DNA of 64,000 bases from Armatimonadota bacterium. GTDB lineage: Bacteria; Sysuimicrobiota; Sysuimicrobiia; Sysuimicrobiales; Kaftiobacteriaceae. The stretch's first letter is position 1. Each line of letters begins with the position of its first letter. A model generated the notes under the pieces. The model saw only the letters and a program-made list of their open reading frames with translations. It was not told the origin of the DNA and did not search any database. The position numbers and the translations under genes were made by a program. Of this stretch, positions 1 through 64,000 are shown one piece after another. The stretch spans positions 124,001 to 188,000 of the forward strand of contig JAVKHY010000002.1 in assembly GCA_031459765.1 (NCBI GenBank). Direction: 5' to 3'.

Positions 1-396
1 CTCCACCGCCAGCAGGGCGGCTTCGGCGGAGGGATCGGGGAGCCCGGCGTTCAGCGCCGTCTGCCGGGACACATCCTGGCCGCGCCGCAGCGCGTTGAGC
101 ACGCGCCCGCGGATGCGGTAGGTGGCGAAAGTCGAGAACCGGACGCCCCGCCGGGGATCGAAGCGCTCCACGGCCTCGATCAGCCCGATGGTGCCCTCCT
201 GGATCATGTCCATGACCACCGGCTCGGGCGGTCGGAGACGCATCACCACTTTGAAGACCAGCGGCTGGTAGGCCTCGATCAGGCGCAGGCGGCTGTCGCC
301 GTCGCCCAGGTGCCGGTAGCGGTACCAGAGGTCACGTTCCTCCGCGGTGTCGAGCAGATCGATCTTCTGGAGTTCGGCGAGGTAGTCGGCAAGCAC
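1..396 (-). CDS. Sigma-70 family RNA polymerase sigma factor (3' part beyond window)
   Basis: The minus frame is open from a GTG at 394-396 to the window edge (132 codons seen). A GGAGG-type ribosome binding site lies just upstream of the GTG. The product carries sigma region 2: a YQPLVFKVVM segment, the core-binding stretch DMIQEGTIGLIEAVERFDP, and the -10 recognition helix GVRFSTFATYRIRGRV. Region 4 lies outside the window, so the class (SigB/F/G-like, FliA-like or other) cannot be decided. The ending RRGQDVSRQTALNAG resembles the start of region 3. It is followed downstream by whatever lies left of the window; upstream there are only about 80 bases before the end of the TamB gene. Confidence 0.85.
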   Translation of the reverse strand, partial: MLADYLAELQKIDLLDTAEERDLWYRYRHLGDGDSRLRLIEAYQPLVFKVVMRLRPPEPVVMDMIQEGTIGLIEAVERFDPRRGVRFSTFATYRIRGRVLNALRRGQDVSRQTALNAGLPDPSAEAALLAVE

Positions 397-478
397 GAAT
401 CCCTCCGGATGCGCCGCGGGTATTCAGAACCGCCTCGCTGCCCATTCCCCCTTCGCGGACCGAACTCCTCTTCCGAAG

Positions 479-3400
479 TCAATAGCGGTAGGTGAGCCGG
501 TAGAGGAACTCCAGCGCGCCGAGGTTGTCCACCGAGAGGGTGAACATGGTGATCGGCGTGAGGCGCCATTCCAGGCCCCAGATGTAGCGCCGCTGGTCGG
601 TGAACTCGGTGGTCAGGGTAACGTAGAGATCCCGGATGAGCAGTCGTCCCACGCGCAGTGTGAGGGGGCGCGCCGTGGCGTATTCGATGGTGAACTCGTC
701 CAGGCCCAGGGCGCGGGCCACGGCGCGGCCGACGGAGCCGAAGAGGGCGGCGCTGAGCTCCGCCCGCAGCACGGTCTCCAACGACTCGCCGGCCAGCAAC
801 CGGGTGACGCCGACCTGACGGGCCAGCGCGGCCACGATCTCCGCCCGGTCCAGAGGCGGCTCTGAGCTCAGGGCCAGCGTCAGATTGTCGGGCGTGCCGG
901 TGACGTGCAGGTAGATGATCACGGGCACGACCTCGGGTCGGGTCGACTGCGCACCCGGCCGGATGACGGTGGCCCGGGTCTCGGCCCGGGCATCGATGGT
1001 CGGTATCACCCCCTGGAACTCGGTGAAGGTGGCGCGGCCTTCGGTCAGGGTGAAGTTGTGGTTGAAGGCCACGAAGGTTCCACGGTCGGCCGTCACCTCT
1101 CCGGCCAGCCGCGGCGCCCGCCAGGTCCCCCCGGCACGGACGGCGCCGTGGGCCGGCAGCCGAAGCGATCCCACGTTCACCCACAGGGCGTCGCCGGCGA
1201 CGAGCTCGACGTTGAGCCGGGAATCGATGCCCGACCGGCCGTTCCGGTCGGGGGTCCTGGCGGCGAACGAGCCGACATAAAGGTCGCCGCGGGAGAGGGT
1301 GGCGGTGCCGGCGATCTCCGGCTGCGCCGCCGTCCCTCCGATCCGCAGCCCCGCATCCACCAACCCGGCGTACAGCTGCGGGATCTCCAGGCGGACTCCC
1401 GACGCCCTCAGGTCCAGGGCCAAGCGGTCCAGGCGGAAGTTGCGGATCCCGGCTGAACCCGTCAGGGAGACTTCTCCACCGCCCATCCGGGCGGTGACGC
1501 CGCCGGTGTGGAGGGTGTCCTCACTCAGACGAACCTCCCCGGTGACCTGCTCCAGCGCGGGGGCGACGCCCCGCAGTTTCAGCGTCCCGCCGCTGGTGGC
1601 CACCGTCCCCCGCATCTGCGGTCGGGCCACGGTCCCCGTGATGTCCACCTCCCCGGTGAGCGGTCCCGAGGCCTCCTCCACCCGGTCCGTGAGCAGGCCG
1701 ACGGCTCCCAGGTCGGAGTCCACCAGGTCCAGATGCAGCGCCATGGTGCGGCTCTCGTCAAAACGGAACCGCGCGGGGTTGAAGGGGACCGTTCCCGTGA
1801 GCCGGACCTTGTGGCGGTCCTCCTGCAGCAGCGCGTTCTCGATGTGCAGCTGGCCGCCGCGGTAGAACGCCTGCAGGATCAGGCGGTCGAATCGGGCCGC
1901 GCCAACCGCGCCCTCCTGCGCGCTGAAGGACAACCCCACGACCGGGTCGTTCAGCGTCCCGCTGAGCTGCACCGTCGCGTCCATCGTCCCGCCCAGCGGG
2001 CGGCGGACATTGAGCAGGGGGCGCAGGAGGTCCAGGTCCAGACCCGTCCCACCGACCTCGACCTCGCTCTCGCCCCGCAGGTCGATGCGCCCCGCCCCGA
2101 CGAGTTCTCCCCGTTCGGGCCTCACACGCAGATCCTGCAGGGTGACGATACCGTCGGCCAGTTCGGCCCGGAGGACGGCTTCGGAGATCGGCTGGTCTCC
2201 CAGCTGCGCGTCCGAGACGGTGACGTCCAGCAAGGCGCGGGGCCGGGTCAGGGTCCCCGAGGTCCGGAGCCGCCCGCTGACGGTGCCCTGGACGGCCACC
2301 GGCGACCGGATGCGCCCCAGCCCGAGCAGCGTGGACAGACGGGCCTGGCGCGCCGCGACGTCGAGATCGAAGGAAGCATCGGCACGCAGCGGGACGGTCC
2401 CCGACAGTGTGAACGCCCCGTCGTCCTGCCGCAGCGTGAGCGGGGCGAGGGTCAGCCTCCCCTGCTGGTAGCGGATGAGGCCTTCGGCGGCGGGGAACCG
2501 CTGCCCGTTGAGCGCGAGGTCCCGGCTCGCCACCGTGGCGCTGACCGCGGGAGAGCGGAGGGTGCCGGAGAGCGTTCCGCTGAGATCGAGGTGTCCGGCC
2601 GCCGCCACAGCGTCCGAGGTGATGGCCGCGATGTCGGTCACATCCAGATCCCGGGCGGCGAAGGTCAGGTCGATCCGGCCGTTCCGCGCCACGCGGCCCC
2701 GGGCTCCGATCGTCGAGGCGTTCGTCCGGAAATGAAGGGCCTCCAGGTCGAGCGCGGTGCCCGTCCAGCGGAAGGCGGCTTCGGCGCGATCGATGCGTTG
2801 CCCCGCGACCTGCCCACCGAGGAGCGTCGCCGTCCCTTCGATCTTCGGATTCCGGAGTGGTCCCGCAAGACGCAGGCTGCCCTGCACCGTCCCGGCGGCC
2901 CGGAGGGGTAGCCGGGCGATCTCGACCACGCGGGCCGCAGGCCAGCCTGCAGCGTCCAGGGTCAGATCCATCCTCCCCGGCGGCGCCCAGCGCAGTCCGC
3001 CCCGGGCCGTCACGTGGGCCTTCCCTTCGGTGAGGACCAGCCCGGTCGTGCTCAGATCCGTCCGGGTGACCTGGAACGGACCGCGCACTTCATCGAAGGT
3101 CAGCGGGCCCAGCGAGCCTCCCCGCGCGCGGAGGACGCCGTCGGCGACGGGGGAGCGCAGCGATCCCCGGATCTGCGCCCGCACATCGGCGATCCCTGTC
3201 ACCGGGTGCGGCGCCGTGAGCCGGTCTCCAACCCTTCGCAGGTTGATGTCGGTCCCCGAAACCGCAAGGTCGAGGGAACCGGACCGCCCGGCCGTGCCGA
3301 AGAGATGCAGGCGACTCCTCCCCTGACGCGCTTCAAAACGGTCGATCTCGATCCGGCCGCGATCGTACCCGATCAGCGCCTCGATCCCGTCGAAGGACTC

Positions 3401-4912
3401 GCCGAAGAGTCGGCCGGCCCCGGCCGTGACGCGGCTCTGGATCACCATCGACCCGGCGTCGCCGGCCGCAGCGACCATTCCGCTGACGCGACCGGCCGGC
3501 GCGGGACCGAGGGGCCCGCCCGCCGCGACCAAGGCGCCCAGCTCGACGGAGCGTGCGCTGCCCAACAGGAAGAATCGCCTCGAGTCCAGGTCCAGCCGGA
3601 GATGCCCCTGCAGCCGCCCGCCGGCTGCCGCAGCAGTGGCGTGATCGAACACCACCACGCCGCCGTAGTAGGTGAGCCGGCCGGATGCGTCGCGGATCGG
3701 GTGCCCGTTGATGCTTCCCGAAGCCTCCCTGACCTCGCCCTCCACCCGGGGAGAGTCCAGCGGGCCGACGACACGGACCTCGCCCCCGGCCCGGCCGGCG
3801 ATCCGCACCCCGGCCCGCGGGAACAGCAGGGACTGCAGGGTGCGCAGGTCCAGCGCCCGAGATCGCAGCGCCAGATCTACCGCCACCCCTCCGACAGAGG
3901 TCACGGTGCCGCGGACGGACAGCGGCGAGCCGCCCACGGTCATCGTCATCCCCTCGGTCGCGACGCCCAGGTTGTCCACGGCGAGCCGGCCGTCGATGGC
4001 CGAGAGGACCGTCCTGCGGGGAAGGAGCACGGCCCTGCCGTCCCGCACCTGGATGACGCCGCGGTAGTCCAGGGCCCGCGCGCGGCGCCAGGGTGACACG
4101 AGCAGGTGCAGGGTGCCGTCGAACGTCCCCCCGCCCCAGACCAGCCAGGGCAGCGGCACGAGATACGGGCCCCAGTGGTCGATGGAGGCTCCGCCGGTCG
4201 TGAGGTCGAGGGCGAGGGTCCTTCCCCCGGTGGCAACCGTTCCGGCGGCGTGGAGGGTCGCCGGCGTCCGCCCGTCGGTGTTCACCGCATCGAGGACGAA
4301 GCCGAGGGAGGGGAGGCGGCTGAAATCCAGGGCGCCGGTGACGCGGTCGAAGTGCGCGGAGAAGGGGGACGACGGAGCCGCGGAGGGCGCCGGGAGGCGG
4401 CGCGCATCCGAGAAGACGACGGACCCCTCGCGAAACACCACCTCGCCGCGGAACGCGATCTGGGCAGGAACGACGCCTCTGCGGCGGGCGAGATCCTCGA
4501 CGTTCCACCGTCCGCGGGCATCACGGGAGATCGCCAGCAGGGGACGCTCCAGCACCACGGAGGTGATGCCGGCACTCACCCCACGGCGCAGCGCCAGGTC
4601 CCGCAGCAGGCGGGGAACATCGAAGGTCACGGTGATGCGCGCTGCGGCGAAGATCGGCCCGCCCGGCCGCCCCGGGGGACCGGCGACCCGGACGCCGGAG
4701 AACACCAGCCCGCGAACCGGGTCTCCCGAGATCGCCTCCACCTCGACGTCGCGACCCAGGGCCCGGCTGGCCTCCTCGACGACGCGGGTCCGCACCCAGT
4801 CCAGGGGGGCGGCAAAGGCCGTCCGGCCCCTGGCAGCGAGGAGCGGCGCAAGGAGGGCGACGATGACGACGATGATCGAAGCTCTGCGCATCGGTGCGGG
4901 GAACACGCTCAC
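479..4912 (-). CDS. TamB-like translocation/assembly module protein (DUF490 C-terminus)
   Basis: A 1477-residue protein with an N-terminal membrane anchor (a hydrophobic stretch after MRRASIIVV). It then has a very long run of short amphipathic beta repeats typical of AsmA/TamB bridge proteins, which carry lipids or outer-membrane proteins across the periplasm. The C-terminus matches the TamB/DUF490 domain: RAEIVAALARQVG, LGLDEFTIEYA, and a final WRLTPITMFTLSVDN segment ending in aromatic residues. The length fits the family (about 1200-1500). The start may be the GTG at 4912 or an ATG seven codons later (4891). Presence of TamB implies an outer membrane. The next gene upstream (S55 protease) is 79 bases away on the same strand and may be co-transcribed. 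Confidence 0.87.
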   Translation of the reverse strand: MSVFPAPMRRASIIVVIVALLAPLLAARGRTAFAAPLDWVRTRVVEEASRALGRDVEVEAISGDPVRGLVFSGVRVAGPPGRPGGPIFAAARITVTFDVPRLLRDLALRRGVSAGITSVVLERPLLAISRDARGRWNVEDLARRRGVVPAQIAFRGEVVFREGSVVFSDARRLPAPSAAPSSPFSAHFDRVTGALDFSRLPSLGFVLDAVNTDGRTPATLHAAGTVATGGRTLALDLTTGGASIDHWGPYLVPLPWLVWGGGTFDGTLHLLVSPWRRARALDYRGVIQVRDGRAVLLPRRTVLSAIDGRLAVDNLGVATEGMTMTVGGSPLSVRGTVTSVGGVAVDLALRSRALDLRTLQSLLFPRAGVRIAGRAGGEVRVVGPLDSPRVEGEVREASGSINGHPIRDASGRLTYYGGVVVFDHATAAAAGGRLQGHLRLDLDSRRFFLLGSARSVELGALVAAGGPLGPAPAGRVSGMVAAAGDAGSMVIQSRVTAGAGRLFGESFDGIEALIGYDRGRIEIDRFEARQGRSRLHLFGTAGRSGSLDLAVSGTDINLRRVGDRLTAPHPVTGIADVRAQIRGSLRSPVADGVLRARGGSLGPLTFDEVRGPFQVTRTDLSTTGLVLTEGKAHVTARGGLRWAPPGRMDLTLDAAGWPAARVVEIARLPLRAAGTVQGSLRLAGPLRNPKIEGTATLLGGQVAGQRIDRAEAAFRWTGTALDLEALHFRTNASTIGARGRVARNGRIDLTFAARDLDVTDIAAITSDAVAAAGHLDLSGTLSGTLRSPAVSATVASRDLALNGQRFPAAEGLIRYQQGRLTLAPLTLRQDDGAFTLSGTVPLRADASFDLDVAARQARLSTLLGLGRIRSPVAVQGTVSGRLRTSGTLTRPRALLDVTVSDAQLGDQPISEAVLRAELADGIVTLQDLRVRPERGELVGAGRIDLRGESEVEVGGTGLDLDLLRPLLNVRRPLGGTMDATVQLSGTLNDPVVGLSFSAQEGAVGAARFDRLILQAFYRGGQLHIENALLQEDRHKVRLTGTVPFNPARFRFDESRTMALHLDLVDSDLGAVGLLTDRVEEASGPLTGEVDITGTVARPQMRGTVATSGGTLKLRGVAPALEQVTGEVRLSEDTLHTGGVTARMGGGEVSLTGSAGIRNFRLDRLALDLRASGVRLEIPQLYAGLVDAGLRIGGTAAQPEIAGTATLSRGDLYVGSFAARTPDRNGRSGIDSRLNVELVAGDALWVNVGSLRLPAHGAVRAGGTWRAPRLAGEVTADRGTFVAFNHNFTLTEGRATFTEFQGVIPTIDARAETRATVIRPGAQSTRPEVVPVIIYLHVTGTPDNLTLALSSEPPLDRAEIVAALARQVGVTRLLAGESLETVLRAELSAALFGSVGRAVARALGLDEFTIEYATARPLTLRVGRLLIRDLYVTLTTEFTDQRRYIWGLEWRLTPITMFTLSVDNLGALEFLYRLTYRY

Positions 4913-4991
4913 CCTGCCCCGCCGACCGCAGCGGCGTCTCAGGGGTGAGGCCCCCCTGCTCTCCTCATTCCCACGGGCAGGCCGGGACCGC

Positions 4992-6800
4992 TCAGCGAAC
5001 GAGGATCGGGACCTGCACCTCCCCCTGGATCACCCAGTCCGTGCGCACGACACGGCCGGCGAAGACGTCGAACTTGACGAACTCGGTGCCGTCCGACGGC
5101 AACCCGAAGGGCACCAGCTGGATGAGGATGTCCGTATTCTTGCCGAAGTCCTCGAACAACCTGATCGCGTCGTCCAGATTGTCCACCGGGCTGGGCTGCG
5201 GCTCCTCCAGCAGGAACTGGGTCACTCGTTCCTCCAGCGGGAACTCCGTCGGGATCCGCGGGCCGGCCGATCCGACCACCAGCACCGCCGGGCCGCGCGG
5301 GAAGTTCTGCGGAATCTGCACGTCGATGACCCGCGAGGTCACGGCATCCTCCTGGAAGGGTCGGAGGTTCAGGCGGACGCGCAGGGACTGCCCCGGCGCC
5401 ACCTCCCGGTGTTCCACCTGCGCCTCGAGCAGCGCCGCGGTGTGGCGTCTCGACGTCAGGCCGATCTCGATGCTGACGTCGATGGGGTCGACCTGCACGA
5501 AATCGTTGTAGAGGAGGAAGTTCAGGGCCTGGGGCAGCTCCAGGATCGAGGCCAGCGCGATGTCCCGGCTGTTGTAGACGAGGTTCTTGCGCGTGAGCAC
5601 GCGGGGCAGCCCCTTGCCGCGCAGGCTGGTGGTGACCGTGGCCGTGCCGCCGCCCAGCAGGGCGTCGCGGGAGCGGTCGATGGCGGTGAGCGCCATCGCC
5701 GTGGCGAAAATCTTCGCCAGATCCGGCCGGCGGACCACCTGGGTGCCCTTCTCCACGCGCCGGCCGGTGTCCTGATCGATCACCGTGACCCGGACGGCGA
5801 AGAGCCGCGGCATCTGGCCCAGGATCCCGCGAATGCCGGGACCCCGATCCTGATCGATCTTCCCGATCATCTGTCCCAGGTTGCCCTCCTTGAAGGGCCG
5901 TTCCAACGTGCGCACCACCGTGATGATCTCGGAGGCGGTCAGCACGTACTCCACTTCGCCCAGGTTGTCCCAGGGATGCCCGCAGATGAGCAGCCGGTCG
6001 CCGACGCGCAGCGTCACGGTGCAGATGCCACCGAAGTTGAGGTCCCCCTGGGCCTGCAGGATCCCCACCGAGCTGCCACCGGTGATCGGTCCGGGCCGGA
6101 AGTCCGTGGGGTCGCCGGTCTCCTGATAGAAAGGAAGGATCGGCTGCTGGATCCCGAGCGCCCGCTGCAGGATCCGCCGGGCGCGCGGAGAGAGGCCGGA
6201 CGCCGTGGCGTCGAAGGCGGCCGGGACGAAGGCGGTCACCCCGGGCAGCGCCGCCTCGATGGCCCGCGCCTGGGCCGGGCTCTCCGCGATCACGAGGCGC
6301 TCTACCCGGGCCGCTCCCGACGTCAGCGGGCGCTCGGCGACGTAGGTGCGCGGCCACACAGCCCGCGGCGAGCCCGCAGGCAGCGCGAGGAGCGGCAGCA
6401 TCTCCTCGATAGGCGTGGCCAGGGCCAGGTCACGCTTCTCGGGCTGGAACAGGTAGCCGGCGCTCAGCGCGCCCATCAACTTTCCGTTGATGTACAGCGG
6501 GCTGCCGCTCATGCCCGCGGCGGTCCCTCCGGAGCGGTCCGCCACGGGACCGAAGATCCGGAACAGCACGAGGTGCTTCACCGGAATGACGCCGCCCCCG
6601 CCGCGCAGCGTGCCGACGACCTCGAAGTCGAACTGCTCGATCTGCTGGCCTTTGATCACCGTCCGGCCGATCCCGCGCATCCCCGGTCTGACCTCGGAGA
6701 CCGCCATGATCGGCGGCAGCCCGGCGCCGGGCTGCGCCCAGGAGCGTCCGGGCACCACCAGCGCCGCGAGCATCACGAGAACTGCTACCAACCGCACCAC
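4992..6800 (-). CDS. Exported SpoIVB-type (peptidase S55) serine protease-like protein
   Basis: An exported protein of about 602 residues with a clear signal peptide (VVVRLVAVLVMLAALVV, cut after RSWAQ). The family motif GMSGSP is at about residues 96-101, followed by LYINGKLMGALSAGY, the nucleophile region of S55 proteases. A GHPW motif near residue 274 may supply the histidine. Proteins of this architecture occur outside sporulators; in B. subtilis SpoIVB the GHG motif comes before the Ser motif, here it comes after. The GTG at 6800 is chosen because GGGGAGG lies 7 bases upstream (6808-6814). A longer frame from 6881 would begin inside a strong hairpin. Function in envelope proteolysis is inferred from export and the TamB neighbour. 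Confidence 0.75.
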   Translation of the reverse strand: MVRLVAVLVMLAALVVPGRSWAQPGAGLPPIMAVSEVRPGMRGIGRTVIKGQQIEQFDFEVVGTLRGGGGVIPVKHLVLFRIFGPVADRSGGTAAGMSGSPLYINGKLMGALSAGYLFQPEKRDLALATPIEEMLPLLALPAGSPRAVWPRTYVAERPLTSGAARVERLVIAESPAQARAIEAALPGVTAFVPAAFDATASGLSPRARRILQRALGIQQPILPFYQETGDPTDFRPGPITGGSSVGILQAQGDLNFGGICTVTLRVGDRLLICGHPWDNLGEVEYVLTASEIITVVRTLERPFKEGNLGQMIGKIDQDRGPGIRGILGQMPRLFAVRVTVIDQDTGRRVEKGTQVVRRPDLAKIFATAMALTAIDRSRDALLGGGTATVTTSLRGKGLPRVLTRKNLVYNSRDIALASILELPQALNFLLYNDFVQVDPIDVSIEIGLTSRRHTAALLEAQVEHREVAPGQSLRVRLNLRPFQEDAVTSRVIDVQIPQNFPRGPAVLVVGSAGPRIPTEFPLEERVTQFLLEEPQPSPVDNLDDAIRLFEDFGKNTDILIQLVPFGLPSDGTEFVKFDVFAGRVVRTDWVIQGEVQVPILVR

Positions 6801-6860
6801 GACCCTGCCTCCCCTCACACCAGTCTGAGTGACATTCGCGTCCCGGCGGGCCAAATCCCC

Positions 6861-6914
6861 CGCCGGGAGGCGCCCCGGCAAGAAAAGGAAAAGACGCCGG
6901 GGCGCCTCCCGGCG
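6861..6914 (-). terminator. Strong inverted repeat, likely terminator/attenuator
   Basis: A perfect 19-bp inverted repeat: left arm 6861-6879 (core GCCGGGAGGCGCCCCGGC), 16-base A-rich spacer, right arm 6896-6914. It lies between the small exported protein gene (ends 6936) and the S55 protease start (6800). There is no U-run, so it may be Rho-assisted or act as an attenuator or mRNA stabiliser. Confidence 0.6.
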
Positions 6915-6935
6915 TCCATGCCGTGCCGCCGCAAT

Positions 6936-7244
6936 TCAACGTGGTTCGATGCGGACCACGACATCCCCCTGTCTGACACGCTGGCCCGGGCGGACCAGGA
7001 CCTCGCGCACCGTCCCGTTCCGGGGTGCCCGCGCGGCCACCGCCTTGGTCCCGGTCAGCACCGTCCGCACGTAGACCAGCGGCTGGCCGTCCTCGACGCG
7101 CGCGCCGACCTCCACCAGGTCGTCGGCGAGCACCGTGCCGGCCAATGTGCTCTTCACGTCCAGCCAGCCGGACTGCGGCCCCGCCGCCGCCGTCACGGCG
7201 ATCACCGCCACCGCCCCCAGGGCCAGAACCGCTCGGTTCATCAT
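6936..7244 (-). CDS. Small exported protein with biotinyl/lipoyl-like barrel-sandwich domain
   Basis: A 102-residue protein with a signal peptide or N-terminal anchor (AVLALGAVAVIAVTAAAG). The rest resembles the barrel-sandwich fold of HlyD-type adaptors and biotin carriers: DLVEVGARVEDGQPLVYVRT, then ARAPRNGTVREVLVRPGQ and VRQGDVVVRIEP. The carrier lysine motif (MKM or DKA/V) is not present where it would be expected, so this is probably a non-modified structural domain like that in efflux adaptors. It precedes the S55 protease gene but is separated from it by a strong hairpin. Function unknown. Confidence 0.65.
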   Translation of the reverse strand: MMNRAVLALGAVAVIAVTAAAGPQSGWLDVKSTLAGTVLADDLVEVGARVEDGQPLVYVRTVLTGTKAVAARAPRNGTVREVLVRPGQRVRQGDVVVRIEPR

Positions 7245-7288
7245 CGGAATTATACCCCTTGTCGCCGCAGCCTCGGGCCGCCTGCCGG

Positions 7289-8434
7289 CTAGCCCGCGAA
7301 CTCCTCCGGAGGCGTGGAGGTGCGTCCGAAGTAGTAACGCAGGGCGTGGACGATCCGTTCCGCCGCCCGCCCGTCGCCGTAGGGGTTGTGGGCGCGGGCC
7401 ATGGCCTCATAGGCCGCGGGGTCGCCCAGCAGCCGGCTGGCCTCCTCCACGATCCGCCGCCGATCGGTCCCCACCAGCCGCAGCGTTCCGGCGGCGACAC
7501 CTTCGGGGCGCTCCGTCACCCGGCGAAGGACCAGAGCCGGACGCCCCAGCGCCGTGGCCTCCTCCTGGATCCCCCCGGAATCGGTCAGGATGAGATAGGC
7601 CTGCTGCATCAACCGGACCCAGGGGCCGTAGTCGGGGGGCTCGATGAGATGCGCCCGAGGGTGCCCGTGCAGCACCTGTCCCACGACCCGCCGCACCGCG
7701 GGATTCCGGTGCACCGAGAAGACGAGTTCGACCTCGGGATGACGGTCGAGGATCTCCACCAGCGCCAGGTAGATCTCCCGGAGGGGCTCCCCCCAGTTCT
7801 CGCGGCGGTGCGTGGTGACCAGCACGAGACGCCGGCCCCGCAGCTCGGGCAGGCCCGGGGGGAGGGGGATGTCGGGTCGATCCTTGACCAGGTGCAGCGC
7901 GTCGATCACCGTATTCCCCGTGACCACCACCGCCTGCGGGGGAACCCCTTCCCGCAGCAGGTTGGTCCGGGCCGTCGGGGTCGCCGCGAAGTGCAGGTCG
8001 GTCAGCACCGTCGTCATCCGCCGGTTCATCTCTTCGGGGAAGGGCTGATACTTGTCGGCGGTGCGCAGCCCGGCCTCGATGTGGCCGATGGGAATCCGGT
8101 GGTAAAAGGCGGCGAGGGCCCCGACAAAGGTCGTGTGGGCGTCCCCCTGCACCAGGACCATCGCCGGACGCCTCTCACCCAGGACGCGATACAGCCCGCG
8201 CAGCGCCCGGGTGGTGATGTCTACCAGGGACTGCTCCGGGAGCATGATGTTCAGGTCGTGGTCGGGGGTGATCCCGAACAGACGTGTCACCTGATCGAGC
8301 ATCTCTCGGTGCTGGCCCGTGACCGTGACAATGGGCATGAACTCCTCGGCCTCCCGCAACCCGAGAACGACCGGAGCCATCTTCACGGCCTCAGGCCGCG
8401 TGCCGAAAACGGTCATGATGGGGATGGCCGCCAT
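7289..8434 (-). CDS. wecB: UDP-N-acetylglucosamine 2-epimerase (non-hydrolysing)
   Basis: A 381-residue cytoplasmic enzyme that interconverts UDP-GlcNAc and UDP-ManNAc for surface polysaccharides. Family signatures are clear: FGTRPEAVKMAPV at the N-terminus, TGQHREML, VQGDAHTTFVGALAAFY, HIEAGLRT, the TGNTVIDAL segment, THRRENWG and the UDP-binding LTDSGGIQEEA. Length and both Rossmann-like halves are complete. It lies 7 bases downstream of the polyprenyl-phosphate GlcNAc-1-phosphate transferase gene, so the two probably supply one envelope polymer (ManNAc-containing linkage unit or exopolysaccharide). Confidence 0.93.
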   Translation of the reverse strand: MAAIPIMTVFGTRPEAVKMAPVVLGLREAEEFMPIVTVTGQHREMLDQVTRLFGITPDHDLNIMLPEQSLVDITTRALRGLYRVLGERRPAMVLVQGDAHTTFVGALAAFYHRIPIGHIEAGLRTADKYQPFPEEMNRRMTTVLTDLHFAATPTARTNLLREGVPPQAVVVTGNTVIDALHLVKDRPDIPLPPGLPELRGRRLVLVTTHRRENWGEPLREIYLALVEILDRHPEVELVFSVHRNPAVRRVVGQVLHGHPRAHLIEPPDYGPWVRLMQQAYLILTDSGGIQEEATALGRPALVLRRVTERPEGVAAGTLRLVGTDRRRIVEEASRLLGDPAAYEAMARAHNPYGDGRAAERIVHALRYYFGRTSTPPEEFAG

Positions 8435-8440
8435 GGGGGG

Positions 8441-9559
8441 TCAGGGTAGCGGCTCGGTGAGTTCCTTCGTCCGCCGGCGCGCCCGCAGCAGGCCCAGATG
8501 CCGGGCCACGATGAGGAGCAGCAGGACGATCGCGCCCAGGAGAAGGAGTGAGGCGCTGCGGTTGATCCCGGCGACAGCCAGCCCGCCCAATCCGAGGACG
8601 GCGCTGCAGAGATAGAGCACGAGCACGGTCTGGCGCTGGGTCAGTCCGCGGTCCAGCAGGCGGTGGTGGAGGTGCCCGCGATCGGGGAGGAAGATCGAGA
8701 CCCCGGTGCGGTAGCGCCGGATGATGGCATAGCCGGTGTCCAGGATCGGGATGGCCAGGGCCAGAACGGGCACGGCCAGACTGAGCGCCGTCACCGACTT
8801 GAACAACCCCTCTACCGCCGCCGCACCCAGGAGGTATCCGAGGAGCATCGATCCGCTGTCCCCCATGAAGATGCGTGCGGGGTGGAAGTTGTGCCGGAGG
8901 AATCCGACGCTGGCCCCGGCCACGGCGGCCACGACGGTCATCATCCCGGTATCGCCGCGGGCGGCGGCGGCGAGCAGCAGCGTGACCGCCGTGATCGCGG
9001 AGACCCCGGCGGCCAGCCCGTCCACCCCGTCGATCTCGTTCATGGCGATGGCCAGCGAACCCAGCCACAGGACGGTGAAGAGGTGGCCGACGACCCCCAG
9101 GGGGATGACCGTGCCGGTGAAGGGGTTGGTCAGAAAGGGCGTGGTCATGCCGAAAAAGACCGGGACCGACGCCGCGGCGTAGATCAGCGGGAACTTCACC
9201 CGTCCCGGGAGGGGACGGAGGTCGTCCACCGCCCCCAGTCCGGTCACGGCGACGGCGCCGAGCAGCAGCCCCATAAGCGGAGCAGACAGCGGCCGGTAGG
9301 GCACGGCCAGGATTACATAGCGCGGCTCGCGGACCAGGGTGACGGGTTGGTCGATGGGCAACCCGATCAGCAGGGCCAGGATGACGCCGGCAAAAATCGC
9401 CAGCCCGCCCATCCGCGGGATCGGCGCCGTATGGATGTGTCGGCCGCCGGGGAGGGCGACGGCCCCCAGCCGACGCCCGATCCACTGCATCTCCACGCTC
9501 AGGGCGTAGGTGACGAGCAGGGCGAGGAGACCGGCCAGGGCGTAGGCAGGAAGGCTCAT
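8441..9559 (-). CDS. Undecaprenyl-phosphate GlcNAc-1-phosphate transferase (WecA/TagO/MraY family)
   Basis: A 372-residue polytopic membrane protein (about 10-11 hydrophobic segments) of the polyprenyl-phosphate hexosamine-1-phosphate transferase family. Seen: GAVDDLRPLP (Asp-rich catalytic loop), NEIDGVDGLAAG, the nucleotide-binding loop FHPARIFMGDSGSMLLG, and the cytoplasmic HLHHRLLDRGLTQRQ motif typical of WecA/TagO rather than MraY. It would transfer GlcNAc-1-P to undecaprenyl phosphate at the inner membrane, the first step of a glycan or teichoic-like polymer. It sits directly before wecB in the same transcript direction. Confidence 0.9.
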   Translation of the reverse strand: MSLPAYALAGLLALLVTYALSVEMQWIGRRLGAVALPGGRHIHTAPIPRMGGLAIFAGVILALLIGLPIDQPVTLVREPRYVILAVPYRPLSAPLMGLLLGAVAVTGLGAVDDLRPLPGRVKFPLIYAAASVPVFFGMTTPFLTNPFTGTVIPLGVVGHLFTVLWLGSLAIAMNEIDGVDGLAAGVSAITAVTLLLAAAARGDTGMMTVVAAVAGASVGFLRHNFHPARIFMGDSGSMLLGYLLGAAAVEGLFKSVTALSLAVPVLALAIPILDTGYAIIRRYRTGVSIFLPDRGHLHHRLLDRGLTQRQTVLVLYLCSAVLGLGGLAVAGINRSASLLLLGAIVLLLLIVARHLGLLRARRRTKELTEPLP

Positions 9560-9603
9560 GGTGTCACTCTAGGACGTACCCCGGGAGCGACGGCTCCACC
9601 CCG

Positions 9604-10579
<976 letters not shown>

Positions 10580-10605
<26 letters not shown>

Positions 10606-11941
10606 ACCTGATCACCCTGGCCGGGACGCCGACCGCCACGCCGCCCGGGGGAACGTCCCGGTTCACCACCGAGCCCGCGCCGGTCACCGCCCCGCGGCCC
10701 ACGCGCACCGGCGCGATCAGCATGCTGTCGCTGCCGATGAAGGCCTCGTCCTCGATCACCGTCTGGTGCTTGCGGCGGCCGTCGTAGTTGCAGGTCACGG
10801 TGCCGGCGCCGATGTTCACCCGCGCGCCCAGGGTGGCGTCCCCGATATAACTCATGTGGTGGACCTTGGTGTAGTCGCCGATGGTCGAGTTCTTGATCTC
10901 GGCGTAGTTGCCGATCTCGACGAAGCGCCCGATCCGGCTGCCCGGGCGCAGGCGGCTGTAGGGACCGACCCGCGAGCCCTCGCCGATCTCACTGCCCACG
11001 ACGGTGGAGGCCTCGATGACGACCCGGTCCCCGACCCGGCTGTCCTGCAGGCGCGCCTGCGGTCCGATGACGCAGGCCCGCCCGATGGTCGTCTTCCCCT
11101 CCAGGTAGGTCTGCGGGTGGATGACGGTGTCCGGCCCGACCACGACGCCTACATGGACGTAGGTCGTGGCCGGATCCACGATCGTCACCCCCTCGTCCAT
11201 CAGGCGGTCCAGCACCCGCCGCCGCATCACGGCCTCCGCCGCCGCCAGGTCGCGGCGGGAGTTGACCCCCATCGCCTCCTCCGCCGGCGCCGGAAGGGCG
11301 CTCACCTTGCGGCCCGCCCCCAGCAGCCAGGCGACGGTGTCGGTGAGGTAGTACTCCCCCTGGGCGTTGTCCGGCCGGAGGTGCGTCAGCGCCTCGCGCA
11401 GCGCCTCGGGCTCGAACACATAGCTGCCGGCGTTGATCTCGCGGACCCCGGCGTCCCCGGCCGAGGCATCCGCCTCTTCCACGATGCGCGCCACGCTGCC
11501 GTCCGGGGCCCGCAGGACCCGGCCGTAGCCGGCGGGATCGGCCAGATGAGCGGTGAGGATGGTGGCCGCAGCGCCCGAACTCCGGTGCCGCTCCAGCAGT
11601 GCGGTGATGGTCGCCGACCGCAGCAGCGGGGTATCCCCGTACAGGATCAGGATCGGGCCGTCGCCGGCGTCGAGCAGGGGGACGGCCTGCATCACGGCGT
11701 GCCCCGTGCCCAGCGGCTCCCGCTGCTCCACGCACTCCCCCCGCGTTCCCACCACGGTGCGCACGCTGTCCGCGCCGTGGCCGATCACCACCACCGGACG
11801 GGACAGCCCCGCCCCCTCCAGCGCGTCCAGGACGTGACTCAGCAGCGGCTGGCCGCACAGCGTGTGGAGGACCTTGGGAAGGTCGGAGCGCATCCGCTTC
11901 CCCTGCCCTGCCGCCAGCACCACGGCGCGTGCTTGCCCCAT
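10580..11941 (-). CDS. glmU: Bifunctional GlcNAc-1-P uridylyltransferase / GlcN-1-P acetyltransferase
   Basis: A 453-residue two-domain enzyme making UDP-GlcNAc for peptidoglycan and surface glycans. The N-terminal pyrophosphorylase has LAAGQGKRMRSDLPKVLH and the YGDTPLL metal site. The C-terminal left-handed beta-helix ends with the acetyltransferase motif NIGAGTVTCNYDG. The ATG at 11941 is chosen because it precedes GQARAVVLAAG directly, has a GGAG ribosome site and gives the usual length. An upstream in-frame ATG at 12034 would add 31 unrelated residues. The stop overlaps the prs start. Divergent promoters with the D-aminoacylase gene probably lie in 11942-12066. Confidence 0.95.
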
Positions 11942-12066
11942 TCTCCGCTCCGCGAGTCGTCCCGTCTGCACTTCCCTGGGTGGGAAAACGAATCCTTCCC
12001 CCCGAATCGTACCGCGGACATTGCCTGCCATCAAAACGCACCGCCCGGAGAAAGGACTGCCCGGCC

Positions 12067-13647
12067 ATGTTCGATCTGATCATCCGCGACGCCCTCGTCT
12101 ACGATGGGAGCGGCTCGCCGCCCTTTGTCGGGGACCTGGCCCTCCGAGGCGACCGCCTGGCCGCCGTCGGCCCGCACCTGGGCGGCCCCACGCACGCCGA
12201 CCTCGATGCCCGCGGTCTGGCCGCCGCTCCCGGGTTCATCAACATGCTGAGCTGGGCCAATGCCTCCCTGCTGATCGACGGCCGGTCGCAGAGCGACCTC
12301 CGGCAGGGAGTGACGCTGGAGGTCCTGGGCGAAGGGGTGTCGATGGGACCGCTCACCGAGGCCATGGCGCGGGAGATGAGCGAGCGCCAGGGCGATCTCC
12401 GCTACGCGGTGACCTGGACGACGCTGGGCGGGTATCTCGACCACCTCGCCGCCCAAGGGGTGTCGTGCAACGTCGCCTCCTTCGTCGGGGCGACCACGGC
12501 CCGCATCTACGTCCTGGGTTACGAGAATCGTCCGCCCACGGCGGTCGAACTGGACCGGATGCGGGCGGTGGTGGACGAGGCGATGGCCGAGGGGGCCGTG
12601 GGCGTCTCCTCCGCCCTGATCTACCCGCCGGCCACCTACTCCGACACCGCCGAACTCATCGCGCTGGCGGCCTGCGCGGCGGAGGCCGGCGGGCTGTACA
12701 TCTCCCACCTCCGGAACGAGGGAGCCCGCATCGACGAGGCGCTGGACGAGTTCTTCACCGTCCTCGACACCTCGGGCGCGCGGGGGGAGATCTACCACCT
12801 CAAAGTCTCGGGGCGAGCCCACTGGCATCGCATGGCCGGCGTGCTGGAACGCATCGAAGCCGAGCGCGCACAGGGCGTCGAGGTGACCGCCGACGTCTAT
12901 CCCTACACCGCCTCCTCCACCGGCCTGGACACGGCCATCCCGCCCTGGGCGCACGAGGGGGGCGAGGCGGCGCTCCTGGCCCGCCTGCGGGATCCGACGA
13001 TCCGACGTCGCCTGCGCCAGGAGATGGCGCTGTTCGCCGATCCCTCGGAGATCCTGGTCGTAGGGTTCAAGCAGGCACGGCTGAAACCCCTGACCGGCAG
13101 GACGCTGGCCGACGTCGCCGCAGAACGTCGGACGGGCTGGCAGGACGCGGTGATGGACCTGATCGTCGAGAACGACGGCGACGTGGGGGCCGTATTCTTC
13201 ACGATGTCCGAGGACAACGTGAGGGCGGTGATGGCGCGCCCCTGGGTGAGCTTCTGCTCGGACGCCGGGTCGTACGCCGCCGAAGGCGTCTTCCTCTCCG
13301 TCGGCACCCACCCCCGTGCCTACGGCGCCTTCGCCCGCGTTCTGGGCAAATACGTCCGCGAGGAGCGGCTGCTCACCCTGGAAGAAGCCGTCCGCAGGCT
13401 GACGTCGCTGCCGGCCACGGTGCTCCGCCTGACCGACCGGGGCCGCCTGGCGCCCGGATACGTTGCCGATCTCGTGCTCTTTGATCCCGCCACGATCGCC
13501 GATCGCGCCACCTACGAACGGCCGCACCAGTACGCCACCGGGGTGCGTCACGTCTTTGTCAACGGTGTGCCGGTGATCCGCGACGGCGAGCACACCGGCG
13601 CCACGCCGGGACGGGTCGTCCGCGGACCGGGCTGGCGGGGGCGCTAG
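12067..13647 (+). CDS. N-acyl-D-amino-acid deacylase (D-aminoacylase) family amidohydrolase
   Basis: A 526-residue cytoplasmic amidohydrolase. Family hallmarks: LIIRDALVYDGSGSPPFVGDLALRGDRLAAVG, GRSQSDLRQGVTLEVLGEG, ISHLRNEG and HLKVSGRAHWHRM (metal histidines), FCSDAG (active-site Asp) and a C-terminal VADLVLFDP strand. The usual HxH metal pair after PGFI is replaced here by PGFINMLSWAN, so the alpha metal site is altered. Some family subgroups share this, and substrate prediction is therefore uncertain. The ATG at 12067 is preceded by GAAAGGA; in-frame codons upstream lack family similarity. It is followed 4 bases later by a beta-propeller gene, probably one transcript. Confidence 0.88.
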   Translation: MFDLIIRDALVYDGSGSPPFVGDLALRGDRLAAVGPHLGGPTHADLDARGLAAAPGFINMLSWANASLLIDGRSQSDLRQGVTLEVLGEGVSMGPLTEAMAREMSERQGDLRYAVTWTTLGGYLDHLAAQGVSCNVASFVGATTARIYVLGYENRPPTAVELDRMRAVVDEAMAEGAVGVSSALIYPPATYSDTAELIALAACAAEAGGLYISHLRNEGARIDEALDEFFTVLDTSGARGEIYHLKVSGRAHWHRMAGVLERIEAERAQGVEVTADVYPYTASSTGLDTAIPPWAHEGGEAALLARLRDPTIRRRLRQEMALFADPSEILVVGFKQARLKPLTGRTLADVAAERRTGWQDAVMDLIVENDGDVGAVFFTMSEDNVRAVMARPWVSFCSDAGSYAAEGVFLSVGTHPRAYGAFARVLGKYVREERLLTLEEAVRRLTSLPATVLRLTDRGRLAPGYVADLVLFDPATIADRATYERPHQYATGVRHVFVNGVPVIRDGEHTGATPGRVVRGPGWRGR

Positions 13648-13651
13648 CGGC

Positions 13652-14290
13652 GTGCTGCTCGTCCCTCCCCGCCTTCCTCCGGAACGCGCCTTCCCCGCTC
13701 CCGGCACCCACCTCTGCGGGATGGCCTGGGACGGCGCGGCGTTGTGGCACTCCGATGCGGAGACCGAACGCATCTATTGCCTCGACCCGTCCAGCGGCCG
13801 CGTCACGCGAGAGATTCCCTGCCCGGCCGTGCGGACCGACCTGGCCCACGACGGCACGGACCTCTGGCAGATCGCCGGCCATCCGAAGCGGATTGTCGCG
13901 ATCGATCCCCGGAGCGGCAGGGTCGTGCAGGAGGTGCCCCTCGGCGAAGCCAGCGAGAACGCCTCCGGCCTGCACGTCGAGCGGGATCGCTACTGGATCG
14001 GATGGCAGGAGGAGGCGATGATCGAGGAACGCGACCGCGCCTCCCACCGTGTCCTGGCCACGTACCCGGCCCTGCCGGCCATCGCCGGGCTGACGATGCG
14101 GGCCGGTGTGCTGTGGTTCACCGACTTCCAGGAGGCGTTGCTGGTTGCCGTCGAGCGCCCCTCCGGCCTGGAACTCGCCCGCTTTCAGCTGGAAGGCCGT
14201 CCCACCGGCCTGTGCTGGGACGGTTCCCGCTTCTGGTACAGCGATTACAGCGGCCGGCGGATCTGCGCTGTGCGGCTCATCGGCGACTGA
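13652..14290 (+). CDS. Beta-propeller protein (SMP-30/glutamine-cyclotransferase-like)
   Basis: A 212-residue protein made of repeated blades of about 40 residues. Each has the form W-D-G-x-x-L-W followed by a turn and I-x-x-[IL]-D-P-x-S-G-R-V, for example ALWHSDAETERIYCLDPSSG and DLWQIAGHPKRIVAIDPRSG. About five blades are visible. No signal peptide is apparent. The GTG start is 4 bases after the D-aminoacylase stop, so the two are almost certainly co-transcribed. The exact activity is not recognisable; a small-molecule binding or lactonase-like role is only a guess from the fold. Confidence 0.7.
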   Translation: MLLVPPRLPPERAFPAPGTHLCGMAWDGAALWHSDAETERIYCLDPSSGRVTREIPCPAVRTDLAHDGTDLWQIAGHPKRIVAIDPRSGRVVQEVPLGEASENASGLHVERDRYWIGWQEEAMIEERDRASHRVLATYPALPAIAGLTMRAGVLWFTDFQEALLVAVERPSGLELARFQLEGRPTGLCWDGSRFWYSDYSGRRICAVRLIGD

Positions 14291-14365
14291 CCACAACTCT
14301 CCGCGGTCATGGCACCCCGGTCTTCCGGCGACCCCCCGAGAGCCGGCGCCTGCGCGAGATGAAGG

Positions 14366-14440
14366 TGGCTGCGGGGCCGGGCTTCGATCCCGGACTCCCA
14401 GCTCCAAAGGCTGGTGGCCTACCAGTTAGCCGACCCCGCA
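14366..14440 (-). tRNA. tRNA-Gln(UUG)
   Basis: The minus strand folds into a complete cloverleaf: acceptor TGCGGGG paired with CCCCGCA, discriminator G and encoded CCA (14366-14368). The D-arm is GGCT/GGCC with loop AACTGGTA carrying G18-G19. The anticodon stem is CCAGC/GCTGG with loop CTTTGGA (anticodon UUG, reads CAA), and the T-arm is CCGGG/CCCGG. The T-loop reads ATCGAAG, with A rather than T at position 54. An extended -10-like TGGTACGAT lies about 22 bases upstream on the minus strand. Confidence 0.93.
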
Positions 14441-14612
14441 GTACTTCCGGAGGAACATTTTGATCGTACCACAGGTGCAGCGGCGCGCCGCATGCCCCCT
14501 CCAGCCGACCGCTCCCATGATCGCCGATGGTGTTCGGTAACCCCGACGGGCCGGCCCGGAACTGGGTCCGGGACGAGTTCACCCAGTCCCGCTGAGGCAT
14601 GGTTCTCCGGGA

Positions 14613-15395
14613 TCACAGCACCGCGATCGCCTCGATCTCCACCAGCGCGTCTCGCGGGAGCTTGGCCACCTGCACCGTGCTGCGGGCCGGCGGCAACTCC
14701 TTGAAGTAGCTGCCGTACTCTTCGTTCATCGGCCCGAAGTCGTTCATATCCTTGAGGAACACCGTGCACTTCATGACACGGTCCAGGGACGACCCGGCGG
14801 CCTCCAGGATGGCTTTGACGTTGTCCAGCGCCCGCCGGGTCTGGGTCTTGATGTCCTGTCCCACCATCTGCCCCGTCCGCGGATCGAGGGCGATCTGCCC
14901 GGAGACAAACACGAACCCGTTGGCCTTCACCGCCTGCGAGTACGGTCCGATGGCGTTGGGCGCACCCTCCGACTTCACGATCTCTCGCGGCACAATGACT
15001 CCCTCCCGGTGGTCCGAGTGACGCCTGGCGTCTTCGGCGGCGGCGGGCCGCGCCTCCTGCGTCACCAGCGCGGCGGCCACCTGGGCGTGCAGCGCCGCGA
15101 TGCGGTGATGGTCGGCCTCCCCGAGGAGGCCGGACCGGCGGGCGAAGCGCAGGTAGTAGCCGAGTTCGGTGAGCGCGGCCTGCAGGCGGCGCCGGCTCGG
15201 GAGCCGCCCCCCGGCAGACTGCTCCGGCGACAGCCCGGCCCCGATCACCAGCGCCGCGTCGCGCATCCGCTGGGCCAGGGCCGGGTCGCTGTGGAGGAAC
15301 TTCCAGGTGATCCGGAACACCTGATGCGCCAGGTCGTCGGCCGGCCGCCGCATCTCGCGATCTGGCCGAAAGGAGGAGAGGGCCACAGTCGACAT
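14613..15395 (-). CDS. Four-helix-bundle (S23/Avd-like) region in frame with RidA
   Basis: One open frame of 260 codons. Residues 18-115 look like the four-helix-bundle family of 23S rRNA intervening-sequence proteins ([43 protein letters not shown]). Residues 135-260 are a complete RidA enamine/imine deaminase: [39 protein letters not shown], and the substrate Arg and Glu in [26 protein letters not shown] at 14993 with GGGAGGG exactly 7 bases upstream could start a normal 126-residue RidA, so this is either a fusion or two products from one frame. RidA detoxifies reactive enamines from PLP enzymes. Confidence 0.8.
15001..15007 (-). promoter_or_regulatory. Internal ribosome binding site before RidA
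   Basis: GGGAGGG on the minus strand, 7 bases before a GTG at 14993 that would begin RidA at its family-typical N-terminus ([20 protein letters not shown]). It lies inside the longer in-frame gene and suggests RidA may be made independently. Confidence 0.6.
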
Positions 15396-15487
15396 TCTCC
15401 CGGTTCGTCCGGGGGCGTTCCGCCGGCCAAAGACAACTGGCGGCCGGCACGGGGTGAAGGGTGCAGCGGGGCGGGCGAGTGTCGGCC

Positions 15488-16393
15488 TCAGGTCGTGGCC
15501 GCGGCCCGGCCGATCCGGGCGCGGAAGGCGCGGACTTCGGCGGCCTGGATGTCGGCGCGGTACGAGGAGCGCACCAGAGGGCCGGATTCCACGTACCGGA
15601 ATCCCTTCTCCAGTCCGATCTCGCGGAGCGCCGCGAACTCGCCCGGCGTGTAGTACCGGTCGATGGGATGGTGGTCAGGCCCCGGGCGCAGGTATTGGCC
15701 CAGGGTGAGGATGTCGCAGTCCACCGCCCGCAGGTCGTCCATCGTCTGCAGCAGTTCGTCCCAGGTCTCGCCCAGACCCACGATGATCCCGCTCTTGGTG
15801 AAGGCCGTGTACCCCCACTCCTTCGCCCGGCGCAACAGCGTGAGGGTCCGCCGGTAGTCGCCGCCGGGGCGCACGCGCCTGAAGACGCGCGGCACGGACT
15901 CGATGTTGTGGGCCAGGATCTCCGGTCCCGCCTCCAGCACCGTGCGCAGGGCGTCGGGGTCGCCTTTGAAGTCGGGGATCAGCACCTCGACGGTGCAGTC
16001 CGGGCTGGTTTCATGGATGCGCCGGATGAGGGCGGCGTAAACCGCGGCGCCGCCGTCGGAGAGATCGTCGCGGTTCACCGAGGTGATCACGGCGTGGCGC
16101 AGTCCCATGGCCCGCACCGCCGCGGCCACGCGCTCGGGCTCCTGGAGGTCGAGCTCCGTCGGCAGGCCGTGGACGATGGCGCAGTAGGCGCAGGAGCGCG
16201 TGCAGATGTTGCCCAGGATGAGAAAGGTGGCCGTCCGCCGGTGCCAGCACTCCCCGAGGTTGGGGCAGCGCGCCTCCTCGCAGACCGTGTGCAGGGTCTG
16301 CCGGCGCATGATCCCCAGGAGCTCGCGGTAGTTCTCCCCGGTGGGGAGCCGCGCTTTGAGCCACTCCGGGCGTCGGGCGACCTCGGTGCTCAT
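15488..16393 (-). CDS. lipA: Lipoyl synthase
   Basis: A 301-residue radical-SAM enzyme inserting two sulfurs into octanoylated carrier lysines. Auxiliary-cluster cysteines are in [12 protein letters not shown], the radical-SAM cluster in CTRSCAYC, and the C-terminal RSSY motif is present. It starts 3 bases after the stop of the E2 gene, the lipoyl-bearing protein it would modify. No lipB or lplA is present in the window, so the octanoyl donor must come from elsewhere. Confidence 0.96.
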
Positions 16394-16396
16394 CGC

Positions 16397-17656
16397 TCAG
16401 AAGTCGGTCAGCGTGGCGTCACCGCCGGCAAAGCCCTCCAGCTTGGCCTTGATCCGGTTGAGGAACTGCACGGCGACGGCCCCGTCGAAAACGCGGTGAT
16501 CGAAGGACAGTCCCAGGTGCATGATATCACGGATGGCGATGGCGTCGTCCCGCACCACCGGCCGCTTCACCACGGCGTCGGTGGCGAGAATCGCGGCCTG
16601 CCCCGGGACGATGATCGGCATGGACCAGATCGAGCCGAAGACGCCCGGGTTGGTGATGGTGAAGGTGGCGCCCTGCACGTCTTCGAGCGTCAACGTCCCG
16701 TCCCGGGCCCGCCGGCTCAGCCGGTCGATGTCGCGGGCCACGCCGACCAGACTCTTCTGGTCGGCCTGCTTGATCACGGCCACGATCAGTCCGTCCTCCA
16801 CCGCAATGCCCAGCCCGATGTTGATCGCCTTGCGGAGCAGGATCCCCTCCTCCGTCCACACCGCGTTGACGACGGGGAAGGCGCGCAGCGCCTCCACGGC
16901 GGCCCGGACGAAGAAGGCGGTGAGGGTGATGTTCACCCCCTCCCGCACGCGCCAGGCCTCCTTGTGCGCCTCGCGCCAGCGCACCAGGGAGGTGACGTCG
17001 GCTTCGACCACCCCGTAGGCATGGGGGATGTCGCGTTTGGACTGGGCCATGCGCTGGGCGATCGACCGGCGCAGCGGGGTCAGTTTCATCAATTGATCCC
17101 CGGTCGCCGCGGCAGGGGCAGCGGGGGGCGCCGCCAGCGCGGGCCCGGCGGGCGCGGGGGGCGGCGGGGGGCCGGGCGGCGTGGCGCGCCGCCCGAGATA
17201 GCGCAACACATCTTCCTTGGTCACCCGGCCGCCGGCGCCCGATCCCGGCAGCGCGGCCACCTCCTGCAGGGAAAGGCCGTGCTCTGCGGCCAGCCGGCGC
17301 ACCACCGGAGAGAGTCTGACGCGCTCCCCGTCCGCGGCGACGGCGGTGTCGCGGCGCCCGGCGGCGGGTGGCAATGATGCCGCGGAGAGCGGGGGCGTCT
17401 CCCCCCCGGTCGCGGCCTCGGAGGTCTCCATCAGCGCGATCGGCGTGCCCGTGGCCACCGTCGTCCCCTCCGGCACCAGGATCTGGGTCAGGGTGCCGCC
17501 GAAGGGCGCCGGCATCTCGACGTTGACCTTGTCGGTGATGATCTCCACCAGGGGTTCAAACCGCTCCACCCGCTGGCCCGGCGCCTTCAGCCATTTGCCG
17601 ATCGTGCCCTCGTAGGTGCTCTCTCCCAGTTGCGGCATCTTCACTTCCGTCGGCAT
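16397..17656 (-). CDS. 2-oxoacid dehydrogenase E2 acyltransferase (branched-chain type)
   Basis: A 419-residue protein. The N-terminal lipoyl domain has the carrier lysine K43 in EIITDKVNVE. A linker follows, then a peripheral subunit-binding domain (LSPVVRRLAAEHGL to GRVTKEDVLRYL), a Pro/Ala linker with a run of prolines, and the catalytic acyltransferase domain ending in the DHRVFDG motif. It forms the core of the complex with the E1 and E3 genes just upstream. The E1alpha partner suggests branched-chain 2-oxoacid substrate, but that is inference. Confidence 0.92.
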   Translation of the reverse strand: MPTEVKMPQLGESTYEGTIGKWLKAPGQRVERFEPLVEIITDKVNVEMPAPFGGTLTQILVPEGTTVATGTPIALMETSEAATGGETPPLSAASLPPAAGRRDTAVAADGERVRLSPVVRRLAAEHGLSLQEVAALPGSGAGGRVTKEDVLRYLGRRATPPGPPPPPAPAGPALAAPPAAPAAATGDQLMKLTPLRRSIAQRMAQSKRDIPHAYGVVEADVTSLVRWREAHKEAWRVREGVNITLTAFFVRAAVEALRAFPVVNAVWTEEGILLRKAINIGLGIAVEDGLIVAVIKQADQKSLVGVARDIDRLSRRARDGTLTLEDVQGATFTITNPGVFGSIWSMPIIVPGQAAILATDAVVKRPVVRDDAIAIRDIMHLGLSFDHRVFDGAVAVQFLNRIKAKLEGFAGGDATLTDF

Positions 17657-17672
17657 ACATGGCCTCCCGGCC

Positions 17673-18665
17673 CTACAGCGCGGCCAGCCTGCGGATGGCG
17701 TCGGCGATCTTGTGCCGGTCGATGAAGAACCACTCCTCCAGCGGTTTGCTGAAGGGAATCCCCGGGACGTCGGGCCCCCCGAGGCGGATCACGGGAGCGT
17801 CCAGGTCGTAGAAGGCCTCTTCTGCGATCAGCGCCGCGATCTCGGCACCGTAGCCGCAGAACCGGTTGTCCTCGTAGACGATCAAGGCCCGGTTGGTCTT
17901 GGCCACGGAGTGGAGGATTGTCGTCGTGTCCAGCGGGGCCAGCGTGCGCACGTCGACCACTTCCGCGTCGATCCCCTCGCCGGCCAGCGTCTCCGCCGCC
18001 TGCAGCGCCTCGTGCAGCATCCAGCCGTAGGCGAACACCGAGAGATCCTTCCCCTCGCGCCGGACGGCGGCCGGGCCGATGGGCACCGTGTAGTCGTCGT
18101 CGGGCACCTCGCCCTTGACGATCCGGTACATGCGCTTGTGCTCCAGGAACAGCACCGGATCGGGATCGCGCACGGCGGATTTGAGCAGCCCCTTGGCGTC
18201 ATAGGGCGTGGCGGGGGCGACGACCTTGATCCCGGGGACGTGGGCGTAGAAGGCCTCGATGGACTGGGAGTGGTAGAGGGCGGTGCCGTGGGACCCGCCG
18301 TAGGGCGTGCGGAACACCACCGGGCAGCCGAAGGCGTTGTTGGAGCGGTAGCGCATCCGGGCCGCCTCGCTGACGATCTGGTTGAAGGCCGGGTGAATGA
18401 AGTCGGCGAACTGGAACTCGGCGATGGGCAGCAGGCCGTTGGCGGCCATGCCGATGGCCACCCCGGCGATGGAGGACTCCGCCAGCGGCGCGTCGATGAC
18501 CCGCTCCTCGCCGTACTTCTCCAGCAACCCGGCCGTGGCCCCGAAGACTCCGCCCTTGCGGCCGACATCCTCGCCCAGGACGACGACCCGGTCGTCCCGG
18601 GCGAACTCCTCGTGGTGGGCCAGGTTGATCGCGTCGATATACCGCCGCTCCGCCACGGGACTCAC
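17673..18665 (-). CDS. 2-oxoacid dehydrogenase E1 beta subunit (branched-chain type)
   Basis: A 330-residue transketolase-like beta subunit: VVVLGEDVGRKGGVFGATAGL, PLAESSIAGVAIGMAANGL, YGGSHGTALYHSQSIEA, VVAPATPYDAKGLL. The GTG at 18665 overlaps the E1alpha stop in a GTGA arrangement, which indicates translational coupling and fixes the start. Together with E1alpha it forms the TPP-dependent decarboxylase of the complex. Upstream in-frame codons belong to a shadow frame of E1alpha. Confidence 0.93.
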   Translation of the reverse strand: MSPVAERRYIDAINLAHHEEFARDDRVVVLGEDVGRKGGVFGATAGLLEKYGEERVIDAPLAESSIAGVAIGMAANGLLPIAEFQFADFIHPAFNQIVSEAARMRYRSNNAFGCPVVFRTPYGGSHGTALYHSQSIEAFYAHVPGIKVVAPATPYDAKGLLKSAVRDPDPVLFLEHKRMYRIVKGEVPDDDYTVPIGPAAVRREGKDLSVFAYGWMLHEALQAAETLAGEGIDAEVVDVRTLAPLDTTTILHSVAKTNRALIVYEDNRFCGYGAEIAALIAEEAFYDLDAPVIRLGGPDVPGIPFSKPLEEWFFIDRHKIADAIRRLAAL

Positions 18666-19684
18666 CGCCCTTCGAAGAACACGTAGCGCGCCGCGCTGGC
18701 CGGCTCGGGCAGGGGCGCGCGCTCCGCCGCCTCGGTGGCCTGGTCGATCTCCCGCCGCACACGCGCGGCGATCTCCTGCCGGACGGTGTCGGTGAGAAGC
18801 CCCACGCTCTCCAGGTAGGCGCCGAAGACGCGCAGCGGGTCCCGGGCCCGATCGGCCTCGATCTCGTCCTTCGTCCGGTAGCGCTCCTGCTGGTCGTCGC
18901 TGCTGTGCGACCCCAGCCGCGGCACCTGGAACTCCAGCAGCATCGGGCCCTCCCCCCGCTTCGCCCGCTCGTAGGCGTCCCGGGCCACCCGGTAGCACTC
19001 CAGCACGTCGCTGCCGTCGGCGACCACGCCGGGGAAGCCGTAGCCGGCGGCCCGGGCGGCGATGCTGCCTCCGGCCACCTGCTTGTGCAGCGGAACGGAG
19101 ATGGCGTAGGCGTTGTTCTCCACGACGAAGATCACGGGCAGCCGGTAGAGGCCGGCCCAGTTCATCGCCTCGTGGACGTCCCCCTGGCTCGTCCCGCCGT
19201 CGCCGATCGCCACCATGGTCACCTCGCCGGTCCTGCGCACCCTGGCGGCGTAGGCGATGCCCACCGCGTGGGGGTACTGGGTGCCCACCGGGCTGCTGGT
19301 GCTCAAGATCTTCACCCGGGGATGGCCGTAGTGACCCGGCATCTGGCGGCCGCCGCTGCTGGGATCGGCCGCCCGCGCGAACAGCCCCAAAAGGATGTCG
19401 GTCGGGGTCATCCCTTTCACCAGACAGGCCGCGATGGACCGATAGAACGGCACGAACCAGTCCTGGGCCTTGTCCATCGGCCACATCGCCGCCACCTGAC
19501 ACCCCTCGTGGCCGGGGCCGGAGATGACGAACATCGCCTTTCCGGCCCGCTGCAGCACCCACATCCGCTCGTCCAGGGCCCGGGCCAGGGCGATGTAGTA
19601 GTACATCTCCAGGACATCCCGGTCGCTCAGCCCGAGCTGGGCGTGCCGTGCCGAGACCCGGGGCTTCGCCTCCATCGCGCTCAT
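18662..19684 (-). CDS. 2-oxoacid dehydrogenase E1 alpha subunit (branched-chain type)
   Basis: A 340-residue alpha subunit with the TPP motif GDGGTSQGDVHEAMNWAGL ending in ENNAYAIS. The phosphorylation-loop region LGSHSSDDQQERYR is characteristic of branched-chain 2-oxoacid rather than pyruvate E1alpha. It oxidatively decarboxylates keto acids derived from Val, Leu and Ile. Order on the minus strand is E3, E1alpha, E1beta, E2, lipA: a compact operon. Confidence 0.92.
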   Translation of the reverse strand: MSAMEAKPRVSARHAQLGLSDRDVLEMYYYIALARALDERMWVLQRAGKAMFVISGPGHEGCQVAAMWPMDKAQDWFVPFYRSIAACLVKGMTPTDILLGLFARAADPSSGGRQMPGHYGHPRVKILSTSSPVGTQYPHAVGIAYAARVRRTGEVTMVAIGDGGTSQGDVHEAMNWAGLYRLPVIFVVENNAYAISVPLHKQVAGGSIAARAAGYGFPGVVADGSDVLECYRVARDAYERAKRGEGPMLLEFQVPRLGSHSSDDQQERYRTKDEIEADRARDPLRVFGAYLESVGLLTDTVRQEIAARVRREIDQATEAAERAPLPEPASAARYVFFEGR

Positions 19685-19717
19685 CGTCGCTCCACCCCTC
19701 CGATCCAGTCCGCCGGG

Positions 19718-21121
19718 TTAGACGTGGATGACCCTGCCCATGGCATCCAGGGCCGCCTCTTTGAGCGCCTCGGACAGCGTGGGGTGCGAGTGGACCGCCG
19801 CACCCAGCTCCGCCACCGTCGCCTCGCCGTACTTGGCCACCACGCCTTCCGCGAGCAACTCGGTGACCGACGGCCCGATCATGTGGATCCCCAAGATTTC
19901 GCCGATCCTGGCGTCGGCGACCACCTTGACGAACCCCTCCCGCATCCCCTGGATCACCGCCTTGCTGTTGGCCTGGAAGCTGAAGCGCCCCACCCTGACG
20001 TCGTAGCCCTGCTGGCGCGCCTGCTGTTCGGTGAGCCCGACCGTGGCCACCTGGGGAAGGGAGTACGTCGGCCGGGGGACGGCGTCGTAGTTGAGGGGAT
20101 GGCCGCCCACGCCCGCAATGCGCTCGACCACGGCGATCGCCTCGTCGCTGGCCACATGGGCCAGGCGGAAGGGCCGGGCTCCCGTCAGCACGTCGCCGAT
20201 GGCGTAGATCCCCGGGGCCGTGGTCTGCAGGTGCTCGTCGACCACGGGGGCGTCCTTCTCCACGGCCACCCCGGCCTCGTCGAGATTCAGCCCCGCCGTC
20301 ACCGGCGCGCGGCCGATGGCCACCAGCAGATAGTCGGCTTCCAGCGTCCGCGTCTCGCCCCCCTGGACGACCGTGACCGCGACCCGGTCGCCGCTCACCC
20401 GCGCGCTCTGCGCGGCCGTCTCCGTCATGGCGCGAATGCCCCGGCGGGCGAAGGATCGCTCCAGCGTCCGGCCGATCTCCTCATCCTCCAGCGGCAGCAG
20501 GGTGGACAGCAGTTCGACCACCGTCACCTCGCTGCCCAGGGCCCGGTACAGGCTGGCGAACTCGACCCCCACCGGCCCTGCGCCCAGGATCACGATGGAC
20601 CGCGGGACCTCCGTCAGCCCCAGGGCGCCGGTGCTGTCGAGAATGCGCACGTTGTCGATGGCGATGCCGGGGAGGCTGCGGGGAGCGGAGCCGGTAGCGA
20701 TCATGACGTGTCTGGCCGTGAGCGCCGTCTCCGACCCGTCCGCCAGGGCCACCCCGATGGTCTCCCGGTTGAGGAACCGGCCTTCCCCGGTGAAGACGTC
20801 GATCTTGTTCTTGCGCATCAGGAACTGCGTCCCCTTGTAGAGGGTCTCGACCACCCGGGCCTTGCGTCGGTGCGCCGCGGCGACGTCCACGGAGACCTCG
20901 CCGGTCCGCACCCCGAGATCCGGAGCATCCTTCAGGTGTTCCAGGAGTTCCGCCGTCTGGAGCAGCGCCTTTGTCGGGATGCAGCCGGCGTGCAGGCAGG
21001 TCCCGCCCACCTTGTCGCGCTCCACCAGCGCGGTGCGCAGCCCCAGCTGGGCGGCCCGGATGGCCCCGACGTAACCGCCGGGTCCGCCCCCGATGATCAC
21101 CACATCATACGGTTCCGGCAT
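19718..21121 (-). CDS. lpdA: Dihydrolipoyl dehydrogenase (E3)
   Basis: A 467-residue flavoprotein disulfide reductase: FAD motif GGGPGGYVGAIRAAQLG, redox pair C42/C47 in GGTCLHAGCIPTK, NAD-binding GAGPVGVEFASLY, GDVLTGARPFRLAHVA, and the C-terminal active-site HSHPTLSE. It reoxidises dihydrolipoyl groups. It is first in the branched-chain-type operon. It may also serve the second (pyruvate-type) complex at 51.9-55.1 kb, which has no E3 gene of its own in the window. Confidence 0.95.
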   Translation of the reverse strand: MPEPYDVVIIGGGPGGYVGAIRAAQLGLRTALVERDKVGGTCLHAGCIPTKALLQTAELLEHLKDAPDLGVRTGEVSVDVAAAHRRKARVVETLYKGTQFLMRKNKIDVFTGEGRFLNRETIGVALADGSETALTARHVMIATGSAPRSLPGIAIDNVRILDSTGALGLTEVPRSIVILGAGPVGVEFASLYRALGSEVTVVELLSTLLPLEDEEIGRTLERSFARRGIRAMTETAAQSARVSGDRVAVTVVQGGETRTLEADYLLVAIGRAPVTAGLNLDEAGVAVEKDAPVVDEHLQTTAPGIYAIGDVLTGARPFRLAHVASDEAIAVVERIAGVGGHPLNYDAVPRPTYSLPQVATVGLTEQQARQQGYDVRVGRFSFQANSKAVIQGMREGFVKVVADARIGEILGIHMIGPSVTELLAEGVVAKYGEATVAELGAAVHSHPTLSEALKEAALDAMGRVIHV

Positions 21122-21279
21122 TCCTGCCCCTCATGGACACCGCTCAGGCCGCAGCCGGCCCTCGGCAGGCATCGGCGCGGCTCGTGGAGCGGCGGGAATC
21201 ATGCTCGTCATGCGGCCGGAGGTGGAACAGATCATCAGGTGTGTTCGGGTGGATCCGACCCGTTCCTTCCGCGGACCGC

Positions 21280-21693
21280 TCAATGTCCGCGACCCCGCGG
21301 CAGTTCGCTCAACGGCTTTCGCCCGGCGTAGCCCTCGTCGGCCCCGTGCCAGAACCGCACGGTGTCTTCGCCGAGACGCCAGCAGAGGAAGACCTCCCGC
21401 TCTCCGGCCCGCGCGGGAAAATCGATCAGGCCCAGGTCGAGGTCGCGCAACACACAGCCGATCTCCTCCAGGCGCGAGGCCGCCTCCGCCGCCCGCAGCG
21501 CGCGGTGCTCCACGTCCCGCTGCGCGGCGAGGAGGTCGTCCAGCACCGGCTCGCCCCGGCCCAGCCGCTCCCAGCATCCGTCGAGCCGGCCCTTTGCCGC
21601 CAGGACCTCGTCGCGCAGGCTGCGGAGGCGCCGCACCAGCTGCTCCACCTCGGGAAGGACGGCCACCGCCTCCGCCACCGTGAAATACCGCAT
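21280..21693 (-). CDS. DUF2203 family protein
   Basis: A 137-residue protein with a helical N-terminus (FTVAEAVAVLPEVEQLVRRLR) and the signature C-terminus (VLRDLDLGLIDFPARAGE, FLCWRLGEDTVRFWHGADEGYAGR). Family function is unknown. It begins 3 bases after the stop of the sulfite-oxidase-like gene, so the two are likely co-transcribed. Confidence 0.85.
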   Translation of the reverse strand: MRYFTVAEAVAVLPEVEQLVRRLRSLRDEVLAAKGRLDGCWERLGRGEPVLDDLLAAQRDVEHRALRAAEAASRLEEIGCVLRDLDLGLIDFPARAGEREVFLCWRLGEDTVRFWHGADEGYAGRKPLSELPRGRGH

Positions 21694-21696
21694 GTG

Positions 21697-23223
21697 TTAG
21701 TTGCGTACCCGGACCCGCAGCGTATGATACCCCGACGCGCCGTCCGGCAGCGGCGGCGCCTCCTTCGCCGTCTGCAGCACCCCGCCGCCGTCTTTGGCTC
21801 TGACCTTCAGCGTGTACTCCCCGGGACCGGTGGGCTTCCACAGGGCCGCCCACAGCACCCAGGTGAACGGACCCAGCGCCGGCTTCACCTCCGCCTTCTG
21901 CCAACTCCTCCCTCCGTCGGTGCTCACCTCGACCTCCCGGACGCCCCGGTCGCCGGCGTAGGCCACGCCGCCGAGGGGCACCTCCTCCGGGGCCACCGTG
22001 CGGGGCAGCGTGGTGAACTTGGACATCGTCTTCACCACCGCCTCATCGCTCCAGCCCGAGCGCTCCCAGTAGCCCTGGAAGTCGTAGTCCACCACCTCGA
22101 TCCGGGTGATCCACTTCGGATTCTTCATGCCGAATAGCCCCGGCACCAGGAGCCGCACGGGGAAGCCGTGCCTGGGAGGCAACGGTTCGCCGTTCATCTC
22201 GTAGGCCAGCAGCGTGGTGGGATTCAGCGCGTCGGCGATGGGGATCGACTCGGTGTAGCCGTCGGCGCAGCGGAAGGCGACCTTCACCGCCTTCGCCCCG
22301 GGCCCGCCGGCCTGCTGGAGGATGTCGCGCAGCCGCGCGCCCTTCCACCGGGCGTTGCCGATCAGGTCGCCGCCGACCTCGTTGCTGATGCACTCCAGCG
22401 TCTGGAACTGCTCCACGGACGGGAACTGGCGGAGCTGCTCGTAGCCGAGCTTGAGCGGACGCGCCACCAGCCCGCCGACCTCGAGCGACCAGCGGTCGGC
22501 GTTCAGGACCGGGTCGAATCCCGGGGGGTTCTTGCTCACGACGTAGAACTGGTCGGTCGGCGTGATCTCCGGAGGGAGATCCCGGACCCGGGCGAAGAGG
22601 GACTGGGCAACGGCGCGGGTTCGACCGCCGACCGCTGACATCCATCGCGCCGCCGAGGCTCCGGCCGCGGCGGCCACGAAGAGGAGCAGGCCGCGGGTGA
22701 GTACTTCACGGCGGGTGACACCGCCCTTCGGAGCCGCGGCCACAGGCCGCGGTGGCCGGCCGACGGTGACTGCGTACACGAGCGCGTACAGCGTCGCGTA
22801 CCCGGCGATAGCCAGCGCAACCGGTAGGGTGCCGCCGTCCGCCGCCCCCAGCGCCTGGTGCCGTGCGGCCAGGGTGGCGCTCGCCGGTCCCCAGGTCAGC
22901 AGGGCGAGGACGCCGGCGGAGACGGCCCAGGCCAGGAGGAGCCGCGGCCAGGGGCGCACCCTGACGAGGAGCGCGCCGAGCACCCCCCAGAGCACGACGA
23001 TGCCCAGCAACATGCCCCAGAAGGCGGACGGTTTCGCCGCGAACTTCAGGCGCACGATGAAGTAGGAGAAGACCTCCATCGGGATCGCCCGCAGCATCCG
23101 GTCCCACAGCGCCAGGGCCACGGCGGGGATCCCGGACGTAAAGAGGCCGAGGTAGATCGCCGCCGTGGCAATCCCCCCGGCTCCAACGCCCGCGATGAAT
23201 CCCGATCGGATCGAACGGGACAT
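21697..23223 (-). CDS. Membrane-fused sulfite-oxidase-like molybdopterin oxidoreductase
   Basis: About 508 residues. The N-terminal 190 residues hold 4-5 membrane segments plus an RREVLTRGLLLFVAAAAG anchor. The remainder is a sulfite-oxidase-family molybdopterin domain: QFYVVSKNPPGFD, the Mo-ligand cysteine in TLECISNEVGGDLIG (about C278), RHGFPVRLLVPGLFGMKNPKWI, then a dimerisation/Ig-like domain with VEVSTDGGRSWQ. The ATG at 23223 is preferred (GGAG 6 bases upstream) over a TTG seven codons earlier. Substrate unknown; it could be sulfite or another small oxo-compound, with electrons passed to membrane carriers. Confidence 0.85.
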   Translation of the reverse strand: MSRSIRSGFIAGVGAGGIATAAIYLGLFTSGIPAVALALWDRMLRAIPMEVFSYFIVRLKFAAKPSAFWGMLLGIVVLWGVLGALLVRVRPWPRLLLAWAVSAGVLALLTWGPASATLAARHQALGAADGGTLPVALAIAGYATLYALVYAVTVGRPPRPVAAAPKGGVTRREVLTRGLLLFVAAAAGASAARWMSAVGGRTRAVAQSLFARVRDLPPEITPTDQFYVVSKNPPGFDPVLNADRWSLEVGGLVARPLKLGYEQLRQFPSVEQFQTLECISNEVGGDLIGNARWKGARLRDILQQAGGPGAKAVKVAFRCADGYTESIPIADALNPTTLLAYEMNGEPLPPRHGFPVRLLVPGLFGMKNPKWITRIEVVDYDFQGYWERSGWSDEAVVKTMSKFTTLPRTVAPEEVPLGGVAYAGDRGVREVEVSTDGGRSWQKAEVKPALGPFTWVLWAALWKPTGPGEYTLKVRAKDGGGVLQTAKEAPPLPDGASGYHTLRVRVRN

Positions 23224-23390
23224 TTCAGCTCCAGTATACCCCAAATTACCTGCCGTCCACCGTGGCCTCCTGGGGCCCGTCTGCGCCCGCTAGGGGCGGC
23301 CTCCGTGGGCGAAGGCCTTCCCGATGCCCGGAGGAAAAGGACGCGTCGGTGTCACGGAGCCGGGACGATCAAGCCGGGGCGACAAAGACA

Positions 23391-23415
23391 GAAGGAACGG
23401 CGGCGCCGTTCCTTC
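23391..23415 (-). terminator. Hairpin terminator after nuoC
   Basis: Perfect 11-bp inverted repeat GAAGGAACGGC / GCCGTTCCTTC with a 3-base loop, 22 bases beyond the nuoC stop. On the minus strand it is followed by a T-rich stretch (TGTCTTTGTC). It likely ends the nuoBDIC transcript. Confidence 0.6.
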
Positions 23416-23437
23416 CCTCCTCGCGGCAGGCACGCCT

Positions 23438-24094
23438 TCAGGCGCGTTCGCCCAGCCCCAGGCCTTCGAGGTCTTTCTGCCGCTGTTTCGCCGCCTCGAC
23501 CAGCCACGGCGGATCCTGGTAGACGTAGTCCTTGCGCAGGGGATGGCCGACCCAGTCGTCGGTCATCATGATCCGCCGGAGATTGGGATGTCCCTCGAAG
23601 ACGATCCCGAACAGATCGTAGGCTTCCCGCTCGTGCCAGTTTGCGCCGTCCCAGATCGAGGTCACCGAGGGCACGACGGGGTGGGCGCGGTCCACGCGCA
23701 CCTTGAGGGCCAGTTCCTCCTTCGTTCGGTGGGAGTAGAGGTGGTAGAGCACCTCCAGCTGCCCCGCCGCTGGGCGATCGATGGCGCTGACGAAGGACAG
23801 GTACGACAGGCCGAACTCCGGGTCGCCCGCCAGCGCCCGGCAGACTTCCAGCAGGCGTTCGCGCGGGACGAAGACCCCCGGCGTGAGGAACGCCGGCGGG
23901 GCCTCGTGGGCCGGGCGTCGGGGGGCCGGACGGGCGGGCGCTCCGCCGGGGGAGGCGCCGCCTTCCGGACCGGCGGACGGAGCCGGCGGGGCGGGGCCGG
24001 CCGGCTCCCCGTGATGCTCCGCCGCTCCGGGCCGGGGGAACAGCTCGAGGTCCGGAAACCTGGCCCGCAACTTTTCGGCGAGCTCCCAGCTCAT
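23438..24094 (-). CDS. nuoC: NADH-quinone oxidoreductase subunit C
   Basis: A 218-residue 30-kDa subunit of complex I. The core is FVSAIDRPAAGQLEVLYHLYS and the family signature HEREAYDLFGIVFEGHPNLRRI, ending in a GHPLRKDYVYQ-type motif. Residues about 20-65 are a Pro/Ala/Gly linker that typical NuoC lacks. The ATG at 24094 overlaps the nuoI stop (ATGA), which fixes the start. In this operon nuoC comes last, after nuoI, which is unusual. Confidence 0.92.
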   Translation of the reverse strand: MSWELAEKLRARFPDLELFPRPGAAEHHGEPAGPAPPAPSAGPEGGASPGGAPARPAPRRPAHEAPPAFLTPGVFVPRERLLEVCRALAGDPEFGLSYLSFVSAIDRPAAGQLEVLYHLYSHRTKEELALKVRVDRAHPVVPSVTSIWDGANWHEREAYDLFGIVFEGHPNLRRIMMTDDWVGHPLRKDYVYQDPPWLVEAAKQRQKDLEGLGLGERA

Positions 24095-24615
24095 GGCCGG
24101 CCTCCGGCCGCCCCCAGGTCGCCGCGCACCTTGATCATCCCCGTGGCGATGGGCTCTTTGGGGGCGGCCCGGTGCAGGTCGTCCAGTGTGTAGAGGAGGT
24201 TGGCCCGGTTGTAGGTGCTGGCCTCGTAGTGCGGGACGAAGACGATCGCCTCCGTCGGACAGACCTCCACGCACAGCCCGCAGTAGCAGCACTTGTCCAT
24301 CTCGATGTCGAAGCGCGTCAGCACGCGCTCCTTGCCCTTGCCCGTAGCCTCAATGTGGATGCAGCGGTCGGGACAGACCCGCTCGCACTGAAAGCAGATG
24401 ATGCATTTGTCGTTGTCCGTCTCGGGATCGATGGGCAGCGCCAGCAGGCCGTGCCAGCGGTGGCTGACGTTCACCTTCTGCAGCGGGTAGACCACGGTGG
24501 CCTTGGGCTCGAACATCGTGCGCAGCGTCGCCCGCAGCCCGACGACAAGACCCACGGCGGCTTCCCACGCCTGTTCGAGACGCCCCTTCTTCCCGTCGAC
24601 GGCCGCCGTGTTCAT
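24091..24615 (-). CDS. nuoI: NADH-quinone oxidoreductase subunit I
   Basis: A 174-residue ferredoxin-like subunit with two 4Fe-4S motifs, CIICFQCERVCP and CCYCGLCVEVCP, carrying the N6a/N6b clusters that lead to N2 in NuoB. The start overlaps the nuoD stop by ATGA, and its stop overlaps the nuoC start the same way, indicating tight translational coupling. The C-terminal NRANLLYTLDDL is typical. Confidence 0.94.
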   Translation of the reverse strand: MNTAAVDGKKGRLEQAWEAAVGLVVGLRATLRTMFEPKATVVYPLQKVNVSHRWHGLLALPIDPETDNDKCIICFQCERVCPDRCIHIEATGKGKERVLTRFDIEMDKCCYCGLCVEVCPTEAIVFVPHYEASTYNRANLLYTLDDLHRAAPKEPIATGMIKVRGDLGAAGGRP

Positions 24616-25715
24616 CGGTCCACGTCGCTCAGGACGATGTCGATGCTCCCCAGGATGGCGATGACGTCCGCCACCTTCCACCCCCGCATCATCTCCGTCA
24701 GGGCGTAGAGATTGCTGAAGGCCGGCGCCCGGATCTTCACCCGGTAGGGTTTCTCCGAGCCGTCCGCCACCAGGTAGATCCCCAGGTCGCCGCGCGGCGA
24801 TTCGGTCCGTGCGTAGACCTCCCCGGCGGGCACCTTGACGTTCACCTGGACTTTGCTGCGGATCTCCCCCGGAGGCAGCTGCTCCAGGCACTGCCGGATG
24901 ATCCGCACGCTCTGGCGCATCTCCTCCATGCGCACCTCGTACCGGGCGAAACAGTCCCCGGCGGTGCGCACGGGGACGTCGAACTGCACGCGGTCGTAGA
25001 CCTCGTAGGGATGGGCCTTGCGCACGTCATAGGCCAGCCCCGAGGCCCGCGCCACGGGACCGGAGGCGCCCATGGCCACGGCCTTCTCCAGGGGCAGCAC
25101 GCCCACGCCCCTGGTCCGGGCCTGGAAGATGGGGTTGCCGGTGAGGAGCTGGTCGTACTCGGGCAGCCGGGAGAGGAAGTAGTCGCAAAACTCGGCGCAC
25201 CGGTCGGTCCAGCCTTCAGGCAGGTCCTCGTTCACTCCGCCCAGCCGAAAATAGACGTGGTGCAGCCGGCCCCCGGTGCTGGATTCGAAGAGGTCCATGA
25301 TGCGTTCGCGCTCGCGCATCGCCCACAGGAACGCGGTGAAGGCGCCCAGATCGATCCCGAAGGTCCCCCACCAGATGAGGTGGCTGCTGATGCGCTGCAG
25401 CTCCAGCATGATGGTGCGGATGTAGCGGGCGCGCAGGGGGACCTCGATCTTCGCCAGGCGCTCCACGGCCAGGACCCAGACCTCCTCGTTGGCCATCGCC
25501 GTCAGGTAGTCCATGCCGCGGTCCACCAGGGCGATGTTCTGGAGGTAGGTGCGCGACTCCATCATCTTCTCCACGGAGGAGTGGAGGTAGCCGATGTCCG
25601 GCTGGGCGTCCACGATGTTCTCGCCGTCCAGGGTGACGATGAGGCGCAGCACGCCGTGGGTACTGGGATGCTGCGGGCCCATGTTCAGGATCAGCTCTTC
25701 GGTGCGGAGGGCCAT
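24612..25715 (-). CDS. nuoD: NADH-quinone oxidoreductase subunit D
   Basis: A 367-residue 49-kDa subunit: LNMGPQHPSTHGVLRLIV, DIGYLHSSVEKMMESRTY, the quinone-site region, and LGIYLVADGSEKPYRVKIRAPAF. Ni-binding cysteines of hydrogenases are absent, so this is complex I (or a Nuo-type module) rather than a hydrogenase. It sits between nuoB (4-base gap) and nuoI (ATGA overlap). Confidence 0.95.
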   Translation of the reverse strand: MALRTEELILNMGPQHPSTHGVLRLIVTLDGENIVDAQPDIGYLHSSVEKMMESRTYLQNIALVDRGMDYLTAMANEEVWVLAVERLAKIEVPLRARYIRTIMLELQRISSHLIWWGTFGIDLGAFTAFLWAMRERERIMDLFESSTGGRLHHVYFRLGGVNEDLPEGWTDRCAEFCDYFLSRLPEYDQLLTGNPIFQARTRGVGVLPLEKAVAMGASGPVARASGLAYDVRKAHPYEVYDRVQFDVPVRTAGDCFARYEVRMEEMRQSVRIIRQCLEQLPPGEIRSKVQVNVKVPAGEVYARTESPRGDLGIYLVADGSEKPYRVKIRAPAFSNLYALTEMMRGWKVADVIAILGSIDIVLSDVDR

Positions 25716-25719
25716 CGGG

Positions 25720-26289
<570 letters not shown>

Positions 26290-26394
26290 GGGCGCCTCCT
26301 GAGGACAACTCAGTCCAGTTGGTACTCCGGAGCGGCGGAGATGTCCTCCCTCCGCTCAACGCCGCCGGCCTGCCGGTTCATCCCGGTCAGGACC

Positions 26395-28257
26395 TCATCC
26401 GCGGACGGGACCGCCCACCGGCGCCAGGGCGCGCACGACCCGGACGATCTGCCCGGCGCTGATCCCGGCGGCGTCCAGCAACTCCTCCGGCGTCCCCGAC
26501 CCCGGCATCCCGCGGACGCCGAGGGTCACGACGTGGGGAAACGGGGTCGTGCCGGCGAGCGCGGAGAGCACGGCTTCGCCCAGCCCGCCCTCCGGCCAGT
26601 GATCCTCCACGACCACCACTCGACCCGTCTCCCGCGCCGCCTCCCGCAGCGTGTCCCGATCGATGGGTTTGACGGAGTAGGCGTCGATGACGCGGACGGC
26701 GACCCCCTCCGCCGTGAGCCGCTCTGCGGCCTTCAGGGCCTCGTGGACGGTGATGCCGGCGGCCACGATGGTGGCCTGATCACGGGGAGAGCGTCGCACC
26801 ACCACGCTGCCGCCGATGGGAAAGGTCTGATCCGGCCCGTAGATCACCGGCGTCTTCTCGCGCGTCGTCCGCAGGTAGACGATCCCGGGTCGGTCGACCA
26901 TCGCGGCGACGAGTCTGGCGGTCTGGTTGGCGTCGCAGGGGTACAACACCGTGCTGCCCCCGACGGCCCGCATCATCGCCAGATCCTCCAGGCCCATCTG
27001 CGAAGGGCCGTCGGCGCCGATACTCACGCCGGCGTGCGAGCCGCACAGGCGCAGGTTGGCCCGCGAGACGGCGGCCATGCGGATGAAGTCATAGGCGCGG
27101 GTGAGGAAGGCGGCGAAGGTCGAGGCGAAGGGGATGTAGCCCCGCACCTGCAGCCCCACCGCGGCGGCCACCATCTGCTGCTCGGCGATGTACATCTCGA
27201 AGTACCGGTCCGGGTATGCCCGGGCGAACTCCTCGGCGTAGGTCGAGTTGTTGACCTCCCCGTCCAGGACGACGACCTCCGGTCGGGCCGCCCCCAGGGC
27301 GCGCAGGGCGTCGCCGTAGGCCCGTCGCGTGGCCACGGCGTCGCCAACGTGATAGGACGGGAGGGTCAGGGGGCCGGCGGCCGCCGGCATGGGGCCGGAC
27401 GCCGCCGGCGCGGGGCGCCGGACCTCCACGGTGATGGAGCGCACGCCTCCCAGGGCGGCGATCGCCTTCTCCGCTTCGGCGGCCGGCAGCGCCTTGCCGT
27501 GCCAGCCGTCCCGGTCCTCCACGGCGGCCACCCCTTTGCCCTTCACCGTTCGGGCCAGAATCATCACCGGGGCGTCGGTGGAGGCTGCGGCGCGGGTGTA
27601 GGCGTCGTCGATCTCTCCCAGGTCGTGGCCGTCGATCTCGATGGTCCGCCAGCCGAAGGCCTGGGCCCGCGCCGCGTAGGCGGCGGTGTTCCACCCCAGC
27701 ATCGTCGGGCCGCGCTGACCGAGGCGGTTCACGTCCACGATGCAGATCAGGTTGGACAGCCGGTAGAAGGCGGCATGCTCCACCGCTTCCCACACCGAGC
27801 CCTCGGCCATCTCGCTGTCCCCCGAGAGCACCCACACCCGGTAGGGACGCCGGTCCAGGTACTTGCCGGCCAGGGCCAGGCCCACCCCGATGGCCAGCCC
27901 CTGCCCCAGCGAGCCCGTGGCCACCTCGATCCAGGGCAGCACCGGGGCCGGATGGCCTTCCAGGGGGCTCCCGAAGGTGCGCAGGGACATCAACTGCTCG
28001 TCGGTCATCGCGCCCGCGGCCTTGAACATGGCGTAGAGCAGCGGGCAGGCATGGCCCTTGGAGAAGATCAGGTGGTCGTTGTCGGGATCCTTCGGGTTGC
28101 TGAAGTCGTAACGCAGATGGCCGTCGAGCAGCACGGCCATGAGATCGGCCGCCGACAGCGCGGAGGTCGGGTGTCCGGAGCCGGCCCTGGTGGTGGCGCG
28201 GATGCTGTCCACGCGCAGCTGCGCCGCCAGCTCACGCCGGCGCTCTTCACTGACCAT
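26395..28257 (-). CDS. tkt: Transketolase
   Basis: A single-chain transketolase of 620 residues, linking the pentose-phosphate pathway and glycolysis. Seen: RAGSGHPTSALSAADLMAVL, FSKGHACPLLYAMF, TPP site SGDSEMAEGSVWEA to VDVNRLGQ, and the C-terminal half with YPCDANQTARLVAAM and VEDHWPEGGLGEAV. The length matches the shorter (animal/archaeal-like) type. The ATG at 28257 has AAGGAG about 7 bases upstream and is preferred over a GTG eight codons earlier. It lies 31 bases downstream of sufU. Confidence 0.93.
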   Translation of the reverse strand: MVSEERRRELAAQLRVDSIRATTRAGSGHPTSALSAADLMAVLLDGHLRYDFSNPKDPDNDHLIFSKGHACPLLYAMFKAAGAMTDEQLMSLRTFGSPLEGHPAPVLPWIEVATGSLGQGLAIGVGLALAGKYLDRRPYRVWVLSGDSEMAEGSVWEAVEHAAFYRLSNLICIVDVNRLGQRGPTMLGWNTAAYAARAQAFGWRTIEIDGHDLGEIDDAYTRAAASTDAPVMILARTVKGKGVAAVEDRDGWHGKALPAAEAEKAIAALGGVRSITVEVRRPAPAASGPMPAAAGPLTLPSYHVGDAVATRRAYGDALRALGAARPEVVVLDGEVNNSTYAEEFARAYPDRYFEMYIAEQQMVAAAVGLQVRGYIPFASTFAAFLTRAYDFIRMAAVSRANLRLCGSHAGVSIGADGPSQMGLEDLAMMRAVGGSTVLYPCDANQTARLVAAMVDRPGIVYLRTTREKTPVIYGPDQTFPIGGSVVVRRSPRDQATIVAAGITVHEALKAAERLTAEGVAVRVIDAYSVKPIDRDTLREAARETGRVVVVEDHWPEGGLGEAVLSALAGTTPFPHVVTLGVRGMPGSGTPEELLDAAGISAGQIVRVVRALAPVGGPVRG

Positions 28258-28288
28258 CGTCGTCTCCTTGGCGCCAGACACCGGGTCG

Positions 28289-28750
28289 CTACTCCGAGGT
28301 GGCCTTCGTCGCGGCGATGCCCTTCCCGCGCTGGAACTCGTCTACGCCCTGCTCCAGCGCCACCCAGGACAGCGTCGCGCATTTCACGCGGACGGGGAAC
28401 TTGCGCACGCCCTGGAGGGCCAGGAGATCGCCCAGGTCCTCCTCCCCCACCGCCTCGCCCGCCATCCAGGCCCGAAACCGGCCGGACAGGCGCCGGGCCT
28501 CCTCGAGCGTCTTGCCCTTGATCTGCTCGGTCATCATCGACGCGGAGGCCTGGCTGATGGAGCAGCCACGGCCGACGAAGCGCACCTCGGCGATCCTTCC
28601 CTCCGCCAGTTTCACGTAGATGGCGAGCTCGTCCCCGCACAGGGGGTTGGCCCCCTCCACCTTGATGTCGGGGTCGGGCAACTCTCCGCGGTTGCGCGGA
28701 TGGCTGTAGTGGTCGAGGATCAGCTCGCGGTAGAGGTCATCGAGCGCCAT
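28289..28750 (-). CDS. sufU: SufU-type Fe-S assembly protein
   Basis: A 153-residue SufU/IscU family protein: NPLCGDELAIYVKL, GRGCSISQASASMMTEQI and the third cysteine in RVKCATLSWVALEQGV, with the SufU-type insert between. It works with SufS as a zinc-dependent sulfur acceptor. It is not in the suf operon at 45-50 kb but next to transketolase. Confidence 0.92.
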   Translation of the reverse strand: MALDDLYRELILDHYSHPRNRGELPDPDIKVEGANPLCGDELAIYVKLAEGRIAEVRFVGRGCSISQASASMMTEQIKGKTLEEARRLSGRFRAWMAGEAVGEEDLGDLLALQGVRKFPVRVKCATLSWVALEQGVDEFQRGKGIAATKATSE

Positions 28751-28810
28751 GGCCGAACCTCACCAGACCATTCTGCACCGGCGCCCGGGGTTTGTCCATG
28801 CGCAGAGGGG

Positions 28811-29293
28811 TCAGATCTGGGCGAAGGCCCGGCTCGTGCGCCAGAGGGCGTAGAGCAGGGCGAAGGCGACCAGGGCGCGGACGAGTGCGGGTCCGAGGAC
28901 GAAGACCAGGCCGAAGGCTCCCAGGGTCATAGCCGCCGCGCCCAGGATCGTCAGAAAGAGGAGGCGCCAGAACCGGTCGGTGCGCCAGGCCTGCGCCCGA
29001 TAGGCGTGTTTAATCTCGCGGAACGACACCTCGGCGCCGAAAGAGCGGCCCGCGCCCTGCCCCGGGTCCTGGGTGATCAGGGCGTAGAGGATCGTCCCCA
29101 TGAACGCCGTGAAGCCGACGACGGTCACCAGGATGGCTCCGCCGAGGAAGGCCGGGCGATGGCGTGCGATGACCCGATCGATGGCGCGGAACCACTCGCT
29201 GCGCTCGGCGAGCGGGCCCAGGACGACGACCGCCAGCAGGATCAGGCCGAGGCGCAGGGCGGTGCGGAACCCGCGCTCCAGCAGGTCCGACAT
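28811..29293 (-). CDS. Four-helix membrane protein, unknown
   Basis: A 160-residue protein with about four hydrophobic segments (ALRLGLILLAVVVLG, GGAILVTVVGFTAFMGTILYAL, LLFLTILGAAAMTLGAFGLVFVLG, LVRALVAFALLYALW). I do not recognise a family. It is the last gene of the five-gene minus-strand operon that begins at the SARP-type promoter at 31.6 kb, 37 bases after the PrsW-family gene. Confidence 0.65.
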   Translation of the reverse strand: MSDLLERGFRTALRLGLILLAVVVLGPLAERSEWFRAIDRVIARHRPAFLGGAILVTVVGFTAFMGTILYALITQDPGQGAGRSFGAEVSFREIKHAYRAQAWRTDRFWRLLFLTILGAAAMTLGAFGLVFVLGPALVRALVAFALLYALWRTSRAFAQI

Positions 29294-29330
29294 CGGCCTC
29301 CGCCCGCGCCCTCCGCCTGGTGCCGGCGGG

Positions 29331-30179
29331 TTATCCGCCGGGTTCGGCCTCGGCGGCGGCGAGGGGCCGACGCGCCAGTTGATCCCGCCTGAAGGGCGAG
29401 GCGCGGAGCGCCTTCCGCAGCAAGAGGAAGTAGATCCCGACGCCCAACGCCCAGACGGCGACGGCCAGGCCAAAGTACGGCGTGAGCAGCGCCTCGTCGG
29501 GATCCAGGAACTGCGGCAGGTTGTAGGCAGCATGCAGGCCGGAGGCGGCCAGCAACCCGAAGACGACCGAGCGCGCCGATCCCCCGCCGACGATCCGCCG
29601 CCCCAGCACGTAGCCGGTGATCCCCGACCAGCTCACGTGCCCCAGGGATGACAGCAGAGCGCGCAGCGGCGCCGTCACGGCAAGAGCGGCGACAAGGGCG
29701 CTGGCACCGGCCTGCCCGCCGGAGGCGCCGGCTTCCGTCGCCGACTGAAACGTCCCGACGAAGGCCCGCATGATGTAGCCGAAGTTCTCCCCCGCGGCGA
29801 ACCCCAGGGCGGCGGTGGTCAGGTAGATCATGCCATCCACGACTTCGTTGAAGCGGGGATCGTTCCGCGTGCTGTTGGTGGTGACGAGATACTTCATCGT
29901 CTCCTCGTTCAGCGCGGCCAGGACGACCATCGCCGCGAGCAAGGTCACGGCGAGCGTGATCGCCCCTCCTTCTGCCGCCGCGTTCACCTGCGGGCCGAAG
30001 AGGGCGGAGAGGAAGTCGTTCAATCCCGCCGCCCAGAATCCGGAGAGCAGCCCCCACAGGAACAGCTTGCCGATGAGGGACTTCGGCTCGCGCTCGTAGC
30101 GGTCGCGCGAGTAGAAAAACCACAGCCACAGCAGCGCCGGCACCAGCGCCGCCAGCAGGGCCATGATCCGAATGTCCAC
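29331..30179 (-). CDS. PrsW-family intramembrane metalloprotease
   Basis: A 282-residue polytopic protein of the PrsW/glutamic-type CPBP-related clan. Active-site motifs: NEETMKYLV (EExxK), GFAAGENFGY and GLHAAYN. In B. subtilis PrsW performs site-1 cleavage of an anti-sigma factor, so a signalling role in membrane-stress sensing is plausible but not shown. The GTG at 30179 has GGAGGAGG 7 bases upstream. It is fourth in the five-gene operon driven from 31.6 kb. Confidence 0.85.
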   Translation of the reverse strand: MDIRIMALLAALVPALLWLWFFYSRDRYEREPKSLIGKLFLWGLLSGFWAAGLNDFLSALFGPQVNAAAEGGAITLAVTLLAAMVVLAALNEETMKYLVTTNSTRNDPRFNEVVDGMIYLTTAALGFAAGENFGYIMRAFVGTFQSATEAGASGGQAGASALVAALAVTAPLRALLSSLGHVSWSGITGYVLGRRIVGGGSARSVVFGLLAASGLHAAYNLPQFLDPDEALLTPYFGLAVAVWALGVGIYFLLLRKALRASPFRRDQLARRPLAAAEAEPGG

Positions 30180-30201
30180 GGCGATGCCTCCTCCGCCGAG
30201 G

Positions 30202-30681
30202 TCAGGTCGGCGACTCTTCCGGCCTGCCCACCCAGACGCTCCGCGCCGGGCGGCTGGGATCAATCCGGACGAGGACGGCATCCCCCACCTTCCACTCCGC
30301 CGCCTCGTCCGGCTCCAGGTATCCGCTCTGGCCGCGGTGCTGCTCCCCCGTGCCATCGGCGTACCGGTAGGTGAGTCTCCACTGAAAGCGCCCGTTGTAG
30401 CGCATGCGGGTCTGCTCGACGGCGATCACCTCGCCCTCCACGGCGCGCCCCTCGCGGCGCAGGTACTGCTCGAGCCGGATGCGCTCGTAGGCCCGCCGCA
30501 CGACCGTCCCGCCGACGGCGGTGATCACGACACCGGCGGCCAGCGGGAGAAGGGAGCCCTCGGCGAGGGCCAGGCCGCCCCCGATGACCAGGAACCCGAC
30601 GCCGCACAGCAGCCAGATCGCACCGAAGAGCGCCCAGAAGTCCCGCTTGAAGAGCAGGAAGAGCTCCGCCAGGCCGGTCAC
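30202..30681 (-). CDS. DUF3592-like membrane protein
   Basis: A 159-residue protein with two N-terminal membrane helices (ALFGAIWLLCGVGFLVIGGG and LLPLAAGVVITAVGGTVV). A small beta domain with DUF3592 features follows: VEGEVIAVEQTRMRYNG, WRLTYRYADGTGEQHRG and GDAVLVRIDPSRPARSVWVG. Function unknown. Gap to the next gene upstream is 7 bases. Confidence 0.75.
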   Translation of the reverse strand: MTGLAELFLLFKRDFWALFGAIWLLCGVGFLVIGGGLALAEGSLLPLAAGVVITAVGGTVVRRAYERIRLEQYLRREGRAVEGEVIAVEQTRMRYNGRFQWRLTYRYADGTGEQHRGQSGYLEPDEAAEWKVGDAVLVRIDPSRPARSVWVGRPEESPT

Positions 30682-30688
30682 GACGACC

Positions 30689-30979
30689 CTACTTCAGGAT
30701 GACGGCGACGACCAGCAGCGCCATGGCCAGGATCGTCGCCCCCTGGACCAGGGCCACGGCCGTGTTGCCGCGCTTCAGCTCGGCCATCTCGTCGATGCCG
30801 GGGGTCACGCGGTTGAACACGCGCATGGCGATGGGCGCCATGATGGCGAAGGCCACGCCGGAGACGATCACCCAGAAGATCATGAAGGCCGCGTTGAGCA
30901 GCACCCGGCCGTAGTCGGGACCGGTCGGGATGCCAAAGGGCGGCGTGGCCTGCAGGATGGACGCCACCAACCAGGTCAT
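30689..30979 (-). CDS. Small DUF350-like membrane protein
   Basis: A 96-residue protein with about two to three hydrophobic segments. The motif ELKRGNTAVALVQGATILAM recalls DUF350, whose hallmark is E-x-x-x-GN-x-A-x-A followed by a Gly-rich helix. It is second in the operon, between a secreted protein gene and the DUF3592-like gene. Function unknown. Confidence 0.65.
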   Translation of the reverse strand: MTWLVASILQATPPFGIPTGPDYGRVLLNAAFMIFWVIVSGVAFAIMAPIAMRVFNRVTPGIDEMAELKRGNTAVALVQGATILAMALLVVAVILK

Positions 30980-30995
30980 CGCGTCTGCCTCCCCT

Positions 30996-31526
30996 TCAGT
31001 CGATGAAGTTCTTGTTGACGAAATCCTTCACGTCGAGAAAGCGCTGCGCCTCGACGTCGTAGATCCGGACGCGAAACCGCTTGAGCACGATCAGGGCCGC
31101 CCGATCGCGGTCGGCGTCGGACCTCGCCGCGCGCAGGGCCCGGGCGAACTCGCTGATCTTCTCGTTCTGCTGCCCGAGCTGAACCACATATTTCGTCCAG
31201 AGCTGGCTGGAGAAGATGATCGTCTGCGGGTCGTCGCCCCCGACGACGCCGTTCACGGCCAGCCAGGCCCGCAGGGCGTGCTGCGCCACGTCGGGCCAGT
31301 TCGGTCGAAGATAGGCGGCCCGCGTGAGGGCAAACCAGTGCGGCGGACCCTCCCGGTCGGCCGGCAGGAAGGTGACCTCGACCACGGCCAGGCCTTCGCG
31401 TTCCAGGGCCGCCTTGATCCGTGTCGCCTTCTCCTCCGGCGACTGCGCCGACGCGCCCGCGGGTACCGCCGCGACCAGAGCCAGACTCGCCGCCCATGCG
31501 GCGATCGCCCGCGCGTATCGCTGCAC
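30996..31526 (-). CDS. Exported protein of unknown function, first gene of SARP-linked operon 1
   Basis: A 176-residue protein with a signal peptide (IAAWAASLALVAAVPAGASAQ). The mature part is alpha/beta with ALEREGLAVVEVTFLPAD and a C-terminal VRIYDVEAQRFLDVKDFVN. No family recognised. The GTG at 31526 has a full GGAGGTGA ribosome site. The predicted TSS of the promoter at 31575-31607 gives a leader of about 42 bases. Confidence 0.7.
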   Translation of the reverse strand: MQRYARAIAAWAASLALVAAVPAGASAQSPEEKATRIKAALEREGLAVVEVTFLPADREGPPHWFALTRAAYLRPNWPDVAQHALRAWLAVNGVVGGDDPQTIIFSSQLWTKYVVQLGQQNEKISEFARALRAARSDADRDRAALIVLKRFRVRIYDVEAQRFLDVKDFVNKNFID

Positions 31527-31574
31527 CCGTCACCTCCACGGTTCAGAGCCCCGCCGGGCCCGATCTCGGGTCCC

Positions 31575-31607
31575 ACCGTACCAGCAGGACCTGAACAAAA
31601 CCTGGAC
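31575..31607 (-). promoter_or_regulatory. SARP-type promoter/operator, site 1
   Basis: Read on the minus strand: TCCAGGT (31600-31606), TTTG, TTCAGGT (31589-31595), 8 bases, then -10 box TACGGT (31575-31580). Two direct heptamers with an 11-bp period and an 8-bp gap to the -10 are the arrangement bound by SARP regulators. It drives the five-gene operon 31526-28811. The regulator gene itself lies divergently, 50 bases away. Confidence 0.75.
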
Positions 31608-31656
31608 GCGGGCGAACAGGAGCCCGGATTCAGGCGGAGAACCCCCGTGGATATCT

Positions 31657-34641
31657 ATGGCTATCCCCACCCCGGCGCGCGCTCCTTCTGGATCGGGCGG
31701 CCCGTCGAGGCCCTTCCCGGTACCGGCGTCCGCCGTGTCGCGGCCCCGCCTCCTCGCCCGGCTCGCGGGCGCGGAACGCAAGCGTCTCGTCCTGGTCGTG
31801 GCCGACAGCGGCTACGGGAAGACGACGCTCCTGGCGCAGTGGGGGGCAACGCTTCCCACCCACATCGCGCAGGTGTGGTACGGCGCGCGCTCGACCGACG
31901 CCGTCGCCCGCACCTTCACACGGCGGCTGGCGGCGCTCCTGGCGGAGTTCGTCGCGCTCGAGCGCCCGGCCCGGTCGCTGGAGGAAGTCCTGGACGGCCT
32001 GGAGCGCGAGGTGGTCCTGGTGCTGGACGACGTCCACCACCTCGGCCCCCAGGGACTGACGGTGATCCGGACGCTGCTCGAGCACCCCCGCCTGCATCTC
32101 GTCCTGGCCAGCCGCGACGCCGTTGACCTCCCGCTGGCGCGGCTGCGCATCCAGGGACAGATCGTCGAACTCACGGCCGCCGATCTGGCCTTCACGCGCG
32201 ATGAGATCCTGGCCCTCGGGATCAGCGGAGATCCCGATGCGCTGTTGCGCCAGACCCAGGGCTGGCCGGCGGCGTTCGTCCTGCTGCGGTTGGGCGCGGA
32301 GGCGCATCCCTCGGCCACGCGCCGCGATCTGTTCACCCTGCTGGCCGAGGAGGTCTGGCCCCGCCTCGCTCCCGACGAGCGCCTGGTCCTGCAGGCGGCG
32401 GCGGTGGCCGGGAGCGTCACCGTCGACCTCGTCGGGCATCTCCTGGGCCGGGACGCGGGAGGGGCGGTCCTGGAGGCCTTCACACAGCGGGGATGGCTGA
32501 GTCGCAGCGCGGAAGACCGGTATCAGATGCACAATCTGTTCCGGGAGTTCGTGCTGACCCGTCTTCCCGAGCGGGACCGCACGGCCCTCGCCGGGCGCGC
32601 CCTGCAGTGGTGGGTGGAACGGGGTGAGGCCGAGGAGGCCGGGGCGGTCAGCCCGCTGTGCTCGATCGAGGTGCGCCGGCGGTTCCTGGTCAGCCACGGC
32701 GCGCTGATCGCGCGCGCCGGCGGCGCGGCGGCGCTCCGGAACGCCCTGGAGCAGCTGCCCTACGACCCCGGCGAGCCCGCAGAGATCATCACCCTCCGCG
32801 GACGCCTGGACAATCTGGAGGGCCGCTTTGACGAGGCGCTGCGGTGGTTGGACCTGGCCCAGACCCGGGCCGCGCAGACCAGGAACTGGCGGATGCTGGC
32901 GCGCTCCTCGGCCTACGAGGCGGAGATCCACGGCCATCGCGGCGCGTTCGCCGACGCGGCGCTCGCCCTGCGCAGCGCCCTGACGACGATCGGGAACCGG
33001 GATCCGGCAGGCCGCGCGGAGCTCGAGGGGTTTCTGGCCTATGAGCTGTTCCAGCTTGGGCAGATCCAGGAGGCCTTCGAGATGATCGAGCGCGCGCGGG
33101 CCTGGTTCGCCGAGCACGACAGCAGGCAGCAGGAGTCCATCCTGATCCGGCGGCGGGGCGCGATGCACTCGATGCGCGGCGAGCTGGCCGAGGCCGTTCG
33201 ATGGGAGCAGCGGGCCCTGCTGCGCTTTCGACAGATGCGCGAGCCGCTTGGCGAAGCGAACGTGGCGATGAACATGGGGCAGACTCTCCTGTGGGCCGGC
33301 CGCTTCACCGAGGCCCGCGTTGAACTGGAGACCGCGCTGGCCATCGCCAGGCGCCACGGCCTCATGGGCATGGTCGAGCAGATCCTGCTGGCGCGGGCTG
33401 AGGTCGAGGTCGAGGTCAACGGAACCATCCCCGACATTCCGGAGACACATGAATCGGAAAGGGACCTGTTCCTCTGGCGCCTCCTGGCCGCGCGCGCTGC
33501 CCGCCGTCAGGGCGAACTCCACCGGGCCTGGCAGGAGTTGGGCGCGGCACGGCCGCTGCTGGCTCCGCTATCACCAACCTATCGGCTCCGGCTCGAGGTC
33601 GAAGAAGGCGCGCTGCACCTGGTCGAGCGCAACGTGGCCCGGGCCCTGCGCCTGCTGGAACCGGCCGTCGAGGCTCTCTGGGACGGCCCGCTGCGCGTCG
33701 AAAGCTACCTCCCCCGTCTGCACCGGGCCTACGCCAGACTTCTCGATGGACGCCCGGAAGACGTGAAGGCGGATCTGACCATGTTGCTGTCCTGGCGCTC
33801 CGAAGCCGACCTCGGGGCGCTGTGGGGTCGCGAAACGTGGGCTGCGGTGCCCGTGCTCGAATTCGCCCGCCGGGAGGGAATCGAGCGCGGATACGCCGCG
33901 TCCCTCCTCGAGCGTTTTGGATCACCTGCCGCGAAGGATGCAAAACCAAAGATCCGTGTGGGCATCCTGGGCCCGCTCCGGGTGGAGCGTGAGGGGACGC
34001 CGATCGACGAGGACGCCTTCGGCCGTCCTCAGGTCCGCCAGCTCCTCGGCTATCTCGCCCTGCACCACCCGCGCGCCGTGCCCGCGACCGAACTGGTGGA
34101 AGCACTCTGGCCGCAGGCCAAAACCATCGAAGAGAGCTCACTCTACACGACCGTGTCGCGCCTGCGCCGCGTGCTGGGAAGAGAGACGGTGGTGAAGGAC
34201 GGCACGGGATACCGCCTGGGGCCCGGCGTGGCAGTAGACGCCGAGGCCTTCACGCGTGCCCTAAGTATCCGTCCCCCGCGCTGGGCCGACCTCTCGGCGC
34301 TCTACCGCGGGGATCTCCTCGCCGATCTGCCGCTTGCCGAGTGGTGCTTCCTGGCCCGCGATACGTTCCGGAATCGCTTCATCGACGCTGCGGTCGGCGC
34401 CGGCGAAGCCGCCCTGGCCCAACGGGACCACACCTCGGCGCGCCAGGCCTTCGAACGGGCGCTCGAGATCGACCCCACCTGCGAGCCCGCGCTGCAGGGC
34501 CTGATGCGCCTCCTCGTTGTGACCGGCGACCCGGCCCGGGCCCTGCGCCTGTTCCAGCGGTTCTCGGAGACGCTCCAGCGAGAGCTCGGTCTGGCACCGA
34601 GCGAGGAGACGCTCCGCCTGGCCAGGCGTCTCGCCGGGTGA
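31657..34641 (+). CDS. SARP/LAL-type regulator: ATPase, TPR-like repeats, C-terminal winged helix + BTAD
   Basis: A protein of about 994 residues. Near residues 48-57 is a STAND/MalT-like Walker A (ADSGYGKTTLLAQW), and near 118-128 a Walker B (VVLVLDDVHHLG). The middle is a long helical repeat region. Residues about 765-855 form an OmpR/SARP-type winged helix (KIRVGILGPLRVERE to LYTTVSRLRRVLGRE), and 885-990 a bacterial transcriptional activator domain. Canonical SARPs carry the DNA-binding part at the N-terminus; here it is C-terminal, as in MalT-like ATPases. The ATG at 31657 is inferred; no strong ribosome site is seen. Three SARP-type operators nearby suggest local control. Confidence 0.88.
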   Translation: MAIPTPARAPSGSGGPSRPFPVPASAVSRPRLLARLAGAERKRLVLVVADSGYGKTTLLAQWGATLPTHIAQVWYGARSTDAVARTFTRRLAALLAEFVALERPARSLEEVLDGLEREVVLVLDDVHHLGPQGLTVIRTLLEHPRLHLVLASRDAVDLPLARLRIQGQIVELTAADLAFTRDEILALGISGDPDALLRQTQGWPAAFVLLRLGAEAHPSATRRDLFTLLAEEVWPRLAPDERLVLQAAAVAGSVTVDLVGHLLGRDAGGAVLEAFTQRGWLSRSAEDRYQMHNLFREFVLTRLPERDRTALAGRALQWWVERGEAEEAGAVSPLCSIEVRRRFLVSHGALIARAGGAAALRNALEQLPYDPGEPAEIITLRGRLDNLEGRFDEALRWLDLAQTRAAQTRNWRMLARSSAYEAEIHGHRGAFADAALALRSALTTIGNRDPAGRAELEGFLAYELFQLGQIQEAFEMIERARAWFAEHDSRQQESILIRRRGAMHSMRGELAEAVRWEQRALLRFRQMREPLGEANVAMNMGQTLLWAGRFTEARVELETALAIARRHGLMGMVEQILLARAEVEVEVNGTIPDIPETHESERDLFLWRLLAARAARRQGELHRAWQELGAARPLLAPLSPTYRLRLEVEEGALHLVERNVARALRLLEPAVEALWDGPLRVESYLPRLHRAYARLLDGRPEDVKADLTMLLSWRSEADLGALWGRETWAAVPVLEFARREGIERGYAASLLERFGSPAAKDAKPKIRVGILGPLRVEREGTPIDEDAFGRPQVRQLLGYLALHHPRAVPATELVEALWPQAKTIEESSLYTTVSRLRRVLGRETVVKDGTGYRLGPGVAVDAEAFTRALSIRPPRWADLSALYRGDLLADLPLAEWCFLARDTFRNRFIDAAVGAGEAALAQRDHTSARQAFERALEIDPTCEPALQGLMRLLVVTGDPARALRLFQRFSETLQRELGLAPSEETLRLARRLAG

Positions 34642-34823
34642 CCGGACGGCCTATCGAACTTCGCGCCCTTCCGCCATCCTGCGGCGCGCGGGCCCTATGC
34701 TCCCGGTGAGCTCTTCGGCCTGCGGCGGTCGGCAATCGCCTTCCCGATCTACCAAAAACACCTTTTGCTCGCTGACGGAGATCTCCACCGCGCCCTTTCC
34801 CCGGACCGACCATCGCCGCCCGC

Positions 34824-36227
34824 TTATCGAATCTCGAAGGTACCCTGCGTGATCGCCTGCCCGTTGAACTGGAGCTCAAACCGATAGGACCCGGCCGGTG
34901 CCCCCTCCTTCCACTCCACCCAGAACCACACTCTGCCGGACGGAGGGATGGTGCCGCCGCCGAAGATCTCCGCTCCTGTCGTCGACTGCCGCATGAACTG
35001 CCGGTCATCCCGGAACCAGATGCCGTCGAGGCGATCCTCTCGACGGAGATGCTGATAGCGGACGAAGGCGTCGACCCGGCGCGTCCCCGTTGGGAATGTG
35101 CTCGCAGCCCCGACCGGTTTCGCGTTCTGCACGCCTGTGGCGAACACGATGGGCGTGCCGGTGTCCACGCCCGCCGAGCGGGGAGAGGGCGCCGCAGGCA
35201 TTGTGGACGGCACCGCCGGGGTTGCCGCCGGCGGTGATGCCGGCGGCGAAACGGCACCGGGCGCGCCCGGGCCGGCCGTGGCAAAGGGCAGGTCGCCGTA
35301 GCCGATGGATCGCGCGACGGACTGGAGTTGCGACAGGTCCTCAGTCGCGGCGTCGGCGGCCCACTTGAAGATGACGATGTACCCGAAACCGTTGCGCGCC
35401 GAATAGAGGCTGAGCCCCCGGCTCTGGTCGCTGTTCCGGATGAAGTGGACGGCGGGGTTTGACCCGATCTGGCCCGTCTCGAGGACGGTAAACAAGGACT
35501 TGGTCGCTCCGTCCTCCTCGTACGTGGCCTGCTTGAAGCTCTCCAGGTCGCTGTTCAAGAACTCCTCGGCATCGGCCTGCCCGATGGACACATGGGTGAT
35601 GTTCACCCCCATGCGCTCGCGGCCCGCACCGTCGAGTTTGCTCATGACCCACAGGATCCGCTTACTGAACCGCGCCTCGTCGCCGGTCTTCCAGCCCTCA
35701 GGTACCGCAATCCGGAGGCCATGGCGCTGGTTGACGTACACATCGTTTTCCAGCGTCCATCCTTTTGAGGCAAAGGGGACCGGGGCGGCCGGCGTCGAGG
35801 TGGCCTGTCCTTCGATCCGGAACCGGCGGGTCGCCGCCTGCTGCTCGCCGATGTACAGCTCGACCCGGTACTCTCCCACCGGCCACCCGTTCGTCGGCCG
35901 CGAGTACCAGAAGCGGCCGCTCGTCTGCGCGCCCCCCATCGTCAGCATCGCTTCGTCGATCTTGGTGTTGAGATCGGCCACCCCGGTCTTCTCGGCAATC
36001 CACACGGACTTGACGGCCGTCCCCTGGGCCACGGCGGCCAGCGTGAACACGACGTAGATACGCGGCGTGTCCGGCGCAAAGATCGTCTTCTCCGTCTTGC
36101 TCTCCGGATTGTCCGTGAGCACCACGGACGCAAAGCGCGGCCCCGGTTGCGCGGACTTGCCCCCGCACGCGGCAAGAGCGATGCCGGCCGCAACGATCAC
36201 GACCACAGATGTCAGATGACGCCTCAT
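34824..36227 (-). CDS. Lipoprotein with two copies of a locus-specific beta module
   Basis: A 467-residue lipoprotein with lipobox ALAACGG. Residues about 32-140 and 360-467 are two copies of one module: xPRIYVVF or RRVDAFVRY early, then FWYSRP or VWFWVEW, and a closing PxGxYRxEL-x9-FxI (GEYRVELYIG, GSYRFELQFN). A third copy is at the N-terminus of the VWA lipoprotein encoded at 36.8-40.2 kb. The middle (150-310) resembles PsbP/DUF1795-type domains (HGLRIAVPEGWK). A Pro/Ala linker precedes module 2. It is the last gene of the operon starting at 40.5 kb. Function unknown, probably periplasmic or outer-membrane bound. Confidence 0.75.
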   Translation of the reverse strand: MRRHLTSVVVIVAAGIALAACGGKSAQPGPRFASVVLTDNPESKTEKTIFAPDTPRIYVVFTLAAVAQGTAVKSVWIAEKTGVADLNTKIDEAMLTMGGAQTSGRFWYSRPTNGWPVGEYRVELYIGEQQAATRRFRIEGQATSTPAAPVPFASKGWTLENDVYVNQRHGLRIAVPEGWKTGDEARFSKRILWVMSKLDGAGRERMGVNITHVSIGQADAEEFLNSDLESFKQATYEEDGATKSLFTVLETGQIGSNPAVHFIRNSDQSRGLSLYSARNGFGYIVIFKWAADAATEDLSQLQSVARSIGYGDLPFATAGPGAPGAVSPPASPPAATPAVPSTMPAAPSPRSAGVDTGTPIVFATGVQNAKPVGAASTFPTGTRRVDAFVRYQHLRREDRLDGIWFRDDRQFMRQSTTGAEIFGGGTIPPSGRVWFWVEWKEGAPAGSYRFELQFNGQAITQGTFEIR

Positions 36228-36300
36228 CGCCGCACCTCCTCAGCAGTCCCCAGCGGATGCTCGCAACCTCGTCGGCGGGCCACCTGCGGCTGCCGGGCGA

Positions 36301-36450
36301 TCATGCTCGGGACGTGGCCTTCACGACCACGGTGTCCGCCACGCGATCTCCCAGGCGCTGCCCCTTGGGCGATCGGGCGATCAGGATGGCGCCCAGGATG
36401 GAGAAGACGATGCCGTCGACGACGCGCCAGCCGATGGATGCGTAGACCAT
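36301..36450 (-). CDS. Mini RDD-family C-terminal membrane protein
   Basis: A 49-codon gene starting at an ATG with GGAGGG 7-9 bases upstream (an earlier in-frame ATG is at 36477). The product WRVVDGIVFSILGAILI, then SPKGQRLGDRVADTVVVK, matches only the final part of RDD-family membrane proteins (R-x-x-D helix plus QRLGD-x-x-A-x-T-V-V). The first helices of a normal RDD protein (about 150 residues) are absent. It is either a minimal stand-alone subunit or a remnant. It lies between a coiled-coil protein gene and a lipoprotein gene in operon 2. Confidence 0.6.
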   Translation of the reverse strand: MVYASIGWRVVDGIVFSILGAILIARSPKGQRLGDRVADTVVVKATSRA

Positions 36451-36516
36451 CTTCGCTCCCTCCAGATACCTCGTCATCTCCCATGAGTTGCGGTCCCGGT
36501 CTGGCCTTGATGCCTT

Positions 36517-36792
36517 TCAACTGGCGGCCCGGAGCCTGGCCATCTCCGCCTCCTTGGCCTTGATCGCATCCGCCAGGGCGTCCGCCTGACGGCAGAGCGC
36601 GGCGATCTCCTCGGGAAAACGGGTGCCGGTCTCCGACAGGTCGAAGACCTTGGCCCCGATGGCCTTGAAGACGTCCTCCATCTTGCCGTGCAGCGCGCGG
36701 ATCTCGACCTTCAGCTTGCCGATCGCGGCCATCTCCCCGGCCTCTTCCCTGGCCCGGTCCATCCCCTGCTTCACCTTGTCCAGCCATCCCAT
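36517..36792 (-). CDS. Small coiled-coil protein
   Basis: A 91-residue, highly helical protein: MGWLDKVKQGMDRAREEAGE, an EIRALHGKMEDVFKAIGAKVF stretch, and a second helix EIAALCRQADALADAIKAKEAE. The pattern resembles the N-terminal coiled coil of bacterial zinc-ribbon-containing small proteins, but the ribbon is missing. Cytoplasmic, function unknown. It follows the VWA gene by 19 bases in operon 2. Confidence 0.65.
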   Translation of the reverse strand: MGWLDKVKQGMDRAREEAGEMAAIGKLKVEIRALHGKMEDVFKAIGAKVFDLSETGTRFPEEIAALCRQADALADAIKAKEAEMARLRAAS

Positions 36793-36811
36793 CGCGGTTC
36801 CCCCTCCGGAT

Positions 36812-39800
36812 TTACGGACCGATCACCTGCACCCCGACCTCTTGGCCTTCCTTGCGCAGCGCCACCTTCGTGAAGCCGCCGGGGATGACCCGCACCTCGC
36901 GCACGGTCATGGGCGGGCCTGCGGCCCGGACCATGACCGTGTACACGCCCGCGGGCACGCGGACCGGCTGGCCGGTGATCCCTCCGCCCACGCGCGCCCC
37001 GGCCGCATCCAGTACGTCGAAGGGCACGGCCAGCGCCTGCTCGATGCTCTGCCGCAGCGCGGCGGCGTCCTTCGCGTCGAAGAAGCGCCCGCCCGTGATG
37101 CGAGCCACGCGCTCCATCTCCCGTTTCACCGCCTCATCGGCCAGGGCGAACCCCACGATGTTCAGCCTGACCTTGAGCCCCCGGGCGGCGAGTTCGGCGA
37201 CGACGGCGGACGGGCTCCCGCCGCACTCTTCCTTGCCGTCCGTGACGAGGACGACGAGTTTCTCGCCGGGAGCGCCCCCGAAGTCCCGCCCCACCTGCCG
37301 CAGGGTGTAGGCGATCGGCGTCGTCCCGAGCGCCCGCACGGACCGCACCCGCGCCAGCAGCCGGGCCTTGTCGATCCGGCCGAAGGGCACGACCAGCTCG
37401 CTGTCCTGGCAGTCCCCCCTCCGCCCCTGGCGGATGCGGTGGCCGTAGAAGCGCAGCGCCACCTGGGCGTCGTCCGGCAGCTGCGTGATGATCTGCGCCA
37501 TGACCTCCTTGGCGACGTCCATCATCGGGCGCCCGCCGATCGGGCGTTTCATCGACCCGGAGGCGTCGAGGATCAGCTCGATCGCGCTCGGCGCCGAGAC
37601 GGAGGCGATCCGTTCGCCGCTGGCGGTCACGGCCAGCGTGCCGGGTCCGCCGCTCAGCGTGGCCCGGAGGTAGTACGGCGTCGGCGTGCGCATCTCGGCG
37701 GCGATCTCCTGGTAGATGCTGGCCAGCCGCTCCGGGTTCTCGGTGAAGAACGCCCGCGCCCCTGTGCCCAGGGCGGCGTGGGCCAGGAAGCGCCGGCCGC
37801 TCGTGCCGGAGAGCGGATCGTAGACCGGCAGCTCCGTCCCCAGGCCAATGGTGTAGAGGCGGATGCGGTGCCTGGCCAGAAGGCTCCAGAAGCCGGCGCG
37901 GTCGAGCGCGCTGGATGTGTCCACGCCGTCGGTCATGACCACGATGGCCCGGTTCCCGGTGCGGCCCTCGAGCAGCTCGATCCCCTTCGCCACCGCGTCA
38001 TAGAACGGCGTGGCGCCCTTGGCGAAGAACTTCTCCTGCGCCGCCGCCCGCAGCCGGGCCGGGTCGCCGGTGAACTCCGGCAGCAGGACCTCGACATGCG
38101 GCGGATCGGGCGCCTGGGCCTGCCCTGAGAAGCGGATCAGGTTCAGCCGCTCGCTCGGGGTGACCTGCGACAGGTAGGCGTCCACGGCCCGGCGCAGGTT
38201 CGCAACGCTGTCCTCGCCCATGCTCCCGCTCGTATCCCAGATCATCACCAGGGAGACCGGTGGCTCGGTGAGTTGGGCGAAGAGATCGCCGGGCCGCACC
38301 AGCCAGGAGAACTCCGCGCGGGCGCCGGCGGCCTGGGCGGGATCGAAGCGGCGCAGCGCCTGCCCGGAGGCGTCGCTCAGGGTCAGCGATGTCCGGAGGT
38401 ACGGCCGGCCGAGGAGTTCGAAGGTCAGCACCTGCGGCGTCGAGCCCGGCACCGTGAGGCGGAAGTGGTCCTGCTCGCCGAGCGGATCGATGATGCCCTT
38501 GAGGCGGCGAGCAAGCTCAAGCGTGTTGGCCTCGGCGGCCGTATTGTTCGTTTCGCGCTCGAGCGCGATCCCCGGCTCGTCCGTCTGCGCGGCGGGCCCA
38601 CCGGCGGCCGCAGCCGGGTCGGAGCTTCGCAGGAGGATAGACTGGTACCCCGCCTCCGCTCCCTCGATGACCGCCAGCTCCGCCAGGCTTGTCTGCGCCC
38701 CGCCGTAGTTCTTCAGGATGCGGACCCTGACGAAGCGCGCGCGCCGCGAAACCGGAAAGGCGTGGCCGCGCGCCTCCTGCGGGACCGTGAACTGGCCGAC
38801 CTCCTCGAATGGTCCGAGCGGCGAGATGCTGGAGACGGAGATGGCGACGACCTTGGGCCAGTTCTCCTGGCCGGCGTAGGACGACCCTTCGCCCCCCGGG
38901 GTGATCACAACGCGGTCCACCAGCGCCTCCCGGTCGCCTCGGAAGGCCAGGACCAAGTCCTGGGGCAGGTAGCCGTCCGCCGACACCCAGGGGAGGCCCG
39001 TCACGCTGCCGTCGATCAGGGCCCCCGCCTGGTAGTGCTGCCGCAGGGAACTGTAGCGCGCCACCGCGCCCCCGTCGGCGGCCAGCGCGATGTTCTTCGG
39101 CACATCCGCCAGGATCGAGGGGGCCTCCGGCGACTCGAGGATCTTGACCTCGCCGGCGTGCACCGCCCGGCCTCCGTAGTTGGACAGGATGCGGAGGCGG
39201 ACATATCTTGCGCGCACCGCCGGAAAGGCGACGAGGTGCTCCCCCTGCCTGGCCTCGAGCCAGGCCGCCGCGGCGCGAGTGAAGCCCTCGGTGGGCGACA
39301 GGGGGGAGACCCAGACCTCGACCTGCCGCGGCCGATGGGCCATACTGATGAACTGCTGGTAGGACGTGGTGTCGACGATCAGCGCATGGATCTGCGCCTC
39401 GCGGTCCTGGTGGAAGCCGAAGACCACATCCTGCGGGAAGAGCTGCCGGTGGGCTTCGACGGTGTCGGCGCGGCGGGACGCGGAGACCCATCCACAGGAC
39501 GGCCGGCACGCCCGGAGGCCGCTGATCACCATCGGCAGGCCGTCGATGAGATTTCGGGCCCCCCGGTCGCCGTCGTTCTCCTCCGAGGTAACGGCAACGA
39601 TACGGCCGCCGAACGCGGCGAGGGCGACATTGTAGCCGGTCGCATCCGCAGCCTCGGCCGCGCTGCCGGCCTTCGGCAGCGCCGGGGTGATCGTGAACGA
39701 GAGGATGACATCATCGCCGGGTCCCTCCAGGCGCACGCGGTACTCGCCGGGGACGAATCCCGCCAGGCTTCCCTTCCAGGCCAGGACCCACCCCTTCGGG

Positions 39801-40246
39801 GTGCGGGATGCGCCGTCGCAGCCCGGGCGGATACACAGGGATCCCAGATCCGCGTCTGGCGTGAACCCCTCGACGGCTACGGCCCTGAAGTAGGCAAAGA
39901 TGTTGGGATCATCCGAGGACACCGCGCGAAACACAATGTACAGTCGGTCAATCGTGTCCGGGAACTCCGTCCCGGCCGACACGGGATCACCGGCGTCGGT
40001 CACTCCCGCGGCGAGGACGGCGCCGTAATGATTGGCGTCTGCGGCCGCTGGCGGCGGGGGCGGCTGAGACGGAGCCGGGGCCGGCGCGGGGGGCGGGACC
40101 GGCGCCGGGGTCGGCGGAGCGGAGCGCTCGGGGTGTCCGGACGGGACCGGCACACTTGGCGAAACGCGCCGCGCGCCGTTGCAGCCGGCGACGACCAGCA
40201 CTGCGACGGCGGTGCCGAGCAGCAAACCGCGCCCCCAGGTCCCCAT
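36812..40246 (-). CDS. Large lipoprotein with two VWA domains and two discoidin-like domains
   Basis: A 1144-residue lipoprotein (lipobox VVAGCNG) with a Pro-rich stalk. Residues 75-190 share a module with the lipoprotein encoded at 34.8-36.2 kb. Two F5/8-type-C/discoidin-like modules follow (about 205-375 and 385-540, each ending VR[LV]RIL-x-NYGG). A pre-peptidase-like domain (ERETNNTAAEANTLE), VWA1 with MIDAS DTSGSMG near 670 and VWA2 with DASGSMK near 892 come next. The C-terminal beta domain has PVRVPAGVYTVMV. VWA domains bind ligands via Mg2+ and discoidin folds bind glycans or lipids, so surface adhesion or complex scaffolding is likely. It is second in operon 2, 8 bases after the small Os1348-like gene. 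Confidence 0.85.
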   Translation of the reverse strand: MGTWGRGLLLGTAVAVLVVAGCNGARRVSPSVPVPSGHPERSAPPTPAPVPPPAPAPAPSQPPPPPAAADANHYGAVLAAGVTDAGDPVSAGTEFPDTIDRLYIVFRAVSSDDPNIFAYFRAVAVEGFTPDADLGSLCIRPGCDGASRTPKGWVLAWKGSLAGFVPGEYRVRLEGPGDDVILSFTITPALPKAGSAAEAADATGYNVALAAFGGRIVAVTSEENDGDRGARNLIDGLPMVISGLRACRPSCGWVSASRRADTVEAHRQLFPQDVVFGFHQDREAQIHALIVDTTSYQQFISMAHRPRQVEVWVSPLSPTEGFTRAAAAWLEARQGEHLVAFPAVRARYVRLRILSNYGGRAVHAGEVKILESPEAPSILADVPKNIALAADGGAVARYSSLRQHYQAGALIDGSVTGLPWVSADGYLPQDLVLAFRGDREALVDRVVITPGGEGSSYAGQENWPKVVAISVSSISPLGPFEEVGQFTVPQEARGHAFPVSRRARFVRVRILKNYGGAQTSLAELAVIEGAEAGYQSILLRSSDPAAAAGGPAAQTDEPGIALERETNNTAAEANTLELARRLKGIIDPLGEQDHFRLTVPGSTPQVLTFELLGRPYLRTSLTLSDASGQALRRFDPAQAAGARAEFSWLVRPGDLFAQLTEPPVSLVMIWDTSGSMGEDSVANLRRAVDAYLSQVTPSERLNLIRFSGQAQAPDPPHVEVLLPEFTGDPARLRAAAQEKFFAKGATPFYDAVAKGIELLEGRTGNRAIVVMTDGVDTSSALDRAGFWSLLARHRIRLYTIGLGTELPVYDPLSGTSGRRFLAHAALGTGARAFFTENPERLASIYQEIAAEMRTPTPYYLRATLSGGPGTLAVTASGERIASVSAPSAIELILDASGSMKRPIGGRPMMDVAKEVMAQIITQLPDDAQVALRFYGHRIRQGRRGDCQDSELVVPFGRIDKARLLARVRSVRALGTTPIAYTLRQVGRDFGGAPGEKLVVLVTDGKEECGGSPSAVVAELAARGLKVRLNIVGFALADEAVKREMERVARITGGRFFDAKDAAALRQSIEQALAVPFDVLDAAGARVGGGITGQPVRVPAGVYTVMVRAAGPPMTVREVRVIPGGFTKVALRKEGQEVGVQVIGP

Positions 40247-40254
40247 AGTGCCTC

Positions 40255-40443
40255 CTATCGCCCCGGATCGTGATCCAGGGTGAGCAGCAGCTCGCGCAGG
40301 CTCCCGGCAAGAAAGGCCTGACGCTCCTCGGCGGACAGCTCGTAGCCGGCCAGGGCGTCCGCCGGAGCCGCCAGCAGCCGGGCCCGGAAGGCGTCGTCCT
40401 CCATCGCCCGCACCAGGATCTCCTCAAGCTGCTCGCGACTCAC
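40255..40443 (-). CDS. Os1348/NHLP-leader-like small protein
   Basis: A 62-residue protein: SREQLEEILVRAMEDDAFR, ARLLAAPADALAGYELS, then AEERQAFLAG. This is the layout of the Os1348/Franean1-type family related to nitrile-hydratase-like RiPP leader peptides: a helix ending DxxFR, LxxxPxxALxGYxLxxEE. There is no obvious cysteine-rich core, so it may be a regulatory or structural relative rather than a precursor. The GTG at 40443 is chosen because the promoter at 40467-40499 puts the TSS near 40460 and a GGAGAGG precedes it. A GTG at 40482 would lie upstream of the TSS. First gene of operon 2. Confidence 0.65.
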   Translation of the reverse strand: MSREQLEEILVRAMEDDAFRARLLAAPADALAGYELSAEERQAFLAGSLRELLLTLDHDPGR

Positions 40444-40466
40444 AGTCCTCTCCGCCACACAATGGC

Positions 40467-40499
40467 ATCCTAGCCCGGCCACCTGAACAAAAGCTGGAC
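40467..40499 (-). promoter_or_regulatory. SARP-type promoter/operator, site 2
   Basis: Minus strand: TCCAGCT (40492-40498), TTTG, TTCAGGT (40481-40487), 8 bases, then -10 box TAGGAT (40467-40472). Same geometry and near-identical sequence to the sites at 31.6 and 45.2 kb. It drives the Os1348-like / VWA / coiled-coil / RDD / lipoprotein operon. Confidence 0.75.
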
Positions 40500-40539
40500 A
40501 TCGTCAGGATCGTGTCCCTGAACCGGACGGACGGCCTGC

Positions 40540-42894
40540 TCAGATGCGTGGCGGAGGGGGCGGCGGCGGAGGGGGCGGAATCTGGCTGCCCCTGGCATAC
40601 CAGCCCAGAAGGAAGGCGATGACCGCGGCAAGCCCGCTGCAGGAGATGACCAGGGGCCACACGCTCGGGCCGGCTCCGGCGTGCATCCCCATCTGGTAGA
40701 ATGCCATCGCATAGCCTCTGGCGATCTCCTCGAAAAAGGGGTGACCGCCAAAGAATCTCACGACATTTCTCTCGTAAAGCGCCCACAGCGTCGCCTCCGC
40801 CTGCCTGCGCTGCATCTGCTGCTCGGTTCCCGTCTGGTGCAACCCCGTGTCCATGACGGCCAGGGTCTCCCCCGTGCGCAGGTCGATGCGCCACCATCCC
40901 AGACGCTCTAGACCGTTGAGCGGCACCGCCTGCGCCGGGACCACGAGCAGGACGTCTTCCCCGAACGCCTCCCGCAGGCGGGCCTTGACGGCATCGGCCG
41001 CCCGCAGCTTGGAAATCCCCTCGGGGTCTGTGACAGCGACGACATCGATCCCGCGCCTGCGCGCTTCCTCGAAGACACCGAGCGGGCCAACCGCAACCTG
41101 ACCCGGCCAGCCCTGGCCCAGGTCCGCGATCAGGCCGTGCTCCAGGACTCCGTCGTACAGCCCGCGGCGGACGTTCGCCCAGACGACCCCGGGCCTCGAG
41201 GACTGTCGGGCCACCGCGCGCATCGCGTTGCGGCGGAGATCCAAAGAAAGGCTGGGGATGATCGTCATACCGTCCGGCGCAACGGTGAGGCCGACGGTGA
41301 CGATGGCCAGTCGCGGGCTCGCCGCGTAGATGAGCGCGTCGCTCCCGGAACTGAGCCCAAGTGCGGCCGTGGAAAGGATGTGAAACGATCGGGCCAGCGC
41401 CCCGAGCGCCGTGGGGATGACAGGGGTGAGCCCCCGGACCAGGCGCCACATCACCTCCTCCGTAACCGTCCCTCCGGTCTGGCTGCGGGAGGCCAGGAGA
41501 GCCGCGACGGGCGCGATCGAGGCTTCATGGCCCGAGATATCCCCGAGCGGATAGACGATCCCTGACGCCACCGAAAGGCCAAAAGCCTGGAGCAGCGGCG
41601 CGGGAATCCCCAGGACCGAGGGCAGCGGCGCCAGGGGCGCGGCAGCGGGATCCCCCGCCTGGCGCGCCGCCAGGCCGACGCGGTCGAAGACCTCGCGCCG
41701 CACCGTCTCGACCTGCCCCAAGGGGTGGGTAAAGTCAAACTCCAGCCAGACCGCGGTCACCGTCCCGACGCCGGAGGCCTGCCGGTCCAGCCCCTGGAGG
41801 ACCCGTCCGCCGACGATCTCTCCGACCGTCTGGTCGCCGAACTTTCGGCCCGTGACGATCTCGTCTCCGACCTGAACGATCGGGGCGGCACTCCAGGGAT
41901 CATTGGAGAGCAGCCTGTGCGTCAGGGTGACCTCGACGCCGTAGAGTTCGGCCGCTGTCGCTTCGTAGCGCAGCACCTCCTCGGTGGACGCCTGGTCACC
42001 CGTCCGCCGCTCGACACGCACGCGGATGGTGACCCGATGGTAACGGTCTTGCGGCGGGGCCTCGAACGTCTCGATGGCATCCGCGAACCGTTGTCCGAGC
42101 CGGGCGCCCGCGAAGGCCGGGTCGAGCGGCACCCACCGGCTGCCGTCCTGGTACTCGAGGTAGAGATGGTCGACCGCTTCCGCGGCGAGGACGCCGGCGG
42201 GCTCCGCCGGCCGGTCCCCCAATCTGGCCCGGGCGCGCTCCAAAGCGCCGCGCACGACATCCGCGCTGGCCACCCAGCGGGCAAACACGGCCCGCTCGAA
42301 CTCCTGGAGGCCGCCGGACACGCCGGCTGCGGTGTCCTGAGCGCCGGGAGGCCGGGGATCACGCGGTGCCCCGGCGGCCATGGCAAGCATCCGGGACACG
42401 AGTACTCCGGCCTGCTCCTCGCTCAGGCGGGCGCGGGCATAGCGCACCCGAAATCCGTGTGCGGTGAGGAGCGCACCGAGGAGAGCGGACTTGTCGTAGG
42501 AGTTCCCGGCGAGCGTCATGAGAGTCCCCCGGGGCCCTCTCAGCACACCTGTGTACACCTCGAACCGCACACGGTCGCGGACGAAGGCGAACACCTTGTC
42601 AACGTCCGAGCCCAGTTCCCGGGCTTTGGCCGAGACGTCGTAACCGGCCACCGGCGCCGCCGCGGCGATCCCCCCCGCGCGTTCGAGGTTGGCGGAGAGG
42701 TTCTGCGGAGCCGCCAGCGCCTGAAGGGTGGGTGTGGGCGGCGATGGCGGAGTGGAGGCCGGCCCCCCCTGCTGGCCGCGGCTGCACGCGGCGCCCATGA
42801 TCAGGACCAGGGCCGCGGCAGCCGGGATTCGCAGCCGATTCAGCGATCGTCGGCTATCCATGGCCGCACCGGACGCTCTGCCGCGCCGTGTCAT
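40540..42894 (-). CDS. Transglutaminase-like lipoprotein lacking the catalytic Cys, with C-terminal membrane anchor
   Basis: A 784-residue protein with signal/lipobox (ALVLIMGAACSRG). Residues about 80-260 match the transglutaminase-like fold: VFAFVRDRVRFEVYTG, then GNSYDKSALLGALLTAHGF where active enzymes have GNCxD. The His and Asp positions are kept in VDHLYLEYQDGSRWVPLDPAF. Loss of Cys suggests a binding rather than catalytic role. A long beta-rich region follows, then one membrane helix near 745-765 and a 10-proline tail. The ATG overlaps the stop of the gene before (ATGA). It is last in operon 3. Confidence 0.78.
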   Translation of the reverse strand: MTRRGRASGAAMDSRRSLNRLRIPAAAALVLIMGAACSRGQQGGPASTPPSPPTPTLQALAAPQNLSANLERAGGIAAAAPVAGYDVSAKARELGSDVDKVFAFVRDRVRFEVYTGVLRGPRGTLMTLAGNSYDKSALLGALLTAHGFRVRYARARLSEEQAGVLVSRMLAMAAGAPRDPRPPGAQDTAAGVSGGLQEFERAVFARWVASADVVRGALERARARLGDRPAEPAGVLAAEAVDHLYLEYQDGSRWVPLDPAFAGARLGQRFADAIETFEAPPQDRYHRVTIRVRVERRTGDQASTEEVLRYEATAAELYGVEVTLTHRLLSNDPWSAAPIVQVGDEIVTGRKFGDQTVGEIVGGRVLQGLDRQASGVGTVTAVWLEFDFTHPLGQVETVRREVFDRVGLAARQAGDPAAAPLAPLPSVLGIPAPLLQAFGLSVASGIVYPLGDISGHEASIAPVAALLASRSQTGGTVTEEVMWRLVRGLTPVIPTALGALARSFHILSTAALGLSSGSDALIYAASPRLAIVTVGLTVAPDGMTIIPSLSLDLRRNAMRAVARQSSRPGVVWANVRRGLYDGVLEHGLIADLGQGWPGQVAVGPLGVFEEARRRGIDVVAVTDPEGISKLRAADAVKARLREAFGEDVLLVVPAQAVPLNGLERLGWWRIDLRTGETLAVMDTGLHQTGTEQQMQRRQAEATLWALYERNVVRFFGGHPFFEEIARGYAMAFYQMGMHAGAGPSVWPLVISCSGLAAVIAFLLGWYARGSQIPPPPPPPPPPRI

Positions 42895-43403
42895 CGCGGC
42901 CGGGTGTCGTCGTCGCGCTCGACATTGGATCCCGGTGCGCGAGCCCCCTCGCCGTGAAACTCATCCGTCGCCCCCATCCCCGCCTCAGGCGGCGCCCCCT
43001 GTTCGAAGGCCCCTTCCTCCCGTGCTTCGACCGTCGTCTCGCGGGCGCGCTCCGCCTCGCGGGCCGCCCGCTCCTGCTGCTCCCGCTGTTGACGAGCGTA
43101 CTCACGCTCCGGCCCGCTGGGTCCGGTCGGCGCGTCCCGCGGCACATTCGATCCTCCCGCGTGCTCGCGATCCGTTCCCACCCCGGGCATCGTCCGCCCG
43201 GGCCCGCGCTGGCCGCCGCCGAGGCCTCCGGCAAGACCGCCGGCAAGCGCTCCCGCCCCGGCCGCTGCCGCCGTGGCGGCGCCGCCGCTCCCAAAGCAGT
43301 CGATGAGCCCGCTGCAGTTGTCCGCCAGCGCGATCGCCGGCACGAGGAGCACGAAGCCGAAGGCGCACAGCCCCGCGATTGCCCACCCGATCCACCGGTT
43401 CAC
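42891..43403 (-). CDS. Exported Gly/Ala-rich protein with DNCSGLIDCFG motif
   Basis: A 170-residue protein: signal peptide (AIAGLCAFGFVLLVPAIALA), two close cysteines in DNCSGLIDCFGSG, a glycine-zipper-like stretch (AGAGALAGGLAGGLGGG) and a charged, disordered C-terminus rich in Arg and Glu. The zipper suggests membrane or oligomer contacts. No named family. Both ends overlap neighbours by ATGA, so it is translated in register with the membrane protein before and the transglutaminase-like protein after. Confidence 0.7.
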   Translation of the reverse strand: MNRWIGWAIAGLCAFGFVLLVPAIALADNCSGLIDCFGSGGAATAAAAGAGALAGGLAGGLGGGQRGPGRTMPGVGTDREHAGGSNVPRDAPTGPSGPEREYARQQREQQERAAREAERARETTVEAREEGAFEQGAPPEAGMGATDEFHGEGARAPGSNVERDDDTRPR

Positions 43404-44584
43404 GCCGGTTCCCTCCTATCTGCCCCGCCGGACGGCAGGCCGATCTGAGGAAAGAGCAGGTAGAACACCGCCATCACGGCGAGCCCGCCGAACAGGACAG
43501 GCCGGAACGTCTGTGTCGCCCACAGCCGGGCGACGAGGGTCCCGGCGAGCCAGTAGCCCAGCGCCAGCGCCGCGATCAGGCGCACCACCGCCGGCACCCG
43601 CTGGACGATGCCCGCCCACATCAGGGCAGGCCGGCCCGCTACCCCATACGCCCAGGCGGCCAGCAGGCCGGTGAGGACGAACACGATCAGTCCGTCCAGT
43701 GCGGTGGTGAACGCTCCCGCCAGCAGCAGCGTGGTGACCGCGGCCTGCACTGTCACGCGCCCCGTCGCGGGCGGCAGCGGGACGGCGGCCGCATCGCGGG
43801 ACCGCTCCACAGCGAGGCGGCGCACGAGGTCCCGGCGCGGCGCGCGGGACAGGGCGATCTCTTCCAGCAGGATGCGCCCCGCCCCGGCGACGCCCGCCAG
43901 GACCACCAGGAGGGGCCACCGTGTCTGCACGGGGAGGATCGCCGCGACGTATGGGGCGTCCTTCAGCCAGGTGAAGGCCGGCCGGGCGAGGACGATCATC
44001 GCCTGACACCACAGCCACACCAGGACGCCGCAGACGATACCGTAGAGAACTGCCCGGACCGCCGCAGCGGCCTGAGGGCGAACCACGCGGTTTATGGGCA
44101 CCCCATCCGCGGCGCGGCGGGCGAACAACGGTGCGCGGACGACCAGCATGGTCAGCAGGAGGTATCCGACGAGCAGGCTGCCGTACAGCCGCGCGGCCTG
44201 CGCGATCCAGGGTAGATCACGAAAGGCCCCCCGGAACAATCTCTCTAACCCGCTCCATGCGCTGATGACATCGAGGACGATGAAGCCGCCCATCGCTGCG
44301 ACGGCGGCCGCGCCGTGGAGGAAGGCGAGGACCACGATCACGGCGAGGAACGCGATGGACTGAGTATAGATGTGGGCCGTGCGGAGCGCGTCGCTTCGGG
44401 CCAAGAGCGCTCCGACAACAATGCCCGCCAAGGGCGCCGCCGCACCGACCCACGGCCATGCGGCGGTCCATGCCCCGTCGGCGACGGCGTCCGCGGCGCG
44501 CGGAGCCCAGGGTTGCAGCCATCGAGGGACCATGACGTGCCAGAAGCGCTCTATCGCTCCTTCTCGTTCGGGTTGAGTCCTCAT
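43400..44584 (-). CDS. Polytopic membrane protein, unknown
   Basis: A 394-residue protein with about 8-9 hydrophobic segments (for example APLAGIVVGALLA, SIAFLAVIVVLAFLHG, VLYGIVCGVLVWLWCQAMIVLA, AAVTTLLLAGAFTTALDGLIVFVLTG). No transporter motif was recognised. The ATG at 44584 overlaps the previous gene's stop (ATGA) and removes about 40 residues of shadow sequence. Second gene of operon 3. Confidence 0.7.
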   Translation of the reverse strand: MRTQPEREGAIERFWHVMVPRWLQPWAPRAADAVADGAWTAAWPWVGAAAPLAGIVVGALLARSDALRTAHIYTQSIAFLAVIVVLAFLHGAAAVAAMGGFIVLDVISAWSGLERLFRGAFRDLPWIAQAARLYGSLLVGYLLLTMLVVRAPLFARRAADGVPINRVVRPQAAAAVRAVLYGIVCGVLVWLWCQAMIVLARPAFTWLKDAPYVAAILPVQTRWPLLVVLAGVAGAGRILLEEIALSRAPRRDLVRRLAVERSRDAAAVPLPPATGRVTVQAAVTTLLLAGAFTTALDGLIVFVLTGLLAAWAYGVAGRPALMWAGIVQRVPAVVRLIAALALGYWLAGTLVARLWATQTFRPVLFGGLAVMAVFYLLFPQIGLPSGGADRREPA

Positions 44585-45210
44585 CCGCTCCCTCCCACGG
44601 CGTCGAGCCATCGGCGGCACGAGCTGCCCAGGACTCCGCCATACACGAGGTGACCCACCGCCGAGATCCGGGCGAACTCCCTGAAGGCCCGGATCTCGAG
44701 CCATCCGGGATACAGCGTCAGCTGGAAGAGCTCGAGCCCGAGCCCCCAGACGATCCCGGCCAGCAGGCCGCGGCGGCCCAGCAGCAGGGCGAAGGCGACG
44801 CCGAACCCCGTCCCGTTGATGCAGTGGAAGGCGATGCCCGCCGTGGAGACCAGCGCCCGGGGCGCCGTTTCACCAGCCAGAAGCGTGCCGAAGACGCGGA
44901 TCGCCTCGAACGGGTTGTACGGCGACGGGTCGAAGTACGCGAGGACCGTCCGCGAAGCGTCGTAGGCCACCGTGGCCAGCAGGCCCGCGGCCGCGCCGAC
45001 CGCCGCGGCCCGGCCGAAACGCTTCCGCTCAATGGGGCCCGCCCGGCGCAAGACCGCGGCGACGCCGAGGACGACGATGAGGATCGCCGCGGCAAGAGCG
45101 GCGCGCAGCGAGACGCCCCCGACGATGTGGGTGACGAGGGCGGCGCCGCCGGCCAGGCCCCCGGCCCCGGCCGCCCGGAGCACCCGTTCCTGCCCGCCCC
45201 GCCGATTCAT
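44581..45210 (-). CDS. Polytopic membrane protein, first gene of SARP-linked operon 3
   Basis: A 209-residue protein with about five or six membrane segments. Distinct loops: YDASRTVLAYFDPSPYNPFE, FHCINGTGFGVAFALLLG, LGLELFQLTLYPGW and ISAVGHLVYGGVLG. It looks like a conserved but unnamed membrane family. The predicted TSS of the promoter at 45218-45250 falls next to the ATG at 45210, so either the mRNA is leaderless or translation begins at a GTG at 45183 that has an AGGAACG-like site. Confidence 0.68.
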   Translation of the reverse strand: MNRRGGQERVLRAAGAGGLAGGAALVTHIVGGVSLRAALAAAILIVVLGVAAVLRRAGPIERKRFGRAAAVGAAAGLLATVAYDASRTVLAYFDPSPYNPFEAIRVFGTLLAGETAPRALVSTAGIAFHCINGTGFGVAFALLLGRRGLLAGIVWGLGLELFQLTLYPGWLEIRAFREFARISAVGHLVYGGVLGSSCRRWLDAVGGSG

Positions 45211-45217
45211 GCCCCGG

Positions 45218-45250
45218 AAGGTACCAGGGGCACCTCAACAAAACCTGGAC
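45218..45250 (-). promoter_or_regulatory. SARP-type promoter/operator, site 3
   Basis: Minus strand: TCCAGGT (45243-45249), TTTG, TTGAGGT (45232-45238), 8 bases, then -10 box TACCTT (45218-45223). Matches sites 1 and 2 at all but one or two positions. It drives the four-gene operon 45210-40540. Confidence 0.75.
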
Positions 45251-45310
45251 AGCCGATCGAACGGAGATCCGGCGGCGGGCCGGCGATTGGGGGGTGAGAG
45301 CACGCCCGGG

Positions 45311-46558
45311 CTAGGATCCGGGGACGCGGGTGGCCGGGGGAGAGAACACCTTTCGCACGGCCTGCAATCCGCTCACCAGGCGGTCGATATCCTCCTCGGT
45401 GTTATAGAGGTAGAGGCTGGCCCGGGTGGTGGCGGCCACACCGAGGACGCGGTGCAGCGGTTGGGCGCAGTGGTGGCCGGCGCGGACCGCAACCCCCTCC
45501 TGGTCGAGGACCTGGGCCACGTCGTGAGGATGGACCCCCTCCAGGTCGAAGGCCAGCGTCCCGCCGCGACGGGTGGGATTCTCCGGCCCGAACAGACGCA
45601 GCCCCGGGATCTCCGCCAGCCGCCTCATGGCGTAGCGGACGAGCCGGACCTCGTGGTCGCGGATGGCCTCCATGCCGATCTCCCGGAGGTAGTCCACGGC
45701 CTCGCCCCAGACGATGCAGTCGGCGATGCTGGGGGTCCCGGCCTCGAATTTGTGGGGGGGGTCCTTGTAGGTGGATTGCTCCTTCTGGACCAGCATGATC
45801 ATCTCGCCGCCGCCGTGGAACGGGGGCATGGCCTCCAGCAGCTCGTAGCGCCCCCACAGCGCCCCGGCGCCGGTCGGCCCGCACATCTTGTGGGCGGAGA
45901 AGGCGAAGAAGTCCACCCCCAGCTCGCGCACGTCCACCGGCATGTGGGGCGCGCTCTGCGCGCCGTCCACCAGTATCGCGGCCCCCACGGTGTGCGCCTT
46001 CGCCGCGAGCTCGCGGACCGGATTGATGGTGCCCAGGACGTTGGACTGGTGGGTGACCGCCACGAGCTTCGTGCGCTCGCTGAGAAGACGGTCAAACTCC
46101 TCCATCCGAAGCAGTCCCTGCTCGTCAAAGGGAACGAAACGCAGCCGAGCCTCACGCTCGGCTGCGAGGAGCTGCCAGGGCACCAGGTTACTGTGGTGCT
46201 CCATCTCGGTGAGCAGGATCTCATCCCCGGGATGGATGTTCGCCCGCCCCCAGCTGTAGGCCACCAGGTTGATCGCCTCGGTGGTACTGCGGGTAAAGAT
46301 CAGCTCCTCCGGCCGGGTCGCGCCGATGAAGGCCGCCACCTTGGCCCGGGCGCCTTCGTAGGCCTCCGTGGCCTGCTCCGCCATCCGATAGATGCCGCGG
46401 TGGACGTTGGCGTTGTACTCCTGGTAGTAGCGCACCAGGGCCTCGATGACCCGCCGGGGTTTCTGGGAGGTTGCGGCGCTGTCCAGGTACACCAGGGGTC
46501 GGCCGTGCACCTGCCGGGCCAGGAGGGGAAAGTCGTCGCGGATACGGGGGCCGAGCAT
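45311..46558 (-). CDS. sufS: SufS-type cysteine desulfurase
   Basis: A 415-residue class-II PLP cysteine desulfurase: YLDSAATSQKP, NVHRGIYRMAEQAT, PLP lysine in FSAHKMCGPTGAG, and the persulfide cysteine in RAGHHCAQP. It supplies sulfur for Fe-S assembly. It is the last gene of the minus-strand run sufC-sufB-sufD-Rieske-sufS. Confidence 0.95.
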   Translation of the reverse strand: MLGPRIRDDFPLLARQVHGRPLVYLDSAATSQKPRRVIEALVRYYQEYNANVHRGIYRMAEQATEAYEGARAKVAAFIGATRPEELIFTRSTTEAINLVAYSWGRANIHPGDEILLTEMEHHSNLVPWQLLAAEREARLRFVPFDEQGLLRMEEFDRLLSERTKLVAVTHQSNVLGTINPVRELAAKAHTVGAAILVDGAQSAPHMPVDVRELGVDFFAFSAHKMCGPTGAGALWGRYELLEAMPPFHGGGEMIMLVQKEQSTYKDPPHKFEAGTPSIADCIVWGEAVDYLREIGMEAIRDHEVRLVRYAMRRLAEIPGLRLFGPENPTRRGGTLAFDLEGVHPHDVAQVLDQEGVAVRAGHHCAQPLHRVLGVAATTRASLYLYNTEEDIDRLVSGLQAVRKVFSPPATRVPGS

Positions 46559-46566
46559 CGGCGGGT

Positions 46567-46911
46567 CTACACCTTGTGGGGCATCCCGCGCCCGCGCTGG
46601 GGCACGGGCAGGACGTAGACCTGGCCGTCGTCGACCTTCACCGGATAGGTGTTCAGGGGCACCACCGCGGGGAGGGACAGGACGCGCCCGGTGCGGACAT
46701 CGAACCGCGAGCCGTGCTTGGGACAGGTCACGATCTCGCCGTTGCGCGCCCCCTGGGACAGCGACGCGTACTCGTGAGTACAGATGTCGTCCACGGCGTA
46801 CAGCGTCCCCCCGACGTTGAACACGGCGATGGTCCGGCCCTCCACCGCGACCACCAGCGCGTCGCCCGGCGCAATCTCGTCTGCCGCGGCGACCCTCACG
46901 TACTCCGCCAT
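46567..46911 (-). CDS. Rieske-type 2Fe-2S ferredoxin
   Basis: A 114-residue single-domain Rieske ferredoxin with ligands CTHEYASLSQGA and CPKHGSRFD. It resembles ferredoxins of dioxygenases and the small Rieske proteins often found in suf operons, and may carry electrons for cluster assembly. The ATG at 46911 is preceded by GGCAGGGAACG. It lies between sufD (16-base gap) and sufS (8-base gap). Confidence 0.92.
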   Translation of the reverse strand: MAEYVRVAAADEIAPGDALVVAVEGRTIAVFNVGGTLYAVDDICTHEYASLSQGARNGEIVTCPKHGSRFDVRTGRVLSLPAVVPLNTYPVKVDDGQVYVLPVPQRGRGMPHKV

Positions 46912-46927
46912 CGTTCCCTGCCCGCCG

Positions 46928-48154
46928 CTATTGTACCATCTTGCGGTCGATGTCCTGCTCCAGGGCCGACCGCACCTCCGGCAGGGGGACGCGATCGAAC
47001 AGTTCGGCAAAGAAGCCTTCGACCACCATGCGCACCGCCTCCCGGCGGGGGAGCCCGCGGCTCATGAGGTAGAAGAGCTGCTCCTCGTTGAGCCGGCTGG
47101 TCGCCGAGCCGTGGGTGCAGCGCAGGTCGTTGGCCATGATCTCCAGGTTCGGGATGGAATCGGCCTTGGCCCCGGCGGAGAGGATCAGGTTACGGTTGGC
47201 CTGGAAGGCGTTGGTCTTCTGGGCGCCCTGATGGACGCGGATCATCCCCGAGAAGACGGACCGGGCCCGGTCCTTCACCGCATGCTTGTAGAGGAGGTCG
47301 CTCTGCGTGTGGGGGGCCCGGTGCTCCTGCAGGGTCTGCAGGTCGAAGTGCTGTCCATCGTGTCCGAAGAACAGCCCCAGCATCTCCGCGCTCGCCCCGG
47401 GGCCTTCCAGCAGCGACTCGACGTTCCGCCTGGTGATGCGCCCGCCGAACCCGGCCAGCAGGGTGGAGAGCTGCGCGTCACGGAACAGCCGGCCGCGGAC
47501 GATGCCGATCTCGGTGACCGCGGCCAGCCAGTCCTGCCGGGAGATGTAGCGCACCGTGGCGCCGTCCTTGACGATGAGCTCGACCACCGGGTCCACAAAG
47601 GCCTCCCACGAGCCGACCATAGACCCGAAGTCATCGAGCAACGTCACCGTGCTGCCGGGCTCCGCGATGACCAGCGTATGGGGAAACACCGCCACCCCCG
47701 CCGCCTGGATCCAGACGGCGCTGGTCAGCGGGACGGTGACCTGCACCCGCTCGGGGACGTAGAGGAAGGTCCCCCCGGTCCAGAACGCGCCGTGCAACGC
47801 CCGGAACTTGGACTCCTCCGAGCGCACACAGCGCTGCATGAAGTACTCCCCTACGAGGTCCGGGTGGTCGCGGACCGCCCGGACCAGGCTCGTGAAGATC
47901 ACGCCCGGGGGCAGCTCCGGGACCGCCGTGGGACCGCTGGGCACCGCGGGGTCGAGGTGGAACGCCTGGAGGTTGAGGCCGCTCAGGTCGGTGCGGCGCC
48001 ACTCCTCCTCCGCGGTCGTGGGCATGGGCAGGGCTTCCGCGACCTCGTAGGCCCGGAGGCGAAACGCCCGCATCCAGGGGGGTTCGTCGAAACGCTCGGA
48101 GAGCGCCTCCACCCCGGTGCGGTCGAGGGGCAGCACCGACGTCCGGGCAGCCAT
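46928..48154 (-). CDS. sufD: Fe-S cluster assembly protein SufD
   Basis: A 408-residue beta-helix protein: EPPWMRAFRLRAYEVAEALP, DQKTNAFQANRNLIL-like segment (QGAQKTNAFQANRNLILS), and the C-terminal [38 protein letters not shown] helices (quoted in part). It pairs with SufB and SufC in the SufBC2D scaffold. The ATG at 48154 is 7 bases after the sufB stop; in-frame codons further upstream are a shadow of sufB. Confidence 0.9.
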   Translation of the reverse strand: MAARTSVLPLDRTGVEALSERFDEPPWMRAFRLRAYEVAEALPMPTTAEEEWRRTDLSGLNLQAFHLDPAVPSGPTAVPELPPGVIFTSLVRAVRDHPDLVGEYFMQRCVRSEESKFRALHGAFWTGGTFLYVPERVQVTVPLTSAVWIQAAGVAVFPHTLVIAEPGSTVTLLDDFGSMVGSWEAFVDPVVELIVKDGATVRYISRQDWLAAVTEIGIVRGRLFRDAQLSTLLAGFGGRITRRNVESLLEGPGASAEMLGLFFGHDGQHFDLQTLQEHRAPHTQSDLLYKHAVKDRARSVFSGMIRVHQGAQKTNAFQANRNLILSAGAKADSIPNLEIMANDLRCTHGSATSRLNEEQLFYLMSRGLPRREAVRMVVEGFFAELFDRVPLPEVRSALEQDIDRKMVQ

Positions 48155-48161
48155 CGGGACG

Positions 48162-49568
48162 CTACCCGACCGAGCCTTCCATCTCCAGGGCGATGAGGCG
48201 GTTGAGCTCCACGGCGTATTCCAGGGGCAGCTCCTTGACGATGGGCTCGACAAACCCGCGCACGATCATGTTCATCGCCTCATCCTCCTTGACGCCGCGG
48301 CTCATCAGGTAGAAGAGCTGCTCGTCGGAGACCTTGGAGACGGTGGCCTCATGGGTGATGGAGACGTCTTCCTCGTCGATCTCCATCGTCGGATAGGTGT
48401 CGCTCCGCGAATGCTCGTCGAGGATCAGGGCGTCGCAGCGCACGGCGGAGCGGCTGCCCGCGGCGCCGGGGTAGATCTTCACCAGGCCGCGGTACCCCGC
48501 CCGGCCGCCGTCCTTGGCGATGGATTTGCTGACGATCACCGACTGGGTGTGGGGGGCGGCGTGGATGACCTTGCCCCCGGGATCCTGGTGCTGCCCCCGG
48601 CCGGCGAAGGCCACGGAGAGGATCTCCGCTTTGGCCCCCGGCTCCACCATGTAGACCGAGGGGTACTTCATCGTGAGCTTGGAGCCCAGATTCCCGTCGA
48701 TCCACTCCATGGTGGCGTCCCGGTAGGCGACGGCGCGCTTGGTGACCAGGTTGTAGACGTTCGTGGACCAGTTCTGGATGGTCGTGTACCGGCAGCGCGC
48801 GCCTTCCTTAACAATGATCTCCACCACGGCGGCGTGCAGGGAGTCCGAGCTGTACACCGGCGCGGTGCAGCCCTCCACGTAGTGGACGTAGGAGCCGGGC
48901 TCGCAGATGATCAGCGTCCGCTCGAACTGGCCCACGTTCCGGGCGTTGATCCGGAAGTAGGCCTGCAGCGGGATGTCCAGCTTTACGCCCTCCGGCACAT
49001 AGATGAAGGAGCCGCCGGACCACACTGCGGAGTTGAGCGCGGCCAGTTTGTTGTCCTCCGGCGGCACCACCGTCCCGAAGTACTCGCGGAACAGGTCGGG
49101 ATGCTCCCGGAGGGCGCTGTCCGTGTCCAGAAACACCACGCCCAGCTTCTCCCACTCCTGCTTCAGGTTGTGGTAGACCACCTCCGAGTCGTACTGGGCA
49201 CCCACGCCGGCCAGGAACTTCCGCTCCGCTTCGGGGATGCCCAGGCGGTCGTAGGTGCGCTTGATCTCGTCGGGCAGGTCCTCCCAGGACGAGACCGGCC
49301 GCTCCGTCGGCTTGACGTAGTAGTAGATGTCGTCGAAGTTGATGACGCTCAGGTCGGCGCCCCACCGCGGCAGCGGCCGCCGGACGAAATGCTCGTAGGC
49401 GTGGAGGCGGAAGGCGCGCATCCAGTCCGGCTCGCCCTTGAGGTGCGAGATCTCGCTGACGATCCCGGCGTCCAGCCCTTTCCGGGCCTTGTAGACGTAG
49501 GTCTCGGGCTCGAAGAAGCCATACTTGTACTTCTCGACGTTGATGCCCAGGGGGTTGGTCGTCGCCAT
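48162..49568 (-). CDS. sufB: Fe-S cluster assembly scaffold SufB
   Basis: A 468-residue Suf[58 protein letters not shown] (conserved scaffold cysteines), [17 protein letters not shown] and a C-terminal [20 protein letters not shown]. It carries the nascent cluster. Its ATG overlaps the sufC stop (TGATG), indicating coupled translation. Confidence 0.96.
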
Positions 49569-50398
49569 CAGTGCACCACCCAGAAGACCTTGCCGGCGCG
49601 CCGGACCGCGCCTTCGTCCGCCACCTCGGCGGCGATCACCTCGAACTGCGCCTTGATTCCCTCGTACCCGGACTGCTCCAGCTCCTCGGCCAGCTCCGGC
49701 CCGCCGGAGACGACGAACCGGCCGTCGAACATGACATGGACGTAGGAGGGCCGGATGAAGTGCAGGATGCGCGAGTAGTGGGTGATCACCAGGATCCCCA
49801 TCTGCCCGGCGGCCTGCTGGAACATCCGGGTCACGCCGTCGGCGACGATCTTCACCGAATCGATATCCAGTCCGGAATCGGTCTCGTCCATGATGGCGAT
49901 CTCCGGTTCCAGCAGCGCCATCTGCAGGATTTCCGCGCGCTTCTTCTCGCCGCCGCTGAATCCTTCGTTCACATACCGGGTGACGATGGAGGGCTCGATG
50001 CGCAGCTCCTCCATCTTCTGGCGCAGCAGCTTCTGGAACTCGCCGACCGGCATCAGTTCCCGGTCATAGCCGCGGCGGGCGGAGACCGCGGTGCGCAGGA
50101 AGCTGGACATCGTGACCCCGGGGATACTCACCGGGTACTGGAAGGCGATGAACAGCCCCTTGCGCGCCCGCTCATCGGGACTCATCGCCAGCAGGTCCTC
50201 GCCCTTGTAGAGCACCTCCCCCTTCACCACCTGGTAGAAGGGGTTGCCCATCAGGACGTTGGCCAGCGTGGACTTCCCCGAGCCGTTGGGACCCATCAGG
50301 GCGTGAATCTCGCCCTTGCTGATGCTCAGGTTGGCCCCTTTCAGGATGACTTTGTCCTCCACCTGGACGGTGAGGTCCCGGATCTCCAGATCAGCCAC
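49568..50398 (-). CDS. sufC: Fe-S cluster assembly ATPase SufC
   Basis: A 276-residue ABC-type ATPase: Walker [12 protein letters not shown]-loop FQYPVSIPG, signature [15 protein letters not shown], Walker [13 protein letters not shown] and the His switch VITHYSR. The GTG at 50398 has GGAGG 5 bases upstream; a TTG at 50410 is less likely. It has a longer than usual C-terminus ([16 protein letters not shown]). First gene of the suf operon. Confidence 0.95.
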
Positions 50399-50417
50399 GG
50401 TCGCCTCCAACGCTATT

Positions 50418-50431
50418 CTGGAGTAATTCAG
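50418..50431 (-). promoter_or_regulatory. Imperfect dyad upstream of sufC (possible operator)
   Basis: CTGGAGTAATTCAG is a short, partly symmetric AT-rich element in otherwise GC-rich DNA, about 20 bases upstream of the sufC start. It overlaps a TTGACT (50430-50435, minus) that could be a -35 box. No matching -10 box was found. It could bind an Rrf2/IscR- or SufR-type repressor; evidence is weak. Confidence 0.3.
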
Positions 50432-50475
50432 TCAACAAATCCCAGGCCTATTGTGTCACCGGCCCCCCGAGGGTG

Positions 50476-51501
50476 TCAACCGGGACTGCGGCGGGCAGGC
50501 GAGGCCACAAGGCCCTCCAACCTCCGGCGCTCCTCCTCCGGCAGGAACGCGGCGCGGGCGGCGGCGGCCATGAAGTCGGCGAGGGCTCCGTCTCGCAAGG
50601 CCAGCGCCTGCGCCACCAGGGTGAGTTCCTGCGAGATGTCGGTACCCAGGAGCATCGGGTCGTCACTGTTGATCGTCACGGGGACGCCGGCATCGACCAG
50701 CCGACGGAGCGGATGGGCGGCCAGAGATCGCACCAGCCCCAGTCGGACGTTGCTGGTGGGGCAGATCTCCAGGGTGATCCGCTGGTCCCGGAGGTAGTCC
50801 AGCAGCCGGCGGTCCTCGACGGCGCGGATCCCGTGCCCGATGCGCCGGGCGCCGAGCTGGTAGATCGCCGTCCAGATGGAGCTGGGTCCGGCGAACTCTC
50901 CGGCGTGCACCGTGATGCCCAGCCCGCCCTCGCGGGCCAGGGCCAGCGGACGGGAGAAGAGACCGGGCGGATAGTTGGCCTCGTCGCCGGCCAGGTCCAC
51001 GCCCACCACCCCGCAGGGGCGACAGTCCAGCGCCTCACGCACGCGCCGTTCCGCCTCCTCCGGCCCCCGCTCGCGGACCATCGTGACGATGATTCCGCTG
51101 CGGATGCCCACCGCGACCTCGGCCCGCGTGCGGGCCCGCGCCATCGCCTCGAGCATCCGGCGCATGCCGAGCAACTCGAAGGCGCGCCGGCCGCCGACAC
51201 GCACTTCGACATACCGGGATCCGTGCGCGGCGGCCTCGCAGAGCAGCTCGTAGGTAATGGTCTCGATATTGTCGGCGGTGTAGAGGGCGTCGGGCACGCG
51301 TCCGGCGCGCAGCGCGTAGCGCATGCGACGCAACCGGTCGTAGCCGGCGAACCGGGCCGGGTCGGCGATGAGCGGAGCGGGCGACGGCTCCGTCGCGGCG
51401 CGCCGTTCGGCGAGGCGCCGCAGGCGCAGGGAAGTTTCCAGGTGGAGGTGCAGTTCGATCTTGGGCAACGCGCGGATGGCCGCCACTCCCGACCCGGTCA
51501 T
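50476..51501 (-). CDS. Adenosine deaminase family protein
   Basis: A 341-residue amidohydrolase: KIELHLHLETSL (metal HxH), GVDLAGDEANY, TVHAGEFAG (catalytic region), RIGHGIRAVED, CPTSNVRLG and TINSDDPMLLGT. All key metal and catalytic residues of adenosine deaminases are present. The group also contains aminodeoxyfutalosine and adenine deaminases, so the substrate (adenosine or a futalosine pathway intermediate) is not fixed. Its start overlaps the stop of the small gene before. Confidence 0.88.
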   Translation of the reverse strand: MTGSGVAAIRALPKIELHLHLETSLRLRRLAERRAATEPSPAPLIADPARFAGYDRLRRMRYALRAGRVPDALYTADNIETITYELLCEAAAHGSRYVEVRVGGRRAFELLGMRRMLEAMARARTRAEVAVGIRSGIIVTMVRERGPEEAERRVREALDCRPCGVVGVDLAGDEANYPPGLFSRPLALAREGGLGITVHAGEFAGPSSIWTAIYQLGARRIGHGIRAVEDRRLLDYLRDQRITLEICPTSNVRLGLVRSLAAHPLRRLVDAGVPVTINSDDPMLLGTDISQELTLVAQALALRDGALADFMAAAARAAFLPEEERRRLEGLVASPARRSPG

Positions 51502-51734
51502 TCCCGGGCGCCCTCCTGTAACGGGGGCGCCGCCCGCTCCGCCGCCGGGGTCTCCCGCTCCAGCACCTGGCGCACGCGGCGCTCCAGATCGTCGATCGCG
51601 GCCAGGGCCCGGTCAAAATCGATCTCGCCGGTCGGCGGCGCCGCCGTCGCGGCGTCGCGCAGGGCCAGGCGCATCTCGCGCACCCTGGCCAGCATCCGCT
51701 CCAGCAGCGCCCTGGAGGAATCCGCCGAGGTCAT
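51498..51734 (-). CDS. Small helical protein, unknown
   Basis: A 78-residue acidic/basic helical protein (LLERMLARVREMRLALRD; DFDRALAAIDDLERRVRQVLERE). No family recognised. It overlaps the adenosine-deaminase start (ATGA-type) and is divergent from the E1alpha gene at 51.9 kb. Probably first gene of a two-gene transcript. Confidence 0.55.
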   Translation of the reverse strand: MTSADSSRALLERMLARVREMRLALRDAATAAPPTGEIDFDRALAAIDDLERRVRQVLERETPAAERAAPPLQEGARE

Positions 51735-51863
51735 GCTAGTATTATGGCATCGTTTTGCGCCTGCATCGAGAGGACAGGTCCATCGAGGCTGAGCCCACCG
51801 ACCATGGCCGAGGCATCCCGCGCCCAGCGGCGCGGTCCTGAACCGATCCGATCCGAGGACGCG

Positions 51864-52838
51864 ATGCCCGCGGACCTGCGGGACGCCCGGCGCTGGTACG
51901 CGGAAATGGTCCTGGCCCGCCGGTTCGAGGAAGAGGCTGAGCGCGCCTTTCGCCGCGGCAAGATCGGCGGCTACCTGCACCTCTACAGCGGGCAGGAAGC
52001 TGTGGCCGCGGGCTGGCTGGCCGAACTGCGCGACGACGACATCTTCTTCACCGCGTACCGCGACCACGCCCACGCCCTGTTCCGCGGCACCCCGCCCGGG
52101 GCGGTGATGGCCGAACTGTTCGGCAAGGCCACAGGCGTGGCCAAAGGCAAGGGCGGTTCGATGCACCTCTTCGATGTGCCCCGCGGATTCTACGGCGGCT
52201 ACGGGATCGTCGGCGGCCACATCCCGCTGGCCACCGGCGCCGCCTACGCCCTGCGCTATCTGGGCACCGACCGGATCTGCCTGTGCTTCCTCGGCGACGG
52301 CGCGATGAACAGCGGGTCCTTCCACGAGCCGGTGAATATGGCCGGCCTGTGGGGCCGCGACGGATTGTGCCCCGTGGTGTACATCGTCGAGAACAACCAG
52401 TACGGGATGGGGACCTCGGTGGCGCGCGCCTCCGCCGTCCCCGACCTCGCCTCCCGCTTCGCCGCCTATGCCATCGAGCATGAGCGGGCCGACGGCATGG
52501 ATTTCCTGGCCGTGCGCCGGCTCGCCCGGCGGGTGATCGCCCGCGTGCGCAGCACCGGCCGTCCCTATGCCGTGGAGATGCTCACCTACCGGTTCGCCGG
52601 CCACGGCGCCGCGGATCTGTTTCAGCCCTACCGCACCAAGGAGGAGGTGACCAAGGCGCGGGCTCACGATCCCATCACGCTCCTGGAGCGGCGGCTGCGC
52701 GAGGCCGGGGTGCTCGATGAGGCAGAGGTCGTCCGCATCCACGAAGAGGCCGCGGCCGCCGTGGCCGAGGCGGTGCGCTTCGCCGAGGAGAGCCCGGAAC
52801 CGGACCGGGACGAACTCTGGACCGATGTCTACGGCTGA
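51864..52838 (+). CDS. pdhA: Pyruvate-dehydrogenase-type E1 alpha subunit
   Basis: About 324 residues: YAEMVLARRFEEEAERAF, GKGGSMHLFDVPRGFYGGYG, TPP motif GDGAMNSGSFHEPVNMAGL with ENNQYGMGTS, and GHGAADLFQPYRTKEEV. This is the PdhA/AcoA type, distinct from the branched-chain E1alpha at 18.7 kb. The start is uncertain: ATGs at 51744, 51804 and 51864 are in frame. The last fits family N-termini and has a GAGG 5 bases upstream. Acetoin dehydrogenase is an alternative. Confidence 0.88.
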   Translation: MPADLRDARRWYAEMVLARRFEEEAERAFRRGKIGGYLHLYSGQEAVAAGWLAELRDDDIFFTAYRDHAHALFRGTPPGAVMAELFGKATGVAKGKGGSMHLFDVPRGFYGGYGIVGGHIPLATGAAYALRYLGTDRICLCFLGDGAMNSGSFHEPVNMAGLWGRDGLCPVVYIVENNQYGMGTSVARASAVPDLASRFAAYAIEHERADGMDFLAVRRLARRVIARVRSTGRPYAVEMLTYRFAGHGAADLFQPYRTKEEVTKARAHDPITLLERRLREAGVLDEAEVVRIHEEAAAAVAEAVRFAEESPEPDRDELWTDVYG

Positions 52839-52844
52839 GTGGTC

Positions 52845-53825
52845 ATGGCGGAACTGACCTACCGCGACGCCCTGCGCACCACCCTCATCGAGGAGATGGA
52901 TCGCGACCCGACCGTGGTGTTGCTGGGCGAGGACATCGGCCTCTACCAGGGCACCTTCCGGGTGACGGCAGACCTGCTGGAGCGCTACGGCCCGCGCCGT
53001 GTCATCGACACCCCCATCTCCGAGCTGGGGTTCGTCGGGGCGGCGATCGGCATGGCGATGCTGGGCCTGCGGCCGGTGGTGGAAGTGATGACCTGGAACT
53101 TCTCGCTGCTGGCGCTGGACCAGATCGTCAACAACGCGGCCAAGCTGCGCTACTTTTCGGGCGGCCAGGTGGAGGCGCCGCTGGTGATCCGGGGCCCCAA
53201 CGGTGCCGGGGTCCAGCTCTCCGCCCAGCACTCGCAGAGCCTGGAGGCCCTGTACGCCCACATCCCCGGCCTCTACGTCGTCGCCCCGGCCACGCCCGCC
53301 GAGGCCAAGGGGCTCCTGCGCACGGCGATCCGCGGCCGCAATCCGGTGATCTTCCTGGAGAACGCCGCACTGTACGGCATGAAGGGGGAGGTGCCCGACG
53401 GCGAGTTCGCCCTGCCCTTCGGCCGGGCCGAGGTCGTCCGCCGCGGGCGCGACGTGACCGTGGCCGCATACAGCCGGATGCTCCATGTGGCGCTGGCGGC
53501 GGCCGATCGCCTGCAGGGCGAGGGGATCCAGGCCGAGGTCATCAACCTGCGGACCCTGCGCCCGCTGGACGTGGACACCGTCGCGGAGTCCGTCGGCCGC
53601 ACGCACCGCGCCGTCGTGGTCCAGGAGCAGTGGCGGCTGTTCGGGGCGGCGGCCGAGATCGCCGCCTCGATCTACGAGCAGGCCTTCGACCAGCTCGATG
53701 CGCCCGTGGAACGGGTCACCGGCGCCGACGTGCCGATGCCCTATGCCCGCAACCTCGAGCTCCTGGCGGTCCCCCATGAGGAAGACATCGTTCGGGCCGT
53801 GAAGAAGACGCTGTACAAGGCGTAA
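52845..53825 (+). CDS. pdhB: Pyruvate-dehydrogenase-type E1 beta subunit
   Basis: About 326 residues: YRDALRTTLIEEMDRDP, LLGEDIGLYQGTFRVTADLL, ELGFVGAAIGMAMLGLRP, VEVMTWNFSLLALDQIVNNA, QHSQSLEALYAHIPGL, and a C-terminal FGAAAEIAASIYEQAFDQLDAPVERV region. The ATG at 52845 or the GTG at 52839, right behind the E1alpha stop, may be the start. It forms the E1 heterotetramer with the preceding gene. Confidence 0.92.
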   Translation: MAELTYRDALRTTLIEEMDRDPTVVLLGEDIGLYQGTFRVTADLLERYGPRRVIDTPISELGFVGAAIGMAMLGLRPVVEVMTWNFSLLALDQIVNNAAKLRYFSGGQVEAPLVIRGPNGAGVQLSAQHSQSLEALYAHIPGLYVVAPATPAEAKGLLRTAIRGRNPVIFLENAALYGMKGEVPDGEFALPFGRAEVVRRGRDVTVAAYSRMLHVALAAADRLQGEGIQAEVINLRTLRPLDVDTVAESVGRTHRAVVVQEQWRLFGAAAEIAASIYEQAFDQLDAPVERVTGADVPMPYARNLELLAVPHEEDIVRAVKKTLYKA

Positions 53826-53857
53826 GGTCCCTTCCGGAGGATAGCGGAGGCGCGGCC

Positions 53858-55066
53858 GTGGGTGACGTGATCATGCCGAAGATGGGCGACGCCATGACCG
53901 AGGGCAGGGTCCTCAGGTGGCGGAAACGCCCCGGAGATCCGGTGCGCGCCGGCGAGGCCATCGCGGAGATCGAGACCGACAAGGTGAACGTTGACCTGGA
54001 AGCCGAGGAGAGCGGCACGCTGCTGGAGATCGTCGTCCCCGAGGGGCAGAGTGCGCCCGTCGGAGCGCGGATCGCGGTGATTGGCGCGCCCGGAGCGCAA
54101 CCGACGCCTGCGGGCGCGCCCCCCACAGCGCCGGCTCCACGCCCCGCTCCGGCGCCGCCGACCGGCCCCCTCCAGGCCGAGCCCCGCGCCCCCAGGACGC
54201 GGGTGAAGGCCTCACCGCTGGCGCGGCGCCTGGCCGAGGAACACGGGCTCGACCTCTCGCGCCTCCAGGGCACCGGCCCCGACGGGCGCATCACCAAAGA
54301 GGATGTGGAAGCGCACCTGGCCCTGGGCCCGCGCGCCCCGGCCGCGGCGGAGGAAGGCGGGCCGGACTACACCGAGGAGACACCGGGCCGCATGCGGGCC
54401 ACGATTGCGCGGCGCATGGCCGAAAGCAAACTGCAGGCGCCTCACTTCTACGTGACGGTGCAGGTGGTGATGGACGACGCGCTGCGGGCGCGTCAGCAGC
54501 TCAACCGGGACCTCAAGGAGGAGCGGCGGGTCACCGTGAACGACTTCGTCATCCGCGCCGCCGCCCTGGCCCTGCGCGCCTTCCCCAATCTCAACAGCGC
54601 CTTCGTGAACGGGAAGATCCGCCGCTTTCGACGGATCAACATCGCCGTGGCCGTGGCCCTACCCGACGGGTTGATCGCGCCGGTGTTGCGCGACTGCGAC
54701 CGGAAGTCCCTCCTCCAGATCAGCGAGGAAGCCCGCGCCCTGACCGAGCGGACGCGCTCCGGGCACCTGCGGCCCGACGACTACGAGGGGGGAACGTTCA
54801 CCATCAGCAACCTGGGGATGTTCGACTTCGTGGAGAACTTCGTCGCCATCATCAACCCGCCCCATGCCGCGATCCTGGCCGTCGGCGCCGCCCAGCCGCG
54901 GGCCGTGGTGCGCGGCGGCCAACTCGGCGTGGCCACGACGATGGCCCTGACGCTCTCCGCCGACCACCGCGTCACCGACGGCGCCGAAGCGGCGCGCTTC
55001 CTCGGCGAGATCAAGCGCCTCCTGGAGAATCCCTTCCTGTTGTTCGTGGATGCGCCTCAGGCGTAG
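53858..55066 (+). CDS. pdhC: Pyruvate-dehydrogenase-type E2 acetyltransferase
   Basis: A 402-residue protein. Lipoyl domain with K42 in EIETDKVNVD, Pro/Ala linker, E3-binding domain (KASPLARRLAEEHGLDL to GRITKEDVEAHL), and catalytic domain with TFTISNLGMFDF and the DHRVTDG motif. The GTG at 53858 has GGAGG 7 bases upstream. No E3 gene follows, so it probably uses the lpdA at 19.7 kb. The stop overlaps the end of a minus-strand gene by 10 bases (convergent). Confidence 0.93.
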   Translation: MGDVIMPKMGDAMTEGRVLRWRKRPGDPVRAGEAIAEIETDKVNVDLEAEESGTLLEIVVPEGQSAPVGARIAVIGAPGAQPTPAGAPPTAPAPRPAPAPPTGPLQAEPRAPRTRVKASPLARRLAEEHGLDLSRLQGTGPDGRITKEDVEAHLALGPRAPAAAEEGGPDYTEETPGRMRATIARRMAESKLQAPHFYVTVQVVMDDALRARQQLNRDLKEERRVTVNDFVIRAAALALRAFPNLNSAFVNGKIRRFRRINIAVAVALPDGLIAPVLRDCDRKSLLQISEEARALTERTRSGHLRPDDYEGGTFTISNLGMFDFVENFVAIINPPHAAILAVGAAQPRAVVRGGQLGVATTMALTLSADHRVTDGAEAARFLGEIKRLLENPFLLFVDAPQA

Positions 55067-55326
55067 TGGCTGCGGATGGCGGCCTCGACCTGCGGGGCGA
55101 GGGTCTCCCACGGCACCTCGGGATTCCGGGTCACCGTGATGAAATCGTTGAGGAAGAAGACCTGCACGACGCCGTGGATCCCCAGGAGGCGCTGGGCCAG
55201 CGGCGGCGCGGTGCCCTCTTCCCCTGCGCGGTAGGTCTGGCCCCGGCCCGCCGTCACCTGTCGGTCGAGCACGAACTTCAGGGCGTTGATGTTGGGCGTG
55301 GGCTGGACCTGGATGGACACCCCCAT
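55057..55326 (-). CDS. Nfu N-terminal-domain (Scaffold Nfu/NifU N) protein
   Basis: An 89-residue protein made only of the Nfu_N fold: QVQPTPNINALKFVLDR, PLAQRLLGIHGVVQVFFLND, FITVTRNPEVPWETLAPQV. The NifU C-terminal CxxC cluster-binding domain is absent, so it may be a partner-binding subunit in Fe-S delivery. Start is ATG 55326 or the GTG at 55320. The start codon lies inside a perfect inverted repeat. Confidence 0.8.
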   Translation of the reverse strand: MGVSIQVQPTPNINALKFVLDRQVTAGRGQTYRAGEEGTAPPLAQRLLGIHGVVQVFFLNDFITVTRNPEVPWETLAPQVEAAIRSHYA

Positions 55327-55343
55327 ACCTCTACGGTATGGGG
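55321..55343 (-). promoter_or_regulatory. Perfect 9-bp inverted repeat over the Nfu_N gene start
   Basis: CCCCATACC, 5 bases, GGTATGGGG. In the mRNA this hairpin would contain the ATG and part of the GAGG ribosome site. In DNA it could be an operator for a dimeric repressor. No other copy was noticed in the window. Confidence 0.5.
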
Positions 55344-55394
55344 CGGACCGGGCCTCTGGCAAGCACCTCCCGTCCGCCTCCGGCCGGTTCGCGC

Positions 55395-55808
55395 TCAGGA
55401 GGCGGCCGCGGCCGGACCCGCCGCACTGCGGGGAGCGGGCGGCGCCTGCAGTTCGTCCTGCACCGCGGAGACCAGGTCGACGGTGGCGTGGCGGAGGTGC
55501 ATGCGCAGGGCGCCGGCCGGTGTCTGGGCTGTGCCCACGAGGGCGACAACGATGGGACCCATGGGCGTGATCACCAGCGGACGCCCCCGATAGAGGATCA
55601 CGACGGCCTCGGGCCCGCCGAAAGCGGTCATCTCCCCCAACCGCTCCGACACCATCACGCTGCTCGCGGCATAGGCGGCCAGAGACTCCAGGTCCACTCC
55701 GGCGTCGTCCACCGCCTCCAGGAGGAGGCCGTCGGCGGAGGAGATGAGGGCGGCGGCCGCCCCCGACTGTTCCTTCAGTCCTTTCAAGATCGCCGCCAGA
55801 CGTGGCAT
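55395..55808 (-). CDS. Roadblock/LC7 domain protein
   Basis: A 137-residue protein with the roadblock/LC7 fold: ILKGLKEQSGAAAALISSADGLLLEAVDD, then SLAAYAASSVMVSERLGE and VVILYRGRPLVITPMGPIVVALVG (quoted in part). Such proteins usually regulate small GTPases of the MglA type, but no MglA gene is in the window. The C-terminus is Ala/Pro-rich. It lies 10 bases downstream of the FliA/WhiG-like sigma gene. Confidence 0.85.
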   Translation of the reverse strand: MPRLAAILKGLKEQSGAAAALISSADGLLLEAVDDAGVDLESLAAYAASSVMVSERLGEMTAFGGPEAVVILYRGRPLVITPMGPIVVALVGTAQTPAGALRMHLRHATVDLVSAVQDELQAPPAPRSAAGPAAAAS

Positions 55809-55818
55809 GATCGGTCCC

Positions 55819-56634
55819 TCAGACCGTGATTTGTCCGGGGCCCGTCCGCGGCCCCGGCTCTTCCGTCTCCTCCAGCCAGTGCGCCAGCGCCAGGTGTGTC
55901 CGCAGGGTGTGGAGCGCCTCCCGCCGCAGCTGGCCGACCCGGGACTCGGTGACGCCGAGGATGCGCCCGATCTCGGCCAGGGTCAGGCCTTCGCAGTAGT
56001 AGAGTCCGACCACCACTTTGTGGCGCACCGGAAGCGCCGCGATGGCTCGCCACAGCTCGGCGTCGAGGGCGTCGCGCTCCACATCCAGGAGCACATCGTC
56101 GCCGGCGTCGCGCGCCAGTTGCGCCGACAGCCGGTCGGTCTCGGCGAACTCGCCTTCGAGGGAGAGCAGGGAGGCCCCCCGGGCGTCCTGCAGGACGCGG
56201 CCCAGCCGCCGGGGGGTGAATCCCGTGGCCCGAGCCAGCTCGCCGTCGGTGGGCGGGCGGCCCAGCCGCCGCATCATCCGCTGCGCCTCGGCCTGCACAC
56301 GGTGCACCGTCCGGCGCGCCACCCGGGGCAGCAGATCCAGGGTGCGGAGGTAGTCGTACATCGCGCCCCGGATGCGCAGGCGGGCGAAGGCCTCGAAGGG
56401 AATGCCCCGATCCGGATCGTACCGATCGATGGCCTCCAGGAGGCCGACGATCCCGTAGCCTTCCAGGTCTTCCGCCCGCACCGAAGGCGGCAGCCGGCCG
56501 GCCATCTGGCCGGCCTGGGCGCGCACCAGCGGCAGGTAGAGGAGCGCCAGCCGCTCGCGGGCTTCCCCGTCGCGCCGGGTCTTCAGGCGCGCCCACAGTT
56601 CCCCGGCATCCTCGCGGTGATCGGCCATGGCCAT
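55819..56634 (-). CDS. FliA/WhiG-type sigma factor
   Basis: A 271-residue group-3 sigma factor. Region 2 has LALLYLPLVRAQAGQMAGRLP, YGIVGLLEAIDRYDPDRGIPF and RIRGAMYDYLRTLD. Region 3 has AQRMMRRLGRPPTDGELA. Region 4 has LPVRHKVVVGLYYCEGLTLAEI and LGVTESRVGQLRREAL. This is the flagellar/sporulation class (FliA, SigD, WhiG). Neighbouring FlgN/FlaG-like genes make a motility role plausible. It is preceded by a GAF-GGDEF gene. Confidence 0.92.
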   Translation of the reverse strand: MAMADHREDAGELWARLKTRRDGEARERLALLYLPLVRAQAGQMAGRLPPSVRAEDLEGYGIVGLLEAIDRYDPDRGIPFEAFARLRIRGAMYDYLRTLDLLPRVARRTVHRVQAEAQRMMRRLGRPPTDGELARATGFTPRRLGRVLQDARGASLLSLEGEFAETDRLSAQLARDAGDDVLLDVERDALDAELWRAIAALPVRHKVVVGLYYCEGLTLAEIGRILGVTESRVGQLRREALHTLRTHLALAHWLEETEEPGPRTGPGQITV

Positions 56635-56643
56635 CGATCCCGT

Positions 56644-57645
56644 CTACCCGACCTCGCGCATCGCGGCCGCCGCACGGTCCAGCAGCTCTTCGGCGGAGGA
56701 GGCGCCGGCGCTCGACGTCGCCCCGATGCGCAGGCCGCCCCGCGCCTCGCGGGGAAGGGCGCCACGCACGTCGGCCGTGATCCGCTCGACCACCGATGCG
56801 GCCCGGGCCCCGCCCACCCCGGCCAGCAGGATCCCCCAGCGCCCGGGGGCCAGCGCGGCGGCAAGATCGCACGAGCGCATCGCCTCGTGGAGGCGCCGCG
56901 TCACCCGCTGGATCAGCGACGGCTCCTCCGAAACGCCCGGCGCGCCGTAGTCCGCGCCGCCCAGTTCCAGGATCACCACCGTGAATTCCGCCGGGTGTTG
57001 CCGCCCGCGCTGCATCTCCTCCTCGATGCGTGCCCGGAAGTGGTGACCGTTGCTTAGGCCGGTGCGGGGGTCCTGATAGGCGAGCTCCTGCAGCCGGGCC
57101 GTGCGCCGCAGACGACCGAGACAGCCGCCCAGGGCGTCGGCGGAGCGACCCAGGCGCCCGAACTCCGCGGCGGTGAACGGCCGGGCGCTGCGGGCCAGGG
57201 CCAGCACTCCGGCGACGATGCCGTTCTGCACCAGCGGAAGGGCCAGGAAGGCCCGCAGCGCACCGTCGGGGAACGGCGACCGACCGTCCCCCTCGTTGGG
57301 ATCGGGGATCACCACCGGCCGGCCTTCTTGTGCCACCCAGGCGGACAGACCGCGCCCCCGCGCGAACCGGACCTCCTCCGCGAGGTCGATGCGGTTGCCC
57401 CGCACCGCCACAGGGACGAGTCGGCCGCTCCCCCACTCGGTGACGTAGAGGGTCCCGTGCTCGAAGCCGACGGCGCGGTGCACGAGGTCGAGAAAGCGCT
57501 TGTAGGCCACGCCGAGCGGGAGGTCCTCTTCCGCCAGGGCGGTCAGCTCCAGCCGGAGGACCGTCTCCTCGGCTGCGGCGACGAGCTCGGATTCCGCAAC
57601 CGGCCCGTCCGCCCGCGTCGGCTTGCCGGGCCTGTGCGCTGCCAT
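56644..57645 (-). CDS. GAF domain + degenerate GGDEF protein
   Basis: A 333-residue protein. Residues about 30-180 form a GAF-like sensor (LPLGVAYKRFLDLVHRAVGFE, LPLVQNGIVAGVLALARS). The rest is a GGDEF-like domain beginning DPRTGLSNGHHFRARIEEE. The signature GGDEF is replaced by GRWGI in LAPGRWGILLAGVGG, so cyclic-di-GMP synthesis is not expected. It may be a c-di-GMP/GTP sensor or scaffold. Start ATG 57645. Same strand and block as rpoN and the HD-GYP regulator. Confidence 0.82.
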   Translation of the reverse strand: MAAHRPGKPTRADGPVAESELVAAAEETVLRLELTALAEEDLPLGVAYKRFLDLVHRAVGFEHGTLYVTEWGSGRLVPVAVRGNRIDLAEEVRFARGRGLSAWVAQEGRPVVIPDPNEGDGRSPFPDGALRAFLALPLVQNGIVAGVLALARSARPFTAAEFGRLGRSADALGGCLGRLRRTARLQELAYQDPRTGLSNGHHFRARIEEEMQRGRQHPAEFTVVILELGGADYGAPGVSEEPSLIQRVTRRLHEAMRSCDLAAALAPGRWGILLAGVGGARAASVVERITADVRGALPREARGGLRIGATSSAGASSAEELLDRAAAAMREVG

Positions 57646-57714
57646 CGTCTCGACCTCACCCGATCCTGGAAGCAACCGGCGTGCCGGGGCGGCCCGGCCG
57701 GAAGGCGGGGCGTC

Positions 57715-59082
57715 TCAGCGCGACGCGGCGACGGCGCGCGGCCCGCCCCCGCGTGCCGTGGACGGCGGAATGGCCAGCTCCTCCCGGTACTTGGTGACGG
57801 TCCGCCGGGCGATCCTGATCCCTTCCCGCAGCAGGAGGCGGGCGATCTCCTCGTCGGTGAGGGGACGGGTCTCCGCGGCGATGATCTCGCGGATGCGGTC
57901 CTTGATGGGCAGCGACTGATCGAAGAAGATGTCGAAACTCACCACCCGACCGTTCGGCAGCTGCACGAACTTCCCGTCCAGGGCCCGGCTCACGGTGGAT
58001 TCGCTGATCCCCAGTTCTGTCGCCACCATGGCCTTCGTCAGCGGCTTGAGGTACGCATCGCCGCGCTCCAGGTACTCCCACTGGGTCCGCACGACGGCCT
58101 GGACGATGTTGGCCATGGTCCAGTTGCGGCGCTGCACGGCTTCGATGAAGAGCTTGGCGCGGCTGACGTAGTCCCGGACGTGCTCCCGCGACTCGGCGGA
58201 GTAGCCGGCGCTGGCCCGGCGCATCTGCCGGCGAAGGTCCTCGTAGAAGGCGTTGACGCGCAGCTGATAGGCGTCCTGCCGGACGAGCTCGACGGCGAAC
58301 CCCTCCTCCGTGCGGCGGATGACGAAGTCCGGTCGCGCCACCTCGCCGGGACGCACGGTGCCCTCCTCCCGCTCCAGCCGGTACCGCTCGCCGGGATAGG
58401 GATAGCACGTGGCCTTGATGAACGCCTGCGCATCCCTGACCTCGGCGACCTTGACGCCCAGCGCCTGCGCCACTTTCTCAAACCGCCGCGCCGCCAGGTC
58501 GGCCAGGTGTGTCTCCACGATGCGCTGCGCCAGCCGGTTGACCGGCGTGGGCTCCATCACCCGCAACTGCAGGAGCAGGCACTCCTCCACGTTCCGGGCC
58601 CCGACGCCGACCGGCTCGAAGCGCTGGATGCGGCCGAGCACGGCCTCCACCTCCTCCTCGGCGGCGTTGAGTTCCTGCGCCACCTGGACGACCGTCGCCT
58701 CGAGGTAGCCGTTGTCGTTGATATAGCCGATCAGCCGCTCGCCGATGGCGTGGTCGCGCGGGCTCAGCCCCTGGGCCTGCAGCGTCATCAGCAGGTGCTC
58801 CTGCAGAGAGACCGGCGCGGCGATTCGCTGGTAGGGATCGTACTCTTCGTCGTCGGGTGTCCAGCGGGTCAGCGACGTCCCCTCTGCGGCCCACGGATCC
58901 GTCTCCGGCGCGGCCCGGTCGTCGAGCTCAAGGGCGGGGTTCTCGCTCAGTTCCTGTTCGATGCGGGCCAGCATCTCATTGATCGGGAGGACGAGCAGCG
59001 AGTTCACCAGCATGAGCTTGGGGACCATGCGCTGCTGCAGCAGCGGCCGAGCCTCGGCGGTCGTCCGGAGACGGTGGTCCAT
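57715..59082 (-). CDS. rpoN: RNA polymerase sigma-54 factor
   Basis: A 455-residue sigma-54. Region I is Gln/Leu-rich (LLQQRMVPKLMLVNSLLVLP, EMLARIEQELSENPALE), followed by an acidic linker, the core-binding domain, an HTH with TELGISESTVSRAL, and the RpoN box ARRTVTKYRE. It needs AAA+ activators; an NtrC-type one is encoded 1.6 kb upstream, and -24/-12 promoters are visible at 60.6, 62.8 and 63.3 kb. Confidence 0.96.
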   Translation of the reverse strand: MDHRLRTTAEARPLLQQRMVPKLMLVNSLLVLPINEMLARIEQELSENPALELDDRAAPETDPWAAEGTSLTRWTPDDEEYDPYQRIAAPVSLQEHLLMTLQAQGLSPRDHAIGERLIGYINDNGYLEATVVQVAQELNAAEEEVEAVLGRIQRFEPVGVGARNVEECLLLQLRVMEPTPVNRLAQRIVETHLADLAARRFEKVAQALGVKVAEVRDAQAFIKATCYPYPGERYRLEREEGTVRPGEVARPDFVIRRTEEGFAVELVRQDAYQLRVNAFYEDLRRQMRRASAGYSAESREHVRDYVSRAKLFIEAVQRRNWTMANIVQAVVRTQWEYLERGDAYLKPLTKAMVATELGISESTVSRALDGKFVQLPNGRVVSFDIFFDQSLPIKDRIREIIAAETRPLTDEEIARLLLREGIRIARRTVTKYREELAIPPSTARGGGPRAVAASR

Positions 59083-59092
59083 GGTGCGCTCC

Positions 59093-60544
59093 CTACCCGG
59101 CGTCCGCGGCCGCGGCGACCAGGCCCGGCAGGGGCGAGAGCTCTCCGGCTTCCAGGCAGGCCAGCAGCGCGTCCACCACCCGGGGGTCGAACTGCGTCCC
59201 GCGCCAGCGGGTCAGCTCCGCCACGGCCTGGGCCAGGGGCAGCGCCTCGCGGTAGCGGCGGGCACTGGTCATGCTCTCCAGCGCATCCGCCGCGGTGAGA
59301 ATGCGGGCTTCCAGGGGAATCTGCTCGCCCTGCAGGCCCAGCGGGTACCCGGTGCCATCCCACCGCTCGTGGTGGAACAGCACCGCTTCGACGACCCGCC
59401 GCGAGAAATCGGCCATGGCCAGAATCCTGGCGCCCATCAGCGTGTGCATCTTCATCCAGTCGTACTCTTCCGGGGTGAGGTCGCCCGGCTTGAGGAGGAT
59501 GCCGTCGCCGATCCCGATCTTCCCGATGTCGTGCAACAGCGCGGCAATCTTCAAATCTTCAATGGCCTCCCCGCTCACCCCCAGCCGCCGGCCGATCCGT
59601 TCGGCGTAGTGCGCCAGGCGGTCGGAATGCCCCCGGGTCGGATGATCCCGGAGGTCCACGGCCGCGGCCAGGGCGTACACGGTGTTCCAGTAGGAGCGGC
59701 GCAGCCGCCTGAACAGGCGGATGTTCTCGATGGCGATCGCCCCCTGGGCGCCGATCAGGCGCAGCACGTCGTGGTCGGACGGGGAGAAGGGCGCGGCGGA
59801 CCGACGGACGCTGAGGACCCCGAGCACGCTGCCGCCGGCCTGCAGAGGCAGGGAGAGCGTCGTGCCGTCGGCGGCGCCGTCCGCCGTGCCGGCGGTCATC
59901 CGGGCCAGGTCGTCGGCGCGCACGCGCCAGAAGGCGGACATCCCGCCGTCCGCCGCGGACGCTCCCGGCGTTCCCGCGCTCCGGGATGCGGCCACGACGA
60001 CGTCGCGGCCGTCCTCATCGACGGAGACCAGGATGGCCTCCTCTCCATCGAGTTCGTGCCGGGCGGTCTCGGTGATCACGCGGTACATGCGGCTCTGGTC
60101 CGCGTCGGTGAGCCGGGTGCCCTGCAGGTCCAGTAGCGGTGTGAGCGACCGGAGGCGGGTGTTCTTCCGGTAGAACTGCCCCTTGCGCAGCCCCTCCTCC
60201 ACCGTCCGGCGGAGGTCGTCGGCGGAAAAGGGCTTCATCAAAAAGCCGTTCACGCCGAAGCGCACGGTCTCCAGCAGGCTGTCGAACTCGCTGAATCCGG
60301 TCATGACCACCACGGAGACATCCGGGGCGACGGCCACAATCTGACGGGCCGCGTCCAGCCCGCCCATGCCGGGCATCTTCAGGTCCGTGAGCAGCAGGTC
60401 CGGGGGGGTCTTGCGGGCCAGGGCAATCGCCGTGGGGCCGTCGGCCGCGGTGCACAGATCACAGGACGGAGCCAGGATCCGCGAGCACAGTTCCCGGATC
60501 GGCGCCTCATCGTCCACGATCAGAACCTTCGGTCTGGATGCCAC
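59093..60544 (-). CDS. Response regulator: receiver + GAF-like + HD-GYP phosphodiesterase
   Basis: A 483-residue protein. The receiver has phospho-Asp in LLTDLKMPG and the MKPFS lysine. The middle is a GAF-like domain. The HD-GYP domain has the HD motif LLHDIGKIGIGDGILLKPG and the GYP motif HHERWDGTGYPLGLQG. It likely hydrolyses cyclic-di-GMP under two-component control. The GTG at 60544 follows a GAGG site. A near-perfect sigma-54 promoter lies 45-60 bases upstream. Confidence 0.93.
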   Translation of the reverse strand: MASRPKVLIVDDEAPIRELCSRILAPSCDLCTAADGPTAIALARKTPPDLLLTDLKMPGMGGLDAARQIVAVAPDVSVVVMTGFSEFDSLLETVRFGVNGFLMKPFSADDLRRTVEEGLRKGQFYRKNTRLRSLTPLLDLQGTRLTDADQSRMYRVITETARHELDGEEAILVSVDEDGRDVVVAASRSAGTPGASAADGGMSAFWRVRADDLARMTAGTADGAADGTTLSLPLQAGGSVLGVLSVRRSAAPFSPSDHDVLRLIGAQGAIAIENIRLFRRLRRSYWNTVYALAAAVDLRDHPTRGHSDRLAHYAERIGRRLGVSGEAIEDLKIAALLHDIGKIGIGDGILLKPGDLTPEEYDWMKMHTLMGARILAMADFSRRVVEAVLFHHERWDGTGYPLGLQGEQIPLEARILTAADALESMTSARRYREALPLAQAVAELTRWRGTQFDPRVVDALLACLEAGELSPLPGLVAAAADAG

Positions 60545-60588
60545 CGGCCACCTCGATCGATGCCGCGGATCCCGCCGGGGCGTCCCGG

Positions 60589-60604
60589 AGCAACTTTCGT
60601 GCCA
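60589..60604 (-). promoter_or_regulatory. Sigma-54 promoter upstream of HD-GYP regulator
   Basis: Minus strand TGGCACG-AAAG-TTGCT: exact -24 GG and -12 GC with 10 bases between, matching the consensus TGGCACGn4TTGCW. The predicted TSS is near 60578, about 34 bases before the GTG start. It lies between the NtrC-type gene stop (60637) and the regulator gene. Confidence 0.85.
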
Positions 60605-60636
60605 CGGGTCGCCATCAAAAAACCGTCGCCCGCCGG

Positions 60637-62016
60637 TCAGCCCGTCTCCTGCATCAGCCGGTGGGCGCGGATCTTCTCGTCCAGCGCGGCGCGGGAGATC
60701 CCCAGGACCCGGCCCGCCTCCTCCAGATTCCAGTTCGTCATCTTGAGCACGGCGTCGATGTGACGGCGCTCCGCCTCCGCCAGCGTGTAGGCTTTGGGAA
60801 AGACCGCCCCTCCCGCCCCCTGGTCGTCCAGCCAGATCTCCTCCGCCCCGATCACCTCGCCCTGCGCCAGGATGACGACGCGCTGGATGGTGTACTCCAG
60901 CTCCCGGACGTTGCCCGGCCAGCTGTGGTTGCGCAGTTTCTTCATGGCCAGCGGAGAGAACCCCTTGATGCGCTTGTTGAAGGCCACCGCGTACTTGTTT
61001 ACGAAGTGCATGGCCAGCGGCTGGATGTCCTCGCGCCGCTCGCGCAGTGGCGGCAGCTCCATCGGCACCACGCTCAGCCGGTAGTAGAGATCCTCGCGGA
61101 ACTGGCCGTCGGCGATGGCCTTGCGCAGATCCTTGTGCGTGGCCGCGATGACCCGGGCGTTGACATCGATGGGCCTGTTCCCCCCGACGCGTTCGATCAC
61201 CCGTTCCTGGAGGACGCGCAGCAGCTTCACCTGCATCGTCGGGCTCATATCCCCGATCTCGTCCAGGAAAATCGTCCCGTCCTGGGCGCGCTCGAACTTT
61301 CCCACGCGGCTGGCCACGGCGCTGGTGAAGGCCCCCTTCTCATGGCCGAACAGTTCCGTCTCCAGCAGCGTCTCCGGGATCGCGCCGCAGTTCACGACGA
61401 CGAAGGGACCTTTGCTGCGCGGGCTCTGCAGGTGGATGGAGCGGGCCAGCAGTTCCTTGCCCGTCCCGGTCTCGCCGTAGATCAGGACCGTGGCGTCGGT
61501 GGGCGCCACGGCCGCGGCCAGCTGCAGGACCTGCCGCATCTTGGGCGAGGTGCCGACGATGCCTTCGAACTTGAAGGACCGCAACAACTCATCCTGCAGG
61601 GCGCGGTTCTCCTGGACCAGCCGGCCGCGTTCCAGGGCCTGGTTCACGACAATCATCAGCTCTTCGGGGCGGAAGGGCTTCGCCACGTAGTCATAGGCCC
61701 CGAGTTTGATGGCCTGGATCGCGGTGTCGATCGTGGAGAAGGCCGTGATCAGGATGACCAGCGCATCCGGGTCCTGCTCCATGATGGCCCGGAGCACGCT
61801 GAGGCCGTCGAGCTTGGGGAGTTTGAGATCGAGCAGCACCAGATCGTAGCGGCGCGCCCGGGCCTTGGCCAGGCCCTCCTCCCCGTCCGCGGCCTCGTCC
61901 ACGACAAATCCTTCCTGGGTGAGGAGCTTGGTGAGGAGGCGCCGCAGGTTTTCCTCGTCATCGACGACGAGGATGCGAGTCTCGGGCACGGCCGGTGGGG
62001 GATCCGCCTTCGGCAC
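60637..62016 (-). CDS. NtrC-family sigma-54-dependent response regulator
   Basis: A 459-residue activator. The receiver has phospho-Asp in [13 protein letters not shown] and the VAKPFRPEE lysine. The AAA+ domain has Walker [15 protein letters not shown], Walker [11 protein letters not shown], and the sigma-54 contact loop as GAFTSA rather than the usual GAFTGA. The C-terminal Fis-type HTH has [21 protein letters not shown]. No partner kinase is in the window. Likely activator of the nearby -24/-12 promoters. Confidence 0.94.
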
Positions 62017-62153
62017 GCTGTGTTCATGCCCCGGCGGCTGCTCTCGTAGACAGCCCCGCCGCCCGGCCGGCTGCAGCGCCGCGGTGCGTCCCCCCTGAGG
62101 TCAGCATAGCGCGACGCCGCCGGTGATCCGGGCGGCGGGTATTCCTGCAGTCT

Positions 62154-62435
62154 TCAGCGCATCGCCGCCTGCAGCCGGGCTGCGGCGGCGGCCACGCGCT
62201 GAGACGGAACCTCCGCCACGATCTGGCCGGTCCGCGCATCGCAGAACCGGACCCAGACCTGCGACGCCTCGTCCACACGCAGGTGCGCCACAATCTCCGC
62301 CGCCCCGGCGGCCCCCCCCTCCGGTGCGGCGGGATCCGGCGTCGGGGGGACACTCCCCCGCTCGGCCAGGGCCCGGCGGGCCCGCTCGAAGAGATCGTCG
62401 AACCCCGGGACCGAGGTCTCGCCGGACGCCGTCAT
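62154..62435 (-). CDS. FlaG-like protein
   Basis: A 93-residue protein whose second half fits FlaG: HLRVDEASQVWVRFCDARTG followed by IVAEVPSQRV and a terminal helix. The N-terminus is disordered and Pro/Ala-rich. FlaG proteins influence flagellar filament length. Its ATG overlaps the stop of the FlgN-like gene (ATGA). Assignment is by pattern only. Confidence 0.6.
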   Translation of the reverse strand: MTASGETSVPGFDDLFERARRALAERGSVPPTPDPAAPEGGAAGAAEIVAHLRVDEASQVWVRFCDARTGQIVAEVPSQRVAAAAARLQAAMR

Positions 62436-62788
62436 AGCGGGGTCCACACGGCGACGCCGTCGTCAGGATGCCGCGCCCGAACCATGTGGCGGACGAGCAG
62501 CGCCTGGTTGGCGCGCTCCACCCGGCCGAGCTGGCGGATGATCGCCGCGATACGCGGGGCGATCTCACGCACCTCGGCGGTCTCGGCCGCCTCCAGAGGG
62601 GCGCGGGCGGCCTCCAGGCGGCGGAGGGTCGAGAGCCGGGCCAGTTCCGCAACCCGCAGGGCGTACAGCCCACCAAACCGCCCCTCCCGCAACAACCTGT
62701 GGCGCAGGCGGGCGATGGCCAGCAGCTCACGATGCACGGCCAGTTCCTGGTCCAAGATCATCCTCAACGGTGTCCGGTCGTCGTTCAT
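62432..62788 (-). CDS. FlgN-like helical chaperone
   Basis: A 118-residue all-helical protein with FlgN-type spacing: LRMILDQELAVHRELLAIARL, then LYALRVAELARLSTLRRLEAAR and a C-terminal IIRQLGRVERANQALLVRHM (quoted in part). FlgN is the chaperone for hook-filament junction proteins. Weak sequence identity makes the call tentative, but coupling to a FlaG-like gene and a sigma-54 promoter upstream agree with it. Confidence 0.55.
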   Translation of the reverse strand: MNDDRTPLRMILDQELAVHRELLAIARLRHRLLREGRFGGLYALRVAELARLSTLRRLEAARAPLEAAETAEVREIAPRIAAIIRQLGRVERANQALLVRHMVRARHPDDGVAVWTPL

Positions 62789-62826
62789 CCTCCGTCCCTG
62801 CCACCGGGCGTCCGCATCCCAGCACA

Positions 62827-62843
62827 GAGCAAAAGCGATGCCG
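62827..62843 (-). promoter_or_regulatory. Sigma-54-like promoter upstream of FlgN/FlaG-like genes
   Basis: Minus strand CGGCATC-GCTT-TTGCT keeps the invariant GG-N10-GC and most consensus positions. The predicted TSS is near 62817, about 29 bases before the ATG at 62788. Confidence 0.6.
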
Positions 62844-62981
62844 CGGCGGTCCCTGATGGGACTGTGCTCCGCAGGCGGACCTGCCGATAGGCAGAGCGGG
62901 GGGCCGCGGGCCCGGCGTCCCGCTGCGCGAACAGCGGTACGAACGGCCGCAGGGGCGCGCCGCGACCGGCGGAGCGGTTGA

Positions 62982-63011
62982 TTGACTTCGCCGTCGCCCC
63001 TGTGCTAGGCT
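62982..63011 (+). promoter_or_regulatory. Sigma-70-like promoter of first VTWE peptide gene
   Basis: TTGACT, 18 bases, TAGGCT, with predicted TSS near 63018, about 70 bases before the ATG. Fair match to housekeeping consensus in GC-rich DNA. Confidence 0.5.
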
Positions 63012-63087
63012 CGACGCTGCTGCGAAGACCTGGATCATCCTCTCCCCCCGGGATGAGGGTCTATCCCGAGGACAAAGGAGTGGAGAG

Positions 63088-63258
63088 ATGAAGAAGATCC
63101 TGGCCGCGATGCTCCTGGCGATGCTGGTGTTCGTCGCCACATCCGTCTCCTGGGGCCAGGAGGCCGGCGCCGGCGCGGAGTCGGTCACCTGGGAAAGCGT
63201 GACCTGGGAGGGCGTGACCTGGGAGGGCTTCGGCGACTTCGGCGTGACCTGGGAGTAA
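63088..63258 (+). CDS. Small exported VTWE-repeat peptide 1
   Basis: A 56-residue product: signal peptide MKKILAAMLLAMLVFVATSV followed by SWGQEAGAGA. The mature tail is built from repeats of VTWE (ESVTWE, SVTWE, GVTWE, then GFGDFGVTWE at the C-terminus). GGAG-type site (GGAGTGGAGAG) directly upstream. No family recognised. A paralogue lies 140 bases downstream and differs mainly by lacking one repeat. An intrinsic terminator follows, so it is its own transcript. Confidence 0.75.
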   Translation: MKKILAAMLLAMLVFVATSVSWGQEAGAGAESVTWESVTWEGVTWEGFGDFGVTWE

Positions 63259-63272
63259 CGACGGCAAGAGCG

Positions 63273-63314
63273 GCGGGGGGAGGCGCGCGGCGCCTTCCCC
63301 CGCTTTCATTTTTT
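63273..63314 (+). terminator. Intrinsic terminator after VTWE peptide 1
   Basis: 14-bp stem GCGGGGGGAGGCGC / GCGCCTTCCCCCGC (one G-T pair), 3-base loop, then TTTCATTTTTT. Confidence 0.85.
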
Positions 63315-63331
63315 CGCACACCTTCCCGCCG

Positions 63332-63347
63332 TGGCACGAAACTTGCT
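63332..63347 (+). promoter_or_regulatory. Sigma-54 promoter of second VTWE peptide gene
   Basis: TGGCACG-AAAC-TTGCT: perfect -24/-12 element, nearly identical to the one at 60589-60604. The predicted TSS near 63358 gives a leader of about 40 bases with a GGGAGGG ribosome site. Confidence 0.88.
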
Positions 63348-63398
63348 CAATTTTCCTCCTGGAGAACGGGTATGGCTGCTCACGGGAGGGAAGTCGTC

Positions 63399-63554
63399 AT
63401 GCGTAGGCTCGTCGCGGGGATCCTGTTCGTGCTGGCCCTCTTCGCCGCCACGTCCGTCTCCTGGGGCCAGGAGGCCGGCGCCGGCGCGGAGTCGGTCACC
63501 TGGGAGAGCGTGACCTGGGAGGGCTTCGGCGACTTCGGCGTGACCTGGGAATAG
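63399..63554 (+). CDS. Small exported VTWE-repeat peptide 2
   Basis: A 51-residue paralogue of peptide 1: signal MRRLVAGILFVLALFAATSV, then SWGQEAGAGAESVTWE, SVTWE and GFGDFGVTWE. The sequence from the signal cleavage region onward is almost identical to copy 1, but one GVTWE unit is missing and the signal peptide differs. ATG at 63399 has GGGAGGG 8 bases upstream; an earlier in-frame ATG (63372) has no ribosome site. Expression appears sigma-54 dependent, unlike copy 1. Confidence 0.75.
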   Translation: MRRLVAGILFVLALFAATSVSWGQEAGAGAESVTWESVTWEGFGDFGVTWE

Positions 63555-63563
63555 CCGGGTGCG

Positions 63564-63597
63564 GCCGCGGGGACGCCTGAGGAGGCGTCCCCGCGGC
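63564..63597 (+). terminator. Hairpin after VTWE peptide 2
   Basis: Perfect 15-bp stem GCCGCGGGGACGCCT / AGGCGTCCCCGCGGC with a 4-base loop, 10 bases after the stop. There is no T-run, so termination may be factor-assisted. Confidence 0.65.
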
Positions 63598-63687
63598 GTA
63601 TGGTATACAGGGGGGAGGAGGCGGGCGCCGGTCCGTCCCTCCCCGCCTGGTGTTGGAAGACGCACGGAGCACCGGAGACGCGCGCGC

Positions 63688-64000
63688 ATGCGGCAGCTTC
63701 CCCCGCGGGCACGGGTTTTCGTTCTGGGGACGATCGTCCTCGGAGCGGGCATCACCGCGGCCATCCCCTATCTGCCGGGGGGTCTGCCGCCTCTCAACCT
63801 CCACGTCCTGATCTTCCTGGCCGCGGCGCTGGTGGCGCAGCTGGTCGGGGTGCGCTGGTTCATGCCGGGCCTGGAAGGACAGGCCTGGTCCCTGATCTCG
63901 GCGGTGCTGATTCCCTCCATCATCCTGTTCCCGCCGGCGACCGTCGTCATCATCGTCCTCATCACCTTTGCGGCCTATGCCGTCAAGCGCCGGTCCCTTC
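63688..64000 (+). CDS. Membrane protein, N-terminal part (runs off window)
   Basis: The frame is open from an ATG to the window edge (104 codons). Three hydrophobic segments are seen: VFVLGTIVLGAGITAAI, NLHVLIFLAAALVAQLVG and LIPSIILFPPATVVIIVLIT. This N-terminus resembles membrane sensor modules (MASE-type) found ahead of HD-GYP or GGDEF domains, but the C-terminal part is outside the window, so the function is open. Confidence 0.6.
   Translation, partial: MRQLPPRARVFVLGTIVLGAGITAAIPYLPGGLPPLNLHVLIFLAAALVAQLVGVRWFMPGLEGQAWSLISAVLIPSIILFPPATVVIIVLITFAAYAVKRRSL

Follow-up and report, generated by a model that had tools for sequence, protein, structure and literature searches.

What switches on the genes of a 16.5-kb island lodged between sufS and sufU, and does the island depend on its host for this? 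The locus lies in a window (the whole 64,000-nucleotide stretch of DNA that was analysed) from the phylum Sysuimicrobiota, a group known from metagenomes and enrichments. Every island gene except that of a putative regulator belongs to one of three minus-strand runs, and a near-identical site stands upstream of each run (Table 1). In the eight relatives from the family that have a close homolog of sufS, the place is empty, with sufU directly after sufS, and this comparison shows that the island was inserted there, apparently bringing its own regulator and promoters. The only minus-strand sigma-70-like promoter called in the region lies just before sufU (28798-28770); none was called at the three sites. 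We show below that the sites have the layout of promoters activated by SARP (antibiotic-type) regulators. To our knowledge, operators of this kind have been characterised almost exclusively in actinomycetes.

Table 1 Coordinates of the regulator, its candidate operators and the genes of the island, with the flanking suf genes.
Feature	Position in window	Strand	Remarks
Regulator	31657..34641	+	994 aa; MalT-like STAND/AAA NTPase, TPR region, C-terminal OmpR-type winged helix (Trans_reg_C) and BTAD
Recognition helix	34135..34179	+	SSLYTTVSRLRRVLG; equivalents of AfsR Thr88, Ser91, Arg92, Arg94, Lys95 (here Arg)
Operator/promoter 1 (candidate)	31575..31607	-	G, TCCAGGT (31606-31600), TTTG, TTCAGGT (31595-31589), 8 bp, -10 TACGGT (31580-31575); between the regulator and the DUF350/PrsW run, pointing away from the regulator
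First gene after site 1	30996..31526	-	176 aa; N-terminal hydrophobic stretch (likely secreted); GTG start with GGAGG
DUF350 membrane protein	30689..30979	-	
DUF3592 membrane protein	30202..30681	-	
PrsW-family membrane metalloprotease	29331..30356	-	
Small membrane protein, last island gene	28811..29293	-	start approximate
Operator/promoter 2 (candidate)	40467..40499	-	TCCAGCT, TTTG, TTCAGGT, 8 bp, -10 TAGGAT (40472-40467); precedes the NHLP/Frankia-type peptide and VWA lipoprotein genes
First gene after site 2	40255..40443	-	62-aa Os1348/NHLP-clan (Frankia_peptide-like) small protein
1144-aa lipoprotein	36812..40246	-	F5/8C-like and two VWA domains
91-aa coiled-coil-like protein	36517..36792	-	
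467-aa lipoprotein, last gene of run 2	34824..36227	-	homolog 63% identical on G017:C12
Operator/promoter 3 (candidate)	45218..45250	-	TCCAGGT, TTTG, TTGAGGT, 8 bp, -10 TACCTT (45223-45218)
First gene after site 3	44581..45210	-	209-aa membrane protein (weak DUF6789)
434-aa polytopic membrane protein	43400..44704	-	start approximate
784-aa lipoprotein	40540..42894	-	weak transglutaminase-core match
sufS, left flank	45311..46558	-	
sufU, right flank	28289..28750	-	

The earlier note had proposed three SARP-type operators on the minus strand, each just before the first gene of a run, and all three positions and their placement are exact. Its consensus needed revision, since the outer heptamer in the window sites is always TCCAG[GC]T and not T[CT]CAG[GC]T, and the conserved unit is 19 bp rather than two heptamers alone, because the TTTG linker varies no more than the heptamers do and each repeat has a G before it. 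The geometry that it had described agrees with the published SARP rule, in which direct repeats recur on 11 bp and a gap of 8 bp separates the 3' repeat from the -10 element (PMC10936776): the heptamers of the island are direct repeats with an 11-bp period, and N8 and TAnnnT follow the repeats at all nine sites found in the phylum. The -35 element is poor, overlapped or replaced, the best match to a -35 hexamer at spacings of 15-19 bp being 1/6, and the inner half-site GTTCAGG is nearly equal to the upstream half-site TTCAGC from -38 of afsS. At site 3, only 7 nt separate the -10 box from the ATG, so that the transcript would be leaderless. Downstream of site 2, homology places the start at the GTG at 40443; the mechanical ORF start (40482) falls inside the promoter.

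The pattern TYCAGSTTTTGTTSAGGT-N8-TANNNT matched the window three times and 100 shuffles of it not once. When up to two mismatches were allowed across the own genome (2,807,671 bases), these three sites were still the sole matches, and the reversed-pattern control gave 0; a whole-genome scan, as the earlier note had suggested, thus finds no random scatter. The proposed regulon that the note had drawn around the regulator is confined to the island; a single mobile island that encodes its own regulator describes it better than a scattered regulon does.

The regulator gene adjoins site 1, and a DNA-binding-profile search of the window found no other SARP/BTAD regulator, as had been supposed. The SARP domain spans residues about 765-994 of 994 and has the order of winged helix, then BTAD, of the SARP family (Pfam Trans_reg_C 3.8e-9, BTAD 1e-14); its winged helix matches those of AfsR (7e-10) and EmbR (2e-6) in the PDB. 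Equivalents of AfsR Thr88, Ser91, Arg92, Arg94 and Lys95 (here Arg), compared with the DNA contacts listed in PMC10936776, are present in the recognition helix, an assignment based on one pairwise alignment. The N-terminal part is MalT-like (NCBIfam MalT, 117 bits, residues 24-491). The label SARP/LAL, under which the gene had been introduced, does not hold in its classical sense. The protein does not carry its SARP domain at the N terminus, as described actinomycete SARPs do, and is not a PimR-type SARP-LAL (N-terminal SARP, C-terminal LAL/cyclase-like ATPase half), because its SARP domain is C-terminal and its N-terminal part MalT-like, the reverse order. Nor does it end in the LuxR-type helix-turn-helix of MalT/LAL proteins, its C terminus being winged helix and BTAD.

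Of 43 genomes from the phylum CSP1-3/Sysuimicrobiota, four contain GTCCAGGTTTTGTTCAGGT-N8-TAnnnT, at nine places in all; reversed-pattern controls gave none, and with the -10 box shifted outward by one base none of the 43 genomes had a match. Homologous islands with regulators of one SARP-domain clade are present in three of the four motif genomes and in no other genome among the 43, the clade regulators lying on the same contigs as the motif or in a paralogous island. The clade forms one group (support 92/90; equally clustered in 0/500 shuffles). The sensor half of the regulator is unrelated to those of relatives that would read the same operator. Some observations speak against assigning the sites to the clade regulators. 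The SARP domains of the window and relatives are only about 35% identical. The fourth motif genome (G038) has one site, which adjoins a recombinase-like fragment, and no clade regulator; its assembly is 89% complete. Two sites on G017:C12 lie on either side of a regulator gene from which the middle and the winged helix have been lost. Outside the phylum, 257 Gb of other genomes yielded two further matches; one of them, in an actinomycete, lies directly beside an AfsR-type SARP gene, and for this match the search covered its own genome. Paper searches on BTAD in Chloroflexi and on the operator letters found nothing relevant.

Helix and operator also change together. Among 46 regulators, the helix Y-T-T-x-S-R-x-R-R is found only in motif-linked ones, and the clade retains Thr88 and Arg92, the base-contacting residues of AfsR, while the operator retains the bases contacted by these. 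A paralog of the regulator on contig C1 of the same genome has Ala in place of Thr88, and its operator, beside its own NHLP-peptide gene, reads TAAAGGT-TTTG-TGCAGAA, with the matching C lost.

Taken together, the three sites are very likely activator-dependent promoters of the SARP (AfsR) type, with the island's own STAND-TPR-SARP protein as the activator. With one regulator gene and three near-identical sites that fit the SARP pattern, the island very probably brings a private on-switch. By analogy with the AfsR structure, the two repeats would be occupied by a pair of adjacent SARP domains, which would take the place of the -35 element and keep sigma region 4 of RNA polymerase positioned over the weak -10 box; the NTPase/TPR half presumably gates activity on a signal. 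The three runs switched on in this way would be the whole island, comprising VWA and transglutaminase-like lipoproteins, a PrsW protease, DUF350, an NHLP-type small protein and membrane proteins. As for their function, PADLOC found no defence-system match among ten island proteins scanned, and NCBIfam gave names only for regulator parts and for VWA and NHLP domains. The DUF350 protein is 76-83% identical in the two related islands, and the remaining 40 genomes of the phylum yielded no such protein; a related-locus search of genome contigs with the VWA protein found no relative.

Binding by an OmpR/PhoB-type response regulator encoded elsewhere would also account for direct repeats on about 11 bp, since the boxes of that family (e.g., PHO-box-like repeats) have this form and PhoP and AfsR overlap at afsS (PMC10972967). 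We nevertheless consider this unlikely: nearly all sites lie in islands with a present or former SARP protein and do not spread across phosphate or other regulons, those of the own genome being confined to the island; two receiver proteins were found in the window, and their output domains are of the HD-GYP or NtrC type; and operator changes track helix changes.

Still less probable is a role of the element as a -35/-10 promoter for an alternative (ECF) sigma factor that accompanies the islands. One site of the nine does have an ECF sigma gene as its neighbour (L057 4701-5288), but no such gene was noticed within the own island or next to any other site in the homologous islands, and two repeats on one helical turn with an 8-bp spacing misfit the 16-17-bp ECF spacer. 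The near identity of the 19-bp core among copies could suggest a short repeat duplicated at island assembly that has no regulatory role, which we regard as very improbable too, given that flanks and 8-bp spacers differ among copies while the -10 position and nearness to a gene start are constant, and that the core is retained across families of the phylum and beside a SARP gene in an actinomycete.

Beyond this island, phylum regulators with other helices have other words with the same geometry within 6-82 bp. It is about an even call whether Sysuimicrobiota use a general local code, in which each C-terminal-SARP STAND regulator would have its own word (same 11-bp/8-bp geometry, next to the gene), the word-helix pairs being TYCAGGT/YTTxSRxRR, TTTCACC/LKGAVKTLRQ and TTTGAGA/FHSTLYLLRR, and SARP domains would have been exchanged between unrelated sensor halves with the word kept. 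A generic geometry scan placed sites beside only few of the phylum's other BTAD regulators; therefore such a code is not universal at the stringency of the scan. Palindromic or within-gene hits (L057:10148, L180:5981) were set aside. If this reading is true, entire islands would move together with a promoter class of their own.

Here, the SARP geometry, alike to the base pair, is tied by co-occurrence and helix-operator covariation to a C-terminal SARP domain on a MalT-like protein outside the actinomycetes. This offers a DNA-only route to assign targets to many STAND-BTAD regulators of unknown function, and the pairing of Thr88/Ala88 with C/A provides a direct test case for SARP sequence specificity. 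The locus is, moreover, a clear example of a gene island within a housekeeping (suf) operon that supplies activator and promoters itself and appears to have no need of host promoters.

Among known systems, AfsR with the afs box of afsS (Streptomyces coelicolor) shares the OmpR-type winged helix and BTAD, the residues Thr88, Ser91, Arg92 and Arg94, two 11-bp direct repeats with the downstream one 8 bp from the -10 box, a poor -35 element and the half-site TTCAG. However, AfsR, with an N-terminal SARP domain, acts on secondary metabolism, whereas here a C-terminal SARP domain on a MalT-like, non-actinomycete protein has three likely targets on one island, with an invariant TTTG linker. The SARP-LAL regulators (PimR, SanG, PolR) likewise combine a SARP domain with a large ATP-binding LAL-like part and read heptameric repeats with 4-bp linkers (PMC5930380), but in the reverse domain order, and the main PimR operator has three repeats without -35 overlap where the island operators have two with it. 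MalT/LAL (STAND-LuxR) activators have in common the N-terminal STAND NTPase and TPR region, their C-terminal LuxR helix-turn-helix being replaced here by a SARP domain with SARP-type operators. EmbR of Mycobacterium tuberculosis (PDB 2fez) belongs to the same winged helix and BTAD fold family but has an FHA domain and no NTPase.

In the eight family relatives that have a close sufS homolog, sufU lies right beside sufS, so the 16.5-kb block that separates the two genes here is an insertion. It is made up of a single regulator and three gene runs, each led by an operator; no gene was recognised in it besides these. The earlier note had placed three SARP-type operators on the minus strand, each just before a gene run, with a BTAD/winged-helix regulator divergent to site 1. 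All three positions were confirmed exactly in the sequence, and the arrangement holds for every run and for the regulator. Site 3 begins 61 bp past the sufS stop, and a sigma-70-like promoter lies directly ahead of sufU, where it may drive the downstream suf/tkt genes. The island encodes three lipoproteins, a PrsW protease, DUF350 and other membrane proteins, and an NHLP-type small protein for which no modifying enzyme was recognised among the island products, a repertoire suggesting a function at the cell envelope. Outside the island, genes for a Roadblock protein, a FliA-like sigma factor, a GGDEF/GAF protein, sigma-54, an HD-GYP response regulator and an NtrC-type activator are clustered.

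The sites share the block G-TCCAG[GC]T-TTTG-TT[CG]AGGT, followed by eight bases, mostly G+C, and a weak -10 box (TACGGT, TAGGAT and TACCTT). The pattern TYCAGSTTTTGTTSAGGT-N8-TANNNT has three matches in the window vs none in 100 shuffles, and a genome-wide scan (2.81 Mb) with the 18-bp core and up to two mismatches returned nothing beyond the three sites. At distances of 15-19 bp, -35 hexamers scored 1/6 at most, and a sigma-70 scan called no promoter at any of the three. In several promoters, site 3 included, the start codon falls 6-10 nt past the -10 box, so that their transcripts would be leaderless.

Coordinates of the operators and associated features (window positions unless a locus handle, L, is given)
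Feature	Position	Strand	Sequence	Context
Site 1	31575-31607	minus		before gene run 1
Site 2	40467-40499	minus		before gene run 2
Site 3	45218-45250	minus		before gene run 3
Gene run 1	31526-28811	minus		behind site 1
Gene run 2	40443-34824	minus		behind site 2
Gene run 3	45210-40540	minus		behind site 3
Regulator	31657-34641	plus		divergent from site 1
sufS end	45311			flank
sufU start	28750			flank
Roadblock/sigma-54 cluster	55395-62016			outside island
Start codon near -10 box	45218-45210; L056:422-437; L058:13560-13548			
Lone operator	L059:10181-10212			G038
Recombinase-like fragment	L059:10900-11118			adjoins lone operator
Regulator remnant	L057:2813-3303			G017:C12
Paralog operator	L085:14502	minus	TAAAGGT-TTTG-TGCAGAA-N8-CATCCT	in second island; locus L085 is G000:C1:378000-397999
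Nocardia operator	L093:5029-5061		GTCCAGGTTTTGTGCAGGT-N8-TACCTT	4 bp from start codon of divergent AfsR-type SARP gene
Ruminococcus match	L092:1281-1313		GTCCAGTTTTTGTCCAGGT-N8-TATACT	
TTTCACC repeats	L149:2780	minus	TTTCACC-CCAR-TTTCACC-N8-TAnnnT	G017:C9; 6 bp after regulator gene
TTTCACC repeats	L152:4842	plus	TTTCACC-CCAR-TTTCACC-N8-TAnnnT	G000:C9; 6 bp after regulator gene
TTTGAGA repeats	L150:1387	minus	TTTGAGA-ACCA-TTTGAGA-N8-TATGCT	G017:C1; divergent gap before MalT-like SARP regulator

Across 43 genomes of the phylum (CSP1-3, currently named Sysuimicrobiota), all from one order, correctly spaced motifs occurred at nine sites in four genomes, while reversed-pattern controls gave no match. 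The motif was absent from the closer relatives of our genome (G000, family f1); the other three carriers, G017, G029 and G038, belong to family f5. Sites in G029 and G017 precede homologs of island genes (identity 76-83% for DUF350, 55-60% for PrsW, 54-59% for the VWA lipoprotein and ~60% for the NHLP-type peptide), and within the phylum genomes the DUF350 homolog was confined to these two and our own. Since the islands are homologous, independence between loci is limited. In G038 the site is accompanied by no clade regulator; a fragment beside it is similar to the C-terminal end of a tyrosine recombinase, and this lone operator may be left over from an island that was lost. On contig C12 of G017, the regulator has lost its middle and its winged helix, so that the N-terminus runs directly into the BTAD part; it still adjoins two intact operators, for which the C24 copy would have to act instead.

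Residues 24-491 of the regulator match MalT, and its C-terminus comprises a winged helix (AfsR 7e-10, EmbR 2e-6 against solved structures) and BTAD. Four motif-linked SARP domains scored >340 bits against a profile built from them and the next phylum regulator 163, a gap inflated because the scored domains were also its source. In a tree of 46 SARP domains these four formed one group (support 92/90), recovered in 94% of bootstrap trees, and 0/500 shuffles were as clustered. The sensor halves of the three motif relatives are 43-61% identical among themselves and share only short, TPR-level similarity with that of the window regulator; the broken C12 regulator is of the latter's type (pieces 48-69% identical). 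One operator word thus accompanies SARP domains attached to two unrelated kinds of sensor half, which suggests that it is the SARP domain that reads the word.

A search of 257 Gb of further genomes gave three matches to the pattern: G038 again, as CSP1-3 contig LDXQ01000047.1; a Ruminococcus contig, which may be a chance match; and the actinomycete Nocardia sp. NRRL S-836. The Nocardia operator reads toward a gene for a secreted protein and is single-copy in the 9.9-Mb genome, even allowing three mismatches. A second such island is present in our genome. Its own C-terminal SARP regulator is divergent from an NHLP-peptide gene, which is followed by transglutaminase-like, DUF4870-like and VWA genes; the diverged operator would yield a leaderless GTG start of that peptide. 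This paralog and the Nocardia site are the most independent witnesses for the operator.

When regulator loci totalling several hundred kb were scanned without regard to the repeat word (heptamers repeated at an 11-bp period, ≤1 mismatch, N8, TAnnnT), motif sites were recovered along with six others, half of which are 6-82 bp away from other SARP-domain regulators. Two, with TTTCACC repeats, accompany orthologous regulators (helix LKGAVKTLRQ) and have same-strand genes behind them, at L149 one for a YVTN-like protein; the third, with TTTGAGA repeats, precedes a regulator with helix FHSTLYLLRR. Given the small numbers and the two orthologs among three sites, we consider other operator words in this geometry a lead only.

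Binding and activation by the regulator at the sites are predicted, and the comparison with AfsR indicates how they might proceed. In AfsR, Arg92 contacts T-38/T-27, Thr88 the base pair at -36/-25, and Ser91, Arg94 and Lys95 hold the backbone (PMC10936776). The helix Y-T-T-x-S-R-x-R-R was present in the regulators tied to the exact motif and in no other aligned regulator of the phylum. With base register and numbering deduced from the equal 8-bp spacing, both T's and the outer C at -36 are invariant in the nine exact sites; only site 3 lacks the inner C, and AfsR too is tolerant at this position. The paralog, with helix Y-A-T-L-T-R-L-R-N, has an operator that keeps the T's and has lost the outer C. 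By analogy, two SARP domains would sit side by side on the two repeats and bring sigma region 4 onto themselves in place of a -35 element, and the weak -10 box would then be opened. The invariant T-rich linker falls at T-30, where AfsR bends its DNA (PMC10936776), and such bending may be the reason for its conservation. The upstream half-site of the afsS promoter reads TTCAGC from -38, compared with TTCAGG in the inner repeat of the window.
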